Shown here piece after piece: positions 1 to 64,000 of a DNA stretch of 64,000 nt. Below the pieces are notes generated by a model. The model saw only the letters and a program-made list of their open reading frames with translations. It did not search any database and had not been told where the DNA came from. Within the stretch, counting starts at the first letter, position 1; each line of letters begins with the position of its first letter. The stretch is from Candidatus Nitrotoga sp. AM1P (lineage in GTDB: Bacteria > Pseudomonadota > Gammaproteobacteria > Burkholderiales > Gallionellaceae): positions 1,116,001-1,180,000 of the forward strand of contig NZ_AP019547.1 of NCBI RefSeq assembly GCF_013168275.1. The letters run 5' to 3'. The position numbers and the translations under genes were made by a program.

Positions 1-1
1 C

Positions 2-706
2 CCACCTCGACGTGAACGAGAAAACCGTAACTCAAGTGGTAATCGCCCGGATAGTAATCGACCAGAAGGCAACCGTCAGCGCAATAATCCACGTCGTGAC
101 CGTGAAGAAGTTCATCCACGCGTAGAAAAAAATGGGCAAACAGCACCCAAAACACAAGAACCGCGCGCTGCACGTCCGCCCCGGCCACCGCGCGTACCAG
201 TCGAAACAGCGGTATTAGAAAGCATCGCAAAAGTTGCCCCTGTGACTGAACCAACAGAAGAAAATAGCCAGAGCACTGGACGTAAGCGCGGTCGGCGCGG
301 TGGCCAGCGCGAACGCGAACGGCGTGATCAACAGGCAGCGGGACAACTACTAGCCAGTGAAGAACCTATCCTGACCGAAACCACGCCTAATGCGGTAATG
401 AACGCCGTTGAAATCACACGCCATAGTGAAACCGCAGAACCAAAAAATATTCAAAATATAGAACCGCGCCAGCTTTTTGTTGAGCAGGTACATACATCAA
501 CTCAAGCCAGCTCAACAACCAATGGCAACGGATTGTTGGTGCAGATTGAAACTGACGCAGTCAAACGTTCTTCAGCAGCGGCAGCCGCTGCCCAGGTTGA
601 AACTGCACCGCCAGTATCACGTCGCCGCTCACGTCCACGTGAAATTTACAGTATGGAAAACAACGAGCCGTTGGTACAGATCGAGACTCAACAAACTTTG
701 AGCTGA
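2..706 (+). CDS. rne: Ribonuclease E, C-terminal part (5' truncated by window)
   Basis: An open frame runs from the window edge to the TGA at 704-706, so this is the 3' part of a longer gene. The translation is strongly basic and low in complexity, rich in Arg, Asn, Glu, Pro and Gln, with RGRRGGQRERERR-type tracts. That is typical of the unstructured C-terminal scaffold of RNase E, which binds RNA and degradosome partners; the catalytic S1/DNase-I-like half would lie outside the window. Two short repeats (LLVQIETDA and PLVQIETQQ) close the protein. The assignment rests on composition and architecture, because no catalytic motif is visible. A hairpin terminator follows 50 bp after the stop. 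Confidence 0.75.
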   Translation, partial: PPRRERENRNSSGNRPDSNRPEGNRQRNNPRRDREEVHPRVEKNGQTAPKTQEPRAARPPRPPRVPVETAVLESIAKVAPVTEPTEENSQSTGRKRGRRGGQRERERRDQQAAGQLLASEEPILTETTPNAVMNAVEITRHSETAEPKNIQNIEPRQLFVEQVHTSTQASSTTNGNGLLVQIETDAVKRSSAAAAAAQVETAPPVSRRRSRPREIYSMENNEPLVQIETQQTLS

Positions 707-756
707 TAGTTGAACCAGTAGCATTGCTACAAAATAATGTAGAACGTAAAATTAAT

Positions 757-796
757 AAAGCCGCGCAATATAATAACTGCGCGGCTTTATTATTTT
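757..796 (+). terminator. Rho-independent terminator after rne
   Basis: A perfect 10-bp stem (AAAGCCGCGC at 757-766, GCGCGGCTTT at 779-788) with a 12-nt AT-rich loop is followed by ATTATTTT. It separates rne from the convergent phosphatase gene and could serve both strands. Confidence 0.85.
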
Positions 797-845
797 CCTA
801 CATCATTCAACATCAAAAACATACGCAACAACACAACCTACCACT

Positions 846-1325
846 TTACATTAAAGTCTTCTGAATATGTCGTAATAAACCATCTGACGCATCCTCCACC
901 ATATCAAGTACACGCTCGAAACCGTCTACTTCACCATAATATGGATCGGGAACTTCACGCTCATTATGTCGGCTGGCATATTCCAAAAACAATCCCAAAC
1001 GCCCCCGCGCTTTCACTGGGCATAAACGTTGCAGAATGCCAAGATTGGCATCGTCCATCGCCAGCACATAATCAAAACGAGTAAAATCGGCAACCTCAAC
1101 CTGTCGCCCACGCAGCATGCTCATGTCGTATCCACGCTGTAACGCAGCACGCTGAGTTCGCGGGTCCGGCGGATTACCAATATGATAATCATGCGTACCT
1201 ACCGAATCAATCAGGATATGCTGTGCCAACCCCGCTTCCTCAACGCGTGCGCGGAACACTACTTCAGCGGTGGGTGACCGACAAATATTTCCCATGCAGC
1301 AAAATAAAACGCTAACTTTTTTCAA
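846..1325 (-). CDS. Low molecular weight protein tyrosine phosphatase
   Basis: This 159-residue protein has the family signature at its N-terminus: the P-loop CMGNICRS (CX5R, Cys10 to Arg16, then Ser17) and the general-acid DPYYG loop near residue 126. It would hydrolyse phosphotyrosine in the cytosol; bacterial relatives act on tyrosine kinases of polysaccharide export or on general signalling. The length is typical (about 155 residues). The start is TTG at 1325: an in-frame TAA lies immediately upstream and the P-loop sits only 10 residues in, so no other start fits. It lies 60 bp downstream of uvrB on the same strand and may be co-transcribed with it. Confidence 0.9.
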   Translation of the reverse strand: MKKVSVLFCCMGNICRSPTAEVVFRARVEEAGLAQHILIDSVGTHDYHIGNPPDPRTQRAALQRGYDMSMLRGRQVEVADFTRFDYVLAMDDANLGILQRLCPVKARGRLGLFLEYASRHNEREVPDPYYGEVDGFERVLDMVEDASDGLLRHIQKTLM

Positions 1326-1385
1326 TTATTCTACTCATTACAATAAAACCGTATTGTAATGTATCGGTAATTCAAATTCTCTAAC

Positions 1386-3407
1386 TCACAGTGGGGACAT
1401 AAATACACTCTCCCGCAGCTTCTTCAATTGATCGCGCAATTCACTGGCACGCTCAAATTCGAGGTTTTTCGCTGCTTGCAGCATCTCTTTTTCCAGCCGT
1501 TTAATTTCCTTGGCAAGATCACGTTCACTCATCGCCAAGTATTTTTCCTGATCTTGCTCTATTTTCAATTGCTTGCGCGCAGCGTCTGGCTCATAGCTGC
1601 CCTCAATAATGTCTTTTATGCGCTTCTGCACACCTTGGGGAGTAATGCCATGCAGTTCATTGTGCAATAACTGCTTGTTCCGCCTGCGCTCAGTTTCGTC
1701 GATAGCGCGGCGCATCGAATTGGTAACTTTATCAGCGTAGAGTATTGCGCTACCGTTAATATGGCGCGCAGCGCGGCCTATGGTTTGAATGAGTGCACGC
1801 TCCGAACGCAAAAAGCCTTCCTTGTCAGCATCAAGTATCGCTACCAGTGACACCTCGGGGATGTCCAACCCCTCACGCAGCAAATTAATACCGACCAGCA
1901 CGTCAAACATGCCCAAACGCAAATCACGAATGATTTCCACCCGCTCCACGGTCTCAATATCTGAATGCAGGTAACGCACTTTAATACCGTGCTCGGAAAA
2001 ATATTCGGTCAAATCTTCCGACATGCGCTTGGTCAGTGTGGTGACCAGCACTCGCTCACCCTTAGCCGTGCGCAGATTAACCTCAGACATCAAATCATCA
2101 ACTTGGTGCGTAGCCGGCCTCACTTCAATTTGAGGATCAACCAATCCAGTCGGACGCACCAATTGTTCAACCACTTGCCCGGTATGCTCTGCCTCAAAAA
2201 CAGCCGGTGTCGCAGAAACGAATATGGATTGACGCATTACGCGTTCAAACTCGTCAAAACGTAGCGGACGGTTATCCAGCGCGGATGGCATTCTGAAACC
2301 GTAGTTGACCAGATTTTCCTTACGCGCTCGATCACCTTTGTACATGCCGCCGATCTGCGGAATGGTAACGTGGCTTTCATCTATAAACATCAACGCATTG
2401 GGCGGAAGATAATCAATCAGTGTAGGTGGTGGCTCTCCCGCCTTGCGTCCAGACAGATGGCGCGAATAATTTTCGATGCCTTTGCAGAAACCGATTTCAT
2501 TCAGCATTTCCAGATCGTGACGCGTACGCTGTTCGATACGCTGCGCTTCCACCAATTTATGTTCGCGCTGAAAAAAATCTATGCGCTCAGCCAGCTCAAC
2601 TTTAATGGTTTCTATGGCCTTTAATGTGGTGCTACGCGGCGTGACATAGTGGCTGGACGGGTACACGGTAAAACGCGGCACGCGGCTCAAAATATGGCCG
2701 GTAAGTGGATCAAATAGCGACAAGCTTTCCACTTCATCGTCAAACATCGTCAGTCGTAATGCATGTTCGCTATTTTCTGCCGGAAAGATGTCGATTACAT
2801 CGCCGCGCACTCGAAAATGCCCATGCGAAAAATCCACATCATTGCGCTCATACTGCATCTCTGTAAGACGCTTGATTGCGTCCTGCCGTACTAATTTTTC
2901 ATGCTCGCGCAGGTGTAGAACCATGCCGTGATAATCTACCGGATCGCCGATTCCATAAATGGCCGAAACGGTGGCCACAATCACCACGTCCTGTCGCTCC
3001 AACAGTGATTTGGTGGCCGACAGGCGCATCTGCTCGATCTGCTCATTTATGCTGGAATCCTTTTCGATAAACATATCACGCGACGGAACATACGCCTCTG
3101 GCTGGTAGTAATCATAATAAGAAACGAAGTACTCCACTGCGTTCTCAGGAAAAAAATCGCGCATTTCAGAATACAACTGTGCCGCCAAGGTCTTATTTGG
3201 TGCCATGATGATGGCTGGTCGCCCCGATTGGGCGATGACATTCGCCATAGTGAATGTTTTACCAGAGCCCGTCACACCCAACAGCGTTTGAAAAACTAAC
3301 CCCTCATTTACTCCCTCGACCAATTGCGCAATCGCAGTGGGCTGATCACCCGCTGGTTCAAAAGGCTGATGCAAAAAATAGGGGCTATTAGGAAAAGTCT
3401 TAATCAC
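1386..3407 (-). CDS. uvrB: UvrABC excinuclease subunit B
   Basis: A full-length UvrB (673 aa), the damage-verifying helicase-like subunit of nucleotide excision repair. Walker A GVTGSGKT is at residues 44-51. The aromatic beta-hairpin region ([15 protein letters not shown]) is near residue 95, the superfamily 2 motifs DESH and IGRAAR are present, and a C-terminal UVR motif that contacts UvrC is at about 633-665. The start is GTG at 3407; the next residues ([21 protein letters not shown]) match the usual N-terminus. It is divergent from the aminotransferase gene, with 77 bp between. I see no clear LexA box in that gap, so SOS control is not evident. Confidence 0.97.
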
Positions 3408-3484
3408 GGTATAATTTCAGCCAAATTTAAATTAAAAATTTTAAAATACGGGACAGTTTACTCTGAACCCATAAGGATACAATC

Positions 3485-4678
3485 TTGGAACTATCGAAGC
3501 GCGTACAAGCAATCAAACCCTCCCCTACTCTCGCCGTTACCGCGCGGGCTTCCAAATTAAAGGCAGAAGGAAAAGACATTATCGGCTTGGGAGCAGGCGA
3601 ACCCGATTTCGATACTCCGCAGCATATTAAAGATGCGGCTATAGCTGCAATCAACAAGGGTTTCACCAAATACACCGCAGTGGGAGGTACCCCCTCTCTG
3701 AAGCAGGCTATCGTCGCCAAGTTTAAGCGCGACAATGGGTTGGATTACACTGCAAAACAGATCCTGGTTTCCTGCGGCGGCAAGCAAAGTTTTTTTAACT
3801 TGGCGCTTGCCTTAATCAATCCCGGCGATGAGGTAATTATCCCGGCACCTTATTGGGTATCTTATCCGGATATCGTGCTTATCGCAGAGGGCAAGCCGGT
3901 AATCGTACAGACAGGCATCGAACAAAATTTCAAAATGAGCGCTGCACAATTAGCTGCGGCCATCACAACTAAAACAAAAATAGTGGTAATCAATAGCCCA
4001 AGCAACCCATCCGGTGCAGTTTACAGCCTGGAAGAATTACAAGCATTGGGTGAAGTGTTGTGCAAACATCCTGAGGTACTGATAGCTACCGATGATATGT
4101 ATGAGCACATTGCGTTGCGTGACGAAAAATTCGTCAACATTCTGAATGCCTGCCCCGACCTTTATTCACGCACTATGGTTCTGAATGGCGTGTCCAAATC
4201 TTACGCAATGACAGGTTGGAGGATCGGTTATGCCGCAGGGCCAGAGCACATCATCACGGCCATGGAAAATGTGCAATCACAAAGCACCTCCAATCCCACT
4301 TCGATTTCGCAAGTCGCTGCAGAGGCAGCCTTGAACGGGGATCAGGGCTGCATTGCGCCGATGCTACAAGCATTCCGCGAGCGACATCTATTCGTAGTGG
4401 ATGCCCTGAACAAAATTCCCGGTGTCAAATGTATAAGGAGTGGCGGGGCATTCTATGCTTTCCCCGACGTGCGTCCGGTTATTGCGGCTTTGCACCAGAA
4501 GAGCATCATTAAAGAAGCTACCGACGTAGCGTTGTCCGAATATCTGTTGGAGCAAGCGGGGGTAGCCATAGTGCCTGGCTCGGCTTTTGGCAGTGACGGC
4601 TATATTCGCCTGTCTTTCGCCACCTCAATGGAAAATTTAAAAAATGCGATTAGCCGAATCTCCAAGGCATTTACATAA
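3485..4678 (+). CDS. Class I/II pyridoxal-phosphate aminotransferase (aspartate aminotransferase type)
   Basis: The 397-residue protein begins with the AspB-type N-terminus (LSKRVQAIKPSPTLAVTARA) and has GAGEPDFDTP, NSPSNPSGAVY and the PLP-lysine motif SKSYAMTGWRIGY with Lys238. It should transfer the amino group between aspartate and 2-oxoglutarate in the cytosol; arylalkyl substrates are also possible in this subgroup. The start is TTG at 3485, preceded by AAGGAT at proper spacing. It runs divergently from uvrB and convergently towards the AsmA-like gene, with 36 bp between the stops. Confidence 0.93.
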   Translation: MELSKRVQAIKPSPTLAVTARASKLKAEGKDIIGLGAGEPDFDTPQHIKDAAIAAINKGFTKYTAVGGTPSLKQAIVAKFKRDNGLDYTAKQILVSCGGKQSFFNLALALINPGDEVIIPAPYWVSYPDIVLIAEGKPVIVQTGIEQNFKMSAAQLAAAITTKTKIVVINSPSNPSGAVYSLEELQALGEVLCKHPEVLIATDDMYEHIALRDEKFVNILNACPDLYSRTMVLNGVSKSYAMTGWRIGYAAGPEHIITAMENVQSQSTSNPTSISQVAAEAALNGDQGCIAPMLQAFRERHLFVVDALNKIPGVKCIRSGGAFYAFPDVRPVIAALHQKSIIKEATDVALSEYLLEQAGVAIVPGSAFGSDGYIRLSFATSMENLKNAISRISKAFT

Positions 4679-4714
4679 TTCCATTTTTACTTCATTCCTC
4701 GTAAACGCTGCCAA

Positions 4715-7561
4715 TTAGCGCCTCGTGTTCCACACTGGCTCGGCAAGAGTACCGGACAATACCAGCGGCACGCTACCTAGGTCAGCGCGTATTTTCAAAT
4801 CGACATTTAATCGTCCTGATAATTGCTTGTTCGCTGCAACATCAACATAACCATTGGCACTCATTACACCAGCTGAAATTTTGATCTGGCGTAGATGCTG
4901 TTTATTGTTATCTATCTCTAGCGCACCTCTTAATTCATCAAAATGTGTGCGACCGCTGGACGCACCTTTACGGGTAGGCATTCGTGAAGTTTCTACCAAA
5001 TCAATTTTATTGATAAGCCCCTTCTTTACCAAGAATTTGCCATCCAGATGCGGAGTTTTAACCAATAAGGGAAGTTTCTCCCCACGCAAAATAAAATTGG
5101 CGTCACCGTCCATTTCACCAGCAATGCCGAATTGCGGCAACGCATCATGCAGTTGCACAGCCTTTACATTCACAAGCCCCTGCATTTGCCAGCCCTTCAG
5201 CCAAGTCAGGTGGGCACTGCCTGCCAACATGCCGCCATACAAACTCCCGTCGATTTCATGGAACTTGATTTCACCTGCGCCCAACTCGCCTTTTATGGTC
5301 AGCTCATTGAACAAAATGTTCGGCAACAGCGGCACGTAACCTTGCTTGATAGCCAATGCGATCTGCCAACGAGACTGCTGCGGTTGTAGCTCCATGCTAA
5401 GCTTGCCATCCACGCTTTTCAATACTGCCTTGGCGAAGCGTCTCTGCCCGTCAAAATTCACCACACCATTTACAGGGGGCAGATTAAGTTCATCATTGCT
5501 GACACGCGCACGCTGCAACACCATGCGCGCTACTGGATAATGGGTGTCCCCGCCTGCGGTCTGTAGCCACATCAACGTTTTATCAAAAGTCTCAGCTCTC
5601 AGTAGAAGATCGTTAATTTCCAGACTGTGAATCGCTTTAGTCTCGTTTAATAATGCAGAAAAATTGAAATTCAGTACAACACTGCTCGCCTTTAACTCTT
5701 GGCTACTACCCATAGATACATCCTCCAACTCCAGCTTCGGCTGGGGAAGCAATGTCGCGCGTAAATAACCGATATGTACAGGCTGCCCCAGTTGAGCAAA
5801 CAATTTCTGTTCAATTTGCGTGACATAGCCCTGCATCGGCCAAATATAAGGTAGCAAAGCGGCCAGTAGAAATAGCAGCACAATCAAGCCAGCCGCTATC
5901 TTGCCCCACGGCAAAGGTTTGCTACGTGTTATGGCGACACACTGAACAGCCTTCATTTCCGGCATTTGAGCGACAGATACCTTAACTGATGCTTCCATTT
6001 TTGCTTTGGTCACAGTCTGCGCTGCTTCTTGCTCAGCTTTAATTTTTGCCGCATCCTGCTCAGCCTTGTTGATGCGCACCATAGCTTCATCACGGGCCTT
6101 CGCTTCCGCTTTTTCTTTGTTTAACGTAGCTAAATATTCCGCCTTGACTCTTATGGTTTCCTGCTCTTCTTTAATGCGTGTTACTTCAGCTTCGGCACGT
6201 ATCTTAGCGTCCATTTCCACTTTTGCTTTGGCCTGTGCAGCCTCTTGTTTCATTATGATTCTTGCCGCTTCCTGCTCTCCCTTAAGGCGTGCCGTTTCGG
6301 CTTCAGCACGAGCTTTGGCTTTCGCTTCTACTTGTGATTTGGCTTGCTCGGCTTCCAGCTCAGATCTGACTTTTGACATTTCCTGCTCTGCCTTGAGTCG
6401 AGCCGCTTCAGCGGCGGCACGAGCATTGACTGCAGCTTCCATTTCCACTTTTGCTTTAGCCTGCTCAGCTTCCTGTTTCGCTCTAATGTTTACGACATCT
6501 TTCTCAGCCTTAAGGTACATAGCTTCAACTACTGCACGCGCTTTAGCTTCTGCTTCCACTTTTGCCCGAGTAACTTCCTGTTCCGCCCTGGCTTTTACCG
6601 CTTCTTGCCCAGCCTTGAAGCGTACAGCTTCCGCTTCGGATCGAGCCTTAACTAATGCTTTCGCTTCTTCTTTTGTCTTGAGCAGCGCACCTTCCAATTC
6701 CGCTCTGATTTTTTCCGTTTCTTGTTCTACCTTAAAACGAGCCCTTTCAGCTTCCGCTTTTGCCCTAGCCAATGCAGCTTCCTGTTCCGCCTTGGCTTTT
6801 ACCGCTTCTTGCTCAGCCTTGAGACGGAAAGCTTCAACTTCAGCATGCGCCTTAGCTTCCGCATCCACTTTTGCCTTGGCCTGCGCAGCTTCTTGTTGCT
6901 CAGCCTTAAAGCGCGCGGCTTCCGCTTCGAATCGAGCTTTGGCTAAAGTTTCCGCTTCCTCTTTTGCCTTGACCAGCGCACCTTCCAATTCCACTCTAAT
7001 TTTTTCTATTTCTTGTTCTGCCTTAAAACGTGCCCTTTCAGCTTCTGTTTTTACCTTAGCTAATTCAGCTTCCCGTTCCGCTCTGACTTTTTCCGCTTCT
7101 TGCTCTGCCTTGAGACGCACAGCTTCCGTTTTCTCTTGTACGTTTACAGCCTCTTGTTCAGCTCTGATTCTTGCCGCTCCCTTCTCTATCTCCTCTTCCG
7201 CCGCTAATGCACCCGCGGCCGATACATGCATAACATTAATAGGGGACTGCCTCTCCCCCAAACCTTCAAACTTGGGCGAAGATATGATATTTTTTTGAAT
7301 AGGCATCCGAGGGATAGCCATCCTCACAGCGGTATTTATCGTATCTTTATCTTGAATAAAACCACCATCAGTCAACTCCTGGAGCATATCGCCAAGCGCT
7401 TCACGTAAGCTGGGCGCAGCCCGTTTCATCAACTCTTTCACCGTGGACTTATTGTCAATCAAACCTAAGGCACGCTTAATATCGCTAGATAAATGATTAG
7501 TTATCCTTTTACTTTCGTCCTCACCTTTACTGGTTTTTATAAATATAATTTTTATATCCAT
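4715..7561 (-). CDS. Large coiled-coil protein with single membrane span and AsmA-like C-terminal domain
   Basis: A 948-residue protein in three parts. Residues 1-75 look like a small winged-helix-type domain (pattern LIDNKSTVKEL...LQELTDGGFI). Residues about 120-540 are a very long Ala/Glu/Lys/Arg-rich coiled coil with imperfect repeats such as KAEQEA and ARAEAE. One membrane helix lies at about 551-572 (KIAAGLIVLLFLLAALLPYIW). The remaining 375 residues are a beta-rich AsmA-like region with GYLRATLLPQPKLELEDVSMG, likely periplasmic. AsmA-type proteins are linked to outer-membrane lipid or protein homeostasis. The coiled coil probably reaches into the cytoplasm. Its DNA repeats produce long spurious antisense ORFs. 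The function is inferred from domains only. Confidence 0.8.
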   Translation of the reverse strand: MDIKIIFIKTSKGEDESKRITNHLSSDIKRALGLIDNKSTVKELMKRAAPSLREALGDMLQELTDGGFIQDKDTINTAVRMAIPRMPIQKNIISSPKFEGLGERQSPINVMHVSAAGALAAEEEIEKGAARIRAEQEAVNVQEKTEAVRLKAEQEAEKVRAEREAELAKVKTEAERARFKAEQEIEKIRVELEGALVKAKEEAETLAKARFEAEAARFKAEQQEAAQAKAKVDAEAKAHAEVEAFRLKAEQEAVKAKAEQEAALARAKAEAERARFKVEQETEKIRAELEGALLKTKEEAKALVKARSEAEAVRFKAGQEAVKARAEQEVTRAKVEAEAKARAVVEAMYLKAEKDVVNIRAKQEAEQAKAKVEMEAAVNARAAAEAARLKAEQEMSKVRSELEAEQAKSQVEAKAKARAEAETARLKGEQEAARIIMKQEAAQAKAKVEMDAKIRAEAEVTRIKEEQETIRVKAEYLATLNKEKAEAKARDEAMVRINKAEQDAAKIKAEQEAAQTVTKAKMEASVKVSVAQMPEMKAVQCVAITRSKPLPWGKIAAGLIVLLFLLAALLPYIWPMQGYVTQIEQKLFAQLGQPVHIGYLRATLLPQPKLELEDVSMGSSQELKASSVVLNFNFSALLNETKAIHSLEINDLLLRAETFDKTLMWLQTAGGDTHYPVARMVLQRARVSNDELNLPPVNGVVNFDGQRRFAKAVLKSVDGKLSMELQPQQSRWQIALAIKQGYVPLLPNILFNELTIKGELGAGEIKFHEIDGSLYGGMLAGSAHLTWLKGWQMQGLVNVKAVQLHDALPQFGIAGEMDGDANFILRGEKLPLLVKTPHLDGKFLVKKGLINKIDLVETSRMPTRKGASSGRTHFDELRGALEIDNNKQHLRQIKISAGVMSANGYVDVAANKQLSGRLNVDLKIRADLGSVPLVLSGTLAEPVWNTRR

Positions 7562-7685
7562 GCCGACCCGTTACACCTAAATTATCTAAATTTTCATTAC
7601 TTAATTTCCACAACAACTAATCACATAAAAACATCTGTCTATTGACTGAAAAGCTCGCAGCCAGTAGTATGGCGGCCTTGTCAAT

Positions 7686-7761
7686 TCCCTGATAGCTCAG
7701 TTGGTAGAGCGACGGACTGTTAATCCGCAGGTCCCTGGTTCGAGTCCAGGTCGGGGAGCCA
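7686..7761 (+). tRNA. tRNA-Asn (anticodon GTT)
   Basis: A 76-nt gene with a complete cloverleaf: acceptor TCCCTGA/TCGGGGA (one G-T pair), D-arm AGCTCAGTTGGTAGAGC, anticodon loop CTGTTAA with GTT, T-arm GGTTCGAGTCC, G73 discriminator and encoded CCA. The integrase gene abuts it. Its 3' 45 bp are repeated at 41755-41799, so this is the attachment gene of the adjoining element; insertion leaves it intact. Confidence 0.98.
7717..7761 (+). repeat. attL: tRNA-Asn 3' end, copy 1 of the direct repeat
   Basis: 45 bp from the anticodon loop to the CCA end are identical to 41755-41799; 42 of them are identical to 55400-55441. This is the usual crossover segment for tyrosine integrases that use a tRNA 3' end. 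Confidence 0.92.
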
Positions 7762-7769
7762 AGATACAT

Positions 7770-7797
7770 AAGGGCTAGCGCCTAGGCGCTGGCCCTT
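7770..7797. terminator. Shared bidirectional hairpin terminator at the tRNA/integrase junction
   Basis: A near-perfect 14-bp palindromic stem (AAGGGCTAGCGCCT with AGGCGCTGGCCCTT, one wobble) overlaps the integrase stop codon at 7782-7784. It replaces the original tRNA terminator, which now lies after the attR copies. Confidence 0.7.
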
Positions 7798-8852
7798 TCT
7801 ATATCTGGAACGTGACCAAAACGTGACAGCCGAATCACGTTATCCCCCTGCTTAGCTTGCTCAATCCGTGCCGCAGCGACTGAAAGATTATCGGTTGCAA
7901 ACTTCGCGTACCGATCCACCATGTTGCGTGACTTCCAGCCGCCCAAGTCTTTCAACTCATCACAGCTCGTTCCAGCTTGTCGATGCCAGGATGCCCATGT
8001 GTGGCGCAGATCATGAAAGCGGACATCCGTTAAGCCTGCCTTGCGCGTCGCATTGTGCCAGGCCGTATTGGTGACATCCCAACGAATCGGCGCGCCGCGA
8101 TACGTGAAGCAGGCCTGCGGATGGTTTCCCACCTGTTCCTGCAATACTGCAACTGCATCCAAATTCAACGGCACCCCTCGCGACGTGCCATTCTTCGTGC
8201 GATTCAGCCAGGCGGTATGTCTGCCCAAATCCACACGATCCCATTCCAGACCCGTAATCTCTCCGGCCCGGCATCCGGTCGATAAAGCAAACCGTACCAG
8301 TGCGGCGAGATGCGGCGGACAAACATTAATCAGTCTATCCGCTTCCTCTCGCGTTAACCAGCGGTCCCGTTCGACCTCGCCTGGCAAAAGGCGAATCATT
8401 GGGAAGTTATCAATCCATTGCCATTCATCCCGCGCCATCCGCAGCAGATTGCGAATGAGCGCCAGATAACGATTCACCGTGGCTGGTTTGTTGCCGCGTT
8501 TGAGTTCCCGTTGAACAATCGACCAGATCACGTCACCGTTCATCTGATCGAGCGTCATGGCACCCAAATACACATCCAGCATGCGACAAATCCGCTGTAA
8601 ATCGCGATAACTTCTCAGCGATGCTTTGATTGCGAGATACCGAACGACAGCCTCTTGCCAACTCCGCTTGGGCTTAATCCCGAAGTGCGTTGCCCTGTAG
8701 GCGTCAAGGGTAAGCTTGGCTAACAGCGCTTGCGCGTCTTCGAAGATTTCAGTCCCAGCGCTTTGGCGTATGCGCCTGCCGTCTGGAAGGGTTGTACTAA
8801 TCCACCAATGCCTTGAATCTGGCCTTCGGTAGACACCACTTTGTTGGGCCAT
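7782..8852 (-). CDS. Tyrosine recombinase/integrase of the tRNA-Asn element
   Basis: A 356-residue phage-type integrase. An N-terminal arm-binding region ([13 protein letters not shown]) is followed by a SAM-like core-binding domain at about 60-150 and a catalytic domain with Arg195 (STGCRAGEI), His280/Arg283 (RFHDLRHTW), Trp306 (GGWKS, in the usual His/Trp place) and nucleophile Tyr315. It ends 21 bp from the tRNA-Asn gene, the normal position for the enzyme that integrates at the tRNA 3' end. Its 5' end overlaps the excisionase-like gene by 133 bp in another frame. Both are on the minus strand and probably form one operon read towards the tRNA. Confidence 0.95.
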
Positions 8853-9058
8853 AAAGTTTCCTTTCCGGCCCGCCCTCGCTTCTTAGTATCGTCGAGCCAG
8901 ATATCCAGGTCAACTCTGTCATAGATACAGCGGCGACCCAGTTTAATAAAGGGAATGTCCAGTTCGCTCAGAAGCGTGACGCCGATTCCGAGATAATCCG
9001 CAGCCTGATTTTTCGACAGACCGCGTTTGCAAGGCAAGGGCAGGCCGTGATCGTCCAT
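8720..9058 (-). CDS. Excisionase-like helix-turn-helix protein
   Basis: A 112-residue protein whose first 60 residues match the MerR-like/AlpA-type excisionase fold: [20 protein letters not shown]...[21 protein letters not shown]. Such proteins bind att DNA and bias the integrase towards excision, or act as transcription factors for it. It lies directly upstream of the integrase, and its 3' 133 bp overlap the integrase start. The C-terminal half, in the overlap, has no recognisable domain. Whether it drives excision is an inference from position. Confidence 0.75.
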
Positions 9059-9352
9059 GATTAACCCTTGGAGTGGCGACGAAAATGTCGCATCAATTGA
9101 TAGGCCATTGTCATGCCAGTTCCTCCTTGATCTGCAATGCGTCCACTTTACTGATGAACACTTTACGACCGCCTCGCGCGTTCCTCGCGGGATTGCACCA
9201 GACCAATTCAGACAGGCGTGGATCGAAAGACGAGAAAAATATTTCTGACCACTACTTTACCGAGCAAAAATTAATAATTCATCAACTGCTATTCGCGCAT
9301 CATATTTATAAGGGCCAGTTTTCTTATTAGGGCAGAAAGCATAAACACCCAA

Positions 9353-9589
9353 ATGCAAATCACGATCAAAGGTGAACTAACAATCGCTGAAATTCGACAG
9401 GCGCTGTACGAAAAGCTCCACGAGCTCGAAGACGATTTCGCAGTTCGTTATTCCCAAGGCGCGACACTTTACGTTAATCCGACGAATGGACTCGGTGATA
9501 CCGTGGTTCCGCACAAGGCTGGTCGCGCCGTAAATAAACTGCACAGTAACGGCCCTTATAAAAGCGTAGCCGATGAACACAAGATTTGA
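9353..9589 (+). CDS. Small hypothetical protein
   Basis: A 78-residue ORF on the plus strand, divergent from the excisionase-like gene with about 290 bp between them. The sequence (MQITIKGELTIAEIRQALYEKLHELED...) suggests a strand followed by a helix; there is no signal peptide or catalytic motif. The ribosome-binding site is weak. It lies 50 bp before the next small ORF and the second integrase on the same strand, so it may belong to that module. I do not recognise the family. Confidence 0.5.
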   Translation: MQITIKGELTIAEIRQALYEKLHELEDDFAVRYSQGATLYVNPTNGLGDTVVPHKAGRAVNKLHSNGPYKSVADEHKI

Positions 9590-9639
9590 TCGGTTGACCC
9601 ACCGCCGGTCTCGTTGAGCCATGAAAGGACATTTAATCC

Positions 9640-9921
9640 ATGACCTCACCGTTCTATATTGGGTTAGCAGAAGCGAGAACATTGCTCGCAACGATGGGGA
9701 TTGAGCTGTCGCACAGGCAGATGAAGCGTGCCGCAGATTTAGATGCGCATGGAAAGCGAAAACTTCCCTTCTTTGTCGATCCTATTGATAAAAGGCTGAA
9801 AATCGAAAAGGGAACACTCCTTGAAATCTATTGCCGCTGCCAGGTCCAGGCCGAAAATAATTCACATGTAAATCCGGCCAGTTTGAAAGAATCCTTTGAC
9901 CAAGGGCGATTGATACGCTAG
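9640..9921 (+). CDS. Small hypothetical protein upstream of the second integrase
   Basis: 93 residues with AAAGGA 12 nt before the ATG. The sequence has a helical segment followed by a strand-rich part (AARTLLATMGIELSHRQMKRAADLDAHG...). Only 8 bp separate its stop from the second integrase, which implies co-transcription. Directionality factors or regulators are often placed here, but no clear helix-turn-helix can be asserted. Confidence 0.6.
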   Translation: MTSPFYIGLAEARTLLATMGIELSHRQMKRAADLDAHGKRKLPFFVDPIDKRLKIEKGTLLEIYCRCQVQAENNSHVNPASLKESFDQGRLIR

Positions 9922-9929
9922 GCAGAATC

Positions 9930-11135
9930 ATGGCAGACATCAGAAAAAGAAGCGGAAAAAAAGGGACGAGTTATCTGGTTCGATATCCCGATACCACCTC
10001 ACCATCCGGCTTCGCCTATGCGACTTTCCCGACGCTGAAAGAGGCCAGAGCCTATTCGCAGAATTCAGGCCATTGGAAAAGCCAAACCGACACCGATGGT
10101 AAATCCGTGCCCGCCGCCGTTGATCTGTGGTTGAAGGTTTGTCAGGTCGAAGGCCGGAATGGGCGAGACCCCGTCTCGCCAGCCACGTACAAATACTACG
10201 TTTATATATCTAATATCATGAAGGACTACTCTTGGGGTAAGGGCATTGCGGCGCTGACGACGCCCGACATTATCAACTTCAGGTCATGGCTCATCCGGGA
10301 AAAGGGTCGGTATCTGGCAGCCAAGACTCTGACTTACTTTCATGCCGTTCTCAGCGAAATGACCAGTCGCGGCTATATGCAGAGCAATGTGGCGGTGGGG
10401 GTCGGTGTTCGCAAAGAGACGCGCTACACTGAGCCTGTCGCTATTCCATCGCAGAAAGAAATTGAAGACCTGCTGACGGCGGCAGACGCGTTGGCAAACT
10501 CAAAAAACGCCCAGATTGCGAAGGCATGGGAGCGCTATCGGCCGATGCTGTATTTAGCGGTGGATTCGGGTATGCGTCCGCAGGAATATCTCGCTCTTGC
10601 AGGGAGCAGTATTACGAAAACTGGCATACAGGTTGAACGGGCCATTGATCGTGGTGGAGAGCTTTCAGTCCCAAAGACACCGGCCTCGCGGCGATTTATC
10701 GACATCAGCCCGGAAACACTGGACATGGTTACCCACTATCGCGACCACCTGGCCGTCGAAAATGAATATGATCTGGTTTTTCCGACTAGCAACGGACATT
10801 GGCAGTCCTTAGACAACTGGCGGCAACGCTGCTTCGTCGCAGCGTCAGAAAAAGCCGGTCTTGTCACCACTGAACAGGTGAACGGGGAGACCGTCCTCCA
10901 CCCGAAATATTCGCCCTATTCACTTCGACACTTTTTTGCATCAATGCTAATCGCCGAGCGTATAGACATTGCAAGAATAAAGACGCTCATGGGCCACACT
11001 GACATCAGCACGACTTTTGATGTATACGCTCATCTGATTCAGCGCGTCGAAGACGAAAGTAACAATCGCACTGGAATGATCTCGCGCATGAGAGGGCGAA
11101 ATTTGTGTGACAAATTTGTGACTCATACGCATTAA
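9930..11135 (+). CDS. Second tyrosine recombinase/integrase
   Basis: A 401-residue site-specific recombinase, only distantly similar to the one at 7782-8852. Its catalytic domain has Arg216 (DSGMRPQEYL), Lys249 (VPKTPASRR), SLRHFF with Arg333 and Tyr330 in the usual His place, His356 (MGHTDISTT) and Tyr366 (DVYAHL). The opposite strand and its own upstream small genes suggest an independent nested or remnant integrative module. The palindromic motif ACAAATTTGT occurs at its 3' end and again downstream, with a 21-bp direct repeat at 11294 and 11692 (candidate attachment DNA). Confidence 0.9.
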   Translation: MADIRKRSGKKGTSYLVRYPDTTSPSGFAYATFPTLKEARAYSQNSGHWKSQTDTDGKSVPAAVDLWLKVCQVEGRNGRDPVSPATYKYYVYISNIMKDYSWGKGIAALTTPDIINFRSWLIREKGRYLAAKTLTYFHAVLSEMTSRGYMQSNVAVGVGVRKETRYTEPVAIPSQKEIEDLLTAADALANSKNAQIAKAWERYRPMLYLAVDSGMRPQEYLALAGSSITKTGIQVERAIDRGGELSVPKTPASRRFIDISPETLDMVTHYRDHLAVENEYDLVFPTSNGHWQSLDNWRQRCFVAASEKAGLVTTEQVNGETVLHPKYSPYSLRHFFASMLIAERIDIARIKTLMGHTDISTTFDVYAHLIQRVEDESNNRTGMISRMRGRNLCDKFVTHTH

Positions 11136-11293
11136 ACTATTGTAAATGAATGACTTTTTTCAGCTTCCCAAGCTGCATCTCGCGGATACGAGACCCGTCG
11201 CCATCTCTATAATTAAATCAATGGCTTAGAAGACGATCTTCACTCCAAAAACAGCAAAAAATAACGTTATGGCAATCTAAATCGGTCCGCTGT

Positions 11294-11314
11294 AACCCGC
11301 AGAAATCCTCACTT
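11294..11314 (+). repeat. 21-bp direct repeat, copy 1 (candidate att core)
   Basis: The segment beginning AACCCGCAGAAATCCTC is identical to 11692-11712. Both copies lie close to TGTGACAAATTTG-like motifs, as expected for core and arm sites of an integrase. The link to the second integrase is inferred. Confidence 0.6.
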
Positions 11315-11691
11315 GTCTGTCCCGGTCTTTTTCGCTCTGTGACAAATTTGTGACAAATTTGGATCGGTCATTTGGCGACGAATCACATCAGTTCGTTTTC
11401 TAGAAGAATGCTTTTAGGATCAAGCAGGAGATCGTAGGTTGCCTGTCAGCGTAAAGCGGTGATACGCTGGCATGGCACCATCCTCCAAGATACGCCTAGG
11501 AAGCCAGTAAAGCGCCGGGAATGAGGAACGGCCACGGCTTAACTTAATTATCGTTAAGTGATAAGTTGAACCATGGCCATTGAACTGAATGCAGCGATTC
11601 TGTGTCCATGAAATTCGCCACACGCACCAAAAAAAACGGCATATATGCTGGCCTCGAAAATCATATGGCAAATTTGTGGCAAATCCCCTAC

Positions 11692-11712
11692 AACCCGCAG
11701 AAATCCTCACTT
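11692..11712 (+). repeat. 21-bp direct repeat, copy 2 (candidate att core)
   Basis: Identical to 11294-11314 and preceded directly by the degenerate GGCAAATTTGTGGC arm-like motif. Confidence 0.6.
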
Positions 11713-11757
11713 TAAATTAAATATGGGCCTATCACACCTTAAGAATCGCTGGTGCGA

Positions 11758-12318
11758 TCAAGGTTCAGCATCTTCCGCCATCGCACGCCAGAGCGTGGTG
11801 CGTCCCACTCCAAGCCGTGCGGCAATATCTGCGTAGTTCAGCTTTTGAGTGTCGCGCAAATGCTTTGCTAGCTTGACATCGTGATGACCAATCCGGGGCG
11901 GGCGGCCCAGCCGCCGCCCTCTCCGGCGCGCAGCATGCAACCCCGCTTTCGTTCGCTCTGAAATCTGACTGCATTCAAATTCAGCGATTGCGCCGATGAG
12001 ATGGAAGAGAAGCCTGCCCGCTGGAGTCTCAGTGTCGATCCCGTCCGAGATCGACCGGAAACCGATACCCCGTCCTTCCAGGTCATTCAGGATATTCGTC
12101 AGATTCCGGAGTGAGCGGCCAAGGCGATCCAGTTTCCAGACCACCAACATGTCACCGTTTTTAAGCGTCGCCAGCGCCTTGTCTAGTACCGGACGACTGC
12201 CTCTCTTGCCAGTCATTTTCTCTTTGAATATTTTCTGGCAACCGTCCTGACTCAGGAGATCGAGCTGAAGGTCGAGGTTTTGATCCTCAGTTGAGACGCG
12301 TGCGTAACCGATCTTCAT
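11758..12318 (-). CDS. Serine recombinase (resolvase/invertase, Tn3-resolvase type)
   Basis: 186 residues. The N-terminal catalytic domain starts MKIGYARVSTEDQ with nucleophile Ser9, followed by the active-site run MLVVWKLDRLGRSLRNL. The long E-helix contains EFECSQISERTKAGLHAARRRG. A C-terminal helix-turn-helix (LNYADIAARLGVGRTTLWRAM) binds the crossover site. This is the size of Tn3-type resolvases and Hin/Gin invertases. No transposase or accessory gene is adjacent, so it could be a leftover of a transposon or a resolution system for the element. An imperfect 11-bp inverted repeat at 12390-12413, just upstream, may be a binding site. Confidence 0.92.
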   Translation of the reverse strand: MKIGYARVSTEDQNLDLQLDLLSQDGCQKIFKEKMTGKRGSRPVLDKALATLKNGDMLVVWKLDRLGRSLRNLTNILNDLEGRGIGFRSISDGIDTETPAGRLLFHLIGAIAEFECSQISERTKAGLHAARRRGRRLGRPPRIGHHDVKLAKHLRDTQKLNYADIAARLGVGRTTLWRAMAEDAEP

Positions 12319-12389
12319 GACAGGCCACCGTCTCCTCGCTGCGTCAGCACAAATGCGTATGCATGCGCGTCACAGCCAGCTTGTTGCGT

Positions 12390-12413
12390 GTTCCGAAAAG
12401 GAACCTTTTTGGA
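12390..12413. repeat. Imperfect inverted repeat upstream of the serine recombinase
   Basis: TTCCGAAAAGG and CCTTTTTGGAA are separated by AA. It is a candidate operator or recombination half-site, judged only from symmetry and position in the 290-bp gene-free gap. Confidence 0.4.
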
Positions 12414-12609
12414 ATCATACGGAAATGGCCCACAAAATCAATACCCCGCGCCGGAATCTCGCGAATTATCCAGACTTCCAGCCACGTTTCAAAAATCTTC
12501 GATTTTAAAACAGCCTCGCGGATTTCAAATGAGCTGTTTTCCATAGGCTTGCTCCCACGCCACATGTGACAAGGGATGCAAGAACCGTCCAAAGATCACG
12601 GAGGTCACC

Positions 12610-13308
12610 ATGGGTCTAAATTCTTACATCTCACTTTTCGCAGGGGCTGCGCTATTTGCCAGCCAAGCCCATGCCGTTAATATCGGCGAGTGCGCCACGC
12701 CAGAGGCGATGAGCGCAAAACTTAAGGCTGAAGATCAGCGGTCCGTCGCCTATGCCGATCTCATTACCCAAGACAAGCAGTTACGCGGCATGATCTTTAC
12801 GATAAATACTGACCGCTCTGTCGGGTACATCTTGCAGGCCGACCAGCCTATGGGAGACCGTGCTTCGACAATCTGCGTCTACAACCGTATGGCAAACGTG
12901 CGGCTCTTCGATGCGCGCAAGCCCGGTACGCCGCCCGAAGTGCTGCTGAAAGCGCCAGAAGCCGACGCGATGCGACGTTGCGATGAATTGGCAAGAGAAG
13001 GAAAGTTCGCGAGGCAGGGTTGCGGCTCTTTGAACACCATGATTCGCAAGGGTGAATCGTTCAGAGACAGAGTTATGTTGCAAGGATTTTCCGTGGAAAG
13101 GCAGTCCGATGACTCTTACAAGGCAGTCGCTGCGCTTATAACGATTTCCGGCAACGTGAACGGCAGCGTCAACGATTTTCCTGATAACCCATCGGCTGGA
13201 ATTACCAGTGGCATCCTTTACAGCTCGCTCCCCGATGGAGCGACAATCATCAATGCAGTACTGGTTTATGCACGCTATACCGAGTATGGTTTGGCCGCGC
13301 TTAAATAA
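12610..13308 (+). CDS. Secreted hypothetical protein
   Basis: 232 residues with a clear signal peptide (LNSYISLFAGAALFASQAHA, cleavage after about residue 22) and GGAGG 7 nt before the ATG. The mature part has paired cysteines (GECATPE, ICVYN, RRCDELA, RQGCGSL), which suggests disulfides in the periplasm. A beta-rich C-terminus follows (ALITISGNVNGSVN). I do not recognise the family. It is convergent with the next gene, with only 13 bp between the stops. Confidence 0.75.
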   Translation: MGLNSYISLFAGAALFASQAHAVNIGECATPEAMSAKLKAEDQRSVAYADLITQDKQLRGMIFTINTDRSVGYILQADQPMGDRASTICVYNRMANVRLFDARKPGTPPEVLLKAPEADAMRRCDELAREGKFARQGCGSLNTMIRKGESFRDRVMLQGFSVERQSDDSYKAVAALITISGNVNGSVNDFPDNPSAGITSGILYSSLPDGATIINAVLVYARYTEYGLAALK

Positions 13309-13321
13309 AAGCCCATCGATC

Positions 13322-14158
13322 CTAGATACTCAGGCCAGTGCCCTTTATATCGGGCGAGACAGCGATTGGCACAGGAGACTGTTTCTTTTCGTCGAGAGGC
13401 GTTTGCGCTGCCTGCGCTGCCACAAAGTCCGCGCCAAGATTTGGCGCGGATTGAAACAGTTTCTCATCCAATGGAGACGCAGAAACTGCTTTAGATTTCA
13501 GCTCAGAATCCGTAGCCGCTTGGCCTGAATTAAGAACGGGAAGTGCACCCTTGTCCTTATGATACTGACCAGTCGCTATATTTCCAGCCTGTCCAAGCCG
13601 TGAACGCTCCCACTTTATCAATTCCTGCTCTTCGGATGCAGTAATCGTTCCTCGTCCTCTCTTGTCTTCGAGCTCCTTATTGCACTTGAGACCTTCTTTG
13701 AACTCCTCTTTTTCATCAGGCCTGATGCGCCCTTGTTCGACAACCCAACGGGCGTAGTGATCAGCATTATCAATCACGCCCTGCCTGGCCTTCTGTGCTT
13801 CCCCATTGGTCATTTGGACTCCACCGACGGTCACGATTTTCGCGCTCCATGCGGCTAAGTTTTCCAGCTCGCGTCGGTCTTTCTCGCGTTGTTTCTGACT
13901 ATCAGCATTGCGTTGCCGGTTTTGCTCGGAGTGGGGATTGGTACTCACTATCTGCCGCATGGCCGAAATGGCATCCTTGCTTATTTGCCGGAAACCGTTG
14001 GCCATGCGGGATATATCTTGCTCGAAATCTTTATCGGCTTCGTCGTCGGACGGAGCGACGCGCTTTCCGTGCACCCATCGCAGATCGCTACGATCTGCGA
14101 TGGGTGCATCCGTGCCGGATGCACCCTTTATCTTGTCATTGTCCTGATCCGGGCCCAA
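13322..14158 (-). CDS. Hydrophilic hypothetical protein
   Basis: 278 residues, charged and Gln/Lys/Asp-rich, without signal peptide or membrane span. The middle (residues about 45-170) is mostly helical (QNRQRNADSQKQREKDRRELENLAAWSAK); the C-terminal third is probably disordered (Pro/Ser/Ala-rich). The start is uncertain. TTG at 14158 follows AAGAAAGA, but the first 35 codons contain two overlapping inverted repeats (14071-14126), so an internal start such as MANGFRQ at about residue 52 is possible. No family recognised. Confidence 0.55.
   Translation of the reverse strand: MGPDQDNDKIKGASGTDAPIADRSDLRWVHGKRVAPSDDEADKDFEQDISRMANGFRQISKDAISAMRQIVSTNPHSEQNRQRNADSQKQREKDRRELENLAAWSAKIVTVGGVQMTNGEAQKARQGVIDNADHYARWVVEQGRIRPDEKEEFKEGLKCNKELEDKRGRGTITASEEQELIKWERSRLGQAGNIATGQYHKDKGALPVLNSGQAATDSELKSKAVSASPLDEKLFQSAPNLGADFVAAQAAQTPLDEKKQSPVPIAVSPDIKGTGLSI
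14071..14126. repeat. Two overlapping, mutually exclusive inverted repeats
   Basis: A perfect 17-bp stem (14071-14087 with 14091-14107, loop CTA) shares its right arm with a second stem, GGGTGCATCC (14102-14111) with GGATGCACCC (14117-14126). The central GGGTGC can pair left or right but not both. They lie in the 5' part of the hypothetical minus-strand gene. Confidence 0.7.
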
Positions 14159-14525
14159 TCTTTCTTTTCCATAAAATTCACGTTATCGGTAGCTGTCTTG
14201 CTGAAAGGCAAGAACTGCTCACAGATATCTTACGGAAAAGAGATTACTTTCTCGTTAATGGTCATGAGTGATTCGACAAGTCAAAATCGTGGGTATAAAC
14301 ACCAATTAGCGCCTGAAAACGGGAGTAAACTGCCTCCCTATAAGATAAAATGCTGCCATTAATCAAAGGGCGGTATGCGACGGACTCGACACGAATCGAT
14401 GCATTTTGACGGTGTTGAGCCCGTTGGTCTGCCCGTTACGGCTATCACTGGGCGCTATGGGAATGTCGCGAGCGACTTTTTACAGACACGTCGGCGTCGT
14501 TTCGCCGCACTCATGAGGAACGGGA
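14159..14525. other. Gene-free region between the hypothetical protein and the RM operon
   Basis: A 367-bp stretch of divergent orientation. It should hold promoters for both sides. I see no controller (C) protein ORF and no strong repeat. Confidence 0.5.
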
Positions 14526-16007
14526 ATGCTCCAACTACTTGAACACGCCGACAACGTGCGTCGCAAGGTTGCACCACTGACCGCTCAGAAGCACAAGGCC
14601 GAATTCGGCCAGTTCTTGACGCCTTCGAGCGTCGCTCGATTCATGGCGTCCCTGTTCCCAGTCAGTAGCCGGCAGACCTGCACTCTGCTTGATGCAGGTG
14701 CTGGCGTTGGCGCTTTGTCATGCGCGTTTCTTGACCGCTGGGCAGCGGGCGGCTTTGGCTTTGCCAAAGTGGAGGCGTGTGCTTATGAAATCGACCCGGC
14801 AATGCGCATGCACCTTGCGCAAACGATGGCGGCTTATGGCGAACGTCTAGCCGTGAAGTCACAGATCATGACAGACGACTTTATCGAACATGCCGCGATG
14901 CTCTGCAAGCAGGGCCAAGGCGGCTTTACGCACGCTATTCTGAATCCGCCTTATAAGAAAATTAATAGCAACTCAGCGCATCGCCTGACGTTGCGCGCAG
15001 TCGGTATTGAGACGGTTAATCTGTATTCGGCCTTTGTAGCACTGGCAGTAGCGTTAGCTGCACCTGGCGGGCAGATCGTAGCGATCATCCCGCGCAGCTT
15101 CTGCAATGGGCCGTATTACCGGCCTTTTCGCGATTTTATATTTGAGCGGGCTGCAATTCGACACATGCACTTGTTCGAGTCACGCAGCAAGGCTTTCAAG
15201 GATGATGATGTTTTGCAGGAGAACATCATCCTGTTGCTGGAACGTGGTGGACAGCAAGGTGACGTGACAGTGACCACATCGACCGATGATAGTTTCGACG
15301 ACCTCGTGACGAATACGCATCCCTTTAAACGGATCGTGTTCCCTGATGATTCCGAGCGTTTCATCCATGTGCCGACTTCACAAGAGCGTAACGCCATTGA
15401 GCTTTCAACCGCAATTCGCTATTCGTTGGAGGATATTGGTATAAAAGCATCGACCGGGCCGGTTGTCGATTTTAGGCTGAAAGAGCATCTCCGTGAGATG
15501 CCAGAATCGGGAACCGTACCACTGCTGTATCCAGCACATTTTTCTGGACAAAACATCGAATGGCCGAAACCGGGAATCAAAAAGCCAAATGCTATCCAGC
15601 GTAACGCTGAGACGGAAAAATGGCTTTATCCGAATGGCTTCTATTGTGTTGTTCGCCGCTTTTCATCAAAAGAAGAAAAACGCCGGATCGTTGCCAGTGT
15701 TGTGCAGCCAGACACTTTTGGCGATTCTGAAATGCTGGGTCTAGAAAATCACCTGAACGTGTATCACGAAAACAAGCACGGTTTACCAGAAGCACTTGCG
15801 CGTGGCTTGGCTATGTACCTCAATATGACCGGCGTTGATGAAAACTTCCGTCGTTCGAGTGGGCATACCCAAGTCAATGCAACCGATCTCAAGATGATGA
15901 AGTATCCGAGTCGGAAAGCGCTGATGGCGCTTGGAGAATGGGCATTACGCTGCGGCGAGCCTACGCAGGACATGATTGATGAACAACTGAATAACCTGAC
16001 CGCATGA
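14526..16007 (+). CDS. Type II adenine-N6 DNA methyltransferase, PstI/BsuBI type
   Basis: 493 residues, close to M.PstI and M.BsuBI in length. The N-terminal run QKHKAEFGQFLTP is typical of this gamma-class group. The SAM-binding motif I DAGAGVGAL is at residues 56-64 and the catalytic motif IV NPPY at 140-143. It should methylate adenine in the recognition sequence (CTGCAG if specificity follows the family) and protect host DNA from the partner nuclease. Its stop overlaps the nuclease start (ATGA, 16004-16007), so expression is translationally coupled. GGAACGGG precedes the ATG. Confidence 0.93.
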   Translation: MLQLLEHADNVRRKVAPLTAQKHKAEFGQFLTPSSVARFMASLFPVSSRQTCTLLDAGAGVGALSCAFLDRWAAGGFGFAKVEACAYEIDPAMRMHLAQTMAAYGERLAVKSQIMTDDFIEHAAMLCKQGQGGFTHAILNPPYKKINSNSAHRLTLRAVGIETVNLYSAFVALAVALAAPGGQIVAIIPRSFCNGPYYRPFRDFIFERAAIRHMHLFESRSKAFKDDDVLQENIILLLERGGQQGDVTVTTSTDDSFDDLVTNTHPFKRIVFPDDSERFIHVPTSQERNAIELSTAIRYSLEDIGIKASTGPVVDFRLKEHLREMPESGTVPLLYPAHFSGQNIEWPKPGIKKPNAIQRNAETEKWLYPNGFYCVVRRFSSKEEKRRIVASVVQPDTFGDSEMLGLENHLNVYHENKHGLPEALARGLAMYLNMTGVDENFRRSSGHTQVNATDLKMMKYPSRKALMALGEWALRCGEPTQDMIDEQLNNLTA

Positions 16008-16960
16008 CAACGAATAATAACAATCATATCGACGAGGCGCATAAAATCCTCATTTCTCTTGGTCTGCCGCGTGCGCAGCACAACGAACGATCCGCGCTGT
16101 CCTTGTTGGCGCTGTTGAATCTCTCCCCTGGCAAGACGTGGGCACAGGCTGAAAATCCACTTGTTGGAATCACACCGATCATGGACTGGTCGCGGAAACA
16201 CTACGGCAAGGAATACGCGCCGAACACGCGAGAAACATTCCGACGCCAGACAATGCACCAGTTCGTTGATGCCGGGATTGCCCTCTACAACCCTGACAAA
16301 TCAGATCGCCCGGTGAACAGCCCCAAGGCCGTTTATCAGGTTGCTCCTGCTGTGCTAACGCTGTTGCGTAGTTTTGGCACCCCCGAATGGCACGACAACT
16401 TGACGACTTATCTGTCCCTAAGTCAGACGTTGGCGGCAAAATACGCGATGGAGCGCGAGCAAAACCGCATCCCAATGCAGATTGCGCCTGGTAAAGAAAT
16501 TACCCTTAGTCCCGGCGAACATAGCGAGTTAATCCGCGCCATCGTCGAAGAGTTTGGCCCGCGTTTTGCACCCGGTAGTGTGTTGGTTTATGCAGGGGAT
16601 ACTGGCGACAAATGGGGCTATTTCGATGCGCCCTTGCTGGCCGAGCTGGGTGTCGATGTGGATTCACATGGCAAGATGCCTGATGTGGTGCTCCACTTCG
16701 TCGATAAAAATTGGCTGCTGCTGGTGGAGTCTGTCACGAGTCATGGTCCAGTCGATGGAAAACGTCATGCAGAACTGGCCAAGTTGTTTGCTGGATCAAC
16801 TGCTGGTCTGGTATACGTGACTGCATTCCCGAATCGGTCAATCATGGGGCGGTATCTTGGTGAAATCGCATGGGAAACCGAAGTGTGGGTTGCTGATGCA
16901 CCATCACACCTGATTCACTTCAACGGCGTGCGCTTCCTTGGGCCATATGTCACCGAATGA
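16004..16960 (+). CDS. Type II restriction endonuclease, BsuBI/PstI family
   Basis: 318 residues matching the BsuBI/PstI nuclease family. An N-terminal helical DNA-binding part is followed by a conserved C-terminal core, VYAGDTGDKWGYFD at 195-208 and GKMPDVVLHFVDKNWLLLVE. Asp227 and Glu242 are the candidate PD-(D/E)xK metal ligands, followed by SVTSHGPVDGKRHAEL. It cleaves unmethylated DNA, probably at CTGCAG. It overlaps the methyltransferase by 4 bp and appears intact, so the pair is a complete restriction-modification system carried by the mobile element. Confidence 0.93.
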   Translation: MTTNNNNHIDEAHKILISLGLPRAQHNERSALSLLALLNLSPGKTWAQAENPLVGITPIMDWSRKHYGKEYAPNTRETFRRQTMHQFVDAGIALYNPDKSDRPVNSPKAVYQVAPAVLTLLRSFGTPEWHDNLTTYLSLSQTLAAKYAMEREQNRIPMQIAPGKEITLSPGEHSELIRAIVEEFGPRFAPGSVLVYAGDTGDKWGYFDAPLLAELGVDVDSHGKMPDVVLHFVDKNWLLLVESVTSHGPVDGKRHAELAKLFAGSTAGLVYVTAFPNRSIMGRYLGEIAWETEVWVADAPSHLIHFNGVRFLGPYVTE

Positions 16961-17039
16961 CGAACAATCTGTATTTAAAACCATTTGGAATAAAAATAAT
17001 CAATGAATCTCTAATAGACCTCTGGCGTGACATTCTTCG

Positions 17040-18071
17040 TCATCCGATTAAAGCAGGCGGATAATGCGCAGATGCTCTTAAGCCGGTGGCGAGCTTGGTA
17101 AGGGATTCAACAAGGTCATCAACTTCAAAACCAGAAACGCCTATGTGCTGGCCAACTTTATACGTCTTATCCCCGGACATCTTGATATATTTGTCATCAA
17201 CAATTCCTTCACTATGAGCAAGTAAATGACGTTTTTGAAATAATATATTAAGAGCATCAAGTTGTTTGGTGCTAAGCAGATCGTTGTAGCCGATTCCGAT
17301 GACAGCATGCCAAAGATCGCTTCCCTGGGCAAGGCGCTGAAACGCGTTGAAGGGGGGCGTGGCGGCTCCCGGATTCATTTCATAGAGCTTCTCGCAATAT
17401 TTCTGGAATGCAGTCACGCCATCCTGCAAGCAAGTTTCTATCAGCGAGCGACAAGTTAACTCGCCATCGTCCTTTTTACCAACTGCATCGAAAGCTGCGC
17501 GCACAAGCTCCATGTTGTCCTTCTTTGCTCGTATCTTTCGAAGAGAGTCTTGAAACATACGTTCAACGGAATTGTGCCCACATGCAGGGCAAAAATAAGC
17601 TGAACCGATCACCGCAAATCTTGATGAGCACTTTTCGCATTGAATTTCCAACTGCATAGCTTCAGTCGCTGCCGCTGGAAATATAAACGTCCTGCTGTGC
17701 CCACCGGAAACGTTCATCGACATGCTGATAAAATTATTGCGTGACTTTCTACTATTGAATTTCTGCGCGTCATCGCGCATGGCCTGGTTAATATGTCCTT
17801 GCAGGACAGTCAACGCTTCAGTCTTTACATGTTCAACTTGCGCGATTGTAAACCACTGCTTTGGTTCAGCAGAATGCCCGCACATTGGACACCAAACAAC
17901 CTCATCGCGAAATATATTTCTCCAATCGTTCTCATTCACCTTGAAAAGGAATTCGCAGTCGGTATTGGGACACTGTTTGTCAATGTAGCCTTTACTATCG
18001 GTCTTGATCGGAATTGAAAGTTGTTTTGTTTTCTCGATTGTTTCCAATGAGCGAAGCAAGTTTTTGAACAT
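17040..18071 (-). CDS. Double zinc-ribbon protein with C-terminal HEPN-like RX4H motif (candidate defence protein)
   Basis: 343 residues. Two CxxC-type zinc ribbons are visible: CPNTDC...CPMCG (about residues 34-64) and CEKCSS...CPACG (about 144-166). The C-terminal half is helical and contains LFQKRHLLAHSEG with Arg281 and His286 in RX4H spacing, the catalytic signature of HEPN ribonucleases. HEPN proteins are common in abortive infection and toxin systems. The gene is convergent with the PstI-like nuclease, with a gap of 79 bp, and looks like part of the defence cargo. The RNase role is an inference; the zinc ribbons suggest nucleic-acid or protein sensing. Confidence 0.7.
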   Translation of the reverse strand: MFKNLLRSLETIEKTKQLSIPIKTDSKGYIDKQCPNTDCEFLFKVNENDWRNIFRDEVVWCPMCGHSAEPKQWFTIAQVEHVKTEALTVLQGHINQAMRDDAQKFNSRKSRNNFISMSMNVSGGHSRTFIFPAAATEAMQLEIQCEKCSSRFAVIGSAYFCPACGHNSVERMFQDSLRKIRAKKDNMELVRAAFDAVGKKDDGELTCRSLIETCLQDGVTAFQKYCEKLYEMNPGAATPPFNAFQRLAQGSDLWHAVIGIGYNDLLSTKQLDALNILFQKRHLLAHSEGIVDDKYIKMSGDKTYKVGQHIGVSGFEVDDLVESLTKLATGLRASAHYPPALIG

Positions 18072-18183
18072 TTAAGGACTCCATAGCTGAATGATCGCTG
18101 GCAAAGGCCGCGACGCCTTTAGTGCTGATGAGAAGGAAATTCCTGGCCTTCAAGCAAGTCGGAAATGCCAGACAGCCTTCGGT

Positions 18184-18417
18184 TCAGTGCTTATTGTCTC
18201 TGGGAGGAAACGGATCTTTGCCGTAACTATCGCTATCCTGAATCGTTCCGTCCTTACGGTGGATGACCAATTCAACCTGCTCGCGCTTAGCTTGGTCACG
18301 CCCCTGTTTTAATGCATCAACTTTGGTGTCGTGAACAGACCCCGCGCGTGTAGTTCCTTCCTTCCTGGTGGCCCATCCGTCTTTGTGCGGCACCACATGA
18401 ATATCTTTTTTGGTCAT
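18184..18417 (-). CDS. DUF2188 family small protein
   Basis: 77 residues with the DUF2188 pattern: HVVPHKDGWATRKEGTTRAGS, then KQGRDQAKREQVELVIHRKDGTIQDSDSYGKDPFPP. It has a beta-hairpin/helix layout and no catalytic residues; the function of the family is unknown to me. Its ATG is only 4 bp after the stop of the ImmA/IrrE-type gene, so it belongs to that operon (19-20 kb, minus strand). Confidence 0.85.
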   Translation of the reverse strand: MTKKDIHVVPHKDGWATRKEGTTRAGSVHDTKVDALKQGRDQAKREQVELVIHRKDGTIQDSDSYGKDPFPPRDNKH

Positions 18418-18421
18418 GGCA

Positions 18422-19549
18422 TTACCCTTTCTTCACGTCGTTATGAGAGCTCACTACCCGTAATTGCGGTCGTCGCGTCGAGGTCACCGCGACGCGATTT
18501 CTAGAACTCAAACCCGTCAAAGCCAAGCCAAACACCAACTGATCCAGTTCTTCAACATGAACGTTGAGAGCATCAGCGATATCCAGCTTGGTAACGGCTT
18601 CCTCACGTAAGGCGGCAAATATTTTCGCGAGAACCTGGGATGTCTCGCGAGGCGCTTCCTCCGGCTCACGTTTGTGATAGCCGCGTTTAGCAATTTCGAT
18701 GCACAAATTGCGGTAATGCCAATCGGAGACTAACCCGACATCGCGCAGGCGATAAGCCAGTGCCGCGACAGAAACTGTCCAAAAGACCTTGAACCGCACC
18801 AATTGATCCACCGTCGCCATATGTGGGGCATTAGCTAAAACACTCGCGCGCGGCATTAACAATGCAGAAGCAAACGCATTAGCTTCTCGCTCAACTTCCG
18901 GTCCTCGCGCTCCAGCATGTCGGTGAAGCACGAGATGGCCAAGTTCGTGCGCCGCGTCGAATCGACTGCGCTCGCATGATTTTTTTGTGTTCATAAACAC
19001 GAAAGGGGTTTCGGCATGCCACATCGAAAAGGCATCAACCTGGACCGTATCGATTGACAAAGAAAAAACCCGTATTCCCTTGGCCTCCAAAAGGTGAATC
19101 ATATTCTTGACCGGCAGTTCGCCTAGCCCCCAGAGCCGCCGTAATGTCTCTGCTGCCGCTTCAGGACTGGTCTCCTGGCTGAGGTCGGGCAACTCTGCTC
19201 GGGGCAGGTCAAAGCGCACGTCAACCCATTGATGCAACAGCAAAGCAATCGCTCCAGCCCCAAGCGCCGTATCACGCTGACCAGCAGTCATCTTTGACAT
19301 CGAACGGAAACTCACGATGTCGGGCGAAATTTCATCCAAGTCGTCGCCAAAGAAAAACTGCACTGGAAAATGTAGTTTTTCAGCCAATTGAATAAGCCGC
19401 TCTGGATCGGGCTTGTACTCTTCACTCTCGTAGCCTGTAATCGAGCGCACCTCCACGCCGACCAGTTCCGCCAACTTTGTTTTCGTCAGTCCACGACGGC
19501 GGCGCGCAAGCGTCAATCGTTTTGGATTGAATTCAAGCAATTCATTCAT
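18422..19549 (-). CDS. XRE regulator fused to ImmA/IrrE metallopeptidase
   Basis: 375 residues. Residues 8-65 form an XRE helix-turn-helix (RLTLARRRRGLTKTKLAELVGVE). Residues about 170-235 hold the COG2856/ImmA-IrrE zinc peptidase core HELGH (201-205), with the downstream glutamate in EVEREANAFASALLMP. A helical C-terminal extension follows. ImmA-type enzymes cleave repressors and can induce mobile elements. The 5' end overlaps the stop of the upstream gene by 4 bp, so the two form a coupled pair, a common toxin-antitoxin-like arrangement. Natural targets cannot be seen from sequence. Confidence 0.9.
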   Translation of the reverse strand: MNELLEFNPKRLTLARRRRGLTKTKLAELVGVEVRSITGYESEEYKPDPERLIQLAEKLHFPVQFFFGDDLDEISPDIVSFRSMSKMTAGQRDTALGAGAIALLLHQWVDVRFDLPRAELPDLSQETSPEAAAETLRRLWGLGELPVKNMIHLLEAKGIRVFSLSIDTVQVDAFSMWHAETPFVFMNTKKSCERSRFDAAHELGHLVLHRHAGARGPEVEREANAFASALLMPRASVLANAPHMATVDQLVRFKVFWTVSVAALAYRLRDVGLVSDWHYRNLCIEIAKRGYHKREPEEAPRETSQVLAKIFAALREEAVTKLDIADALNVHVEELDQLVFGLALTGLSSRNRVAVTSTRRPQLRVVSSHNDVKKG

Positions 19550-20187
19550 GCCTTTCGCCGAACTGCAACATCAAGATCAGGCTGCGAGGGAGGGATAATC
19601 TCTTGCGGGTCGAAATCTAGCGGAATCGTACGCAGCAGAATTCGTTCGCGCCAGCCGTTGATTCGACCATTCGAACCAATATCAAACGGCTGAGACAATT
19701 CAGACCGAATTTCGTTGAGAGCATGGTGGACCAGGAGCAGCCAAGTCATGGGCTGACCCTCTTTGGGGTCATTCTGCAATTCGTCGGGTCCCATGCCTGG
19801 GAGCCAAGCTTGTAAACGGTTAATCTCTATCGCATCGATGGTACTTGGACCCTTCACTGACTTGTTGCACGGGAAACCACTCGCCATTCCAGTCGCTTCG
19901 TCGCCGGTTGCCACCGCAATTGCAAAATAACCATCCGGATGAATAATTCTTGAGTAATTTTTTTCATCATTGCGTTTCCAGCCTATCGTGGTGAGCTGTT
20001 CACGCAGCACGCGCACAGTTTCTCCCCAGGCAACAAAGGGTGCATAAAGCGGGGGATGATTAGCCGTACAGTTGCTCCGCGCCAGATAGCCGTGCTTGGC
20101 CGCCTCAAGCAATGCCTCCTCGTTCAGTCCAAGTCGGGCCAGAGCGCTCTTGGCAGCAATCGGTTCAATATGCAGTATGGTCGCCAT
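19546..20187 (-). CDS. Partner protein of the XRE-ImmA/IrrE gene
   Basis: About 213 residues with ATG at 20187 (GGAATT just upstream); an earlier in-frame ATG at 20199 is possible. There is no signal peptide or membrane span. A helical N-terminus (ALARLGLNEEALLEAAKHGYLAR) precedes a mixed domain ending in a basic tail. The 4-bp overlap with the metallopeptidase gene suggests a functional pair, but I do not recognise a catalytic motif. It may be the substrate or partner of the ImmA/IrrE protein. Confidence 0.7.
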   Translation of the reverse strand: MATILHIEPIAAKSALARLGLNEEALLEAAKHGYLARSNCTANHPPLYAPFVAWGETVRVLREQLTTIGWKRNDEKNYSRIIHPDGYFAIAVATGDEATGMASGFPCNKSVKGPSTIDAIEINRLQAWLPGMGPDELQNDPKEGQPMTWLLLVHHALNEIRSELSQPFDIGSNGRINGWRERILLRTIPLDFDPQEIIPPSQPDLDVAVRRKA

Positions 20188-20395
20188 CAAGAATTCCATT
20201 TGTAATTAACTTCCGGAAATTTTACCGCATGAGAGGGAGAAAAACAAGAAGTTGATATTGCACCAGCCTAAAATTTTAAAAGTCATCTGGTTAGATGAAT
20301 TGGCCGGTTCCGTCTTATTTGTCTTATATCATCCAGCGATCAGGTATCCCTGAATGAGGAAAAGCCGAGGCTGATCTGGCATAGATTGCCATAAC

Positions 20396-20581
20396 TCAAC
20401 ATTCCGCTCCTCTGTTTCGCAGCACGTTCTTGACGTTTTCGATTGTCCTCTTCGCAGTGTCCCGCTCCAGCGGCAGATTGTTCTCTGCATAGGCGATTTC
20501 AGCAGCCTTGCGGAATATGGCGTGCAGTTCGCTCACTGGCTTACCCTGAAGTTCCTCCATGGTTGTGATGTAAGTTTTCAT
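20396..20581 (-). CDS. Small hypothetical protein
   Basis: 61 residues with a strong GGAGG 6 nt before the ATG. It is highly helical (SELHAIFRKAAEIAYAENNLPLERDTAKRTIENVKNVL) and soluble. It stands alone, 200 bp from the neighbouring minus-strand operon. Size and charge would fit a small regulator, but nothing specific is recognised. Confidence 0.6.
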   Translation of the reverse strand: MKTYITTMEELQGKPVSELHAIFRKAAEIAYAENNLPLERDTAKRTIENVKNVLRNRGAEC

Positions 20582-21248
20582 CTTTACCTCCTGATGTTGG
20601 AGGCCGCATTTTCGCGACCTTTTGTAAGGCCGGAGATGCGCGGGAATTCACGTATGGCACCCTCAGGGCCGCAACGTCAGAGGAGGAGCGCTTGCCGCTT
20701 GCCGGTATTTGAATTCTTGCGTTACGAACGCGCCAGAAAGGACGACGAAGTCGTGATCCGCAAAAGAGGGACGGTGCTCAATGACTGATCACTCCATGCG
20801 GGGATACGTTGGTCAGGCAGGAAGGATGCAGATTCACATCCTGCTATCGCTCCCATTTTTATATGAAGCAGATTCTCAGCAATTCTTTGGCGACCCCGCC
20901 CACGATGTCAGCGGGCCGGGTGCTCTGCGCTTTGCGCACCGAGCCACTTTCAGGGTCTCGGCCATCCGGTAACGCCCCCTGTCGCAACGACCAATAAATT
21001 GCGGCGGCCATTCGCCCCCCGCTGTTTTCAATGGCACAAACGCTAAGGGGACCAGCCCCCTCGCGCCAGCAAGGCCTTGTCCTCCGGGTTTTGGCTCCCC
21101 CGCTCAAAAGAAAAAACAATCGCGGTCCCCCCAAAAAAGTCTCCGACTTCAAAACCTTGCTTCTGCGTCCCCCGTGTTCGCCACATGGCAGGGGTATTCG
21201 CGCAACAAAAGCGCAAATAACCCCATAGCCCACACGAAAGGACAAATC
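20582..21248. other. Gene-free region before ardC
   Basis: A 667-bp stretch that becomes GC- and C-tract-rich towards ardC. A 128-codon minus-strand frame (20859-21245) is open here, but its product is Arg/Gly-rich without family features, so I do not call it. The region probably holds the ardC promoter; some mobile elements express ardC from single-stranded promoters during entry, which could be relevant here. Confidence 0.4.
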
Positions 21249-22151
21249 ATGAAAACCGCCACCAACACCGCAGACATTTACACCCGCGTTACAAACAAGA
21301 TCATTGCCGACCTAGAGCAAGGCACGCGCCCATGGTTTAAGCCGTGGAGCGCCAGCAACACCACCGACCGCATCACCCTGCCACTGCGTCATAACGGCGT
21401 GCCGTACCGGGGAATCAACATCCTTTTGCTCTGGGGGGAAGCGATGGCGAAGGGGTATTCGTCATCGCGCTGGATGACTTTTAAGCAAGCCTCCGAGCTG
21501 GGCGCAAACGTCCGGAAAGGCGAACACGGTTCACTTGTGGTCTATGCGAACACGATCACCAAGACCGAATCTGACGATAACGGGCAGGAGATCGAGCGCG
21601 AAATTCCATTTATGAAAGGGTACACCGTGTTTAATGTGGAGCAGATCGAGGGGCTACCTGACAGCTACCAGATTAAACCGGAGCCGAAAGGCGAAACGCT
21701 GCAACTGATCGAGCAAGCGGAAGCCTTTTTCGCCGCCAGTGGCGCGACGTTCCGGCATGGTGGAAACCGGGCCTATTACGCCCCCGCGCTGGACCTGATC
21801 CAACTGCCTCCAGCGGAGGCGTTCAGGGACGCGGAGAGCTATGCATCAACCAAGGCGCACGAGCTGACGCACTGGACTTCCCACCCTTCGCGCCTCAATC
21901 GCATTTTAGGGAAACGCTTCGGGGATGAGGCCTACGCCGCCGAGGAATTAATTGCCGAACTGGGGGCCGCGTTTCTCTCTGTGGATCTAGGCATCACGCC
22001 GGAGCCAAGGGAAGATCATGCAGCCTATCTGGCGCACTGGCTCAAGGTGCTGAGAGAAGACAGGAAGGCCATTTTTACGGCAGCGGCACACGCACAACGG
22101 GCTGTTGATTTCCTTCACACCCTGCAAGGCGAAAAGGCAATCGCAGCATGA
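21249..22151 (+). CDS. ardC: ArdC-type anti-restriction protein
   Basis: 300 residues. The N-terminal ArdC/DUF1738 single-stranded-DNA-binding domain (DIYTRVTNKIIADLEQGTRPWFKPW...RGINILLLW) covers about 1-125. The C-terminal zinc metallopeptidase-like domain has HELTH at 204-208. ArdC binds incoming single-stranded DNA and protects it from host restriction during conjugation. The start with AAAGGA at 21236-21241 is preferred to a longer upstream frame. It overlaps the next gene by 4 bp (ATGA). It fits a mobilizable element that must survive transfer into new hosts. Confidence 0.93.
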   Translation: MKTATNTADIYTRVTNKIIADLEQGTRPWFKPWSASNTTDRITLPLRHNGVPYRGINILLLWGEAMAKGYSSSRWMTFKQASELGANVRKGEHGSLVVYANTITKTESDDNGQEIEREIPFMKGYTVFNVEQIEGLPDSYQIKPEPKGETLQLIEQAEAFFAASGATFRHGGNRAYYAPALDLIQLPPAEAFRDAESYASTKAHELTHWTSHPSRLNRILGKRFGDEAYAAEELIAELGAAFLSVDLGITPEPREDHAAYLAHWLKVLREDRKAIFTAAAHAQRAVDFLHTLQGEKAIAA

Positions 22152-22441
22152 TCGAATACGCCGTCGAAACGATGCAATGGCGCGGCCTCAATATCGAGGT
22201 CCGCTATTGCCCGGACTGGACACCGGTCTATCGCGAGATATACGGCTACGCGCTCGCGCATCTGGAAATCCGGAGCGCCCGCGCCCTGCCGATGACCAAA
22301 ACCGGTTACCTGTCGAAATTTGAAAGAGCGGAAAATGTTGACGCCGAAGGCGGCCCCGCCGCCTATGTCCGCGCATGGCTTGAACATGCAGCGCCGCAAC
22401 CGCAGGAAGACCCCCGGCAGTTCTTTGTTCGGGCTCGTTGA
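22148..22441 (+). CDS. Small hypothetical protein co-transcribed with ardC
   Basis: 97 residues, translationally coupled to ardC by an ATGA overlap. It is compact and soluble with several aromatic residues (MQWRGLNIEVRYCPDWTPVYREIYGYALAHLEI). The conserved-looking first half suggests a small alpha/beta domain. The family is not recognised; the coupling implies a role in the entry stage of the element. Confidence 0.7.
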   Translation: MIEYAVETMQWRGLNIEVRYCPDWTPVYREIYGYALAHLEIRSARALPMTKTGYLSKFERAENVDAEGGPAAYVRAWLEHAAPQPQEDPRQFFVRAR

Positions 22442-22574
22442 TTTCTGAGTGTTTATCAATAATTTCGTGCACGTCCTGCCGAGGTCATCGCATTCTGGAA
22501 GATCGCGCCCCTGGCCTGTGGCCACCCGCGCCCCCCACCCGTGGGGCCGGTCTTCGCCCCGTCCCCTTACGAAC

Positions 22575-22592
22575 CCGCGCTTGCTTGCGCGG
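22575..22592. terminator. GC-rich hairpin between convergent genes
   Basis: CCGCGC and GCGCGG flank TTGCTT midway between the stops of the ardC operon and the minus-strand membrane protein gene. There is no long T-run, so termination is only probable. Confidence 0.4.
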
Positions 22593-22611
22593 ATTGAGTC
22601 CGGCCCAAATA

Positions 22612-23304
22612 TCAAACATCATTTAATCCTCCGGGAGTGTGATTCCACTCGTCTTCTGGACGCTTGTTGATACCACCGCCCATGTTGACGGCTTCATTCA
22701 GGCAACGGTCGCAATATTGCAGGCGGGCAATGATCGCGACAGATTCCTTATGGCCGTACACGTTCAGCATGTCCTTTCGGTGCCCTGCATAGAGCAGCAC
22801 GATATGGAATGACTCTCCGTAATACACCGTTTTCCGGATGACGCGGCCTTTTGCGGATGCTTGGCGGATTTCATACTCGTGACGTTGCTGTTCGGCATTG
22901 GTACGGTCATGGACGTGCAGCAAAAAGCGATGCTCCAGATTACGATCAAAGTGCTGCCACCCAAACCAGCGGCGGACACGTATTTCATCTGTGGTCATGA
23001 CAATGATCGTTTTGCGGTGAAAGATTCTTCTGACGAACCATGCCAGTATGTAATACGCGATGACGTACATCAAAACGGCGCGAATGGTATTCCACCAATC
23101 CAGATGGGGGTGGTATATTTGCGAAGCAATGCAGCTCATTGTCAGCACAACCTTCAGGACCGTGCTCATGGAATCGGCAAGTTTTGCGCGCAGCGGCGTT
23201 AATTGACGCGGTGTAATCGTGAATGTGGGGAGACCTTTGGGATCGGTGGACTCGACAGTACAGGGTTTGCCGGAAAGCGGATTTTTGAATCGCGTTTGCA
23301 TCAT
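22612..23304 (-). CDS. Membrane protein with two transmembrane helices
   Basis: 230 residues. Two hydrophobic helices lie at about 48-62 (VLKVVLTMSCIASQIY) and 75-92 (VLMYVIAYYILAWFV). A cytosolic-type basic segment follows (RRIFHRKTIIVMTTDEIRVRRWFGWQHFDR), resembling the PH-like tails of small bacterial membrane proteins, though I cannot name a family. A C-terminal CDRC motif is present. Its start is 89 bp from the divergent gene at 23394, so they may share a promoter region. Confidence 0.65.
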   Translation of the reverse strand: MMQTRFKNPLSGKPCTVESTDPKGLPTFTITPRQLTPLRAKLADSMSTVLKVVLTMSCIASQIYHPHLDWWNTIRAVLMYVIAYYILAWFVRRIFHRKTIIVMTTDEIRVRRWFGWQHFDRNLEHRFLLHVHDRTNAEQQRHEYEIRQASAKGRVIRKTVYYGESFHIVLLYAGHRKDMLNVYGHKESVAIIARLQYCDRCLNEAVNMGGGINKRPEDEWNHTPGGLNDV

Positions 23305-23393
23305 GATCTCCAGTTAAATTCTGGATTCATGGTATGAGTCCTGTTATCCCGGATACCTCGCGCGTTCCTCGTACCGCTTTGTCAGGAGGAAAA

Positions 23394-24218
23394 ATGAATT
23401 TTACGGATTGGCAAATCGACAGGATCAGACGGGCTCTGAACAACTATCGCGCCGCCGAGTCGCGCAACGGTCAGACCTTGCCGTGGAAGACGGTGACAAA
23501 TCGCATATTGCTATGCCCGGCAATCCGGCATTCTCCTTTGAAAGGCGATGATGATCAGGAATTCAAAGAAGAGGCTTTGAGGCGCTTTGCAAACGGCCAA
23601 AGTTTTTTGCAACTGCGCAAGCTGGATGATTTGAAAACATTTCTGATCCATGCCGGAATCCTTATGGAAGACGAACTGAGCGATGATGCAGATAACCTTA
23701 AGGAGGCACTGGCAGTTCATGGTTATCTCGCAAGCGATACAGAGGACGCAAAACAATTTTTGTCCGGGATGGCCGATAGTTACCTGGTTGCACGCGTAAC
23801 AGATGAGATTTCAGAAACAATTAAATTGAATATCCTGCCGGAACGGTGGGGAACAATGTTTCGCGTAGAGGAACGTCTTCAAGAGAATGTTGAGCATGCC
23901 ATTTTCACATATGCAAAGGAAAAGGATGGCTTCATCCAGTCAACGGAAATCCGTAGAGGATATGGGTTTGTGGCGACACGGCTGAACGTTCTTCATATCT
24001 TTCTGCGCGGTGCCGCAGCTTCTGACAGAATTCACTATATTGAGCTATTCCCGCGGGGCGTTCGATGTACACGCGAGATTTTCTTGCTAAGGGCAGGTGG
24101 AAGACCTCCCGGCTATATGGATATAAATGATGCGGAAGCAGCGATATACAATTGCAACACCTATCGATTCTACCCGTTACGGGACAGGGTGCATGACGAT
24201 ACAACGGCAGGCAACTGA
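23394..24218 (+). CDS. Hypothetical protein
   Basis: 274 residues starting at the ATG preceded by AGGAGG; a longer frame from 23334 lacks such a site. The protein is soluble, with an N-terminal helical part (DWQIDRIRRALNNYRAAES) and a mixed alpha/beta C-terminus (EIRRGYGFVATRLNVLHIFLRG). No catalytic motif or family is recognised. It lies just before an ankyrin-repeat gene on the same strand, 27 bp away. Confidence 0.7.
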   Translation: MNFTDWQIDRIRRALNNYRAAESRNGQTLPWKTVTNRILLCPAIRHSPLKGDDDQEFKEEALRRFANGQSFLQLRKLDDLKTFLIHAGILMEDELSDDADNLKEALAVHGYLASDTEDAKQFLSGMADSYLVARVTDEISETIKLNILPERWGTMFRVEERLQENVEHAIFTYAKEKDGFIQSTEIRRGYGFVATRLNVLHIFLRGAAASDRIHYIELFPRGVRCTREIFLLRAGGRPPGYMDINDAEAAIYNCNTYRFYPLRDRVHDDTTAGN

Positions 24219-24245
24219 GTCTATGAGAGAAAAGAGGGGGTATCT

Positions 24246-24656
24246 ATGATCGACAAACAAGATATTGATGCTGTCTTGACCACATCGGATTCCGAGGCGA
24301 AAAACATAAGGGGGTATCTGCTGATTGAAGCTGTTCGCAATAAGAACACATCCTGGATCAATGACACTCTGGAAAATGGCACTGATGTAAACTTTCAAGA
24401 CGAAGAGGGAATGACCCCGTTACACCATGCCGCAGCGCTAGGCGCGCGGCCTTGCATCCGGCTGCTGGTCAACAGCGGGAGATGCAATTACTTGCTCCGG
24501 GATAAGCTTGGCAGGTACGCTTCCGATCTCGCCATCGAGTGGGCCAGGGATTATGCCGTAGGGCGGCTGCTGACCAAGCATCAAGTCAGGCAAGCATGCG
24601 AACAGGGCGTTCCGGCTTGGTCCAAAGCAAAAATTAAGGAATTGTCCGCTCTTTAG
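24246..24656 (+). CDS. Ankyrin-repeat protein
   Basis: 136 residues containing two to three ankyrin repeats: the canonical GMTPLHHAAALGARPCIRLLVNSG, preceded and followed by degenerate copies (NTSWINDTLENGTDVNFQDEE; KLGRYASDLAIEWARDYAVGRLL). Such repeats mediate protein-protein contacts. It follows the hypothetical gene at 23394 in a probable operon, suggesting a two-protein module of unknown role. Confidence 0.8.
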   Translation: MIDKQDIDAVLTTSDSEAKNIRGYLLIEAVRNKNTSWINDTLENGTDVNFQDEEGMTPLHHAAALGARPCIRLLVNSGRCNYLLRDKLGRYASDLAIEWARDYAVGRLLTKHQVRQACEQGVPAWSKAKIKELSAL

Positions 24657-24720
24657 AAATAAAATTTTCCAAGTTTGTATAAAATGGCGAATAACAACAG
24701 TTTATTTTTTCATTTTTTTG

Positions 24721-24894
24721 GCGCATATCTTACGCGCACTATCAAAGCTTATTTTGTTGGCCCCGCCTGCATAATAGGATCATCGAATTGTACTGGATCG
24801 TCTTCCCAGCCGCAGATTGGACATATGTCCCTCGTTCTGAAAGCGTCATTTGCTTACAGCAGGGACACGCCATAAATTTTTTCACATCAGTCAT
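24721..24894 (-). pseudogene. Frameshifted cysteine-rich CPCC-domain protein
   Basis: Reading from ATG at 24894 gives MTDVKKFMACPCCKQMTLSE followed by RGTY, the start of a CPCC-family protein. The frame then breaks. Another frame continues ICPICGWEDDPVQFDDP, which is the expected second half, and a third gives ANKISFDSAR. Two small indels therefore separate recognisable family segments. The 300-bp stretch otherwise holds no gene. Confidence 0.65.
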
Positions 24895-24955
24895 TGCTTA
24901 TTTCAATAATTAATACCATCTCACGGCCTAAATAATAGTAAATATGAAAGTTATA

Positions 24956-25339
24956 TTAATCAATATTGCGCTCTTCGTTAGAAAAATCGTTCCAAGCTCT
25001 ACAATATTCGGTTGACTTATTACCTAATAAGTTAATGGTATTAAAATCAATTTTCTTTAAATCAATAGCCGTTATAAGTGCTTCCAAAAAACACGTTGCT
25101 AGCGCGTCTTTTACAGATGAATCGCCGTAAGTAAGGCCATTTTCTACAATTTCTAATGTGGCTTTTCGTTGTTCTATTGTTAAATCTGAGAAATTTTCTA
25201 CAAAATAGTTTACATAGCATAGAATATCATTGGAGATACCTGGATCTTCTTGCTCCCAATAATTTATATAGTCTTTCCAGCAAGAAGAAAAGGTAGGCGT
25301 CACAAGGATAAAATTTTTGATTATTTGATGTCTGTCCAT
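24956..25339 (-). CDS. Small acidic protein, probable immunity protein for the poly-Q secreted protein
   Basis: 127 residues, acidic and helical, without signal peptide. The C-terminal motif LGNKSTEYCRAWNDFSNEE resembles a family of small immunity-like proteins (I believe DUF7674, not verified). Its start lies only 5 bp after the stop of the secreted poly-Q gene. The order is toxin-like gene then small acidic gene on one strand, as in polymorphic toxin-immunity pairs. Toxin neutralisation is an inference from that layout. Base composition is more AT-rich than its neighbours. Confidence 0.6.
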   Translation of the reverse strand: MDRHQIIKNFILVTPTFSSCWKDYINYWEQEDPGISNDILCYVNYFVENFSDLTIEQRKATLEIVENGLTYGDSSVKDALATCFLEALITAIDLKKIDFNTINLLGNKSTEYCRAWNDFSNEERNID

Positions 25340-25344
25340 ATTTA

Positions 25345-26433
25345 TTATTTTCCAATAGCATCATTAAGATCTAGTAAAATTTGTTCTGTAGCGGCTTTGT
25401 CTTGTGCAGACGCATTTGGATTATTTCTTTTCCATCGTTCCAAAGATCGAATTGAATCTTCAGCCTTTTGGATATGCTGCCTTCCACCAACTGTTTGACC
25501 AGTATGTCTCTCAAACCGTACAGCATCAGCGGTACTTCCGCTACCAATCGCTGCGTTTTCTCTATATAAAGAATCAACAATTTGACTAAGCTGTGCATCA
25601 CTTACAGAAGGTTTAGCCATTCCACGCCGTAATTCAATTTTGTACTTTTCATGTAAAGCAGCGTTCTGTGCATTAGGAACCCTGGATGCACCTACAGAAT
25701 CTTCATGAAATCCTGTATTCTGTAGTCTGGCAAGTTGAGCTGATTCAAGGCGAGAGGTAATTGCTACCTTGCTTGTGGAAGACAGCAACAGGCTACGGAC
25801 ACTTTCGCTAATTTGGCTTTGCTTTTGTGTTGTCCATCTAGGTGCCTGCTGCTGCCTCTGGCGTGCGAGCCTAGCACTCAGTCCCGAGACGCGGGAGGCA
25901 GGAACAGTAAAAATACGCCCCTGAAATTTGATCAACGCACGCCCATCGGTTGTGACGCGACCGGTGAAGCCCCGCTGAATCTCTCCCGCCGTTAAAGGTC
26001 GAACCATCTTCGGAACGCCACCGGAAATAACCATTCCGGTTGGCTTCCCGCCTTGCATCGTTCCTAGCTTTCCCTGTTGTTGCAACTGTCGGCGCTGTTG
26101 CTCCGCCGCCTGCCGCTGTTGCTGTTGCTGCTGCTGCAGTTGCTGGCGCTGCTGCGCTTGCATCTGCTGTCGCTGTTGATCCTGCATTTGCTGACGTTGT
26201 TGCGCCTGCATCTGTTGACGCTGTTGATCCTGCATCTGCTGCCGCTGCTGCGCTTGTTGCTGTTGACGTTGCTGGTCTTGTTGCTGCTGACGTTGCTGCT
26301 CTTGTTGGCGCTGCTGCTGCGCTTGCTGTTGTTGCCAGTTGGACTGTGCAAACAGTGATCCGGAGGGCATTGCAATAGAAGCCAGTGCGCCAATGCAAAG
26401 CGCAAATATTGTGCGTCTCATGGTTCTGACCAT
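25345..26433 (-). CDS. Secreted poly-Gln protein with conserved-looking C-terminal domain (candidate polymorphic toxin)
   Basis: About 362 residues. A signal peptide (RTIFALCIGALASIAMPSGSLFAQ) is followed by an almost pure Gln/Arg tract with QQQRQQMQ-type repeats (about residues 35-120). A short linker domain contains RPLTAGEIQRGFTGRVTTDGRALIKFQGR, and a helical C-terminus contains DAVRFERHTGQTVGGRQHIQ and IRSLERWKRNNPNASAQD. A long low-complexity stalk carrying a C-terminal domain, with a small acidic gene 5 bp downstream, resembles toxin-immunity architecture. GGGGA at 8 nt favours the ATG at 26433. I cannot name the toxic activity. Confidence 0.7.
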   Translation of the reverse strand: MVRTMRRTIFALCIGALASIAMPSGSLFAQSNWQQQQAQQQRQQEQQRQQQQDQQRQQQQAQQRQQMQDQQRQQMQAQQRQQMQDQQRQQMQAQQRQQLQQQQQQQRQAAEQQRRQLQQQGKLGTMQGGKPTGMVISGGVPKMVRPLTAGEIQRGFTGRVTTDGRALIKFQGRIFTVPASRVSGLSARLARQRQQQAPRWTTQKQSQISESVRSLLLSSTSKVAITSRLESAQLARLQNTGFHEDSVGASRVPNAQNAALHEKYKIELRRGMAKPSVSDAQLSQIVDSLYRENAAIGSGSTADAVRFERHTGQTVGGRQHIQKAEDSIRSLERWKRNNPNASAQDKAATEQILLDLNDAIGK

Positions 26434-26466
26434 TTGCATTCCCCTCTAGATAAAAGGCGCTGGCTG

Positions 26467-27996
26467 CTAAAATCCCTCTTGGCAGGCCTGAAACTTGCCT
26501 CTGTTTTTTTCGATATTCATTATATTCATTGCAGTTTCTTTGAAATTTTTCGTAAGACCCTTTCGGTTGGCTTGTGACACGCGGGCATTGCTCAACCCAC
26601 CGGTGAAGCAGAGGCAGAAATCATTGGCCTTATAGCTGCTCGGGGCTGGATCTTTGAGGCATGCATTCATGATCGCGTCAGGTGCTGGCAGGGGTGCTTC
26701 GTCATTCTGAACATATGCCTTCAGATTCTTGGCGAACTGTTCGAGTCCTGGCGTCTTACATTGGTGCCGCTGCAAAAGCGCTTCGGTATCCTTCATGCCA
26801 GCCTCGAATGGATCGTTCGCGATAGGGGCTGGCGACATCAATAAGTTTGGGTTTTTTATGACTTGCGCCAGCAAGGCCAGTCCTCTCATCAAAGTCGCTC
26901 CGAATTCGGCTTGGCCGAGGTTAAAATGATCAGCGTCAGCCGCTGCCTTGAGTCCATCGACTTCTCGTTGAGTAAAATTGCTTTCACATATTGCTCGAAT
27001 ATTGTCAGCAATATTAATCAGATATTTTTTGGTCCAACTTTCGTTGGACGAAATATCATCGAACTTTCTGTTGTAGATATTTTCAATAATTTCCGGCATG
27101 GCATATGGTTTCAGAGTTGCCGCATTTGACGCGACGGTGGCCTTCTCGGCTACATTTTCTTCTGCCTCGGCCTTTGCATATTCGTCAGTTTTGTCTTCGA
27201 ATTCGGCTATTATTTTTTTGGCCGGTTCGAAACCGGATTCAACAGCTTTCTCGTATAAAGATCGTGCAAGCACCGGATCTGCTTCAATGCCCGGCACACC
27301 TTCGACATGAAGGTCGGCGAGATAGGCCAACGCGCCCCCATGGCTTTCTTGAGCAGCGTCAATGAGCTGCTCGATTGCATCCTCAATCCGGTCAGCTTTA
27401 AGGTACCCGCGCGCCAGCTGGAAACGCAAACGCGGCGTTTGCGGCTCGGCATTGACCGCCGCCTCGCAAACACGGATTACTGTTGGTGCATCAAGTATTT
27501 CGTCGGAGATGCCAACAGTGAAGGCTTCAGGGTCGTCTGGATGGGCAGCCAGCGCATCGCACTCCTGTATGATGTTTGGAGGTTTACTGGCCGAAGCGGA
27601 AGGCTGCGCTGCCGGAGATAGAACTGTTGACGGCGGAACTGGTGGTGCCAAGGCCTTAAGACGGTGTTCATAGTATATAACAAGACCCTGTTTATAGAAT
27701 TCAACCAGGCAGGCTGTCGTCTGGCACTGATCTCGTGCCTCGCACTCCTTTGTAAGTAAGTGCGCTCCCTCTTGATCGGGAGTACTATATTCGGCAAATA
27801 GAGATAGAAATGCATCGCCCAACTCTTTATGCAACATAGATAGTTCTGGCGAGGAAATGACCATTTTTTTTGTTTCCTCATTTGCTTGGGGGCAATCAAA
27901 ACTTAAAGCTTGTAATGGCTCAGCAACGAATACCAGGAGGACGGCAACGACTGCGGCAATTCGATAGATCGGAATGTACACGGCCCCTCCCGTCAT
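26467..27996 (-). CDS. Periplasmic Sel1/TPR-like repeat protein with LprI-like N-terminus
   Basis: About 509 residues from the ATG at 27996 (a longer frame starts at 28038). A signal peptide (IAAVVAVLLVFVAEPLQA) precedes a cysteine-containing segment like the DUF1311/LprI lysozyme-inhibitor family (FDCPQANEETKKMV...LSMLHKELGDAF...CLVEFYKQGL). The middle has TPR/Sel1-like repeats (RFQLARGYLKADRIEDAIEQL; ALAYLADLHVEG...ARSLYEKAVESG). A helical C-terminus with several cysteines follows. It lies 33 bp upstream of the poly-Q gene on the same strand and may help its stability or export. Confidence 0.7.
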   Translation of the reverse strand: MTGGAVYIPIYRIAAVVAVLLVFVAEPLQALSFDCPQANEETKKMVISSPELSMLHKELGDAFLSLFAEYSTPDQEGAHLLTKECEARDQCQTTACLVEFYKQGLVIYYEHRLKALAPPVPPSTVLSPAAQPSASASKPPNIIQECDALAAHPDDPEAFTVGISDEILDAPTVIRVCEAAVNAEPQTPRLRFQLARGYLKADRIEDAIEQLIDAAQESHGGALAYLADLHVEGVPGIEADPVLARSLYEKAVESGFEPAKKIIAEFEDKTDEYAKAEAEENVAEKATVASNAATLKPYAMPEIIENIYNRKFDDISSNESWTKKYLINIADNIRAICESNFTQREVDGLKAAADADHFNLGQAEFGATLMRGLALLAQVIKNPNLLMSPAPIANDPFEAGMKDTEALLQRHQCKTPGLEQFAKNLKAYVQNDEAPLPAPDAIMNACLKDPAPSSYKANDFCLCFTGGLSNARVSQANRKGLTKNFKETAMNIMNIEKNRGKFQACQEGF

Positions 27997-28038
27997 TATT
28001 TGATTGCAGCTTGGCATTTCCTTAGCGCTTAATGCCAA

Positions 28039-28690
28039 TCAGCATAAAGTAAAATGATAGCTATGTAGCATACTGGACAACATCTCCATTTGCTGGTGCT
28101 GCCGGATCGATACTATTTTCGACAAATCACGATACCGTTTTATGTTTTATAAGTGTATTTAGCTCTAAAGATATCGTCTGTGTGATTACGTACATAGCGA
28201 TACATCGTTATAGACAGAGCACAGTTGCTTTTTTTATATTCATCAATGTTTCTAAGATTAAGAAGAAGAAGAAGGATTTCGGGCAGTCTGGTAGACAGTT
28301 CGAATAAGTCGCGGTATATTTTCTATGCTGAATCATATTTTGCTTCGAACTGCAATCCTTGGCAAAAAGCTCAGGCCGAACGCTTCATGCACAATTAATA
28401 ATAGCCTCAGACACCTGACCTCCTTCAACAAACAAGGATGTGCTCTTTTGGCGAGGAATATCAAAAGACCAATGGCAACGCGGTCGTCATGTCGTGCGCC
28501 AGTATTTAAGGCAACCAAACTGTTCTCGCCTAGCGGAGACAAACGCAAAATGAAAGGAGATGCAAAAGTGAATAGCAAGAATAGACAAACATATCAATCA
28601 CACTGTCTGGACGCTGCCACTGAGCTTGTGTCTCAGCATAATGTTAACTCACACGACGCCGTCTCGATGTCTCTCTAGAAACCTTGGAGC
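28039..28690. other. Gene-poor region
   Basis: Only weak frames are present. A GTG at 28569 preceded by AAAGGAG would give a 36-residue peptide (VNSKNRQTYQSHCLDAATEL...), and a 117-codon frame from 28325 includes it. A short AAG microsatellite lies at about 28260-28275. I call no gene with confidence. Confidence 0.4.
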
Positions 28691-28936
28691 ATGAATCATG
28701 AAATTGATGCAAAGCTGATTGTTCAGGCTCTTCTACAACGGGAAGAGAGTGTAGACCTTCCTGCCGCTCTGCAAGATGCCGGTCAGCTAATATTAATTGA
28801 GGGCAGTATGGAAATGGTTTCTTATACCCTAACCGGGAACGACGAGGACATACGGCTTGCTTTCGGTTCCACAAGTTACGGCGCGGGACGAGCGATGAAT
28901 CGCCAGCAGGTGCTGCCCAACTGGGTTGGGAGGTGA
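28691..28936 (+). CDS. Small hypothetical protein
   Basis: 81 residues, soluble (KLIVQALLQREESVDLPAALQDAGQLILIEGSMEMVSYTLTG). Its stop codon lies beside the ribosome-binding site of the following membrane-protein gene, implying coupling. It is the first gene of a three-gene plus-strand cluster ending with an acetyltransferase. No family is recognised; the C-terminal 20 residues look disordered. Confidence 0.55.
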   Translation: MNHEIDAKLIVQALLQREESVDLPAALQDAGQLILIEGSMEMVSYTLTGNDEDIRLAFGSTSYGAGRAMNRQQVLPNWVGR

Positions 28937-28940
28937 CTGT

Positions 28941-29783
28941 TTGATAAGTATAAACACACGCGAGTTTATAATTAGGGCCATTGAAATACTGGTTACGATT
29001 CTAGCGACCTATTTTGCAGTATATCCCCTTCATGGAAAACCCGCTTTTATTATTGAAGTTCTTATCGTACCGGTGTTGGTGTTAGTGCTCTGCGAGTTAT
29101 TACACGCCAAATACGTAATAGTGCCTAAACTGGAAAATTACATCACCACACGTGACCGGGAAGAACAAACTAGACAGCAGCTAGAAAGATTACGCTTGCA
29201 AATGGAAAAAATGGCGGAGTGTTTATTATCCGGTGAGATTGCTCCGCGCCTTGTAAGCCTTATCATAAGGATGCTCGGACGTGCCAACGCACAAGTATCG
29301 GCTGCGGAGCTCGATGATGTATGGAACCAGTTGACCTGGTCCCTCAGCAAGACTTACTTTGCAACAAACTATATTAACTACGAGCATATGTACGGCAATA
29401 CACGCTCAAAGGCGATAATCGCCACCCAGCGCGCAAAAATGCTTGCAGAAGGAGTAACTGTCAGCAAGGTGTTTATCGTAAAAGATGAAGATGAAATCAA
29501 TTCAACAGAAGCGAAAAAAACTTTGGCATTACACCGCAACGAAGGTATTGTTGATCTTTTTTACATAGTAAAAACTGACATCAGCAATGTGCTCGGTGAA
29601 AAACTCACGATTACCGATGACAACTTAGATTTTGGTATCTTCGATGGCAGTGTAGTGTTATGTTGGCATTTCGACAAGAACAGAAAAATTAAAGGTGGTA
29701 AATTATTTTTCGGTGAGAATGAAGTGCGGCCTTACCGTGAATTTGCGAATCTTTTGAAGGCAGTTTCAAAAAAATGCCCGTGA
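28941..29783 (+). CDS. Membrane-anchored hypothetical protein with coiled coil and cytosolic domain
   Basis: About 280 residues from TTG at 28941, which follows GGGAGGTG at 28929-28935. Two membrane helices (about residues 8-25 and 33-50, TILATYFAVYP and VLIVPVLVLVLCELL) are followed by a coiled coil (RDREEQTRQQLERLRLQMEKMAE). A 150-residue alpha/beta cytosolic domain contains RAKMLAEGVTVSKVFIVKDEDE and FGIFDGSVVLCWHFD. The layout suggests a membrane-tethered sensor or effector. Its 3' end overlaps the acetyltransferase by 10 bp. The family is not recognised. Confidence 0.65.
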   Translation: MISINTREFIIRAIEILVTILATYFAVYPLHGKPAFIIEVLIVPVLVLVLCELLHAKYVIVPKLENYITTRDREEQTRQQLERLRLQMEKMAECLLSGEIAPRLVSLIIRMLGRANAQVSAAELDDVWNQLTWSLSKTYFATNYINYEHMYGNTRSKAIIATQRAKMLAEGVTVSKVFIVKDEDEINSTEAKKTLALHRNEGIVDLFYIVKTDISNVLGEKLTITDDNLDFGIFDGSVVLCWHFDKNRKIKGGKLFFGENEVRPYREFANLLKAVSKKCP

Positions 29784-30256
29784 TCAAGGTATCTTCTCTC
29801 ACTGACGCTGATGCAGCGGCAATCCGGTTATGGCCACCATATCCCGACTCGCTACAGGATCTCGATTATGCGCTTCGGGCTAATGGGTGGCTTGATCAAT
29901 TCCCAGACTCGCAGCAAACACGTCGTTTTTCCGCCTGGGATGGTGCACAATTGGTGGGCTTCTCGATTCTAACAAATATTACCTCAACGGACGCGGAGTT
30001 TTATATTGCGCTTCATCCGCAGCAAATCGGCCATGGAATCGGACGAGTCGTCATGCTGCGGACATTGGATATCGGTTTCACAGAGCTCAATCTGAAGCAT
30101 ATATATCTAAAAGTGCGCGATTGGCATCAGCGCGCTATAGCTCTCTATGAAAGCATCGGATTTAAAAAGACTGGCACCAGTATTGTCGAAATTCAGGGTA
30201 AGCCGGTGAATTTTGTGAACATGTGCATCAAAAGGCCAGACTTGACTAATCGTTAG
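29774..30256 (+). CDS. GNAT-family N-acetyltransferase
   Basis: 160 residues with a GNAT fold. The acetyl-CoA loop region is IALHPQQIGHGIGRVVMLRTLD, followed by LKHIYLKVRDWHQRAIALYESIGFKKTG, the classic strand-helix motif B. Substrate unknown. It overlaps the upstream membrane-anchored protein gene by 10 bp, so the two are translationally linked. Acetyltransferases next to small unknown genes can be toxins, but no antitoxin-like ribbon-helix-helix gene is adjacent. Confidence 0.85.
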   Translation: MPVIKVSSLTDADAAAIRLWPPYPDSLQDLDYALRANGWLDQFPDSQQTRRFSAWDGAQLVGFSILTNITSTDAEFYIALHPQQIGHGIGRVVMLRTLDIGFTELNLKHIYLKVRDWHQRAIALYESIGFKKTGTSIVEIQGKPVNFVNMCIKRPDLTNR

Positions 30257-30368
30257 ACAATGAAATCTAAAAAACGCGTTGTATTGCACAGACCTTCTCT
30301 AGCAATTGTTTCTCTTTTCGGTTAACACGACTCTCAGGTCGATTCCAAGAAAAAACGCCTGTATCGAA

Positions 30369-31916
30369 CTAAGTTATGTAGGGTGCCAACGGGCCGTTTG
30401 TATCATGATAAATGACGCGCTGTAACATCATCGGGTGATGACCGGCCCACAGAATAAGTTGCCGTTGCAGCCGGTCACTGCGCGCAAACTGGCGGGTGAT
30501 CTCATCGGGGGTGAGCAGGTCGTAGAGTTCAATCGTCTCAGACCGTCCTGATAATCCCTTGTCCTGTTGATCTTGGGCGACCTCGCCAATGCGTGCGACT
30601 TCCACCTGAGTTTTTCCAAGGCGCTTGGAAATATAATCCGTAGTAGTCAGGTCATTATTGCCAAAAAACTGCACGATCCCGGCATTGCCAGCGAAGGTTT
30701 CCCAGCGTTCTCCATAAAGGGCTTTACCTTGGCTCCAGTCCTGAAGAATGACCCAAAGCTTGACGCCGAATGAAGCGATGAGGCCGGAAGCCGTTTCCAG
30801 TTGCTTCATGTACCCCAGCACCGGAAATTCATCCAGGCAGATCAGTACAGGAGCGGGGGGTTTGGTTTTCTCCCGTTCCATTGCGTCGAGTAACTGATTG
30901 ACAAAAATCCGCATCCACCGCTTCGATATCTCGATGCGTGTTGCCGGAAAGCACAGGTAAATACTGACCCCGGCAGGATTGCTTTTCAGTTCTGCAAGAT
31001 CAAAATCATTCTCTTGCAGAACATTCCGAAAAGCTGTGTAGTCCAAAAACTTGATATGACGGTTCACCGTTGAATGGACGCCAGAAATCTCACCCTCGCT
31101 CTTGCCGTAAAAATCAAGGGCGGCGGCCATGATGGAACTGCCGATTTCCTCCGTTTCAGGATCGACTTCGAGCCGAGAAGCATTGTGCATCATCTCTTCA
31201 TAGAGAAGTGGCTTCGTGCTTCTCTTTTGCTTTTTGCTGCCGGGTTCGTCTTCCTCAGCAGGAGGAAGCCAGAGCGCTTTTTTGATGAGCGCCCTCACCG
31301 TAATAAGGTTTCTCCTGGATTTGTGCTGCGGTGCGGTCGCCACATGGACAATGACGCCTTCGATAAAATTTTTGGCGCTTTCATCCCAATGGGGATCTTT
31401 TTGATCGGCGGACTGAACGACGATGGATTCCGCAATCAGTGCAGCATCTTCAAGAAAGCTCTGGCTTTCTTTTGACAGCACGCTCATGGGATTGTAGGAA
31501 GCGCGGTATTTGGATACCCGTGCTGACCCATTCAAAAATGGATCGAGGACGTATATTTTTTGCCCCATCGTCTCCCGTCGCTGTGCAGTAATCTCGGCTA
31601 GTTCCCCTTTCGGATCGGTCGCAAGAATACTACCAGGATAGAACAGCAAATTACTGATTAACCCTACGGATTTTCCAGACCGCGATCCAGCGACAGTGAG
31701 AATATGCCTGTCATCCTCAATTCCGATCAAATGGGAATCAAGTGCACCAATCAGAACTTTCTTGCCCGGATTGTGAGGATCGTAGGTAAGCGATGCACTC
31801 ACTAGAATATCGTCGAGTTTCATCCAACGCGCCTGCGGTACCTTTTGCTGTCTCAGGAAGCGGGTACTATCGCCGCGTGGGACATCCTGCATGAATCGTT
31901 TTGAAAAATCATTCAT
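30369..31916 (-). CDS. VirD4/TraG-type coupling protein (short form)
   Basis: 515 residues from the ATG preceded by GGAG (a longer frame begins at 32006). Walker A GSRSGKS is at 77-83, Walker B CLDEFPVLG, with the typical ATDPKGELAEIT and VILQDWSQGKALYG segments. Coupling proteins are hexameric ATPases that bring the relaxase-DNA complex to a type IV secretion channel. This one lacks the N-terminal membrane helices of VirD4, a form seen in mobilizable elements. It is divergent from the mob operon across the hairpin array. Confidence 0.9.
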   Translation of the reverse strand: MNDFSKRFMQDVPRGDSTRFLRQQKVPQARWMKLDDILVSASLTYDPHNPGKKVLIGALDSHLIGIEDDRHILTVAGSRSGKSVGLISNLLFYPGSILATDPKGELAEITAQRRETMGQKIYVLDPFLNGSARVSKYRASYNPMSVLSKESQSFLEDAALIAESIVVQSADQKDPHWDESAKNFIEGVIVHVATAPQHKSRRNLITVRALIKKALWLPPAEEDEPGSKKQKRSTKPLLYEEMMHNASRLEVDPETEEIGSSIMAAALDFYGKSEGEISGVHSTVNRHIKFLDYTAFRNVLQENDFDLAELKSNPAGVSIYLCFPATRIEISKRWMRIFVNQLLDAMEREKTKPPAPVLICLDEFPVLGYMKQLETASGLIASFGVKLWVILQDWSQGKALYGERWETFAGNAGIVQFFGNNDLTTTDYISKRLGKTQVEVARIGEVAQDQQDKGLSGRSETIELYDLLTPDEITRQFARSDRLQRQLILWAGHHPMMLQRVIYHDTNGPLAPYIT

Positions 31917-32580
31917 TGCTGTGACTCCAAAATAATACGATGAAATCATCTTGGCATCACCCGTCAAGCATTCTCCTCCTGCAATCCTCGCCAGCGACAA
32001 CCGCACAGATCATTTTTTTCCTATCGCCCTCCCTGAAAATTGTGCTATTGCCTGAAAACAAATCGCATGATCAATAAAGAGAAGCGATTGATTTTTTAAA
32101 CAGTATTAATAAATCTTTAAATCCATTACAGCTAAACTTAAAGTATGGAAAAGTGCGAGCGAAGCGAGCACAAGGTGTGCGTGGTATTACCACGCCCACC
32201 TTGCGGGGGGATTTCCAGTCCCCCGCGGACCCCCCTCGGAACTTCCTGATCGACATCATCTTGTGGATGATGCCGCCTAGGGAAGTTGCAACGTTTCGCA
32301 GTTGCATTGCGACCAGAAGAGACTGCGGCTCTCCTCTGGACTCCATCGCGCAAAGGGCACTTCGTAGCCCCTTGCATCCTTCGACCAGGGCTTTCGCGCC
32401 CTTGGACCACGATCAGGGTTTTCGCACCCTGAACCACGACCGGTGTTTCGGCACCGGACCCCGACCAAAAGGAGATATCAGCTCTCCTTTTTGGAATTCC
32501 ATCGACCAGGAATAGCGCGTTCCTGGACTCGCGAGGAAAGAGCGAGGAGCCGGAAAGTCGCGCGGCTATATCGTGTGAAC
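31917..32580. other. Non-coding region between coupling-protein gene and mob operon; probable oriT region
   Basis: 664 bp without a convincing gene. An AT-rich 100 bp (32080-32150) is followed by the hairpin array at 32153-32546. Position directly upstream of a MobC-like gene and a relaxase is where nicking sites usually lie; I cannot identify the nic sequence. Confidence 0.55.
32153..32546. repeat. Array of 13 consecutive hairpins
   Basis: Successive stem-loops occupy almost every base: 32153-32171, 32172-32202 (12 bp paired with one mismatch), 32203-32226 (7 bp), 32240-32287 (7+7 bp), 32288-32305 (5 bp), 32313-32339, 32351-32374, 32387-32402, 32413-32432 (7 bp), 32440-32457 (6 bp), 32467-32491 (8 bp), 32506-32526 (7 bp) and 32528-32546. 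Several loops share TTTCG(C/G), i.e. GCGAAA on the minus strand, and the linkers between the central hairpins repeat GACCACGA. Stem sequences differ while loops and linkers are kept, which indicates selection for structure. Confidence 0.8.
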
Positions 32581-32928
32581 ATGACTGAACAACGGAAGAA
32601 AAAGCGTGCTGCGCCCATTTCTTTTCGCCCGCCCGAAGGGATGCGAGAAGAATTCCGGGCGCGCGTGCAAAACTCCGGCCTCTCCGTTAATGCCTACATA
32701 ACCGCTGCTGTCTTTGGCCAGGCTGCGCCGCGCGCGCCGCGCTCTCCTCCGCTGAATCAAAAAATGGTTGCAACGCTGCTCTCCCAAGCTGCTCGAATCA
32801 GCGACCGCCTGGAAATCGGCGTGCAGCGATCCTCTGCCGCAGAAGATGCGTTGAGCCTTCAAGAATGCCGCGCCGAACTTTCCGAGATCAGAAGCTGCCT
32901 GATGCTCGCCTTGGGGAGAACTCCATGA
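32581..32928 (+). CDS. mobC: MobC-like mobilization accessory protein
   Basis: 115 residues. A basic N-terminus (MTEQRKKKRAAPISFRPPEG) leads into a ribbon-helix-helix-like segment (SFRPPEGMREEFRARVQNSGLSVNAYITAAVFG) and a helical tail (KMVATLLSQAARISDRLEIG), the pattern of relaxosome accessory proteins that bind oriT and assist the relaxase. It overlaps the relaxase start by 4 bp. A diverged copy of its 3' half lies at 40443-40624. The upstream frame back to 32443 runs through the hairpin array and is unlikely to be translated. Confidence 0.8.
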   Translation: MTEQRKKKRAAPISFRPPEGMREEFRARVQNSGLSVNAYITAAVFGQAAPRAPRSPPLNQKMVATLLSQAARISDRLEIGVQRSSAAEDALSLQECRAELSEIRSCLMLALGRTP

Positions 32929-34526
32929 TCCCTTTTGCATCGCAGCGCGGCGGAGGTCAAGACCTTGCCACCCATCTCCTAAACGATTACGACAACGATA
33001 TGATCGAGGTGGCGTTTATCAGGGGTTCCATCGCACGAGATTTGCATGGCGCATTCAAGGAATGGGAAGTGCAGGCCGATACGCTCACGCGCTGCCGCAA
33101 ATATCTCTATAGCATGTCCATCAATCCTGACCCGGAGCAGGGGCCTCTAAGCCGCGACCAATACCTGGACTACATTAAGCGTACTGAAGACGCGCTGGGA
33201 TTGACAGAGCAACCACGCGCCGTTGTATTTCACATCAAACATGGCCGCGAGCATTGTCATGTAGTCTGGTCCCGTATCGATGCTGACCAACAGCGTGCAG
33301 TTCATATCGCTTTCGACCGTGACAAACTGATGCGCGTGACGCGAGGGTTCGCCCGCGATCATGGGCTTGACCTGCCAGCCGGGTACGACAAATCACGGAA
33401 AGCCGGACAGTTGTCACTCTACGATCAAGAACAACTGAGGCAGACGGGTTTGTCGAAGGCCGATCACATACAACAGGTCACTGAAGCTTGGCGGCATAGC
33501 GACGATGCCAGATCGTTTGTCCAGGCGTTGGCTGAGCGCGGCTATATTCTGGCGACCGGAAAGCGGCCCTACGTTCTTGTCGATTTATACGGAGGCAAGA
33601 ATGCGCTCTCCAAACTGATCGACGATAAATCGGTTCGTACAAAAGACATCCGCAATTTCCTTGAAAAGGAATTCCCGCCTGAATCGCTACCAACCGTTGA
33701 GGAAGCGCAGCAACTTGTGACGGCTCACCGGAAGATCGTTGAAAAATCAACCAAAGACAATCATTACGAAAACCAACTGGCAGAATTGAAACACAGCCAG
33801 CAGGAGCGGCGGCTCGCGGTGGAACAGGAGCGGAATACTCTCAAAGACAAGCAGCAGTTCATGCGACTTTCCCAGCAGTCAATTCATCGGACTGAGCGAG
33901 ACCAGCTGCGCGCAACCCATATTGCGACAATGAAAGCCATCAGGCTGGCGCGGTATGAAAACAGGCCAACCGGGCTTGCCGCGTTTCTCGGTAAGGTAAG
34001 CGGAATTATGTTTCTTCAGAAAAAAATACATCAGTATCAAGATGCCCGGAAAATCCGGGATCATCTTGGACAGCGGGATCAGCTAAAGGCAAAACAGGTT
34101 CAGGAGCAGAAGGGGCTGGATTTTCGCTTGAATCTTCAGGTGCGGGATATTGAACGTAAGGCCAAGGCTCTCGAAAAAATTGTAAAACGCGAGCTGGCTG
34201 CACTATCGCGGGACAACAAGCGGCATGAACGCGTTCGCGCCAGAGGCGACGATGGATCAATGCCGTCGCTGGCCCAAATTGCCGGGATCGACAACAAGAA
34301 GAGAGAAAGAACAGCGCCCGATTTGCTTAGGGCCTTTGATGAAGCAAAACAGCCCAGCCAAGATGGTGCGCCCGATCTCATGGCAGAGTTCAGGCGCGCA
34401 GCGAGCGAGCGCCAAGAGGGCGAAAACAGAAACGGTTCTGGCAGTAGTCTTGAGAATGCCCGACCGCCGGAAATTGAGCCTAGCGAGAAGCCACATAGGA
34501 ACCGTGGCCGGGATAGAGACTCATAA
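32925..34526 (+). CDS. Relaxase/mobilization nuclease (MOBP-like)
   Basis: 533 residues. The N-terminal relaxase domain (1-180) contains the strand motif YLYSMSINPDPE near residue 60 and the metal-binding histidine motif FHIKHGREHCHVVW (His106, His110, His112). Nicking at oriT and covalent 5' attachment through an N-terminal tyrosine are the expected chemistry; which tyrosine is used is not clear. The C-terminal 350 residues are a charged coiled coil (QQERRLAVEQERNTLKDKQQ) and a disordered tail. GGGGAG precedes the ATG, and the start overlaps mobC by 4 bp. With the coupling protein it makes the element mobilizable, but no channel genes are present. Confidence 0.9.
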   Translation: MIPFASQRGGGQDLATHLLNDYDNDMIEVAFIRGSIARDLHGAFKEWEVQADTLTRCRKYLYSMSINPDPEQGPLSRDQYLDYIKRTEDALGLTEQPRAVVFHIKHGREHCHVVWSRIDADQQRAVHIAFDRDKLMRVTRGFARDHGLDLPAGYDKSRKAGQLSLYDQEQLRQTGLSKADHIQQVTEAWRHSDDARSFVQALAERGYILATGKRPYVLVDLYGGKNALSKLIDDKSVRTKDIRNFLEKEFPPESLPTVEEAQQLVTAHRKIVEKSTKDNHYENQLAELKHSQQERRLAVEQERNTLKDKQQFMRLSQQSIHRTERDQLRATHIATMKAIRLARYENRPTGLAAFLGKVSGIMFLQKKIHQYQDARKIRDHLGQRDQLKAKQVQEQKGLDFRLNLQVRDIERKAKALEKIVKRELAALSRDNKRHERVRARGDDGSMPSLAQIAGIDNKKRERTAPDLLRAFDEAKQPSQDGAPDLMAEFRRAASERQEGENRNGSGSSLENARPPEIEPSEKPHRNRGRDRDS

Positions 34527-34652
34527 TGCGGGAATTTACACCATCCTGCACAATCGAAAAAATCGAGTAACATACACATTGGCAGCCCTGTCATAACACC
34601 AGGCCCAATAACATAAACCCACTACCGCTAGCAGCAACTTATGCCCATCACA

Positions 34653-36665
34653 TTATAGTCGCACGATCTGCCAAACGTCTTGATCTATGTTCGCCTCGAA
34701 CTTGGCAAATCTGATTTCGTGTACCGCAAAGCAAAGCAGGTGGGTCGGTCGCGAAAAACCGACGTAGACCATCTTCGCGGACTGTTTGGCTCGATTGTGC
34801 ATGGTGGCCGTTATGGCTTCTCCTTTCAATTGATTTACCAGGCGCTCTGACTCGTAGTTCCCGCCACCGCCTTTTTCGTAGAACGTCTCCATATATAAAG
34901 TAGCGGTATGGGTTTCGCCCTTGACGCTGTGCACCGTTGATACCTCCACGTCGAAGCCGTCGTACTGTAGAATATTGGCGGATTTCTTGGGTGCGACTGT
35001 CGCCGTTGAGGCGGAAGAACCGTTACTGTCATTAATGAAATTAGCGCTTTTGTTAACCGTGCAATCGAACTGCGAAAGATAGCCCGGCAAATGGTTTTTT
35101 ATATCTAGCAGTACCGCATTACCATTGCCACGTATAACGTCTAGGCACCACCCATATATTTTTTCTTCATACGTCTTCCAATAGTCGGGTTTTGTTTCCT
35201 TCAAAAATTCACACATTTTCCTTTTTGAATATGGGGCTCCGGTGATATCGGCAACCTCCTCCTCTCTCAGGATTCTAAGCAACGCGTTACTAATATTCTT
35301 CTCGATTGATGATAGCGTGCGATCTTCCTGGTTGTAGTGGAAAATGTAACTTTGGAGATTAGGTTGATCGATTTTCGGTTGCTGTTCGCTTCTTGAAAAG
35401 ACGGGATGGTAGTCGCATAAACGCAGTTTCCCGTCTTCCTTTTTCGTCGCCCACGCAACAGCTTTGTATCTATTGCGCGGGTTTGCAGGAATTTTTCCTT
35501 CGTCTACCAATGTTTTTATGATCGACGCAAAAAGGCAAATCACCTGTTCCTTTTTTGCGTCCGAAAATACTAGGAAATGCGGCTTGATCGCAACGTCACT
35601 ACCATCGGCGTTTTTCCGCCGCCCTTCAATTTGAAGAGGACTTACCGCAAAAGAGCCGACTACGTTGGCGAGCATGCGACTCAGACGGTAACTGCCATTC
35701 AATTGCAATACGGTCGCCCTGTCATTCCAAAAAGGCTGCGCCAAGGTTTCCTTTCCGTCGAAAATAGATTGGTTTTTGTCTCCAATCCTCTGATAAACGC
35801 AGGGGCTCGATCCCCCGTCAAAGAAAATGTCTTCCAAAAGACTGTGCTGGTGCTGCGCCATGTCCTGCATTTCGTCAACGAACACATGCATAAACCTTTT
35901 TTGGAGCATCACTTTGATCTGCGGGTTCTTTGCAGCAGAGGCGCTTGCTAGGAAATACGCATCGTCATAGCAAAGGTATCCACCCTTCAGCATGCTCAGC
36001 TTGAACTCGAAGATCCACTCGCAGACTTTAGTTTTTTCGTCGTCACTCCAGTCCGTGTAATTCACAGGTTTGGTATTTCCGCGCGGCTTTTTAAAATCGA
36101 TTTTTTTTCCGCCGTATTCGTCCGTTAGGTTCATTTTTCCGTTTACGAGCGACCAGCGTAAGTTCTTCGCGTTCAACATTAGGTAACGTTTAGCGTTCTT
36201 GCTTTCTTGGGCAGAAAAACCTGCGAGGTTAAAAGGCGGTTTGGAGAATTTCTGATTGTAGATGTCGTCGTCGATCCGCACAGGTGTTTTTTTGTACCTG
36301 TTTGTGAAGAACGGGATCGCAAGAAATTCGTTGACGAAGCTCTGGATCGTTCCTACGAAATTCGGGTGCTTGAAAAGGCTTGCGCAATGAGTTCCTATTT
36401 GCTCCCTTATCTCGTCTATTGCCGCATTGGTATGAGAAATGACCAAGATTCCAGAGCCGTCTTCGAACGGCAAGTGACGGTCCAGAATAAGGAGTTTGGC
36501 GAGCAGTGCGGTCGTTTTACCGCTGCCCGGCACGGCTTGCAAATCGACCGTGTCGAGGTTCCTGATAAATTCTCTGCGTTCCGAATCGAACGATTCGCCC
36601 GCATTCAAAAGAATACGTTCTGCGTAAGCGATATCCTCCTCCGAAACACTAAACGCCGCAGGCAT
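34653..36665 (-). CDS. gajB: Gabija protein GajB, UvrD-like helicase
   Basis: 670 residues of the superfamily 1 helicase fold. Walker A AVPGSGKT is at 44-51, Walker B FVDEMQDMAQHQ, motif III/IV QRIGDKNQSIFDG...NGSYR, and C-terminal motifs STVHSVKGETH and VYVGFSRPTHLL. In Gabija, GajB senses nucleic-acid ends and partners with the GajA nuclease to abort phage replication. It overlaps the 3' end of gajA by 17 bp, on the same strand, which is the standard gajAB order. Both reading frames are intact. Confidence 0.92.
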   Translation of the reverse strand: MPAAFSVSEEDIAYAERILLNAGESFDSERREFIRNLDTVDLQAVPGSGKTTALLAKLLILDRHLPFEDGSGILVISHTNAAIDEIREQIGTHCASLFKHPNFVGTIQSFVNEFLAIPFFTNRYKKTPVRIDDDIYNQKFSKPPFNLAGFSAQESKNAKRYLMLNAKNLRWSLVNGKMNLTDEYGGKKIDFKKPRGNTKPVNYTDWSDDEKTKVCEWIFEFKLSMLKGGYLCYDDAYFLASASAAKNPQIKVMLQKRFMHVFVDEMQDMAQHQHSLLEDIFFDGGSSPCVYQRIGDKNQSIFDGKETLAQPFWNDRATVLQLNGSYRLSRMLANVVGSFAVSPLQIEGRRKNADGSDVAIKPHFLVFSDAKKEQVICLFASIIKTLVDEGKIPANPRNRYKAVAWATKKEDGKLRLCDYHPVFSRSEQQPKIDQPNLQSYIFHYNQEDRTLSSIEKNISNALLRILREEEVADITGAPYSKRKMCEFLKETKPDYWKTYEEKIYGWCLDVIRGNGNAVLLDIKNHLPGYLSQFDCTVNKSANFINDSNGSSASTATVAPKKSANILQYDGFDVEVSTVHSVKGETHTATLYMETFYEKGGGGNYESERLVNQLKGEAITATMHNRAKQSAKMVYVGFSRPTHLLCFAVHEIRFAKFEANIDQDVWQIVRL

Positions 36666-38397
36666 ACTCGATGGCCTTCACAAGGTAGGCGACGTGCACG
36701 TCGGCTACCATTTTCGATTTATCCACCTTTCCGTCCGCGCACGCCTGCGCCAATCGGTTTGCGATTTCCGTCTTGGACAGCGACTTGTCTTTAAGTTTCC
36801 TGGCAAGGATAGCGTCGAAGTCCGCCCAGTCTGTTCCGCTGTGCACCTCCTTGACGATCCTCGCAAATTCGTCCCCGAATGCGGCGGATTTTGAAAGGCA
36901 ATATTCAAGCGTCCAATGAGGTGCGATGAATGACTGCACGGATTGGCCATCGTAGTTCGCGGCTTTGTTTGCCGTAGCCTTGACCAGCTTCGCCTTGTCG
37001 CCTGGGACGGGACCGTCTTCGTCAGTCGGATAGATATCTACATCCGTTACAACGGCGACGGGTTTAGAAAAAAATGGGGCATTTTTGCGCTTGAATATAT
37101 TCGCGTAGCGTATAAAGGCCAGGCAGCTCACGTTGATGACGGCCACGCCTTTTTCTGTCAAGTTGCAGCCGATCAGTTTCGCTAATTCCGGCAGTAGCAA
37201 TTCTTCCGACCAGCCTTCCACTAAGATCACACCCTTGGCGAAAAAAAGGTTCGACTTCGTGACATCAAGAAAGCGTTGGAGAAAAACATAATCGTCTTTC
37301 TTGAGTTCGGTATACTCGTCGCTCATTGGGAAAGCCTCGTCTCCGCTACAGATCACGAGATTCTTGAGTTCGAGTTTCGAACCGATGTTTGGGCTATGGG
37401 TTGTCATGATGAGCTGCACGCTGTGCTGCTTTTGGAATGTCTCGATGGCTTGCATCTGCGCCTGTGGATGCAAGTGCGCTTCCAGCTCCTCGATCAGCCC
37501 GAGCCGTATTCCAGTCCAGTTGTTTTTGTTCAAGTGCAACAGTTCGGATGCCATGAAAAGGCGGTTGAGCGTTCCAAGTCCCGGCCTGATTTCACCCTGA
37601 ATCGAGAGCTCCAATTTTTCCAACAGGCTCCTGAGCTGGCCTCGCTCCGTTACGGCTAAGCCTGTTTTCTTGCCGGGTTCGTAGAGCGACTGGATATAAG
37701 TGTCGATCTTATCTTTCAGTCCTTTGCCGTGCTGGTCTTTGATTTTAGCGCCTACGTTATTGTTGCCATCGAAATAGTTTTCGATAGACGAATTGAAATT
37801 TTTCAGCAATTCCATTAAAAGATGATCGTCGCCTCGGTTCTTGAACGCCTCGTGTCCAATGAGAATCTGTGAAAGCCGCGAATTTTTTCTCGCGATAAGT
37901 TCTTCTTCGGCATCCCTCAACGGCTTGAGATACGTGACTTTCAGATATTCTTTCGCTTCCGGGCTTAACTGTTTTCCGTCAGTGTCAGCTCCCGCGCGAA
38001 CTTCGTAGGGCAAAATCTGGCCAGAGACGACATTTTTCTTCACGTCAAGAATGAGACGAAGGGATGGTATGATGTTTTCTCCTACCGTCTCCCAGGAAAG
38101 GAATTCGGTAAAATTCTTCCCTTCGTCCGGTTCAATCCCCGACAGGACTAATTCAATCCTTAGCCTGCGTTGCGTGTTGTGGAAATCGTCGTTGTCGATT
38201 CTCGACCAGTCATAGCTATGTGTTTTTAACACGATTCGAATAGCGTCGATGATGGCGGATTTACCCGAATCATTTTCCCCGATAAGGACGTTTAGTCCGG
38301 AATTGAAATTCAGGTCGAGATGCGGCGTCTCCAGAGCGAATACGGCAGCGTTGCCGAATTTTCTGAAATTCCATAGCTTGAGATTGGAAAGGTGCAT
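36649..38397 (-). CDS. gajA: Gabija protein GajA, OLD-family ATPase/TOPRIM nuclease
   Basis: 582 residues from the ATG at 38397 (MHLSNLKLWNFRKFG, the usual OLD start); the frame is open to 38436. The N-terminal ABC-type ATPase has Walker A GENDSGKS (40-47) and Walker B LIEELEAHLHPQ. The C-terminal TOPRIM domain has VILVEGWSEELLLPEL and the DVD motif in VVTDVDIYP. GajA is a site-specific DNA nickase held inactive by NTPs and released during phage attack. Size matches characterised GajA (about 580 aa). It is the first gene of the gajAB operon. Confidence 0.93.
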   Translation of the reverse strand: MHLSNLKLWNFRKFGNAAVFALETPHLDLNFNSGLNVLIGENDSGKSAIIDAIRIVLKTHSYDWSRIDNDDFHNTQRRLRIELVLSGIEPDEGKNFTEFLSWETVGENIIPSLRLILDVKKNVVSGQILPYEVRAGADTDGKQLSPEAKEYLKVTYLKPLRDAEEELIARKNSRLSQILIGHEAFKNRGDDHLLMELLKNFNSSIENYFDGNNNVGAKIKDQHGKGLKDKIDTYIQSLYEPGKKTGLAVTERGQLRSLLEKLELSIQGEIRPGLGTLNRLFMASELLHLNKNNWTGIRLGLIEELEAHLHPQAQMQAIETFQKQHSVQLIMTTHSPNIGSKLELKNLVICSGDEAFPMSDEYTELKKDDYVFLQRFLDVTKSNLFFAKGVILVEGWSEELLLPELAKLIGCNLTEKGVAVINVSCLAFIRYANIFKRKNAPFFSKPVAVVTDVDIYPTDEDGPVPGDKAKLVKATANKAANYDGQSVQSFIAPHWTLEYCLSKSAAFGDEFARIVKEVHSGTDWADFDAILARKLKDKSLSKTEIANRLAQACADGKVDKSKMVADVHVAYLVKAIEYACGV

Positions 38398-38705
38398 GTC
38401 ATTTATTGAGTTTTTGTTCAACGTTCTTGGGATCATACGAAAACATGCTTACGGGTACTTTGCTCGCTGAATCGACGATATCAGATTGGTCCCATCGTTA
38501 CACCAATTGACCATTTTGGTGCTGATCTAAGCATGGAAAGGCGCATTTGTCCATTGCCTGACGGTATGCCGGTCCGAATAGGATGGCTCTGTGATTTTCC
38601 CGCACAGATAGCGCCAGATATCCCCGTAAAATTTGCATGCATTAACATCCCACTTGCGAAATGCCGTTGCGATAGATTTTTTGAGTCAGCACCTCAAATA
38701 GCGTC
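38398..38705. other. Gene-free gap between gajA and fic
   Basis: 308 bp with no convincing ORF, the probable promoter region of gajAB. No strong hairpin or repeat is seen. Confidence 0.4.
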
Positions 38706-40232
38706 CTACTTTCCATCTCCCATTAGGAGCTGGCCTAGAAATTTAGCAAAAGGAACGATGTCTCCCTCTGCGCTAGCCTTCTCCAATGTCCCCATGTAGT
38801 CGTTGCGCCGGGTCACGGGGATGACGGTCCATGGGTAGCCGCCCGATGCAAGCATCACGTTCATCAAGAAGCGGCCCATGCGCCCGTTTCCGTCAAAATA
38901 GGGGTGGATGTAGACAAAAATGAAGTGCCCCATGACAACACGAACAGCAGGCTCGGCTTCTTTTTCGAGAAGCTCGAAGAACGCGGGCATGAGTTCGCGT
39001 ACAGCGTCGCGATTGGGCGGAACGTGTGTCGAGCGACGGATAAAAACCGGGCCGCTGCGATAACCGGCAAGGTCGGCAGGACGAAGAAGGCCTGCAGTGA
39101 TGCTCGGTCCAAATAGCTCTCGATACCACGCTCCGTGATCGGCATTCGCGACGGTGCCTGCATTTTCATTGCTTAGGACTTTGCCAACGCTGTTCTTTAC
39201 ACGCTGGAAGGCCTGCCAGTAGCCACGGGCGGCAAGAGCATCTCGCTGGTTACGGTCCGTCTCAATGGAGTCGGGGTTCCAGTCTCCAGAACGAACTCGT
39301 TCAATCAGCTCTGCGCTGACCCGGTAGCCTTCAATGGAAAGTGAGTTGTAGGCGTCGATCGCGTAGACATCATCAACATGCTGAAGATACGTGGACTTGT
39401 CGGTTGGCCTTCCTGGCGGAACGGGAAAATACTCAAGAACGTCCTCCCTCATTTTTTGCCATATCATGGTCACCCTGTTCACATAAGGCGAAGTTTCACG
39501 TGAGCTAAGCGCCACATGTGGCAGACCCTTGAACGGGTCAACTTCGTTCACCGTGTATCCTGCAGCTCGCATCGTCTCAATAATGCTGTCTGCGATTGTG
39601 GTTCGGCCAATGTTGCGAAATGCCCCGGCCAGTCTTCCCGCAATCGTGCTGTGCCCGCCTTCAAGCAAGCGGACAAGAACTTCGGACGCGTCAGTGATCG
39701 CAGCCAGAGCAGCGCGCATGACGATAGGCTGCGCAGTGAAATGTGTTGGCGAGGTCGCAATGAGACCGGCAGGAAGACTGAAAACACGCATGCCGCTATT
39801 GGTTTCAATATCCAGCGGCGGAGGCGTAGCCAGTCGAACATCGAATATCGAGGTCTCGTAGGGAAGGGATAGGGGCTTGTTGCCGCCTTTCGGTGAGCGG
39901 ACAATCACTTGTTTCGGCACCGTCCAATCGCCGGCAAATAGGGTCATTGACTGTTCAGGACTAAGGCACCAGTCGTCGCCGAAGCGTTCGTTTAGATAGT
40001 CGGCGCAGAATGTCCAGAAAGACGAATACCAAGCTGTACTTTCACCCGGCACTTCGTCGGGGCGGGTGGGTATGTACCAGCCCCTCATGACCTCGCGGAT
40101 GAAGCCGTTCTTGAGCAGTCGCTGCCTGTGTGTACGAGTTATTTGACTCGTTCGGATGGCCACGATCCCTTGATCCTGAAGCCTTTTAAGGGCTTCGAGG
40201 GAGGCGGCGAGGCTTTCGGATGGTGATGCCAT
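38706..40232 (-). CDS. Fic-domain protein with N-terminal AbiEi-like region
   Basis: 508 residues. The C-terminal Fic core has HPYFDGNGRMGR (443-454), the full HxFx(D/E)GNGRxxR AMPylation motif. An inhibitory helix motif SLSIEG (Ser297...Glu301-Gly302) before the core makes this a class II Fic with built-in autoinhibition. The N-terminal 200 residues (LQDQGIVAIRTSQITRTHRQRLLKNGFIREVMRGWYIP) look like the winged-helix region of AbiEi-type regulators, suggesting DNA binding and autoregulation. The gene starts directly next to a 24-bp tandem repeat array, a possible operator. Confidence 0.88.
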   Translation of the reverse strand: MASPSESLAASLEALKRLQDQGIVAIRTSQITRTHRQRLLKNGFIREVMRGWYIPTRPDEVPGESTAWYSSFWTFCADYLNERFGDDWCLSPEQSMTLFAGDWTVPKQVIVRSPKGGNKPLSLPYETSIFDVRLATPPPLDIETNSGMRVFSLPAGLIATSPTHFTAQPIVMRAALAAITDASEVLVRLLEGGHSTIAGRLAGAFRNIGRTTIADSIIETMRAAGYTVNEVDPFKGLPHVALSSRETSPYVNRVTMIWQKMREDVLEYFPVPPGRPTDKSTYLQHVDDVYAIDAYNSLSIEGYRVSAELIERVRSGDWNPDSIETDRNQRDALAARGYWQAFQRVKNSVGKVLSNENAGTVANADHGAWYRELFGPSITAGLLRPADLAGYRSGPVFIRRSTHVPPNRDAVRELMPAFFELLEKEAEPAVRVVMGHFIFVYIHPYFDGNGRMGRFLMNVMLASGGYPWTVIPVTRRNDYMGTLEKASAEGDIVPFAKFLGQLLMGDGK

Positions 40233-40251
40233 GATCGTTTCTGCGTTATTT

Positions 40252-40414
40252 TATTTAGGTTATTCAGTCTTGCAGTTTTTAGGTTATCGTGTCAATCTAT
40301 TTTTAGGTTATCGTGTCAATCTATTTTTAGGTTATCGTGTCAATCTATTTTTAGGTTATCGTGTCAATCTATTTTTAGGTTATCGTGTCATTCCATTTTT
40401 AGGTTTTTGTGTTG
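40252..40414. repeat. 24-bp tandem repeat array upstream of fic
   Basis: Four identical 24-bp units (40276-40299, 40300-40323, 40324-40347, 40348-40371; core TTAGGTTATCGTGTCAAT) are followed by one variant unit (40372-40395) and a partial one. A degenerate unit precedes them (40252-40275). Two further partial copies lie at about 40769-40812. There are no spacers, so it is not CRISPR. On the minus strand each unit contains TTGACA, the -35 consensus, facing fic. Confidence 0.85.
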
Positions 40415-40442
40415 TTATGGGCATTCAGACACATAGAGCCAA

Positions 40443-40624
40443 GCTGCGCCGCGCGCTCCTCCGCTGAATCAAAAAATGGTTGCGACGCTACTCACCCAAG
40501 CTGCTCGAATCAGCGACTGCTTGGAAATCGGCGGACAGCTATCCTCTGCCACAGAAGATACGTTGAGCCTTCAAGAATGCCGCGCCGAACTTGCCGAGAT
40601 CAGAAGCTGCCTGATGCTCGCCTT
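40443..40624 (+). pseudogene. mobC 3' fragment (second, diverged copy)
   Basis: About 180 bp align with the 3' half of mobC at 32721-32912 with scattered substitutions and a 10-bp deletion, ending at the same GATGCTCGCCTT. There is no start codon and no relaxase follows. The copies bracket the gajBA-fic cargo, suggesting that a second mob region was lost or that two related elements recombined. Confidence 0.85.
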
Positions 40625-41041
40625 CCCGTCTCTATCTGATAGTGGCTGCACGCCTTGTCAATGTTTTCGCCTACAAGATATAGAACCATTTTCTAACTTT
40701 CGCGTACTTCACCTACGAGAAAGTTAGAATTTTCCAAGCGGTCGAGCTTAAGGAAGAACGAGGCCCTGGCGGTTTTTAGGTTTTTCGGTTGTATCGTTTT
40801 TAGGTTATTGTGCTGTTCACAGCATGGAGGTGCTGCCAAACCAAAACGAATGTGGCTTGCGAACTCATCAAAATAAACGTGATATTTCCAGCGGTTCTTA
40901 ACGATGATTTACGGGTGAGAACGGCCAAATCAGGGACTTCGTCCTTCGGGGCGAGCTCCTCGCAAAACAGATAAGCAGAGATTTTATACTTGGCAGACGG
41001 TAAGAATTCTTGCTACCATATAAAAATGGAGGTGTTAAATC
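40625..41041. other. Gene-free region upstream of the ParDE genes
   Basis: It contains two more TTTTTAGGTT motifs (40769-40812) related to the tandem array and a short inverted repeat with TTCTAACTTTCG/CGAGAAAGTTAGAA (about 40691-40731). The parDE promoter should be near 41000. Confidence 0.4.
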
Positions 41042-41317
41042 ATGGCAACCGTCAAAAAAATCAGTGTCGCCCTTCCCCCTGAAATGGTGGCCCTTGTCCA
41101 CCAAGCAGTGAGCACAGGCGAATATTCCTCAAGCAGTGAAGTGATCCGCGAGGCGTTGCGCGCGTGGAAACACGAACGAACATTGCGGCAGCAGGCCCTC
41201 GATGAACTACGCTCTGCCATCAGAGATGGTATCAACAGCGGCCCCATTGAGAATTTCAACATGGAAGAATTAATAGCTCAAGCCAAGACCCTGCGCCGCG
41301 CCGAGAAAGCTCAATAA
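41042..41317 (+). CDS. parD: ParD/CopG-type antitoxin
   Basis: 91 residues with the ribbon-helix-helix pattern of ParD antitoxins: VKKISVALPPEMVALVHQAVSTGEYSSSSEVIREALRAWKHER, followed by a flexible C-terminal toxin-binding tail. It is preceded by GGAGG. The stop (41315-41317) is adjacent to the toxin ATG, so the two are translationally coupled. Expected roles are neutralising ParE and repressing the operon. It sits near the right end of the element and probably stabilises it. Confidence 0.93.
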   Translation: MATVKKISVALPPEMVALVHQAVSTGEYSSSSEVIREALRAWKHERTLRQQALDELRSAIRDGINSGPIENFNMEELIAQAKTLRRAEKAQ

Positions 41318-41638
41318 ATGGTGCAGCGCTATGTTGTCACTGCCACGGCAGAATCCGATTTACTGGAAATCTGGCGCTATATTGCGGAGGACAATGAAAT
41401 GGCCGCGGACAGGCTGCTGCGAGAGCTCGCGGAAAAATTTTCTCTTTTGACACAGCAACCAGGCTTGGGTCGGGAGCGGCCGGAGCTGTACCCGGCAGTG
41501 CGATCCTTTCCTGTAGGCCATTATGTTATTTTTTATCGCGGCCTTGAGCAGCAGGACATAGAAATTACCCGCGTTCTTCACAGTGCGCGAGATCTGGGGC
41601 TGATTGAATTTCACCCCCCATATGGGTCATCAAATTAA
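41318..41638 (+). CDS. parE: ParE-type toxin (RelE/ParE superfamily)
   Basis: 106 residues with the typical core YVVTATAESDLLEIWRYIAEDNEMAADRLLREL, then QPGLGRERPELYPAVRSFPVGHYVIFYR and IEITRVLHSARDL. ParE toxins poison DNA gyrase. It starts directly after the parD stop. The pair lies 117 bp from the right attachment repeat, a common place for addiction modules that punish loss of the element. Confidence 0.93.
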   Translation: MVQRYVVTATAESDLLEIWRYIAEDNEMAADRLLRELAEKFSLLTQQPGLGRERPELYPAVRSFPVGHYVIFYRGLEQQDIEITRVLHSARDLGLIEFHPPYGSSN

Positions 41639-41754
41639 ACTTGTGAGTCAAACAACGACCCCTAAAAATGGAACGTGACAATTCTGGCGAATATTGGCGG
41701 CGCTTGACGAGTGAGGGCGGGCACAATATCAATAAAAAAAGCTGCTTAACTTGG

Positions 41755-41799
41755 CTGTTAATCCGCAGGTCCCTGGTTCGAGTCCAGGTCGGGGAGCCA
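41755..41799 (+). repeat. attR: tRNA-Asn 3' end, copy 2 of the direct repeat
   Basis: 45 bp identical to 7717-7761. The original tRNA terminator follows at about 41804-41830. It marks the right end of the 34-kb element that begins at the tRNA gene. Confidence 0.92.
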
Positions 41800-42007
41800 G
41801 ATATAGAGCCTTGCTGCGATGCAGGGCTTTTTTATTAGCTAAATCATTAACCTAAACCTGTGAGGTACAACAGCTTAGAATTTTCCAGTCACCATCCGAT
41901 AATGGATTGAATACCTTGTTGGATATCATTTAAGTAGCATGTTTAATATTGCATTAATGATTACCGTGACTACTTTATCGGCAAATTTTATTTTTAGTTG
42001 AGGATGT
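41800..42007 (+). repeat. Former tRNA-Asn downstream flank, also present after the third repeat
   Basis: About 208 bp are similar to 55442-55655, with identical blocks such as GCAGGGCTTTTTTATTAGCT and TCGGCAAATTTTATTTTTAG. Together with the att core the direct repeat is about 253 bp long. Similarity stops after GAGGATGT. Confidence 0.85.
41804..41832 (+). terminator. Ancestral tRNA-Asn terminator
   Basis: AGCCTTGC and GCAGGGCT (one G-T pair) flank TGCGAT and precede TTTTTTATT. The same structure follows the third repeat. Confidence 0.75.
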
Positions 42008-42063
42008 GTATTGGCATACTAAATTTCAACTCACATTAACCTTATAAGAAAATGGATGAGCCG

Positions 42064-42861
42064 ATGAAAATATTTCTGATGTGTGATCCCAGATATTTCG
42101 AAGTCAGCTATGTCATCAACCCTTGGATGGCGGGAAACCAAGGGCGGGAAAATAAAAAGTTGGCGGCGAAGCAATGGAAAAATTTATATGACATTCTCTC
42201 CAGAAAAGCATCAATCAAACTGATCGAGCCGGTAGCTGGGTTGCCGGATATGGTGTTCACAGCCAATGGCGGTTTTGTATACCGTGATCACGAAGTAATT
42301 GTGTCTTCATTCCGCTATCCGGAAAGGCAGGGAGAGTCGTCATACTTCAGCCAGTTCTTTGAGAATTCCGGCTATCGTATCAAGCGGCTAAATAGCGATA
42401 TACAATTCGAAGGGGCGGGTGATGCGCTCTATGATTCCAATGGACGAGTGTGGATTGGTTACGGGCATAGGAGCGATGTACAAGCATTAGATGAAATCGC
42501 CACAATCTTACAGGCTCAGGTAAACGGACTGACTCTTGTTGACCCAAGGTGGTATCACCTGGATACCGCATTTTGCCCTTTGGTAAATGGGTATGTTCTC
42601 GCATATGAACAAGCATTCACGTCTCAAAGCGTTAATAAAATTAAGAACGAATTCAACAACAGAGTCATTTGGGTTTCGGATGAGGATGCCAATAACTTTG
42701 CCTGCAATGCGGTGAATATCGGCAACGATATCATTTTATATAAGGTCTCGAACGAGTTGAAGGCTACGCTCAGTAAACATAATTTTTCCATTATCGAGGT
42801 TGATGTTTCAGAATTCATGAAAGCGGGGGGCGCATGCAAATGCCTCACCTTGGAGCTATGA
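42064..42861 (+). CDS. Dimethylarginine dimethylaminohydrolase/amidinotransferase-like enzyme
   Basis: About 265 residues of the guanidino-group-modifying superfamily: substrate-binding LPDMVFTANGGFVY, FEGAGDALY, the catalytic His in YHLDTAFCPL, and the catalytic Cys near the end in GGACKCLTLEL. It probably hydrolyses a methylated or free guanidino compound (DDAH, arginine- or ornithine-related) in the cytosol. The ATG at 42064 has GGA 7 nt upstream; an ATG 12 bp earlier is also possible. It is the first gene behind attR and has no obvious operon partner. Confidence 0.85.
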   Translation: MKIFLMCDPRYFEVSYVINPWMAGNQGRENKKLAAKQWKNLYDILSRKASIKLIEPVAGLPDMVFTANGGFVYRDHEVIVSSFRYPERQGESSYFSQFFENSGYRIKRLNSDIQFEGAGDALYDSNGRVWIGYGHRSDVQALDEIATILQAQVNGLTLVDPRWYHLDTAFCPLVNGYVLAYEQAFTSQSVNKIKNEFNNRVIWVSDEDANNFACNAVNIGNDIILYKVSNELKATLSKHNFSIIEVDVSEFMKAGGACKCLTLEL

Positions 42862-43480
42862 CAAAGCTCCAAATATATCCCATCCAATAATCTGAATACT
42901 ACTAAAAAAATCCAATCGAGAATCAATATTAAGTAATACATAAATCCCTGCTAGTACATACATACAGGCCTGGAAAATGTCGATAAACTTCTTAGGTGCT
43001 GTAGGTTTGTCTGTATTCCAATTCGATAGAACTATTTCAGTATTTTCTTATCTATACTAATTGTATAGCGTAAGCTATTCCCACGTTTTTCCTCCTTGAA
43101 CGTGGAATCTTAACTTATCGCATTATTAGTTAAGATATTGCCCCTGTTCCCATGAGGTTCAGGGGCATTTATTTGATTTCTTGGTCTGCGTGAGAGTACT
43201 CGACTCAGACTTACTGGTTGAACCATAGCAACAGCAAGAATAGGGATTATTGGTGGTAGCGCAAATCACGCCTCAGTTCAATTGAAATCGAGGGTGTTCT
43301 TCCTACACGATCTCCCTGTTAATGATGTGTTGAATGGCACATCAAGGATTACTTTGACTGTAATTTTTACGTCTTTTTTTAATAAATTTTAATAAAGATG
43401 TAGTTTACCTAATCAAAGAGAATTACCATTTTCATAAACAATTAAATCAATCGAGAATAAGTAAATAAGGAAAATATATT
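42862..43480. other. Gene-free region with two hairpins
   Basis: No convincing gene in 619 bp. Two stem-loops are visible: CCACGTT/AACGTGG (43081-43105) and TGCCCCTG/CAGGGGCA (43139-43167) followed by TTTATTTG, a likely terminator. A small RNA ending there is possible but not shown. Confidence 0.4.
43139..43175 (+). terminator. Hairpin terminator without an adjacent gene
   Basis: An 8-bp stem TGCCCCTG/CAGGGGCA with a 13-nt loop, followed by a T-rich run. It lies 280 bp after the DDAH-like gene and 300 bp before rnk. Confidence 0.55.
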
Positions 43481-43894
43481 GTGATCAATCTTCCCAATAT
43501 CACCGTTTCGAGCCTGGATCTAGCGCGGCTCAACCATTTAATAGATACGCTGCCAATAGATTCACAGCCCGAATTGGACAATCTGCGGTATGAATTGGAT
43601 CGTGCGATAGTAATTGCGCCGGAGAATATCCCGGCAACCGTTGTAACCATGAACTCAACCATTCGCTTTATTATTGAGCCGACGGGAAAGACGTTCGAAC
43701 TGACACTGTCATATCCTGAGGACGCGTTGGGGAAGCCCAGTCGGATTTCCGTGTTAGCGCCGGTCGGTAGCGCGTTGCTGGGACTGGCAATCGGTCAGCA
43801 GATGGAATGGCCGGTACCCGGAGGCAATACCATAAAGGTACGGGTGCTCGATATCAGTTACCAACCAGAAAGGTCGGGCGAATATACAAAGTGA
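43481..43894 (+). CDS. rnk: Regulator of nucleoside diphosphate kinase (GreA/GreB family)
   Basis: 137 residues. A short N-terminal helical region (LDLARLNHLIDTLPIDSQPELDNLRYELDRA) is followed by the GreA/B C-terminal FKBP-like domain (FELTLSYPEDALGKPSRISVLAPVGSALLGLAIGQQMEWPVPGG). Rnk lacks the long GreA coiled coil and binds RNA polymerase without transcript cleavage. The start is GTG with AAGGA 8-9 nt upstream. It stands alone. Confidence 0.88.
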   Translation: MINLPNITVSSLDLARLNHLIDTLPIDSQPELDNLRYELDRAIVIAPENIPATVVTMNSTIRFIIEPTGKTFELTLSYPEDALGKPSRISVLAPVGSALLGLAIGQQMEWPVPGGNTIKVRVLDISYQPERSGEYTK

Positions 43895-44321
43895 TGTTCA
43901 ACTCTACTAGCTCAAACCTGATCTACTAGTTACCCAATTTTTAGGTCTTGGGTGGGTCAGGCTTTCCTAGTACAACTGACGATAGACATTCTGAATCTTC
44001 ATCTGTACTCATGTGAATTGGATTTTATTTGAACGAAAGCGAGAAATAGTCAATAACTCTCAATAAACCAAATTCACAACAACTAACACCAGATTTTCGT
44101 CATACCACGCTAAGACTCTTTTTGGGAAAGAATTGTACAAATACTAAAGATCAACAAATTCGATTAATCAGGGAAGGTATATTAACTCTTGCTCGAGCCG
44201 TACATGACCGCATGTTAGCAAGCTTTAAATTGATGGTTGGTGATGATGGAATAGACGACCTCTTTACGATTGATTTCGCGTTCTATTTCAACATAAAAAT
44301 GGAGCGATCTAAGGAACATTC
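43895..44321. other. Intergenic region with a repeat related to the IS-remnant end
   Basis: Positions 43905-43950 (TACTAGCTCAAACCTGAT...) resemble 45348-45391 beside the decayed transposase, so it may be an insertion-sequence scar. A 67-codon frame at 44122-44325 has no ribosome-binding site or family features and is not called. Confidence 0.4.
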
Positions 44322-45308
44322 ATGAAAATAGTAACTATATTCGCATCTTTAGTCAGCATTTTTTTGTTAGCCCCATTCATGACGTATGCTGCTGATATCG
44401 ATAACATTATTAATTATAAGTCCCCACCAACTCCATTGAGTGCGGAGATTGTGCAGCCATACTCAATACAAGACATCATTGCAAAATTGCCCGAATCGAT
44501 TGATGACAATGGAATATATATACAAAATTACGACAGGATTTTGGGAGAAAATTGGATCAACGATCCTAGATTTGTGGCCTTTGATGAAGGAAATTTTGGG
44601 AAATGCGAAGAGTATTACATTCGAATGGAAAACAATTACGGCGGAATTATTTTCAGAAGCACACTAAAATATCTATTCCCAAAAAATGAAGAAATGAAAG
44701 CAAGAGCTAGCGAAGACTTACAATCTGCGATGACTTATATTAAGCACCCGGGCAATCTTAACTACGGCAATGGGAAGTGTGATAACCGGAATAAATATCA
44801 TATTAAGCTAACTGAATTACTCAATGCTCTTATTGAAGCGGCACCAATGATTCTTCAAGAAAAGCAACATATGGTGGCGATGGTGCAAGCGGCAAATATA
44901 TTAAAACAAGATCAAGAAAATGAAAGGGCACGGATAAAGCAGCAATCAGAAGCAAAAGCTGAGGCTGAGAGAGAAGCAATGAAACTTGCTGAGATGAGAG
45001 AAAACGAAGAACGAACTAATAAATTAGAGGCGTGCCGGAATAAAATTACATATAGGCTTTACGAAATATCGACAATCATTGAGCATAACCGAAGAATGGC
45101 GAATGATGCCTTGCAGGAGATACATCGACAAAAAGAAGGTGAGAAAATCTCAGGGTATGTTGATAAGCAGATGATGTATCGGATGAGGAATATAATTGTT
45201 GGAGCGAATAACCTAAATAAAGATAACTTTAAAATGTACAAGAGATTGGGCGGCTCTGCACGACAAGTAGAATCAGTAAAAAGCTTGTCCGATCCATGCA
45301 AAATGTAA
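44322..45308 (+). CDS. Secreted hypothetical protein with central coiled coil
   Basis: 328 residues. A signal peptide (MKIVTIFASLVSIFLLAPFMTYA) follows AAGGAA and ATG. The mature N-terminal part has the segment WINDPRFVAFDEGNFGKCEEYYIRMENNYGG. A charged coiled coil lies at about 195-235 (QENERARIKQQSEAKAEAEREAMKLAEMRENEER), then a helical C-terminus with two cysteines. It is AT-rich compared with core genes, suggesting transfer. Flanking TACTAGCTCA-type repeats lie on both sides. Function unknown. Confidence 0.7.
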   Translation: MKIVTIFASLVSIFLLAPFMTYAADIDNIINYKSPPTPLSAEIVQPYSIQDIIAKLPESIDDNGIYIQNYDRILGENWINDPRFVAFDEGNFGKCEEYYIRMENNYGGIIFRSTLKYLFPKNEEMKARASEDLQSAMTYIKHPGNLNYGNGKCDNRNKYHIKLTELLNALIEAAPMILQEKQHMVAMVQAANILKQDQENERARIKQQSEAKAEAEREAMKLAEMRENEERTNKLEACRNKITYRLYEISTIIEHNRRMANDALQEIHRQKEGEKISGYVDKQMMYRMRNIIVGANNLNKDNFKMYKRLGGSARQVESVKSLSDPCKM

Positions 45309-45395
45309 GGTGACTTAATTCATATATACTAACTCAATCCTGATCTGTACTAGCTCAGACTTGATATGATAGTTACCGAATTTCTAGGGTATCTG

Positions 45396-45770
45396 TCAGA
45401 TTAAATTTGGTTTAAGTCTTTTCCATACCAAACCAGTTTCCCCACTAAGTAAAGTATCCAACGGCGTTCTGCCATTACAGACCTTACCCAGATGAGTTCT
45501 TTCATTATTGTAATAATTGAGCCATAAGTCTAGATTTATCTGTACTGTTTCCCTATCAGCATAAAGTTTTTACGGAATGTAACTTGGTAAAACTTCTTCA
45601 ATATGATTTGTGGATGCACTCGCATATCCCGTTAGTCTGTGATGACATCGCCTTGGTTCTAGTATGGTCAATATCATTGATAGCAAGATAGAGTTGGGTA
45701 ATCAGGTTGTGCTACTTTGCCACAATACTCAGTACCGCGATCCGTCAAGATATGCAGCAGTTTGACGTAA
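45396..45770 (-). pseudogene. Decayed integrase-core transposase (IS481/IS3 type)
   Basis: On the minus strand the 3' end reads WLNYYNNERTHLGKVCNGRT and then PLDTLLSGETGLVWKRL, a classic DDE integrase-core C-terminus. Further upstream LLRILTDRGTEYCGKV (the second-Asp motif) appears in another frame with stops. Several frameshifts and stops show it is dead. It ends at a TGA at 45396-45398. Confidence 0.75.
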
Positions 45771-45774
45771 TAGT

Positions 45775-46080
45775 TACATCTTCTTAAGTACCCGCTCCTT
45801 AAACTCTTTCTCAGCCTTAAAATGCGGCACATACTTAGGGAAGCGCTGATTAACTCGCGTTTCAGAATCTCACAAATTTAAAAATCAATTGGTTACGCGC
45901 GAAATTCCGCGAAACTTTGAATTAATCAGCGTCTCCTTAGCAGGCACTTCCACTCGTTCGCCAGTCTTATGATTCTTCCCTGCAGTGTGTGATTCTTCCC
46001 TGCAGTGATGGTCTGGAATTCAGAGAAAAACTGCCAAGCTACGTATCTCAATATAGCCTCTCTTCGATAACGTACTGGAT
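45775..46080 (-). pseudogene. ihfB-like gene remnant (integration host factor beta/HU type) split by a MITE-like insert
   Basis: Minus-strand segments read LGSFSLNSRP, GKNHKTGERVEVPAKE and, on the other side of the insert, PKYVPHFKAEKEFKERVL. Together they match the beta-arm and C-terminus of IHF-beta/HU proteins. There are stops in the upstream part, an 18-bp tandem duplication near 45980-46012, and an 88-bp insert with terminal inverted repeats at 45844-45931. The gene is not functional. Confidence 0.7.
45844..45931. mobile_element. MITE-like insert with 10-bp terminal inverted repeats
   Basis: CGCTGATTAA (45844-45853) and TTAATCAGCG (45922-45931) are perfect inverted repeats bounding 88 bp. 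It interrupts the ihfB-like remnant exactly between two recognisable protein segments, so it is an insertion rather than chance. It has no coding capacity. Confidence 0.7.
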
Positions 46081-46151
46081 AGCACATGAATGACTATTTT
46101 GATGCTTCAAATGTCATTACCAATTCTCACTCACGGCGGGACGCTGCTTCA

Positions 46152-46490
46152 TTAAACTGGATTGGTAGCACATTTTTTTGCATCACGCTGGGCTCTTAAC
46201 TGCTCTGCGCGTTTATTGGCACTTTCAAGCGCGGCACTCTTTTCCAAACTGTTGCCAATTCCAAAATCACCAAGGATAGCAAGTACATCACGACCGCTAA
46301 ACTTACTCTCTTTGTTAACATGCTCGGTAAATCCATTGACCTTTGCAATTTCAAGATCAAATTCACGACAAGTCATTGAATCTTTTTCGTAGCTTGTAAG
46401 AGAACCTTGCCTGCCGTAGGTTTTTGTTGCACAGCCCTGAATGGATAAAAGAACTAAAACGGATGATGCAAGCAAGACTTTATGTTTCAT
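46152..46490 (-). CDS. Small lipoprotein
   Basis: 112 residues with a lipoprotein signal peptide (MKHKVLLASSVLVLLSIQGC, lipobox SIQGC). The mature part has RQGSLTSYEKDSMTCREFDLEIAKVNGF and a helical tail (EKSAALESANKRAEQLRAQRDAKKC). GGA precedes the ATG by 9 nt. It is probably an envelope lipoprotein of unknown function, near an outer-membrane beta-barrel gene read in the other direction. Confidence 0.8.
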   Translation of the reverse strand: MKHKVLLASSVLVLLSIQGCATKTYGRQGSLTSYEKDSMTCREFDLEIAKVNGFTEHVNKESKFSGRDVLAILGDFGIGNSLEKSAALESANKRAEQLRAQRDAKKCATNPV

Positions 46491-46812
46491 AATATATTCC
46501 TTTTTTAAAAATACTATCTTTACGAATTACCCATTCAAGATAAGGTACTGATTTACAGCGATCCTTTGCCTACACCCCCCGCATCCAGCAGCATAGCTTG
46601 AACGCAACAGCGAAGGTGCCTAAGAGACTTATAAATAGAATAGGTCACCACTAGAGGTTATCGACAAACTTCAATGTTTCTGTAATTCGATTCCAGAAGC
46701 AACGCTTGCACAGCAATCTAGCCAAAACAAAATATTCGCAGTCAGCTCTTAAATATGTACCCTAAATTTTTAAAAAATATAGCCGTTACTACTAAAAACG
46801 GAGAGGAAAATA
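46491..46812. other. Intergenic region between divergent envelope genes
   Basis: 322 bp without a gene; expected to hold promoters for the lipoprotein and beta-barrel genes. No notable repeat. Confidence 0.4.
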
Positions 46813-47436
46813 ATGAAACTGATAAAAATAGTTTGCACAGTCGGACTGCTGGGAGCAAGCAGTGTTTTTAGCATACCCGCAGCATTAGCAGTATCTGCCA
46901 TGGGTGAGCATACATTCTACGTCGGCGGCAGCATCGGCGAGGCCGGGTATAGAGCCTTCCCATCCAGAGTGCCCAATATCGATGACAAGGATACTGGATA
47001 CAAGATATATGGCGGCTATCAGATCGACAAAAACTGGGGAGTCGAAACTACCTACTTTGATTTGGGCAAAGCCACTGTTCACGACTCTGTAAATAATGGC
47101 TTTGCCATAACTCCTGTCTATGCATCTATTGGTGCTACTGCTTGGGGATTTGCAGGTACTTTCACTACACCCATCTATAATAATGTTTCGTTATTCGGCA
47201 AGATTGGTTTGATTAGAAGTGAATTAAAAGCTAGGGCTTCTATTCGTGGCGTAGATAATCAAGCAAAAGAGTTCAGTACCGGTGTCAACTTCGGCCTCGG
47301 CGCGAAATATGACTTCACCCGCAATTTCGTCATTCGTGCAGAGTGGGAACGTTTAGAAATGCAAGTAAATAATCAAATGTCCACTGTCAACTCCGACGTA
47401 GATTTCCTGTCGGCAGGTATCACATACAAATTCTGA
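46813..47436 (+). CDS. Outer-membrane beta-barrel protein (OmpA/OmpW-like small porin type)
   Basis: 207 residues. A signal peptide (IVCTVGLLGASSVFSIPAALA) precedes eight amphipathic strands, e.g. HTFYVGGSIGEAGYR, TGYKIYGGYQIDKNWGVETTYFDLG, FGLGAKYDFTRNFVIRAEWERL, and the C-terminal phenylalanine (SAGITYKF) recognised by the BAM complex. Length and strands match eight-stranded barrels of the OmpA-like type. GGAGAGG lies before the ATG. It has no OmpA peptidoglycan-binding domain. Confidence 0.88.
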   Translation: MKLIKIVCTVGLLGASSVFSIPAALAVSAMGEHTFYVGGSIGEAGYRAFPSRVPNIDDKDTGYKIYGGYQIDKNWGVETTYFDLGKATVHDSVNNGFAITPVYASIGATAWGFAGTFTTPIYNNVSLFGKIGLIRSELKARASIRGVDNQAKEFSTGVNFGLGAKYDFTRNFVIRAEWERLEMQVNNQMSTVNSDVDFLSAGITYKF

Positions 47437-47626
47437 TTTATTGTGTTGTCGATATATCAAAAAAGCTTCGCACTGCCGTCTTCATCACTACTCAGTCGCT
47501 TTCTTTATTTTCACAATAGTCATACTCATATTTTCTGATTACACCTTGATGCATTTATTTTTTAGTACCTTGGCAATCTAAAAACATTCAACGTAACATT
47601 CCGTAACGTAGTTCCACCTCTCAAAG

Positions 47627-47662
47627 CGCCCTCAGTCTGCATGCCCATGGGCGTTTTTTCAT
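47627..47662 (+). terminator. Hairpin with T-run upstream of a small membrane-protein gene
   Basis: CGCCC and GGGCG arms (long loop) followed by TTTTTTCATTTT. It probably ends transcription from the beta-barrel gene, 190 bp upstream. Confidence 0.5.
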
Positions 47663-47803
47663 TTTCTGCACAATCTCAAATAACATAAATAGGAGAACAC
47701 ATGATTTGGAAATTCTTAATAGTAGCTGCAATAGCCATCAGCCTGATCAAACTTGGCGCATTGTCAGTATGGGTCACAGCTTTATCGTTGACGCTTAAAT
47801 TAA

Positions 47804-48870
47804 CCTGATTAGTTACGTGCCTCAGTTGGGTGTAATTTTTTACGTACAGGCTCATGTGGTGAGCCACTGGTGGGCGAATAATAGGCGCATCTACCGAAGG
47901 AGATGCGTCATGGCAATGAACCGAGTTCAGTTTCAAAGGGTCTGTCGATGTCTGAGTTTCTGAAGCAGTACGGGAGGGTGGAGCAATGTCACGCGGCGCT
48001 GTTGGCGTCGCGCTGGCCAGAGGGCTTTGTCTGCCCGCATTGCGGAGAAACCCATCACAGCACCTTCATCCACGACGGCAGGCAGCACTGGCAGTGCCAA
48101 GCGTGCCGCTACCAGACGATGGTCACTGCCGGTACGATCGTCCAAGCGACTAAGCTGCCGCTGACGCTCTGGTTTCTGGCGATGCACTTGCTGACCCAAG
48201 CGAAAAACAAGGTTGCCGCGCTGGAACTCATGCGCCATCTGGGTGTGAGCTACAAGACCGCCTGGCTGATGAAACTCAAGCTGCTGCAAGTCATGACTGA
48301 GCGTGAATCCTCCCGTGTCCTCGAAGGGCGAGTCGAAATTGACGACTCCTACCTGGGCGGCGAGCGCCCGGGTAAGCGCGGTCGAGGTTCCGAAAACAAA
48401 GCCTCCTTCGTTGCGGCTGTGCAGACTACAGAGGACGGCAAGCCGGTCGTAGCCTGCTTCGTCCACATTCCGTTCACCAGGAAAGCCATCGAAGCTTGGG
48501 CCCAGAAGGTGCTGGCACCTTCCGCTCAAGTGCTGTCCGACGGATTGGGATGTTTTCGGGGTGTCGCTGCCAGCGGCGCTACGCACTCCGCCATTATTAT
48601 GAACGGGGGCACGGGTCGGGAAGTGGCACAACACCCGGCATTCCGCGCCGTGAATACCGTGCTGAGCAACCTGAAAACAGCTATCAGTGGAACCTACCAT
48701 GCTTTCGACTTCCGTCAATACGCAGACCGTTACCTGGCCGAGGTTCAGTACCGTTTTAACCGCCGCTTCGATCTTGGCACCATCCTCAAGCGCCTCGTTC
48801 GCGCTGCGGCGAATACAACCCCATGCCCTGAAGCTGCCATTCGGGCAGCTGAGGCATGTAACTAATCAGG
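47804..48870 (+). mobile_element. IS1595-family insertion sequence
   Basis: 1067 bp bounded by about 24-bp imperfect inverted repeats (CCTGATTAGTTACGTGCCTC at the left; the complement with one difference at the right). The 8-bp target duplication TAAATTAA lies at 47796-47803 and 48871-48878; eight bases is typical of the family. It contains one transposase ORF and interrupts a small membrane-protein gene. Confidence 0.93.
47903..48865 (+). CDS. IS1595-family transposase (N-terminally frameshifted)
   Basis: The frame encodes a zinc-ribbon N-terminus (CPHCGETHHSTFIHDGRQHW...CQACRYQT) and a DDE-type ISXO2 core (VEIDDSYLGGERPGKRGRG, VLSDGLGCFRG, a C-terminal RFNRRFDL). The natural start, ATG at 47910 with AAGGAG 7 nt upstream, reads MAMNRVQFQ and then leaves the frame. 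A one-base deletion near 47931 is the simplest cause, because KGLSMSEFLKQYG follows in the next frame. Translation could start at MSEFLKQ (47948). Activity is uncertain. Confidence 0.85.
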   Translation: MRHGNEPSSVSKGLSMSEFLKQYGRVEQCHAALLASRWPEGFVCPHCGETHHSTFIHDGRQHWQCQACRYQTMVTAGTIVQATKLPLTLWFLAMHLLTQAKNKVAALELMRHLGVSYKTAWLMKLKLLQVMTERESSRVLEGRVEIDDSYLGGERPGKRGRGSENKASFVAAVQTTEDGKPVVACFVHIPFTRKAIEAWAQKVLAPSAQVLSDGLGCFRGVAASGATHSAIIMNGGTGREVAQHPAFRAVNTVLSNLKTAISGTYHAFDFRQYADRYLAEVQYRFNRRFDLGTILKRLVRAAANTTPCPEAAIRAAEACN

Positions 48871-49033
48871 TAAATTAATGCTGATATTACTCACTGCAGC
48901 TGTTCTGTACTTTGTTTGGCAAGGCGGATTCAAACGAAATTAATTAGCCAACCATTACCGGTAACCATACACACCCTTCAACCCATACTGCATTAGTCGC
49001 AACACCTCTCAATCTGCATTACACCGTCAACCC

Positions 49034-49058
49034 TGCCTGCAAATAAGCGGGCTTTTTT
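49034..49058 (+). terminator. Short hairpin with T-run
   Basis: GCCTGC/GCGGGC (one G-T) flank AAATAA and precede TTTTTTA, 23 bp before the next gene's start. A similar arrangement precedes the gene at 47701. Confidence 0.55.
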
Positions 49059-49080
49059 ACGTCCAAAATAAGGAGAAACC

Positions 49081-49485
49081 ATGATTATTTTACGCAATCC
49101 AGCTGCTGCAAAGAACATTGCCAATCCTGACATTCGCAGCATAGTTGAACAAAGATACTCAGAAATATGCGCAGGCGAAGCTTACGACTATGACCTGCAC
49201 GGCTACATGATTGTCGTTGAGCCTGGAGACAGTGTGGCCGCATTGGAGAAGAAATGCAGTTGCCCTATCCTGCACAATTATTTTGATGATGCCTGCTTCG
49301 GCGATCCTGAGTTCTCACCCTCATTTGAAGCGCTGGAAGATCATGCCAACTGCTACGAGATGGTATTCATTCTGAACGATGACGGATTTGGCATAAGCAT
49401 CTTCATCCCGAAGACCGAAAGCATTAATATCAATCTACTAGCTATGTGTGCCCAATACGCTACACCTGAACTGACACAGTACTAA
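49081..49485 (+). CDS. Hypothetical protein
   Basis: 134 residues with AAGGAG 7 nt before the ATG. It is acidic and soluble, with three clustered cysteines (KKCSCPILHNYFDDACFG) and a hydrophobic strand-rich end (YEMVFILNDDGFGISIFIPK). No family recognised. It is in a row of short, well-initiated plus-strand genes of unknown function. Confidence 0.7.
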   Translation: MIILRNPAAAKNIANPDIRSIVEQRYSEICAGEAYDYDLHGYMIVVEPGDSVAALEKKCSCPILHNYFDDACFGDPEFSPSFEALEDHANCYEMVFILNDDGFGISIFIPKTESININLLAMCAQYATPELTQY

Positions 49486-49804
49486 AGTTGGTAATTCATT
49501 CTCCCTCCACTTACCTCTTCAGCACCCTCCCCTACCCCCGCTCCATCGCTTCTCTCTACTGCTAAACATCAATCATTTTTGCGATTTTTTAGCCATCTTA
49601 TATGAAGGCCCATTCAGTATTAACTGTAAAAATCTTCATTTAATTTCGTTTGCTTTCAATACACAGACAGCTGAGTAACAGATAGTCGATCAAAGTATTC
49701 ATCACGGAGCATTTTCAAAATCAGTCCCATCAGTCTCAGTAGTTAATCAATAAGTTATCCATTTTCAAAACAACCCAGTCTAAACACCTAAAAGGAGCTT
49801 TACT
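49486..49804. other. Gene-free gap
   Basis: 319 bp, AT-rich, with no ORF of note. AAAGGAG at its end is the ribosome-binding site of the next gene. Confidence 0.4.
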
Positions 49805-50164
49805 ATGAAATCTATAACAACCATCAATCCAGAAATACGCGTTTTGAAAGCTGCCTCATGCCCTTCACTCACAGGAAAATCTATACTGTCCTATCAAGTC
49901 GGATATGGCGGAAACAGAGCAAACACCAGCACTACTGAAACCGTAATCCAGTTGCAGGTTTATGCCAATACCGGTGGAGGTTTCTTTAACAAAGACTGGA
50001 TCCCCTTAAGCACCATTCTGCAATTATTTGAAAGGACTCCAAGCAACAAGACCATCACCTCAAACGCCCTATATCCACTCTTTAAAGGCAGATCAATAAA
50101 CACGCCTGCATTTCTCTTGGCAGTATTAAAACAGGAAGGATTCTTGCTGCCCATAAAAGATTAA
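49805..50164 (+). CDS. Hypothetical protein
   Basis: 119 residues preceded by AAAGGAG. A beta-rich N-terminal part (GKSILSYQVGYGGNRANTSTTETVIQLQVYANTGGGFFNKDW) is followed by a helix-rich end (TFLLAVLKQEGFLL-like). It is soluble without a signal peptide. Family not recognised; it belongs to the small-gene cluster. Confidence 0.65.
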   Translation: MKSITTINPEIRVLKAASCPSLTGKSILSYQVGYGGNRANTSTTETVIQLQVYANTGGGFFNKDWIPLSTILQLFERTPSNKTITSNALYPLFKGRSINTPAFLLAVLKQEGFLLPIKD

Positions 50165-50201
50165 GTCACGTAGTTATGAGCGTATCGACCCAACTAAATT
50201 T

Positions 50202-50402
50202 ATGACAGAGATCAAAGCGCTGATTGAGGCTATGGGTACTGCCTCCACTGCTGCCACCTCGCTGGATAATGATTCTACTGTTAGCCCAAACATCAAAGAC
50301 AAACAACCAAATGTAGAAGTCAAACCAAAGCAAGCAATACCCAGCAAACTAGTAGTAGCGGGCAAGAAAGCTGCATCCAAAGTCAGTACCAGCAATGCCT
50401 AA
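50202..50402 (+). CDS. Small Ala/Ser/Lys-rich hypothetical protein
   Basis: 66 residues (MTEIKALIEAMGTASTAATS...) of low complexity with a basic tail (GKKAASKVSTSNA). There is no ribosome-binding site before the ATG, 37 bp after the previous stop; coupled translation is possible. It could be a remnant of a longer gene. Confidence 0.4.
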   Translation: MTEIKALIEAMGTASTAATSLDNDSTVSPNIKDKQPNVEVKPKQAIPSKLVVAGKKAASKVSTSNA

Positions 50403-50600
50403 ACGTTACTCGTAAATAACCCTTCTGACGTAGTTGAAGTCCGTTAGCGCCTACACACCACCTCTTCTAATCTCAAGAAACTTAAGGGAAGTTCAGCTTC
50501 GCAACGAAGCACAGGTGCAATACCGACCGTATGCCGAACCTCCCGCAGTCTTTCCCTTTTAGATTTCCTTTCAACAACTTTGTCAACAAAGGAGTTCGTG

Positions 50601-50774
50601 ATGATTATTACAGCTCTAGTTGTAGCCACGCTTCTGTGCTTCGTCATGCCTGCAACAAGAGGCTTTGGCGTTATCGGCATAGCGATCCTGCTTTACTTTT
50701 TCCCACTAACGACCATGACCCTTCTCGTGGTTGGCGCAGTCTTTGTTTATTTCATTTATTTCTATAACAAATAA
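50601..50774 (+). CDS. Very small membrane protein
   Basis: 57 residues from ATG at 50601 with AAAGGAG 8 nt upstream. Almost the whole chain is hydrophobic: IITALVVATLLCFVMPATRG and GIAILLYFFPLTTMTLLVVG, so two membrane helices. It resembles in style the 55-residue membrane protein interrupted by IS1595 at 47701. The function is unknown; small hydrophobic proteins can be type I toxins or membrane-complex regulators. Confidence 0.65.
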   Translation: MIITALVVATLLCFVMPATRGFGVIGIAILLYFFPLTTMTLLVVGAVFVYFIYFYNK

Positions 50775-50796
50775 CCATTACTAAAGGAGCAATATT

Positions 50797-50946
50797 ATGA
50801 ATACCCAAAATTATCTTCTCGACGCGATTGATGTAGTGCTTGCCTGGGACATCTCTGGCGAAGCATTCGCAGATGCAGTAATTGCGCAATCAGGGTTTAT
50901 GGCAAAAACCAATTCTGACGAAGTTAATTGGCTGTACTCGGACTGA
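50797..50946 (+). CDS. Very small hypothetical protein (49 aa)
   Basis: ATG at 50797 with AAAGGAG 8 nt upstream, stop at 50944-50946. The sequence starts MNTQNYLLDAIDVVLAWDIS, then GEAFADAVIAQSGFMAKTNS. It is acidic and helical. It follows the small membrane protein by 22 bp and is probably co-transcribed with it. Confidence 0.6.
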   Translation: MNTQNYLLDAIDVVLAWDISGEAFADAVIAQSGFMAKTNSDEVNWLYSD

Positions 50947-51148
50947 TCTCACTAAGCTAGTTTCCTGTCACCTCTGATTTTCTCGCTTACCGCTCAACCA
51001 TTTCTCCCTGCATACCACGTTCTTACTAACACGACGATCAACTAACGATCTGTGGATTTTCTCTGTCTGGAGAAAGTGGATTGGGCATCAATCCCAAGCA
51101 TTACATTAATTTTTGTACTGCTCAGGTTGATATTTTCTTAACAACTTT

Positions 51149-52468
51149 GGTTCATCTGACATTTGCGTGGGTAAAAGTTAATCTATCGTCTCGAACTTGG
51201 TTAGGGGACGAGCGATGGAAAGCAAAGAGCTGCACCGGCACTTGCTGGGGATAAACGAACCGTGGAGGGTCGAACGCGTTGATCTGGACATGACGCGAGG
51301 ACAGGTTGATGTGTATGTTGAACATGCGAAAGGAGTGCGATTTTCCTGCCCGAAATGCGGACAAGAACATGCCGTATACGACCATTCTGCCGAACGCACT
51401 TGGCGGCACTTGGATAGTTGCCAATTTATGACCTACCTGCATGCCAGTCCGCCACGTGTATCGTGCCCTGAGCATGGCGTACTTCAAGCGCGCCTGCCAT
51501 GGGCAGATGAAGGAAGTCGCTTTACCCACCTGTTCGAGGCGCTGGCAGTGAACGTCCTGCTGGCAGCTAATATAGAACGTGCCGCCGGTCTGCTGCGCAT
51601 TAGCTGGGGTCAAGCATGGAATCTGACAGAGCGTGCAGTATTGCGTGGACGTGCTGCCAAGAGATATGCACTGCCCAAGCAGATCGGCGTGGACGAGAAA
51701 GCCATTGCTAAGGGGCATCAGTACATGACCTTGGTTTGTGATTTGGGGCAAGCGACGGTGGAATACATTGGCAAGGGGCGCCGAGAAGAAAGTCTGGGCG
51801 CCTACTTTAAAGCCTTTGGCACAGAACGTTGCGTCGGCATAGAAGCGATCAGTCTCGATATGTGGCCAGCCTTCATCAACGCCTGCCGAGACTGGGTGCC
51901 GGAGGCGGATGGCAAGATGGTGTTTGACCGCTTCCACATCATGCGACATATCCTTGAGGCGGTGGACAAGGTAAGGAAGCAGGAACACAAAGCGCTGATG
52001 GATAAAGGGGACACTACGTTGGTCAAGAGCAAGTACCTGTGGCTGACCAATCCGTCCAACATGGCCGACCAAGCTAAAAAGCGCTTCAAGGAACTGCAAA
52101 GCAGCGAGCTCAAGACTGCCCGTGCGTGGGCGCTCAAAGAGGTGCTGCGGAAGTTGTGGAGCTACACGTCTATGGCCTGGGCGCTGAAGTTCTGGAAGCG
52201 CTGGTATTACTGGGCGACGCACAGCCGCTTGCAGCCCATGATCGATGCGGCAAAATTGATTGCGCGGCACTTGCCGAATGTGTTGACCTATTTCAAACAT
52301 CGCATCACCAATGCTGTGGCTGAAGGGTTGAACTCAAAGATTGCAACTGTACAAAAACGTGCCTGTGGATTCAGGAACCGTGACCATTTCAAGATCGCTA
52401 TCTATTTTCATTGCGGCGGCCTTGATCTGTATCCGGTTCAGGCTACCCATGGGAAAGTCGGATGAACC
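51149..52468 (+). mobile_element. ISL3-family insertion sequence
   Basis: 1320 bp bounded by inverted repeats starting GGTTCATC (left, GGTTCATCTGACATTTGCG; right end complement GGTTCATCCGACTTTCCC). One intact transposase ORF fills it. I see no matching target duplication, as the flanks are ACAACTTT and ATTATTAA; the ends may have recombined. Confidence 0.85.
51215..52465 (+). CDS. ISL3-family transposase
   Basis: 416 residues from MESKELHRHLLG. The N-terminal zinc finger is FSCPKCGQEHAVYDHSAERTWRHLD with CPEH. A helix-turn-helix region follows (RAAGLLRISWGQAWNLTERAV). The DDE core has IGVDEKAIAKGHQYMTLV, SLDMWPAFINACRDW and the final Glu region NAVAEGLNSKI. All parts of the family are present and the frame is intact, so the element is likely active. 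Confidence 0.93.
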   Translation: MESKELHRHLLGINEPWRVERVDLDMTRGQVDVYVEHAKGVRFSCPKCGQEHAVYDHSAERTWRHLDSCQFMTYLHASPPRVSCPEHGVLQARLPWADEGSRFTHLFEALAVNVLLAANIERAAGLLRISWGQAWNLTERAVLRGRAAKRYALPKQIGVDEKAIAKGHQYMTLVCDLGQATVEYIGKGRREESLGAYFKAFGTERCVGIEAISLDMWPAFINACRDWVPEADGKMVFDRFHIMRHILEAVDKVRKQEHKALMDKGDTTLVKSKYLWLTNPSNMADQAKKRFKELQSSELKTARAWALKEVLRKLWSYTSMAWALKFWKRWYYWATHSRLQPMIDAAKLIARHLPNVLTYFKHRITNAVAEGLNSKIATVQKRACGFRNRDHFKIAIYFHCGGLDLYPVQATHGKVG

Positions 52469-52666
52469 ATTATTAATAACCTAATCTGCTCGGGTCTTGG
52501 TAAAGTTACTAACGCCATTCGTAATTCAAAAATTTAAATAAGACACTAGCAATATTATGAATTCTCCATAATTAATCCAATATCAATAAACTACTATATA
52601 ATTTTTTACTCTATTACTTTGAATCTCCAATAATTTTAAACTACATTTTTTAAGGATGGGAATCGC

Positions 52667-53671
52667 ATGGTCTATTGTCCAGATTTAATCCAGTTAAAAA
52701 CAATAAAAAGGGGCATTGCGATTATCGTTGCAATACTATCCACAGGATGTGCAATTCAGACGCCACCCATTGTTCAAAAAGAGTCACCGCAGTCAGCAGC
52801 ATTTCAAAGGGCCGCTCAACAGGCGGTAATTTCTCAAACACCTCTTAAACCAACACTCAAGCGGAAAATCGCTCTTGGCCGGATTACAAATGAAACCAGT
52901 TATGGGCGATCTTTATTACGTGATCAATTTAATGATCCTCTAGGTAAGCAAGTAACCGATTTAATGAGCAAGGCACTCACAGAGTCCGGTGCTTACCTAG
53001 TCTTTGAACGGCCAGATCTCAATCGCGTTCTAATTGAAAATGAAATTGGAGGAGACAAACTTAATCTGATCGGTGTAGATGCACTTATCGTAGGCTCTTT
53101 GACCGAATTTGGTCGCAAGACCGTGGGGGCAACAGGCTTCGCTTCTTCAAGTAAAAAGCAAGTAGCATTTGCAAAAATTGACGTTCGAGTGGTAGATACC
53201 AACAATGGTCATGTCTTTTTTGCAGCTTCCGGTTCTGGCGAGGCATCAACTGAAACTGCTTCTACATTTGGATTTGGTTCGCAAGCGGCCTATGACGGGA
53301 CACTCAACGATGCGGCCATCCGACAAGCCGTTTCCGATGCGATTAACCGACTCACTTCGGAATTGAGTGGCCATCCCTGGGAGACATACATCTTAAAAGC
53401 TGAAGAGAATCTTATCTACATCGGCGGAGGAAAGAGTCAGGGGATTCGCCCAGGAATGACGTTCTCCGTGCAAACAAAAGGGGAGAAAGTTAAGTCACCA
53501 CAAACAGGGGCAGAGATTTTACTTCCGGGAAAAGAGGTTGCTCAAATACGCATCGATTCGTTATTTGGCGAAGGCGAATTAAACGAGGGATCCACGGGTA
53601 CTTTAATTTCTGGATCCACCCATGCTTACAAGCCTGATCAACTTATCATCCGTTATACAGGTAAACAATAA
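52667..53671 (+). CDS. CsgG/HfaB-family outer-membrane lipoprotein
   Basis: 334 residues with a lipoprotein signal (IIVAILSTGC). The CsgG-like core runs KRKIALGRITNETSYGRSLLRD...LSKALTESGAYLVFERPDLNRVL and LNLIGVDALIVGSLTEFGRK, with QVAFAKIDVRVVDTNNGHVFF. CsgG forms a nonameric export pore for curli subunits; this is a longer relative with an extra C-terminal domain. It is the first gene of a four-gene lipoprotein operon, overlapping the next start by one base (TAATG). No curli subunit gene (csgA/B) is nearby, so the substrate is unknown. Confidence 0.88.
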   Translation: MVYCPDLIQLKTIKRGIAIIVAILSTGCAIQTPPIVQKESPQSAAFQRAAQQAVISQTPLKPTLKRKIALGRITNETSYGRSLLRDQFNDPLGKQVTDLMSKALTESGAYLVFERPDLNRVLIENEIGGDKLNLIGVDALIVGSLTEFGRKTVGATGFASSSKKQVAFAKIDVRVVDTNNGHVFFAASGSGEASTETASTFGFGSQAAYDGTLNDAAIRQAVSDAINRLTSELSGHPWETYILKAEENLIYIGGGKSQGIRPGMTFSVQTKGEKVKSPQTGAEILLPGKEVAQIRIDSLFGEGELNEGSTGTLISGSTHAYKPDQLIIRYTGKQ

Positions 53672-54006
53672 TGAAAATTCTTAAATCATCAATAAGTTTG
53701 TTATTTATACTTGGGTTAGTGATAGCGGGAATTTCTGCCTGCACACAGATGCCTACTGAAAAACAGAATGTAACCGATATGCGCCCCCAATTATCTTTCA
53801 AAATCCTTGATGAAAGATTACTTGTTGCAAAAGTTTATGTTGACGGTCTAGATATGGGTTCGATTGGAGAATTCCGGGAAGGTATAGCGTCTTTACGAAT
53901 ACGTTCTGGTAGCCATCTAATTCGTATCAACATAAATGATCAAGTACTCGTAGAGGAAAAACTTTACTTTGGCGATGGAGTTAATCGAACTATTCTCGTG
54001 AAATGA
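53671..54006 (+). CDS. Small lipoprotein of the CsgG-type operon
   Basis: 111 residues. The lipoprotein signal is SISLLFILGLVIAGISAC, and the mature beta-rich part contains VYVDGLDMGSIGEFREGIASLRIRSGSHLIRI, resembling a PEGA-like strand pattern. It starts on the last base of the CsgG-like stop and is followed at 7 bp by the DUF4810 gene. It is likely a periplasmic or outer-membrane component of the same complex. Confidence 0.8.
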   Translation: MKILKSSISLLFILGLVIAGISACTQMPTEKQNVTDMRPQLSFKILDERLLVAKVYVDGLDMGSIGEFREGIASLRIRSGSHLIRININDQVLVEEKLYFGDGVNRTILVK

Positions 54007-54013
54007 TGAATTC

Positions 54014-54382
54014 ATGATCCGTATTTTTCTGAGTGCATTATTTGTTATTTCTTTATCGGGCTGTGCTACAGATTCTGGTCTGTATCAATGGGGGGGTTAC
54101 GAAAATGATCTTTATGCCGCCTACAAAGATACGGCTCAACTTGAAAAACTTCGTATAAATCTTGAGACGCACACGATACTCTTGGAAAAAAATGGTCAGA
54201 AAGTTGCGCCAGGACTTTATGCTGAGCTGGGAACGCTTTACTTACAATCGGGTGCCCCCGCTAAAGCTATCGTCATGTACAAGAAAGAGCGCGATATGTG
54301 GCCTGAAAGTAGAGGTTTAATGTCGGCAATGATTCAAAATCTGGAAAGAAGACAAAAAGCAACTCAGGATACAAAAATATGA
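54014..54382 (+). CDS. DUF4810 lipoprotein
   Basis: 122 residues. The lipobox (ISLSGCATD) is followed by the DUF4810 signature LYQWGGYENDLYAAYKD. A short TPR-like helical pair (GLYAELGTLYLQSGAPAKAIVMYKKERDMWPES) follows, suggesting protein contacts. DUF4810 genes commonly lie between CsgG-like and DUF799 genes, as here. It overlaps the next gene by 4 bp. Confidence 0.88.
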   Translation: MIRIFLSALFVISLSGCATDSGLYQWGGYENDLYAAYKDTAQLEKLRINLETHTILLEKNGQKVAPGLYAELGTLYLQSGAPAKAIVMYKKERDMWPESRGLMSAMIQNLERRQKATQDTKI

Positions 54383-55014
54383 GATTCTTTTCCTGGATAT
54401 TTATCCTTTTATTAACGGGATGTAATACTCAACCAGTTAAAAAAGATATGAGTGCGTTTACAGCCGCTGCGCCTAGGTCTATTCTTGTGGTTCCAATTGT
54501 CAATAAATCGCTAGATGTGGATGCACCCAATTATGTACTAGCAACTTTGCCAATGCCACTTGCAGAAAAAGGTTATTACGTTTTTCCAGTCAACACGACA
54601 AAATTTGTCTTAGAGCAAGAAGGACTCTATGAAGGTGACCGTATTCATAACGAACCACCTACTGCCCTTGCCAAGCTTTTTGATGCTGATGCTATTCTTT
54701 ATGTAACTATTCATCGGTGGGATGCTCAATACGCAATTTTCGCCACGACTGTGACTGTCGAATTAGAGTACCGCATAGTTTCCAAGGATGGTACCGATAT
54801 CTGGAATGATAAACAAAAGATGGCGTATACCCCCCAAAGCAATAGTTCTGGATCTGCTTTAGGATCATTAATTTTTGCCGTCATAAGCGCTGCAGTTGCC
54901 AGGGCCGGTCCTAATTATATGCCGCTTACACAGCAGGCCAATAGGGAGGTGTTTCTTTTAAGTCCCAACGCTCCTCCAGATGGGCCTTATAAGACAGCAA
55001 AATCAATTAACTGA
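54379..55014 (+). CDS. DUF799 (GNA1162-type) lipoprotein
   Basis: 211 residues with a lipobox (LLLTGCNTQ) and the DUF799 core: PRSILVVPIVNKSLDVDAPNYVLATLPMPLAEKGYYVFPV, PTALAKLFDADAILYVTIHRWDAQY and a C-terminal KMAYTPQSNSSGSALGSLIFAVISAAVARAG. The family adopts a TolB-N/CsgG-like fold at the outer membrane. Together with the CsgG-like and DUF4810 genes it forms a conserved envelope operon. It is the last gene before the third att repeat. Confidence 0.88.
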   Translation: MRFFSWIFILLLTGCNTQPVKKDMSAFTAAAPRSILVVPIVNKSLDVDAPNYVLATLPMPLAEKGYYVFPVNTTKFVLEQEGLYEGDRIHNEPPTALAKLFDADAILYVTIHRWDAQYAIFATTVTVELEYRIVSKDGTDIWNDKQKMAYTPQSNSSGSALGSLIFAVISAAVARAGPNYMPLTQQANREVFLLSPNAPPDGPYKTAKSIN

Positions 55015-55399
55015 ATCGTTCTTTCCTAAGTGCGTGAAAAATCTTAAGCTAAGCTTCTCTGTAGCATGATCAAATCACAACATTGTGCTGAGTACTTACT
55101 AGACCAAGTTTATCCCACGTACGGCGAAGAATTTTAGTCAATTGAGTCAGCTAATTCGTAATGATCGTTCTGTGGCAGCTCAGTCAAAATTTTTATAAAT
55201 GTGTGCTACTTTCGGTGCCAGCTCGGCGAGAACTACTAATAATTTGTTGTTTTTTATCAAAATTACAGTAAAACAACTCAATATTGAGCGGTTCACGTTC
55301 GGCCTTGGTTCGGTTTACGTCAAACTGAATGATGCCCAGTAAAAATTCTGTTCCGATTCTTCAACTTTGGATGCATAATTCTCTGAGTGGCTGCTCCTA

Positions 55400-55441
55400 T
55401 TAATCCGCAGGTCCCTGGTTCGAGTCCAGGTCGGGGAGCCA
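55400..55441 (+). repeat. tRNA-Asn 3' end, copy 3 of the direct repeat (second attR)
   Basis: 42 bp identical to the 3' end of the tRNA-Asn gene (7720-7761) and to 41758-41799. It is the outermost repeat and probably the original chromosomal junction. Confidence 0.92.
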
Positions 55442-55655
55442 AATATAGAGCCTTACAGCGATGCAGGGCTTTTTTATTAGCTAAATCATTAACCTGAACC
55501 TGTGAGGGTGTATCAGCTTAGAATTTCCCAGTCGCCATCCGATAATGAGTTGAGTATCTTGTTGGATATCATTGTTTGACTATCGTCATGGACGATTACA
55601 TAAATAAATCGCCTTGATTACTCTATCGGCAAATTTTATTTTTAGTTGAGGATGT
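55442..55655 (+). repeat. Duplicated tRNA-Asn downstream flank, second copy
   Basis: About 85% similar to 41800-42007, including the terminator hairpin AGCCTTAC/GCAGGGCT with its T-run. Similarity ends at GAGGATGT. Confidence 0.85.
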
Positions 55656-55692
55656 AAATTGGGTAGGCACAATAGATAAATAAGGAAGCGTA

Positions 55693-56002
55693 ATAAAAAA
55701 TCTAGTAACCTATGCGTCATTGTTAACGTTAACAGCCTGTGGCAATCCCGGTGGGCTTTCTGATATAGAGTATGCAAAATACAAAGAACTAGGTTCGCCG
55801 AAAATTCTTTACTCATGCATTCAAATGGAGAATCCCGATGAGGACCCCCAAGGCGTATCGGCTATGCTTGGCGCATATTGATCAGGTGCAGAAGAATACG
55901 TGCGTAAAGAATTTTGAGCGCGAAAGAAAGCCAGTAACGCACACCGGGTATGCCGCAGGTATAGGAGTTGCCGTTACCTACAATAAACTTCAAACTTCTT
56001 AA
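55693..56002 (+). pseudogene. Decayed small lipoprotein gene
   Basis: After AAGGAAG the reading frame begins with ATA (probably a mutated ATG) and gives KNLVTYASLLTLTACGNPGG, a lipoprotein signal with lipobox LTAC. It continues to a TGA at about 55878-55880, then SGAEEYVRKEF, and after a frameshift ERERKPVTHTGYAAGIGVAV to a TAA at 56000-56002. One lost start, one stop and one frameshift make it dead. Confidence 0.6.
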
Positions 56003-56045
56003 CGATGCAAAGGCCGGTTGCGATGGTACGTTTAAAATCCTCGAC

Positions 56046-56250
56046 AGCAAGTCTTGAGACAGCACATCCCCGCTCTGAATAATACTTCATGCGGTAATCT
56101 AAAATCCACCACTTTGCGTGGCCGATGGTTAAGTCGTTCTACCGCTCGCTGCACTTACTTTTCAGTAACGCCAGTCCACTCCATGCCTTTGAGGAAATAC
56201 TGCCGGAATAGCTCATTACTGTTATCGTTCAGTCCTCATTCCCAGGAACG
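56046..56250 (-). pseudogene. IS30-family transposase C-terminal remnant
   Basis: The minus strand reads ELFRQYFLKGMEWTGVTEK, a stop, then VQRAVERLNHRPRKVVDF and RLPHEVLF, the characteristic IS30 C-terminus (family pattern RQYFPKG...LNxRPRKxLxxxTPxEV). The stop and the missing N-terminal part make it a fragment. Confidence 0.75.
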
Positions 56251-56256
56251 GTAGGG

Positions 56257-56394
56257 ATGCGCGAAAATCCGTATGTCGGGTCATTCTTGGTTCGCTCGTC
56301 TGTCCCAGAATCATCATCCATCGCGTCACTTGGATTAGGTATCGCCGGACTGGGCTTCAGTAGACGTAAAGTTAGAGCCAAAAATCTGAATTAA
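56257..56394 (+). pseudogene. Orphan PEP-CTERM sorting signal (3' end of a lost exported protein)
   Basis: A 45-codon frame ends with VPESSSIASLGLGIAGLGFS followed by RRK and a basic tail. This is a PEP-CTERM signal (PEP degraded to PES, hydrophobic helix, Arg-rich end) normally cut by exosortase. No signal peptide or protein body is attached, so it is the tail of a decayed gene. Confidence 0.65.
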
Positions 56395-56670
56395 TTTGAA
56401 CTAGTTTCGATCTGATCCGACAAATGCATTTTAACAATGAAATGAAAGAACTCATCAGGGCAAGGTTTATAAGACAGTGGGGAGCAAGTTTAGAGTGGGC
56501 GGATTCAAGTTCGAAGTGCAACAACTGATGTTGGCTTGATACGCGCTCCACCTCAATTCAGTATCCACTACTGTCGGTTTCCTTCACATATCCTCAGTGT
56601 ACGAATGAGAGAGAGGCGATGCTCCTTTCTATCCCGATTAAACCGCAACTGGAGCTTAAAGAAATCTAAT

Positions 56671-57384
56671 ATGACGAACGAACTGAAATCATCATTTACG
56701 CTTGGCGCGCTGCTGTGTATTGGATTGATCGTGGCTGGATATATCCTCGGAGAAAGTGCACTTAAATTTAAGTCGTATGATCGGAGTGTTTCCGTTAAAG
56801 GACTTTCTGAGCGGGAAGTTCCAGCTGATATCGCTGCATGGCCGATTCGATTTACTACAGCTGGCAATGATCTGAGCGTTCTTTATGTGTCGATGGAGAC
56901 ACATGCTAAACAAGTCTCAAAATTTCTGGAAGCGGCGGGTTTCTCACCTTCCGAAATCACTATTGCGGCTCCCGTAATAACAGATAAGCTCGCGCAGAAT
57001 TACGGCGGTCAAAATGTGAGTCTACGCTACACTGCTAAGCAAACCATTGCTGTCTACACCACTAAAATCGATCTTGCTCGGTCCGCCAAAAACAACCTGG
57101 GTGAGCTGGGAAAAAAGGGAATCGCCTTCGGCGGGGAAGAATACGAACAGAAAACGGAATACCTGTTTACTAAGCTAAACGACGTTAAACCATCTATGGT
57201 GGAAGAAGCCACAAGGAATGCGCGCCATATTGCTGAGCAATTCGCAGCTGATTCGAATAGTAAGCTCGGTAAAATTAAGAGCGCCAACCAGGGTCAATTC
57301 ACGATTTCAGATAGAGACAGCAGCACTCCCCACATCAAAAAGATAAGAGTAGTGTCCACTGTTGATTATTTTCTGTCAGATTAA
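56671..57384 (+). CDS. SIMPL-domain (DUF541) protein
   Basis: 237 residues from ATG at 56671; a 45-codon upstream extension of the frame is not supported. An N-terminal membrane anchor (FTLGALLCIGLIVAGYILG) is followed by the SIMPL domain: YDRSVSVKGLSEREVPADIAAWPIRF, GFSPSEITIAAPVITD, RYTAKQTIAVYTTKIDLAR. SIMPL proteins act in the periplasm, some in oxidative-stress defence or adhesion; the precise role is unknown. It stands alone, in the first intact gene position behind the remnant zone. Confidence 0.85.
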   Translation: MTNELKSSFTLGALLCIGLIVAGYILGESALKFKSYDRSVSVKGLSEREVPADIAAWPIRFTTAGNDLSVLYVSMETHAKQVSKFLEAAGFSPSEITIAAPVITDKLAQNYGGQNVSLRYTAKQTIAVYTTKIDLARSAKNNLGELGKKGIAFGGEEYEQKTEYLFTKLNDVKPSMVEEATRNARHIAEQFAADSNSKLGKIKSANQGQFTISDRDSSTPHIKKIRVVSTVDYFLSD

Positions 57385-57415
57385 GCGTTACACGTGGCAG
57401 TTATAAATTTCGCTA

Positions 57416-57434
57416 CAGGGCGCTCAGAGCCCTG
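57416..57434. terminator. Hairpin after the SIMPL gene
   Basis: CAGGGC/GCCCTG with a 7-nt loop, 31 bp after the stop. There is no T-run, so function is uncertain. Confidence 0.4.
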
Positions 57435-57583
57435 ACAGGCAAACAGCCTGGACTCAATAAGTGCCGAGGTATGGCATACTTCCCTCTTTGAACGAACCCA
57501 TGATTCATTGTTACTCAGCTGCTGGCATTAGTTACCAACCCCACTGCCTTAACAGTTTCGGCTAGAAAGCAATGGTCGACGTT

Positions 57584-57928
57584 TCATTCGTGTGGTTTGT
57601 ATTTAGTTGCCAGAGGGATAATTTCTGCACTTCTCGCAGAATGAGATGATACGTTTGTTGATCTGCAATCATTTCCCATAAAGGTGTTCAATGACCCATT
57701 TAAATCTACAAACGCATCCCACATCAAGGTTGATAGTCGCAAACACGATTTCAGCGGGGTGTGAGCACGCATCCTTTCCATGTCAATACGGCATTGCAAT
57801 CCTCGCAGACGGAAAACATTGTCACTACTGGAGATTTGAATTTCGATAACAGCACGACGTTGCAACTCAAAGTCATCTGGAGCTGTTCTCGCCAGCCTTG
57901 CCCAATCATCGAAATCGAAATTATCCAT
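57584..57928 (-). CDS. DUF3135 family protein
   Basis: 114 residues. The first 90 match the DUF3135 pattern: FDFDDWARLARTAPDDFELQRRAVIEIQI and LRGLQCRIDMERMRAHTPLKSCLRLSTLMWDAF. The last 25 residues (CRSTNVSSHSARSAEIIPLATKYKPHE) are not family-like, suggesting a 3' frameshift or run-on. The family is common in Gamma- and Betaproteobacteria and its function is unknown. Confidence 0.75.
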   Translation of the reverse strand: MDNFDFDDWARLARTAPDDFELQRRAVIEIQISSSDNVFRLRGLQCRIDMERMRAHTPLKSCLRLSTLMWDAFVDLNGSLNTFMGNDCRSTNVSSHSARSAEIIPLATKYKPHE

Positions 57929-58334
57929 TAAGTGGCTGATTCAACTGCCTTTAGTGTTCCACACACCCGTAGGGATAGGCCCTTAGAAGGAAATTAGCGA
58001 AAACGATAAAAAAAGCTCGACTGAAATACCATTCCACAGGATGGCAGGTAAAAAAACGCGATTGTGGCGTGATTTAACGAACACTTCAAAGCTGGATTAC
58101 AAAAGATCGTCAATCTGCTAAAACAGATAAATCGGCGCAACAGCCATGACCCATGGCGACCCATACGGGAGAGTATTGTTTGAATTGGGTTAAAGCCAAA
58201 GCGTGAGTAGGAAACAGGGGCCTGATAACAACATGGTCATGTATCTGGTTGGTTGTCCGGGATCACTCTTGAACGATCCCCTCAGTTAGACCACTAAATC
58301 AATGCTGCCGCCGCTGATCCAGTCAAACTAAAAT
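57929..58334. other. Gene-free gap between the DUF3135 gene and jetD
   Basis: 406 bp with no ORF of note and no strong hairpin. It marks the end of the Wadjet operon. Confidence 0.4.
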
Positions 58335-59513
58335 TTATCGACTATCTAAGAGCCTTTTTAATGCAGCCTCGAACCATCCAAAGCCGATTCTTTCTTGCTC
58401 AAGCCGAATATTTTTACGTATCCGGTTATCACGTAAGTCGTTATAAAGAGAAAGCTCTTCGGGGGTTAGTCTGGGCAAGTCACGTAGTGTTTGCTTTTCT
58501 TCCTCACCCCAGAGCGGCTCGAATTTAAGTAAAGTCGCTCGATCCATCAATAACGACTCCACGTGCGCGAACTGATTGCGAAGTTGATCGAGAATTGCAA
58601 ATCCGTGCGTATCAATATCACCCCAATAATAAATGCGGCAGCGCGATAGCCAATTGGCGTGTCTCGACATTTCAAATCCATACCCCGCACCGAAGATTAC
58701 CAAGCTGCCCTTTAGCGGTGGAAAGGCTAAAAAATTGATCTCATTTTCAATAATGAAAACCCGTAAAACCATAGGATTGAGCTGAGCGAAGCTCGCGGCA
58801 TCAAGAGTGATGTCTGGTACGTGTGCCGATGGAGTTTGATCAGGATCAAGTAAACGAAAACGAATGCGCAACGGCTTGTCGCGGAAGCCGTAGCGCGTTG
58901 CAAATCCGCTCACGCCAGACGCGTTAAAATCAACTGTTTCGGGATCTAAAGCCATATCGAACAACTCAGTCAGCACGCTGCGCTGCGCTTCTATGAATTT
59001 ACTGTGAACGCCTGGAATATCGACCTGTCGCAGATACACGCCTGGTCTGGGATGAGCCTGCATCCAAACGACAATTTCCAGCAACCGATTCCAATCGTCT
59101 GCTAAAGCCAGCGCGAGCATGGGGCGTCTTGCTAGCCAGCCCAGCAGCTTCGGCTGGGACTGTTTTGTTTCCTCTATCAACGCAACAAATCGGGCAGCAT
59201 CTTTGCGCTTGGATAGGAATGTTGCGGCAACATCGAAGCTATCGATCCACACCTCGGCGGGAACGGAGTTCATCCCTAAAATGCGGTGGTTGAACTCCCG
59301 TGCCACCACCCGACAGTGCGGGACGGCCCGAATCTCTCTGACCCAGGCACGAACCTCGTCAAAGCGATCAGCCATCTCAGCTGAGGTAGGACACTTGAGT
59401 ATCAAACGTCGTGGGAACAGTGATTCCCCTGTAACAAGGCTGGACAACATATCCCCTCGTTCCCATAGCTTTTCCAGCTGAGTACGGAAGTCTCTCGGTC
59501 TTGTCCAACTCAT
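58335..59513 (-). CDS. jetD: Wadjet protein JetD (TOPRIM nuclease subunit)
   Basis: 392 residues: N-terminal DUF3322-like region ([28 protein letters not shown]) and C-terminal DUF2220/TOPRIM-like region with [15 protein letters not shown] (Glu) and [17 protein letters not shown] (DxD). JetD is the DNA-cleaving subunit of Wadjet, cutting small circular DNA after loop extrusion by JetABC. The start overlaps the jetC stop by 4 bp. It is the last gene of the jetABCD operon, so the gene order is that of type I Wadjet. Confidence 0.92.
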
Positions 59514-62500
59514 CCCGAAACTCTCGCCTTCTCCGCGCGATACTCCTCAATCAAAAGATTGCGCAGCTTGGAGGCGCGACCATCTTCGTTTTGGACAAAA
59601 CCCACGCTGGACACAAAAGGCTCGATGATGTGAATCTTCTGCAAGGGCGTGACAATCAGGAGTTGCAAGTTGAGTTGAGCAAACAAGCGCAAGCCATATT
59701 GCGCGGACTCGTCAGAGCCTCGTCCGAAAGCTTCGTCGATCACCACGAACCTGAAAGAACGAGATCGTACTGCCCCCCATTCAAGACCGAACTGATAGGC
59801 CAAGCTTGCGGCAAGAATGGTGTAAGCCAGCTTTTCTTTTTGTCCGCCCGACTTACCGCCCGAGTCAGAATAATGTTCGTGCTCCTTGCCATCCTCGCGC
59901 CAACGTTCACTGGCTGCGAACACGTACCAATTACGCACATCGGTTACTTTAGCTGTCCAGCGTCGATCTTGTTCAGAGATTCCCTCACGTCCGCGAAAAC
60001 GCTCGATGATAAGCTTCACTTGCAGGAATTTTGCTTCTGAATATTGGCTGTCGTCTGAACCCGTGATTTCCCCTTCAGTACAGGCGCGCAGTTCAGTTTG
60101 AAAGTCGCGAATGTCGGCATCCGGCGTAGGCTGAGCTTCAAGTTGTATGTATCGCCCCGTGTTGTAGTCGATCCCCGTTAGCGATTCGTTGATGCGCGCG
60201 ATACGCTCCCTGATCGTTTCGCGCTCGCGCGCCAACTGCGATTGAAAATTGGCGACTTCGTTGATCGTATTTTCGTTCAGCAATTTTTTGAAGCGCGCTT
60301 CAAAACGCGGCAAGTCATCAGCCTGCAGCGCATTGAGCATAGCGCGATATTCGAAAACAGCGTCGATGCTGGCATCCACCTCTGAGGTTTCCAATTTGAA
60401 CGCCTCTTTGTAGGCTGCCATCGCTTGAATAATTTTGTCGCGCAAACGTTTGAGCTTTGCATCCTCTGCATTGATCTTGGTCTGCAACCACTCACGCAAA
60501 TCTCGCTCACGGTTATCACAAGATTCAACCGTGAGCTGATGCTCTCCCAACGCCTCATCACGGATCGCATCAAGACGCTCAAAGCGCGCTGAATGAGTTG
60601 CATATGCCGGTTCATCAAGTATTGCTTGCGTTTGCATCCGCAATGCTTCGGCATCTATTTTTTTCTGCTCTGCTTTGGATCGCTTGTCTTTGTGTTCTTC
60701 AAGCTGTCCTTCCGTGGCTATTAATGCTGCCTCAATAGCACCCAACCGTTCAGCCAATTGCCTTAGCACGTCGGAAGTCGACTCCAGCCTTTGTTTCTCA
60801 TCGGTTAACGCCGCCACCTCTAGTACAAGGAGCCGCCAGTCAATTTCACGAAAATCGTCAAACACCTCCAGCTTCGAAAGCACCGTGATGAACGCTTGAA
60901 GTTCCCTACGGGCTGATTCAATCTTGCCAATAAGGCTGCCCTTTTCGCGCAGGCATTTTTCCAAACTTCTGGCTTTGTCTTCAAGTGCAGCGATCTTGGC
61001 TGCATTGGTCCAGCCCAACACGTAACGACTTCGATCATCCAACCGATGGCGGTCGTCTTTCTCGTGCCGCTCACCCCCTGCCTTGATTTGTCCTGCACGA
61101 GTGATAGCCCGCGTCTCGCGGCGAAACTGCTCTTGAGTGACGCAGCAGGCCACGTCGAAACGATGTACCAGTTCGCGTTCCAGCCAATCGTAAAAGGCTG
61201 AGTCAGGCTTAATTGCCAGCTTGCGCGCCAAAGAATCACGATGCAGGCTAGGCAATTCACTCCGAGAATTCTGACGTATACGAAAATAAACCAAGCGACC
61301 TTTCAGGTGCGTTTTATCAACCCACTCAGCGACCGCTACATAGCGTTCATCCGGCACCAGCAAGGACAAGCCGAAGCTGCGCAACAGCCGTTCGGCCGCG
61401 CCTTCCCAGTCACGCTCGTCCTCATGTACCTGGAGCAACTCGCCGGCGAAGGGCATCTCCTCTTCAGACAAGTTGAGTGCTTTGCACAAGGCTGACCGCA
61501 TGACCACTTGTTCCAATGGAATGTTGCTGCGGCGCGCTTTCAGACTGTTAATCTCGGCAGTCAACGCATCATGCTCTTGTTTACCCTGACGCAAACCCAC
61601 GCTGTGCTCAGTCAAATTGTTTTGCAAGCTGACATCTCTCACCCGCGTGATTTCAGCCGATGCAATAAAGCGTTGTCGTTGCCGCAAAAATTCGTCCTCA
61701 TCCTCTGCGGGACTTTCAGCAACAGCGCGCACCAGCTCAGCGTAACGCTGCGCCTTGCGTTCACGCACCTCGCGCTCCTGCTCTTTCTTGCTGATCTCAA
61801 TCGTCAGCCGTTCCAGACGGTCACCGCCGTTGTCAGCAATGCTGCGTTTGAGTTCAGCCACTTCAACGCGCTGTGCATCACGTTGTGCTTCAACACGTTT
61901 GACCTGGGTGTCTTGTCGTGCCCATTCCTCCAGCAAGTTAGCTGCGCGTTTTTCCAACAAGTCGAGTTTCAATCCAGCAAAGTAGGAACTGAGCGCATCG
62001 CGGCAAGCACGAAATTCATCGACTAATGCAACCAGCGACGCATGACGATCTCCGTCTGCAACCAACGGGGCAAGCATCTCGACTTGCCGCTTGGCTTTCA
62101 GCACGGCCTCGTGTGCGCGGCTTAGATCATCGAAGTGGCCAATCAAAGCGGTGATGCGCGGCGCAACGTCAAATGGTTCCAGCATGTGGCTGCGCACAAA
62201 ATCAGTAAGGTTACCCACTGATTTCATCGACACGGTTTGGTGAAATAATTCCAGTGCCTGTTCGTTTTCAATGCCGAAACGACGCCGAAACCATGCCCCG
62301 TAAGGTGGGAAGCTGTCGAATATTTCCGCGCCCATTCCTCTCAGTTTTTTCCTGAGTTGAACGATGTCCGAACCAAAATGTGCGAAGTCAGCCGTAATCG
62401 ACAGTGCCCGTTCTGCACAGACAAAGAAGCGTGCAGGCTGTGCCTGGGCATCCTTCATCCAGAACACCTGCGCCAGCGTCACCGTTTGGTCATAGCCCGC

Positions 62501-62884
62501 GTTATGAAAAACACCCAAAATAACCGAGTAACTATTGTGATCGCGCAGCGCTACAGGCTTGGCCGTTCCACTCACCTCATTGCGTTCGGACTTGTAATGC
62601 CCAAGCACATAAGAGCGCAACGTGCGCTCTTTATTGTCAGCACCGGCAGCCTTGTTGTAAGCGATACGATACGCCGGAACCAACAGTGTGGTAACGGCAT
62701 CCACCAGCGTGGATTTCCCCGATCCAATGTCCCCAGTGAGCAAGGCATTCTTACCATTGAGGTTCAGCGTCCATACCCTTGCATCAAAAGTGCCCCAATT
62801 AAACACTTCCAAACGATGCAAGCGGAATCCGGATAGCGCATCATCGCTGACAAAATCCAGCCCCAATGTTTGCATCTCATCCAT
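59510..62884 (-). CDS. jetC: Wadjet protein JetC (SMC/MukB-like ATPase)
   Basis: 1124 residues from ATG at 62884 with AGGTG upstream; the open frame extends to 62950. The N-terminal ATPase half has Walker [16 protein letters not shown] long coiled coil with hinge follows. The C-terminal half has the signature [20 protein letters not shown] and Walker [20 protein letters not shown]. As in MukB/SMC, two heads engage on ATP to extrude DNA. The start overlaps the end of jetB by 8 bp and its stop overlaps jetD by 4 bp. Confidence 0.94.
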
Positions 62885-63518
62885 TGGAATCACCTGCTGA
62901 AGTTGCATTGATCTGTACCTGATACGCTGACAGCCGCATATCGAAATCATTCAGCCACTGCGCATCCACAAAAGCTTTGATGATGCGACGCACCTCGAAT
63001 GCGGTGGGTTGTCCTGCGCCAGTTTTAAGTTTGCGCAAAAATCCCAACTCGACAATCTTGTTGAGATGCGTCTCAATCTGGTCGATAAGCTTCGCCTCAT
63101 TACTGCTGTCGGGCAAGAACACACGAACCAGCTCGACGAGTTGATCACGAGTCAACACGAGACGTGTGTCACCACCACTTGCATCGAACTCAGCCAATTT
63201 CTTGCGCAACAGCGCCAGCAGCAAGCTCACAGGGAAAGTCAGCGGACGGCGCGCTACCAGTCGTGGTAGCTTTGCAGCACCTTCGTCTTCACTTTCCAAA
63301 CGTGCTCGCAAGAATGCATACCCCTCGGACTCGTCCAGCACCAATTCCAGGCCCAACACGGTCACGTAATCACGCACGCGAGCTTGTAGATTGAGCAAGG
63401 CATTCCAAAGGCTGGTCTCTCCTTCCTGGTAAATCACGCCTTTGAGCAAAGTGATGACCAAGGCTGATAACTCATTCGTTGCAGCGGCATTTTCTGGTTT
63501 AAGCCCTTGCTCTGTCAT
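62877..63518 (-). CDS. jetB: Wadjet protein JetB (DUF4194, kite-like)
   Basis: 213 residues matching DUF4194: [62 protein letters not shown] and [20 protein letters not shown]. JetB is the MukE-like kite subunit that links JetA and JetC. It is 2 bp after the jetA stop and overlaps jetC by 8 bp, so all four jet genes are one transcription unit. Confidence 0.92.
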
Positions 63519-63520
63519 GC

Positions 63521-64000
63521 TTATCTCACAAAAATCACGCGCGGCAAACGTGCCCGTTTCACTTGTTCTTGGCCATCCGATTCTTCTCTGCGCCAGAAAA
63601 TTTCATCAGTCACCTCTTCATCCACCACGACCTTGAAAGTGTCACCCGCAAGCTGGAGGTAGGCCACCAGTTCTGCCAGTCCGCGTTGTAGCGGCTGCAT
63701 TCCGCACAGCTCACGCAACGTGACTTGCGAGCGATCCTGCAAAGCATGTCGGATATGTCTAACCAGTTGCGCCTTATCAATAACGACTTGCGAGTACAAG
63801 GCTCCTGCATCTATTTCGACATCTCCCTCTTCCAGCACGATATCGGCAATTTGTGGTTTGATGGAAGGTGTGTGTAGTGGTCGTTCCATCGGCAACTCGA
63901 CATCAGCAGCTGTATCTGCAATGTCCATCATCACACCTGACGGCTGAGATTCGCGCACTGCTAACGCTTTAGTTTCGATGCCGTGCAGAATGTCCATGAT
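63521..64000 (-). CDS. jetA: Wadjet protein JetA, C-terminal part (truncated by window edge)
   Basis: The frame is open to the window end and encodes at least 159 residues of the DUF3375/MukF-like JetA. The C-terminal winged-helix segment contains LVRHIRHALQDRSQVTLRELCGMQPLQRGLAELVAYLQLAGDT and DEIFWRREESDGQEQV. The N-terminal two thirds lie beyond the window. JetA is the kleisin of the Wadjet complex. The stop lies 2 bp before jetB. Confidence 0.88.
   Translation of the reverse strand: MMDILHGIETKALAVRESQPSGVMMDIADTAADVELPMERPLHTPSIKPQIADIVLEEGDVEIDAGALYSQVVIDKAQLVRHIRHALQDRSQVTLRELCGMQPLQRGLAELVAYLQLAGDTFKVVVDEEVTDEIFWRREESDGQEQVKRARLPRVIFVR

Follow-up and report, generated by a model that had tools for sequence, protein, structure and literature searches.

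A conserved row of hairpins beside a predicted nic site: a candidate composite oriT upstream of a mobC-relaxase operon

Immediately upstream of a mobC-relaxase operon in Candidatus Nitrotoga sp. AM1P, 13 successive hairpins of at least 5 bp fill positions 32153-32546 of the 64,000-nucleotide stretch of DNA that we analysed (hereafter the window, which belongs to a 3.0-Mb chromosome). Such arrays occur upstream of related relaxase genes in Pseudomonas, Halomonas, Variovorax and many Alphaproteobacteria, and several asymmetries favour the minus strand as the one that folds. We favour a reading in which the locus is a composite oriT, with the hairpin that we call H1 carrying the nic site and the rest of the array forming a region of the transferred strand (T-strand) that resembles a single-strand origin (sso); nicking and priming are both what we infer, and we put the probability of this reading at about one half.

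A row of hairpins and its conservation

The 13 hairpins were obtained with a span-limited fold of the minus strand using DNA parameters; with RNA parameters there are 12, the weak last hairpin (5 bp) being absent and some neighbours fusing into longer stems (Table 1). We compared the interval 32148-32575 with 100 dinucleotide shuffles, using both parameter sets on both strands. The z-scores were -6.65 (RNA parameters, plus strand), -5.98 (RNA, minus), -6.47 (DNA, plus) and -7.29 (DNA, minus), and for each strand and parameter set none of the 100 shuffles folded as well as the native sequence. An initial annotation, made from the letters and a list of open reading frames, had described a 394-bp run of 13 stem-loops and had proposed to fold both strands against shuffled controls; its hairpin count is borne out with DNA parameters, and the folding lies about 6-7 standard deviations below the shuffles. 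It had also noticed that several loops keep TTTCG, and four loops do carry this sequence on the plus strand, the corresponding minus-strand loops reading GCGAAA, GCGAAA, CCGAAA and TGCGAAAC; a fifth loop reads ACTTCGTA. Only part of the repeated linker that it described survives: the full linkers GACCACGA (32405-32412) and AACCACGA (32432-32439) occur once each, and only the part ACCACGA is found twice.

Table 1 Features of the array and of the surrounding island, in window coordinates
Feature	Position	Strand	Remarks
Probable island	7737..41799		bounded by 25-bp tRNA-Asn 3'-end repeats
Tyrosine integrase ORF	7782-8852	-	beside tRNA
VirD4/TraG coupling protein	30369..31919	-	divergent; predicted leading side; start codon uncertain
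H0	32153..32171	-	small hairpin GTGC..GCAC; far side of predicted nic
Predicted nic	32170..32171	-	between the opposite bases; inferred from CA[CT]CTTG^[CT] and published nic sites
H1	32171..32203	-	nic-type inverted repeat; 32172-32202 in the DNA-parameter fold
H2	32203..32226	-	GGGGG..CCCCC hairpin; adjoins H1
H3	32241..32286	-	long hairpin, 17-18 bp with internal loops; DNA-parameter fold
H4	32287..32306	-	GCAAC..GTTGC; loop with CGAAA
H5	32313..32339	-	fold and alignment
H6	32350..32375	-	GCAAGGGGC..GCCCTTTGC; G.T wobble on minus (A.C on plus)
H7	32385..32405	-	loop GCGAAA; DNA-parameter fold
H8	32413..32432	-	loop GCGAAA; DNA-parameter fold
H9	32440..32457	-	loop CCGAAA; DNA-parameter fold
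H10	32465..32494	-	relatives have G.T variants of the stem; DNA-parameter fold 32467-32491
H11	32506..32526	-	DNA-parameter fold
H12	32528..32546	-	last, weak, 5 bp; DNA parameters only
-10-like hexamer TATATC	32567..32572	+	probable leaderless mobC promoter, 8 nt before mobC start
MobC/NikA-like relaxosome protein	32581..32928	+	115 aa; PF21983, below Pfam cut-off
Relaxase, MOBP-like	32925..34526	+	PF03432, E 4e-15

A search of plasmid DNA with the array returned two records from S. meliloti, in which 33% of the query is matched at 81% identity; on pSymB of S. meliloti strain ml21 this match lies upstream of mobC and of a relaxase gene whose product is 48% identical to that of the window. Genome contigs were then scanned with both relaxases, and the best 80 of 85 relatives, together with the window and L002, gave 82 loci. 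H1 was found by its motif in 57 of these loci (55 distinct upstream sequences), a plus-strand match being accepted if it had at most three mismatches and lay 400-1000 nt upstream of the relaxase, and a relaxed search for a CAAG..CTTG hairpin found it in 12 of the remaining 25, which brings the total to 69 of 82. The near symmetry of H1 means that its reverse fits the pattern too; the plus form matched better than the reverse in 55 loci, equally well in one and worse in one (L034). Among the 13 loci without H1, five end at a contig edge 181-787 nt upstream of the relaxase, and two share one upstream region that folds strongly (z -8.2). The other six have enough upstream DNA and no H1. Five of these (L044, L045, L048, L049 and L082) show 38-42% identity and the sixth, L079, shows 53% over 178 residues, so that the absence of H1 is not only a matter of distance; five of the six, L079 included, are without strong folding, and only L048 has a segment below z -3.

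All 57 H1 loci have at least one 200-nt segment centred between H1 and mobC with a z-score of -3.3 or lower (25 shuffles per segment, plus strand, RNA parameters), compared with a control of mobC coding DNA in which 106 of 114 segments lie above z -2 (median -0.3). We relied on shuffled z-scores since helix counts in 1100-nt folds, judged by eye, did not set arrays apart from ordinary DNA. Predicted hairpins of at least 6 bp number 4-18 per array (median 10) in 61 regions (56 of the 57 H1 loci, L085 and four plasmid regions), and part of these raw counts is background: arrays have 2.57 per 100 nt, against 1.83 for shuffles and 1.90 for mobC coding DNA. The density of each array exceeds that of its own shuffles in all 61 regions.

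The element is sporadic, as expected of mobile DNA. In a search that made no use of the relaxase, the exact H1 pattern occurred four times among 398 Pseudomonadota genomes (in the window, L085, L084 and L086), and L085 combines a complete array with a relaxase that is 43% identical across 235 residues. Among 158 genomes of the family to which the window belongs only its own genome matched, and the array DNA likewise matched only its own genome among 41 (its own and 40 relatives) and had no match among phages; viral contigs held neither relaxase relatives nor the H1 pattern. As a separate observation, L084 has only H1 and H2 (around position 1500), with the only PF03432 match of that genome about 10 kb away, and L086 has only H1 (also around position 1500), with the two PF03432 matches of its genome on other contigs; these may be degenerate copies or oriTs that work in trans. 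We also examined five of 11 further plasmid records that had a relaxase match, the five relaxases being 31-35% identical, by inspection and without shuffles. A similar hairpin ending GGCTTG^C (the caret marks the nick here and below) is present in L092, L093 and L094, rows of hairpins with CGAA loops are present in L090, L093 and L094, and L091 shows no obvious array.

Individual hairpins can be followed across loci to different extents. H2 is visible in a 44-locus alignment (more weakly in L072) and in the orphan copy L084, the stem of H4 is GCAGCG..CGCTGC in some relatives, and H0 was recognised in relatives by eye only (Pseudomonas, betaproteobacteria and Micavibrio). For the analysis of pairing we aligned the minus strands of 11 of the 57 loci (A3; the window, Pseudomonas, Micavibrio and betaproteobacteria) and of 10 others (A4; alphaproteobacteria); H8 is a gap in the 10 other sequences of A3. 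RNAalifold produced long-range helices when no span limit was set; a limit of 90 was then applied in a second fold of A3 and in that of A4. The pair table of a further alignment, A2, was left out because MAFFT had displaced two H1 subgroups by one base. In the span-limited consensus structures 96.5% (A3) and 95.8% (A4) of cells hold standard pairs. The number of pairs changed on both sides is 6 in A3, against a shuffle mean of 2.8 (7 of 500 shuffles reach it), and 14 in A4, in which some hairpins are poorly aligned, against a mean of 7.4 (0 of 500); further pair types show no excess over shuffles (90 of 500 in A3, 208 of 500 in A4). When partners were slid by 1-3 columns pairing was only 40-53%, and double changes numbered 0-4 in A3 and 2-7 in A4, a control that is biased towards the consensus structures because these derive from the same alignments. 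The initial annotation had proposed selection on structure and had named homologues that keep the sequence and lose the stems as the finding that would speak against it; what we observe is the opposite, with stems kept while the sequence changes.

A predicted nic site and the strand favoured for folding

Read on the minus strand, the inverted repeat H1 ends in CA[CT]CTTG; in the window CAAG (32171-32174) pairs with CTTG (32200-32203), and the minus strand reads ...CGCACACCTTG^TGC. The base that follows the minus-strand CTTG is a pyrimidine in all 68 H1 copies that bear CTTG: T in 49 and C in 7 of the loci found by motif (56 of 57, L034 having lost CTTG from H1), and T in 7 and C in 5 of the 12 relaxed matches. 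The H1 arm on the plus strand likewise finishes with CTTG, after which the next base is C in 29 and G in 23 of the 52 copies parsed, so that the orientation of H1 rests on the following base together with the layout of the locus. For MOBP systems a nick consensus (C/T)ATCCTG(C/T) with an inverted repeat just 5' has been described (PMC3772185), and published nic sites include CTTG^CA, TGCTTG^CCA (typed P7) and RYGCTTG^C (PMC7755788). The motif CA[CT]CTTG^[CT] differs from YATCCTG^Y by one or two bases, which is a resemblance of sequence only. Judged by sequence, the inverted repeat of H1, the adjacent CTTG^[CT] motif and the non-coding position ahead of relaxosome and relaxase genes are what a MOBP-type oriT would be expected to show.

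From the following pyrimidine and the published nic sites we assign the predicted nic to the minus strand, at the junction of the bases that face 32171 and 32170. With nic on this strand the T-strand would lead leftwards, the relaxase gene would enter late and the array would be the 3'-terminal part, while H0 would form the first T-strand bases. CAAG and CTTG are both present in 56 of 57 H1 copies, and the 3' end predicted to result from nicking is base-paired. Like the array, MOBP-type oriTs (RP4, tfs4) and the sites nicked after CTTG (pRS01, Tn1549, pRJ6) have an inverted repeat directly 5' of a conserved nic motif, in an intergenic position ahead of relaxosome genes; the difference is that here the stem reaches the predicted nic through CAAG and CTTG and that more hairpins follow on the T-strand. 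We note that in two loci, L013 (5178-5280) and L014 (5219-5320), both on the minus strand, the H1 stem appears by eye to have been extended by an insert able to re-form pairs, and that both extended stems close with CGAAG on the minus strand.

The strand was approached independently through wobble pairs. We searched the part of the array that follows H1, treating both strands alike, for stems that are Watson-Crick paired except for one internal mismatch, and found 28 unique hairpins with G.T on the minus strand (A.C on the plus) against 3 with G.T on the plus strand; the 28 are not independent, as many of them are stems in which a purine run switches A to G. Locus by locus, 30 favour the minus strand, 2 favour the plus strand and 25 are equal, compared with 5 and 7 in mobC coding DNA. 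Alignment cells that deviate from a Watson-Crick majority pair are G.T rather than A.C on the minus strand by 32 to 12 (A3) and 36 to 9 (A4), and the wobble position of H6 is G.U in 10 of 11 aligned loci. Loops are asymmetric too, with CGAA in 134 of 628 minus-strand loops and TTCG in none. Calculated stability behaves differently under the two parameter sets. With DNA parameters the advantage of the minus strand (kcal/mol per 100 nt) has a mean of -0.93 in arrays and -1.00 in mobC coding DNA, and 45 against 46 of 56 loci favour that strand, which is no excess over the control; with RNA parameters the advantage is -3.57 against -1.90, in 50 against 39 loci. Taken together the asymmetry favours the minus strand, by itself without distinguishing DNA from RNA, and this is the strand on which the T-strand is predicted from nic.

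Candidate roles of the array

In the composite oriT that we favour, H1 would be the target of the neighbouring MOBP-like relaxase, which would cut the minus strand at CACCTTG^T. The T-strand would then be the minus strand and would lead to the left, towards VirD4, with the relaxase gene, mobC and the array entering last; sequence and layout support these two steps. In a third step the array, as the last ~375 nt of the T-strand, would be under selection in its single-stranded minus-strand form, which is supported by covariation and strand asymmetry, the energies making no separation between DNA and RNA. The fourth step, suggested by position and architecture, is priming. Most likely the array would be sso- or ssi-like: exposed when transfer is nearly complete, it would fold and recruit host RNA polymerase, primase or some reader of its NCGAAR loops, and the recruited activity would start the complementary strand in the recipient. 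A complex oriT and a single-stranded initiation region were both among the possibilities raised by the initial annotation, and both gain support from the nic-type hairpin at the left end, upstream of mobC and the relaxase gene, from the strand asymmetry and from conservation in many relaxase loci.

The sso of most rolling-circle plasmids sits upstream of the nick and turns single-stranded only once leading-strand synthesis is nearly finished (PMC4595007). ICEBs1 sso1 acts in one orientation and promotes stable acquisition in recipients, and a plasmid sso rebuilt with other sequence and the same structure still worked (PMC4595007). Given the predicted nic, the array would likewise lie upstream of the nick on the displaced strand. 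It is this sso-like position, together with the strand preference, that leads us to prefer the sso-like reading. The ssos of rolling-circle plasmids and ICEBs1, to which we liken the array, are folded single-stranded DNA that acts in one orientation and in which structure may matter more than sequence; sso1 differs in having three stem-loops and in lying downstream of oriT, whereas the array has about ten and is predicted to lie upstream of the nick. To our knowledge the known ssos have few hairpins; about ten is unusual for an sso and could hinder translocation. It is a tentative and somewhat doubtful proposition that the arrays make up a new class of sso, with about ten (4-18) T-strand hairpins sharing the NCGAAR loop, forming part of the T-strand 3' end in a widespread family of mobilizable islands and plasmids and read by an as yet unnamed factor. 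In the boldest form of the idea, the blunt, self-paired 3' end of H1 could prime its own complement with the array as first template; a nick that left a CTTG-3'OH fully paired with CAAG makes such self-priming conceivable, and self-priming is described for the terminal repeat of AAV (PMC5714925).

Two other kinds of known element invite comparison. Frpo and ssi promoters are, as is proposed for the array, folded T-strand DNA, and on a conjugative element they can start RNA synthesis (PMC11541004); those described lie in the leading region and have -35/-10 elements, whereas the array is on the predicted trailing side and a strict sigma-70 scan of 31900-32750 in the window found no promoter-like site on either strand. 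On these two grounds the array does not fit a Frpo-type single-stranded promoter. In IncU RA3 and PromA plasmids, as here, a mobC-relaxase operon has an oriT and several inverted repeats upstream (PMC4175270). There nic has been mapped 50 nt upstream of the predicted mobC transcription start, the inverted repeats are a handful, and the descriptions consulted mention no such array (PMC4175270). A search of the literature, mostly outside subscription papers and preprints, returned neither a description of such hairpin arrays nor one of the oriTs of this element family. Whereas oriTs and ssos are known kinds of element, an oriT fused with a modular array of about ten T-strand hairpins whose loops share a sequence, and conserved across this relaxase family, is unreported in the literature searched. 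As far as we know, the conversion of single-stranded to double-stranded DNA of Gram-negative integrative elements in diverse recipients is poorly understood. A conserved, easily recognised array beside nic would offer a defined object for testing it, and would be a strong signature for oriT and transfer direction in this element family.

The T-strand hairpins could serve the relaxosome or termination in place of priming, a role that shares the first three steps with the composite oriT, differs from it in the fourth only, and that we hold to be unlikely. The hairpins would slow or mark the end of the T-strand for re-joining at H1, or would dock MobC, the relaxase or VirD4. That MobC and VirD4 are encoded nearby, that the array begins beside the predicted nic in 44 aligned loci and that the CGAA loop is common all fit such a role; against it, accounts of the RP4 and tfs4 oriTs give a single short inverted repeat plus nic (PMC3772185), and a hairpin number of 4-18 is odd for a fixed docking site.

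The asymmetries would also fit a stand-alone structured RNA made by minus-strand transcription through the array, perhaps acting as a sponge for a protein through its NCGAAR loops, since the wobbles are G.U-like on that strand and the excess stability appears with RNA and not DNA parameters. We think this improbable. The promoter scan of the window was negative, it likewise showed no terminator-like site on the minus strand to the left of H1, and it would be fortuitous for an RNA element to stop precisely at a DNA nic site. With Rfam 15 the only match in the window at gathering score is the tRNA-Asn, and the best matches of a permissive search of 32050-32700 have E values of at least 1.5, below gathering scores. 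The nearest credible gene to the left is on the plus strand in 30 loci and on the minus strand in 26 (56 loci); with orientation so mixed the array does not serve as a shared leader for genes on that side, and a leader for a left-hand minus-strand gene was rejected for this reason. A structured RNA, the third possibility offered by the initial annotation, is further disfavoured by the apparent start of the mobC transcript to the right of the array. For a recombination role, which that annotation also named, no support emerged from these analyses. In 32 of 35 group-A loci, those with a parsed mobC start (the ATG being chosen by its distance from the relaxase), a hexamer beginning with TA ends 5-8 nt before the ATG in 28, against a background that averages 3.5% and reaches 15.6% at the highest offset, and only 4 of the 32 have a Shine-Dalgarno-like motif, so that mobC is apparently leaderless.

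In our estimation it is very unlikely that the inverted repeats act as double-stranded binding sites for MobC or another regulator and fold only incidentally. There is precedent in RA3, where an RHH MobC binds an imperfect palindrome near oriT (PMC4175270); double-stranded palindromes would not be expected to show the strand asymmetry seen in mismatches and loop sequences, and the stems differ from each other, so that no common operator is seen. The array directly upstream of the operon folds well as plus-strand RNA (z -6.65), but a plus-strand mRNA leader regulating mobC and the relaxase gene through their 5' UTR is scarcely credible, given that the TA hexamers and the scarcity of Shine-Dalgarno-like motifs argue for a leaderless start right of the array and that the wobbles are on the other strand.

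The carrier element and its relaxase

The 25-bp tRNA-Asn end is repeated at 7737, 41775 and 55417, and the mobC and relaxase genes overlap by ATGA. VirB4, the only mating-pore gene sought, had no family match in the genome. With integrase, att repeats, relaxase and VirD4 present and no VirB4 match, we read the element as mobilizable and not self-transmissible; the carrier is probably a ~34-kb integrative and mobilizable element at tRNA-Asn. Beside this island lies a second stretch (41775-55441) bounded by copies of the same tRNA-Asn end, and there are possibly two islands in tandem at one att site.

MOBP relaxases have a catalytic tyrosine in motif I. Over the N-terminal ~58 alignment columns of the relaxase relatives no tyrosine is conserved in more than 40% of rows, and the NCBIfam model TraI_MobP matches the relaxase with E 5.8e-6, below its cut-off, so that we call the relaxase MOBP-like only. 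His17 is present in 85 of 86 aligned relatives (window 32925-33500). MobM has a histidine nucleophile, and the array-linked relaxase may represent another histidine relaxase family. MOB-suite gives mixed types: MOBQ for the S. meliloti record, MOBP for L090, L092, L093 and L094, and no relaxase type for L091.

Directly downstream of the relaxase gene lies a Gabija defence pair (34653-38436, minus strand) consisting of a GajB-like UvrD helicase (E 7e-257) and a GajA-like ATPase/TOPRIM protein (E 6e-209); the S. meliloti relative has AbiE-type genes downstream of its relaxase gene. Beside the pair a Fic-domain protein (PF02661; 38706-40232, minus strand) gives a partial match to SoFic (E 1e-20), and an ORF at 40231-40467 on the plus strand consists largely of repeated FLGYRVNL units.
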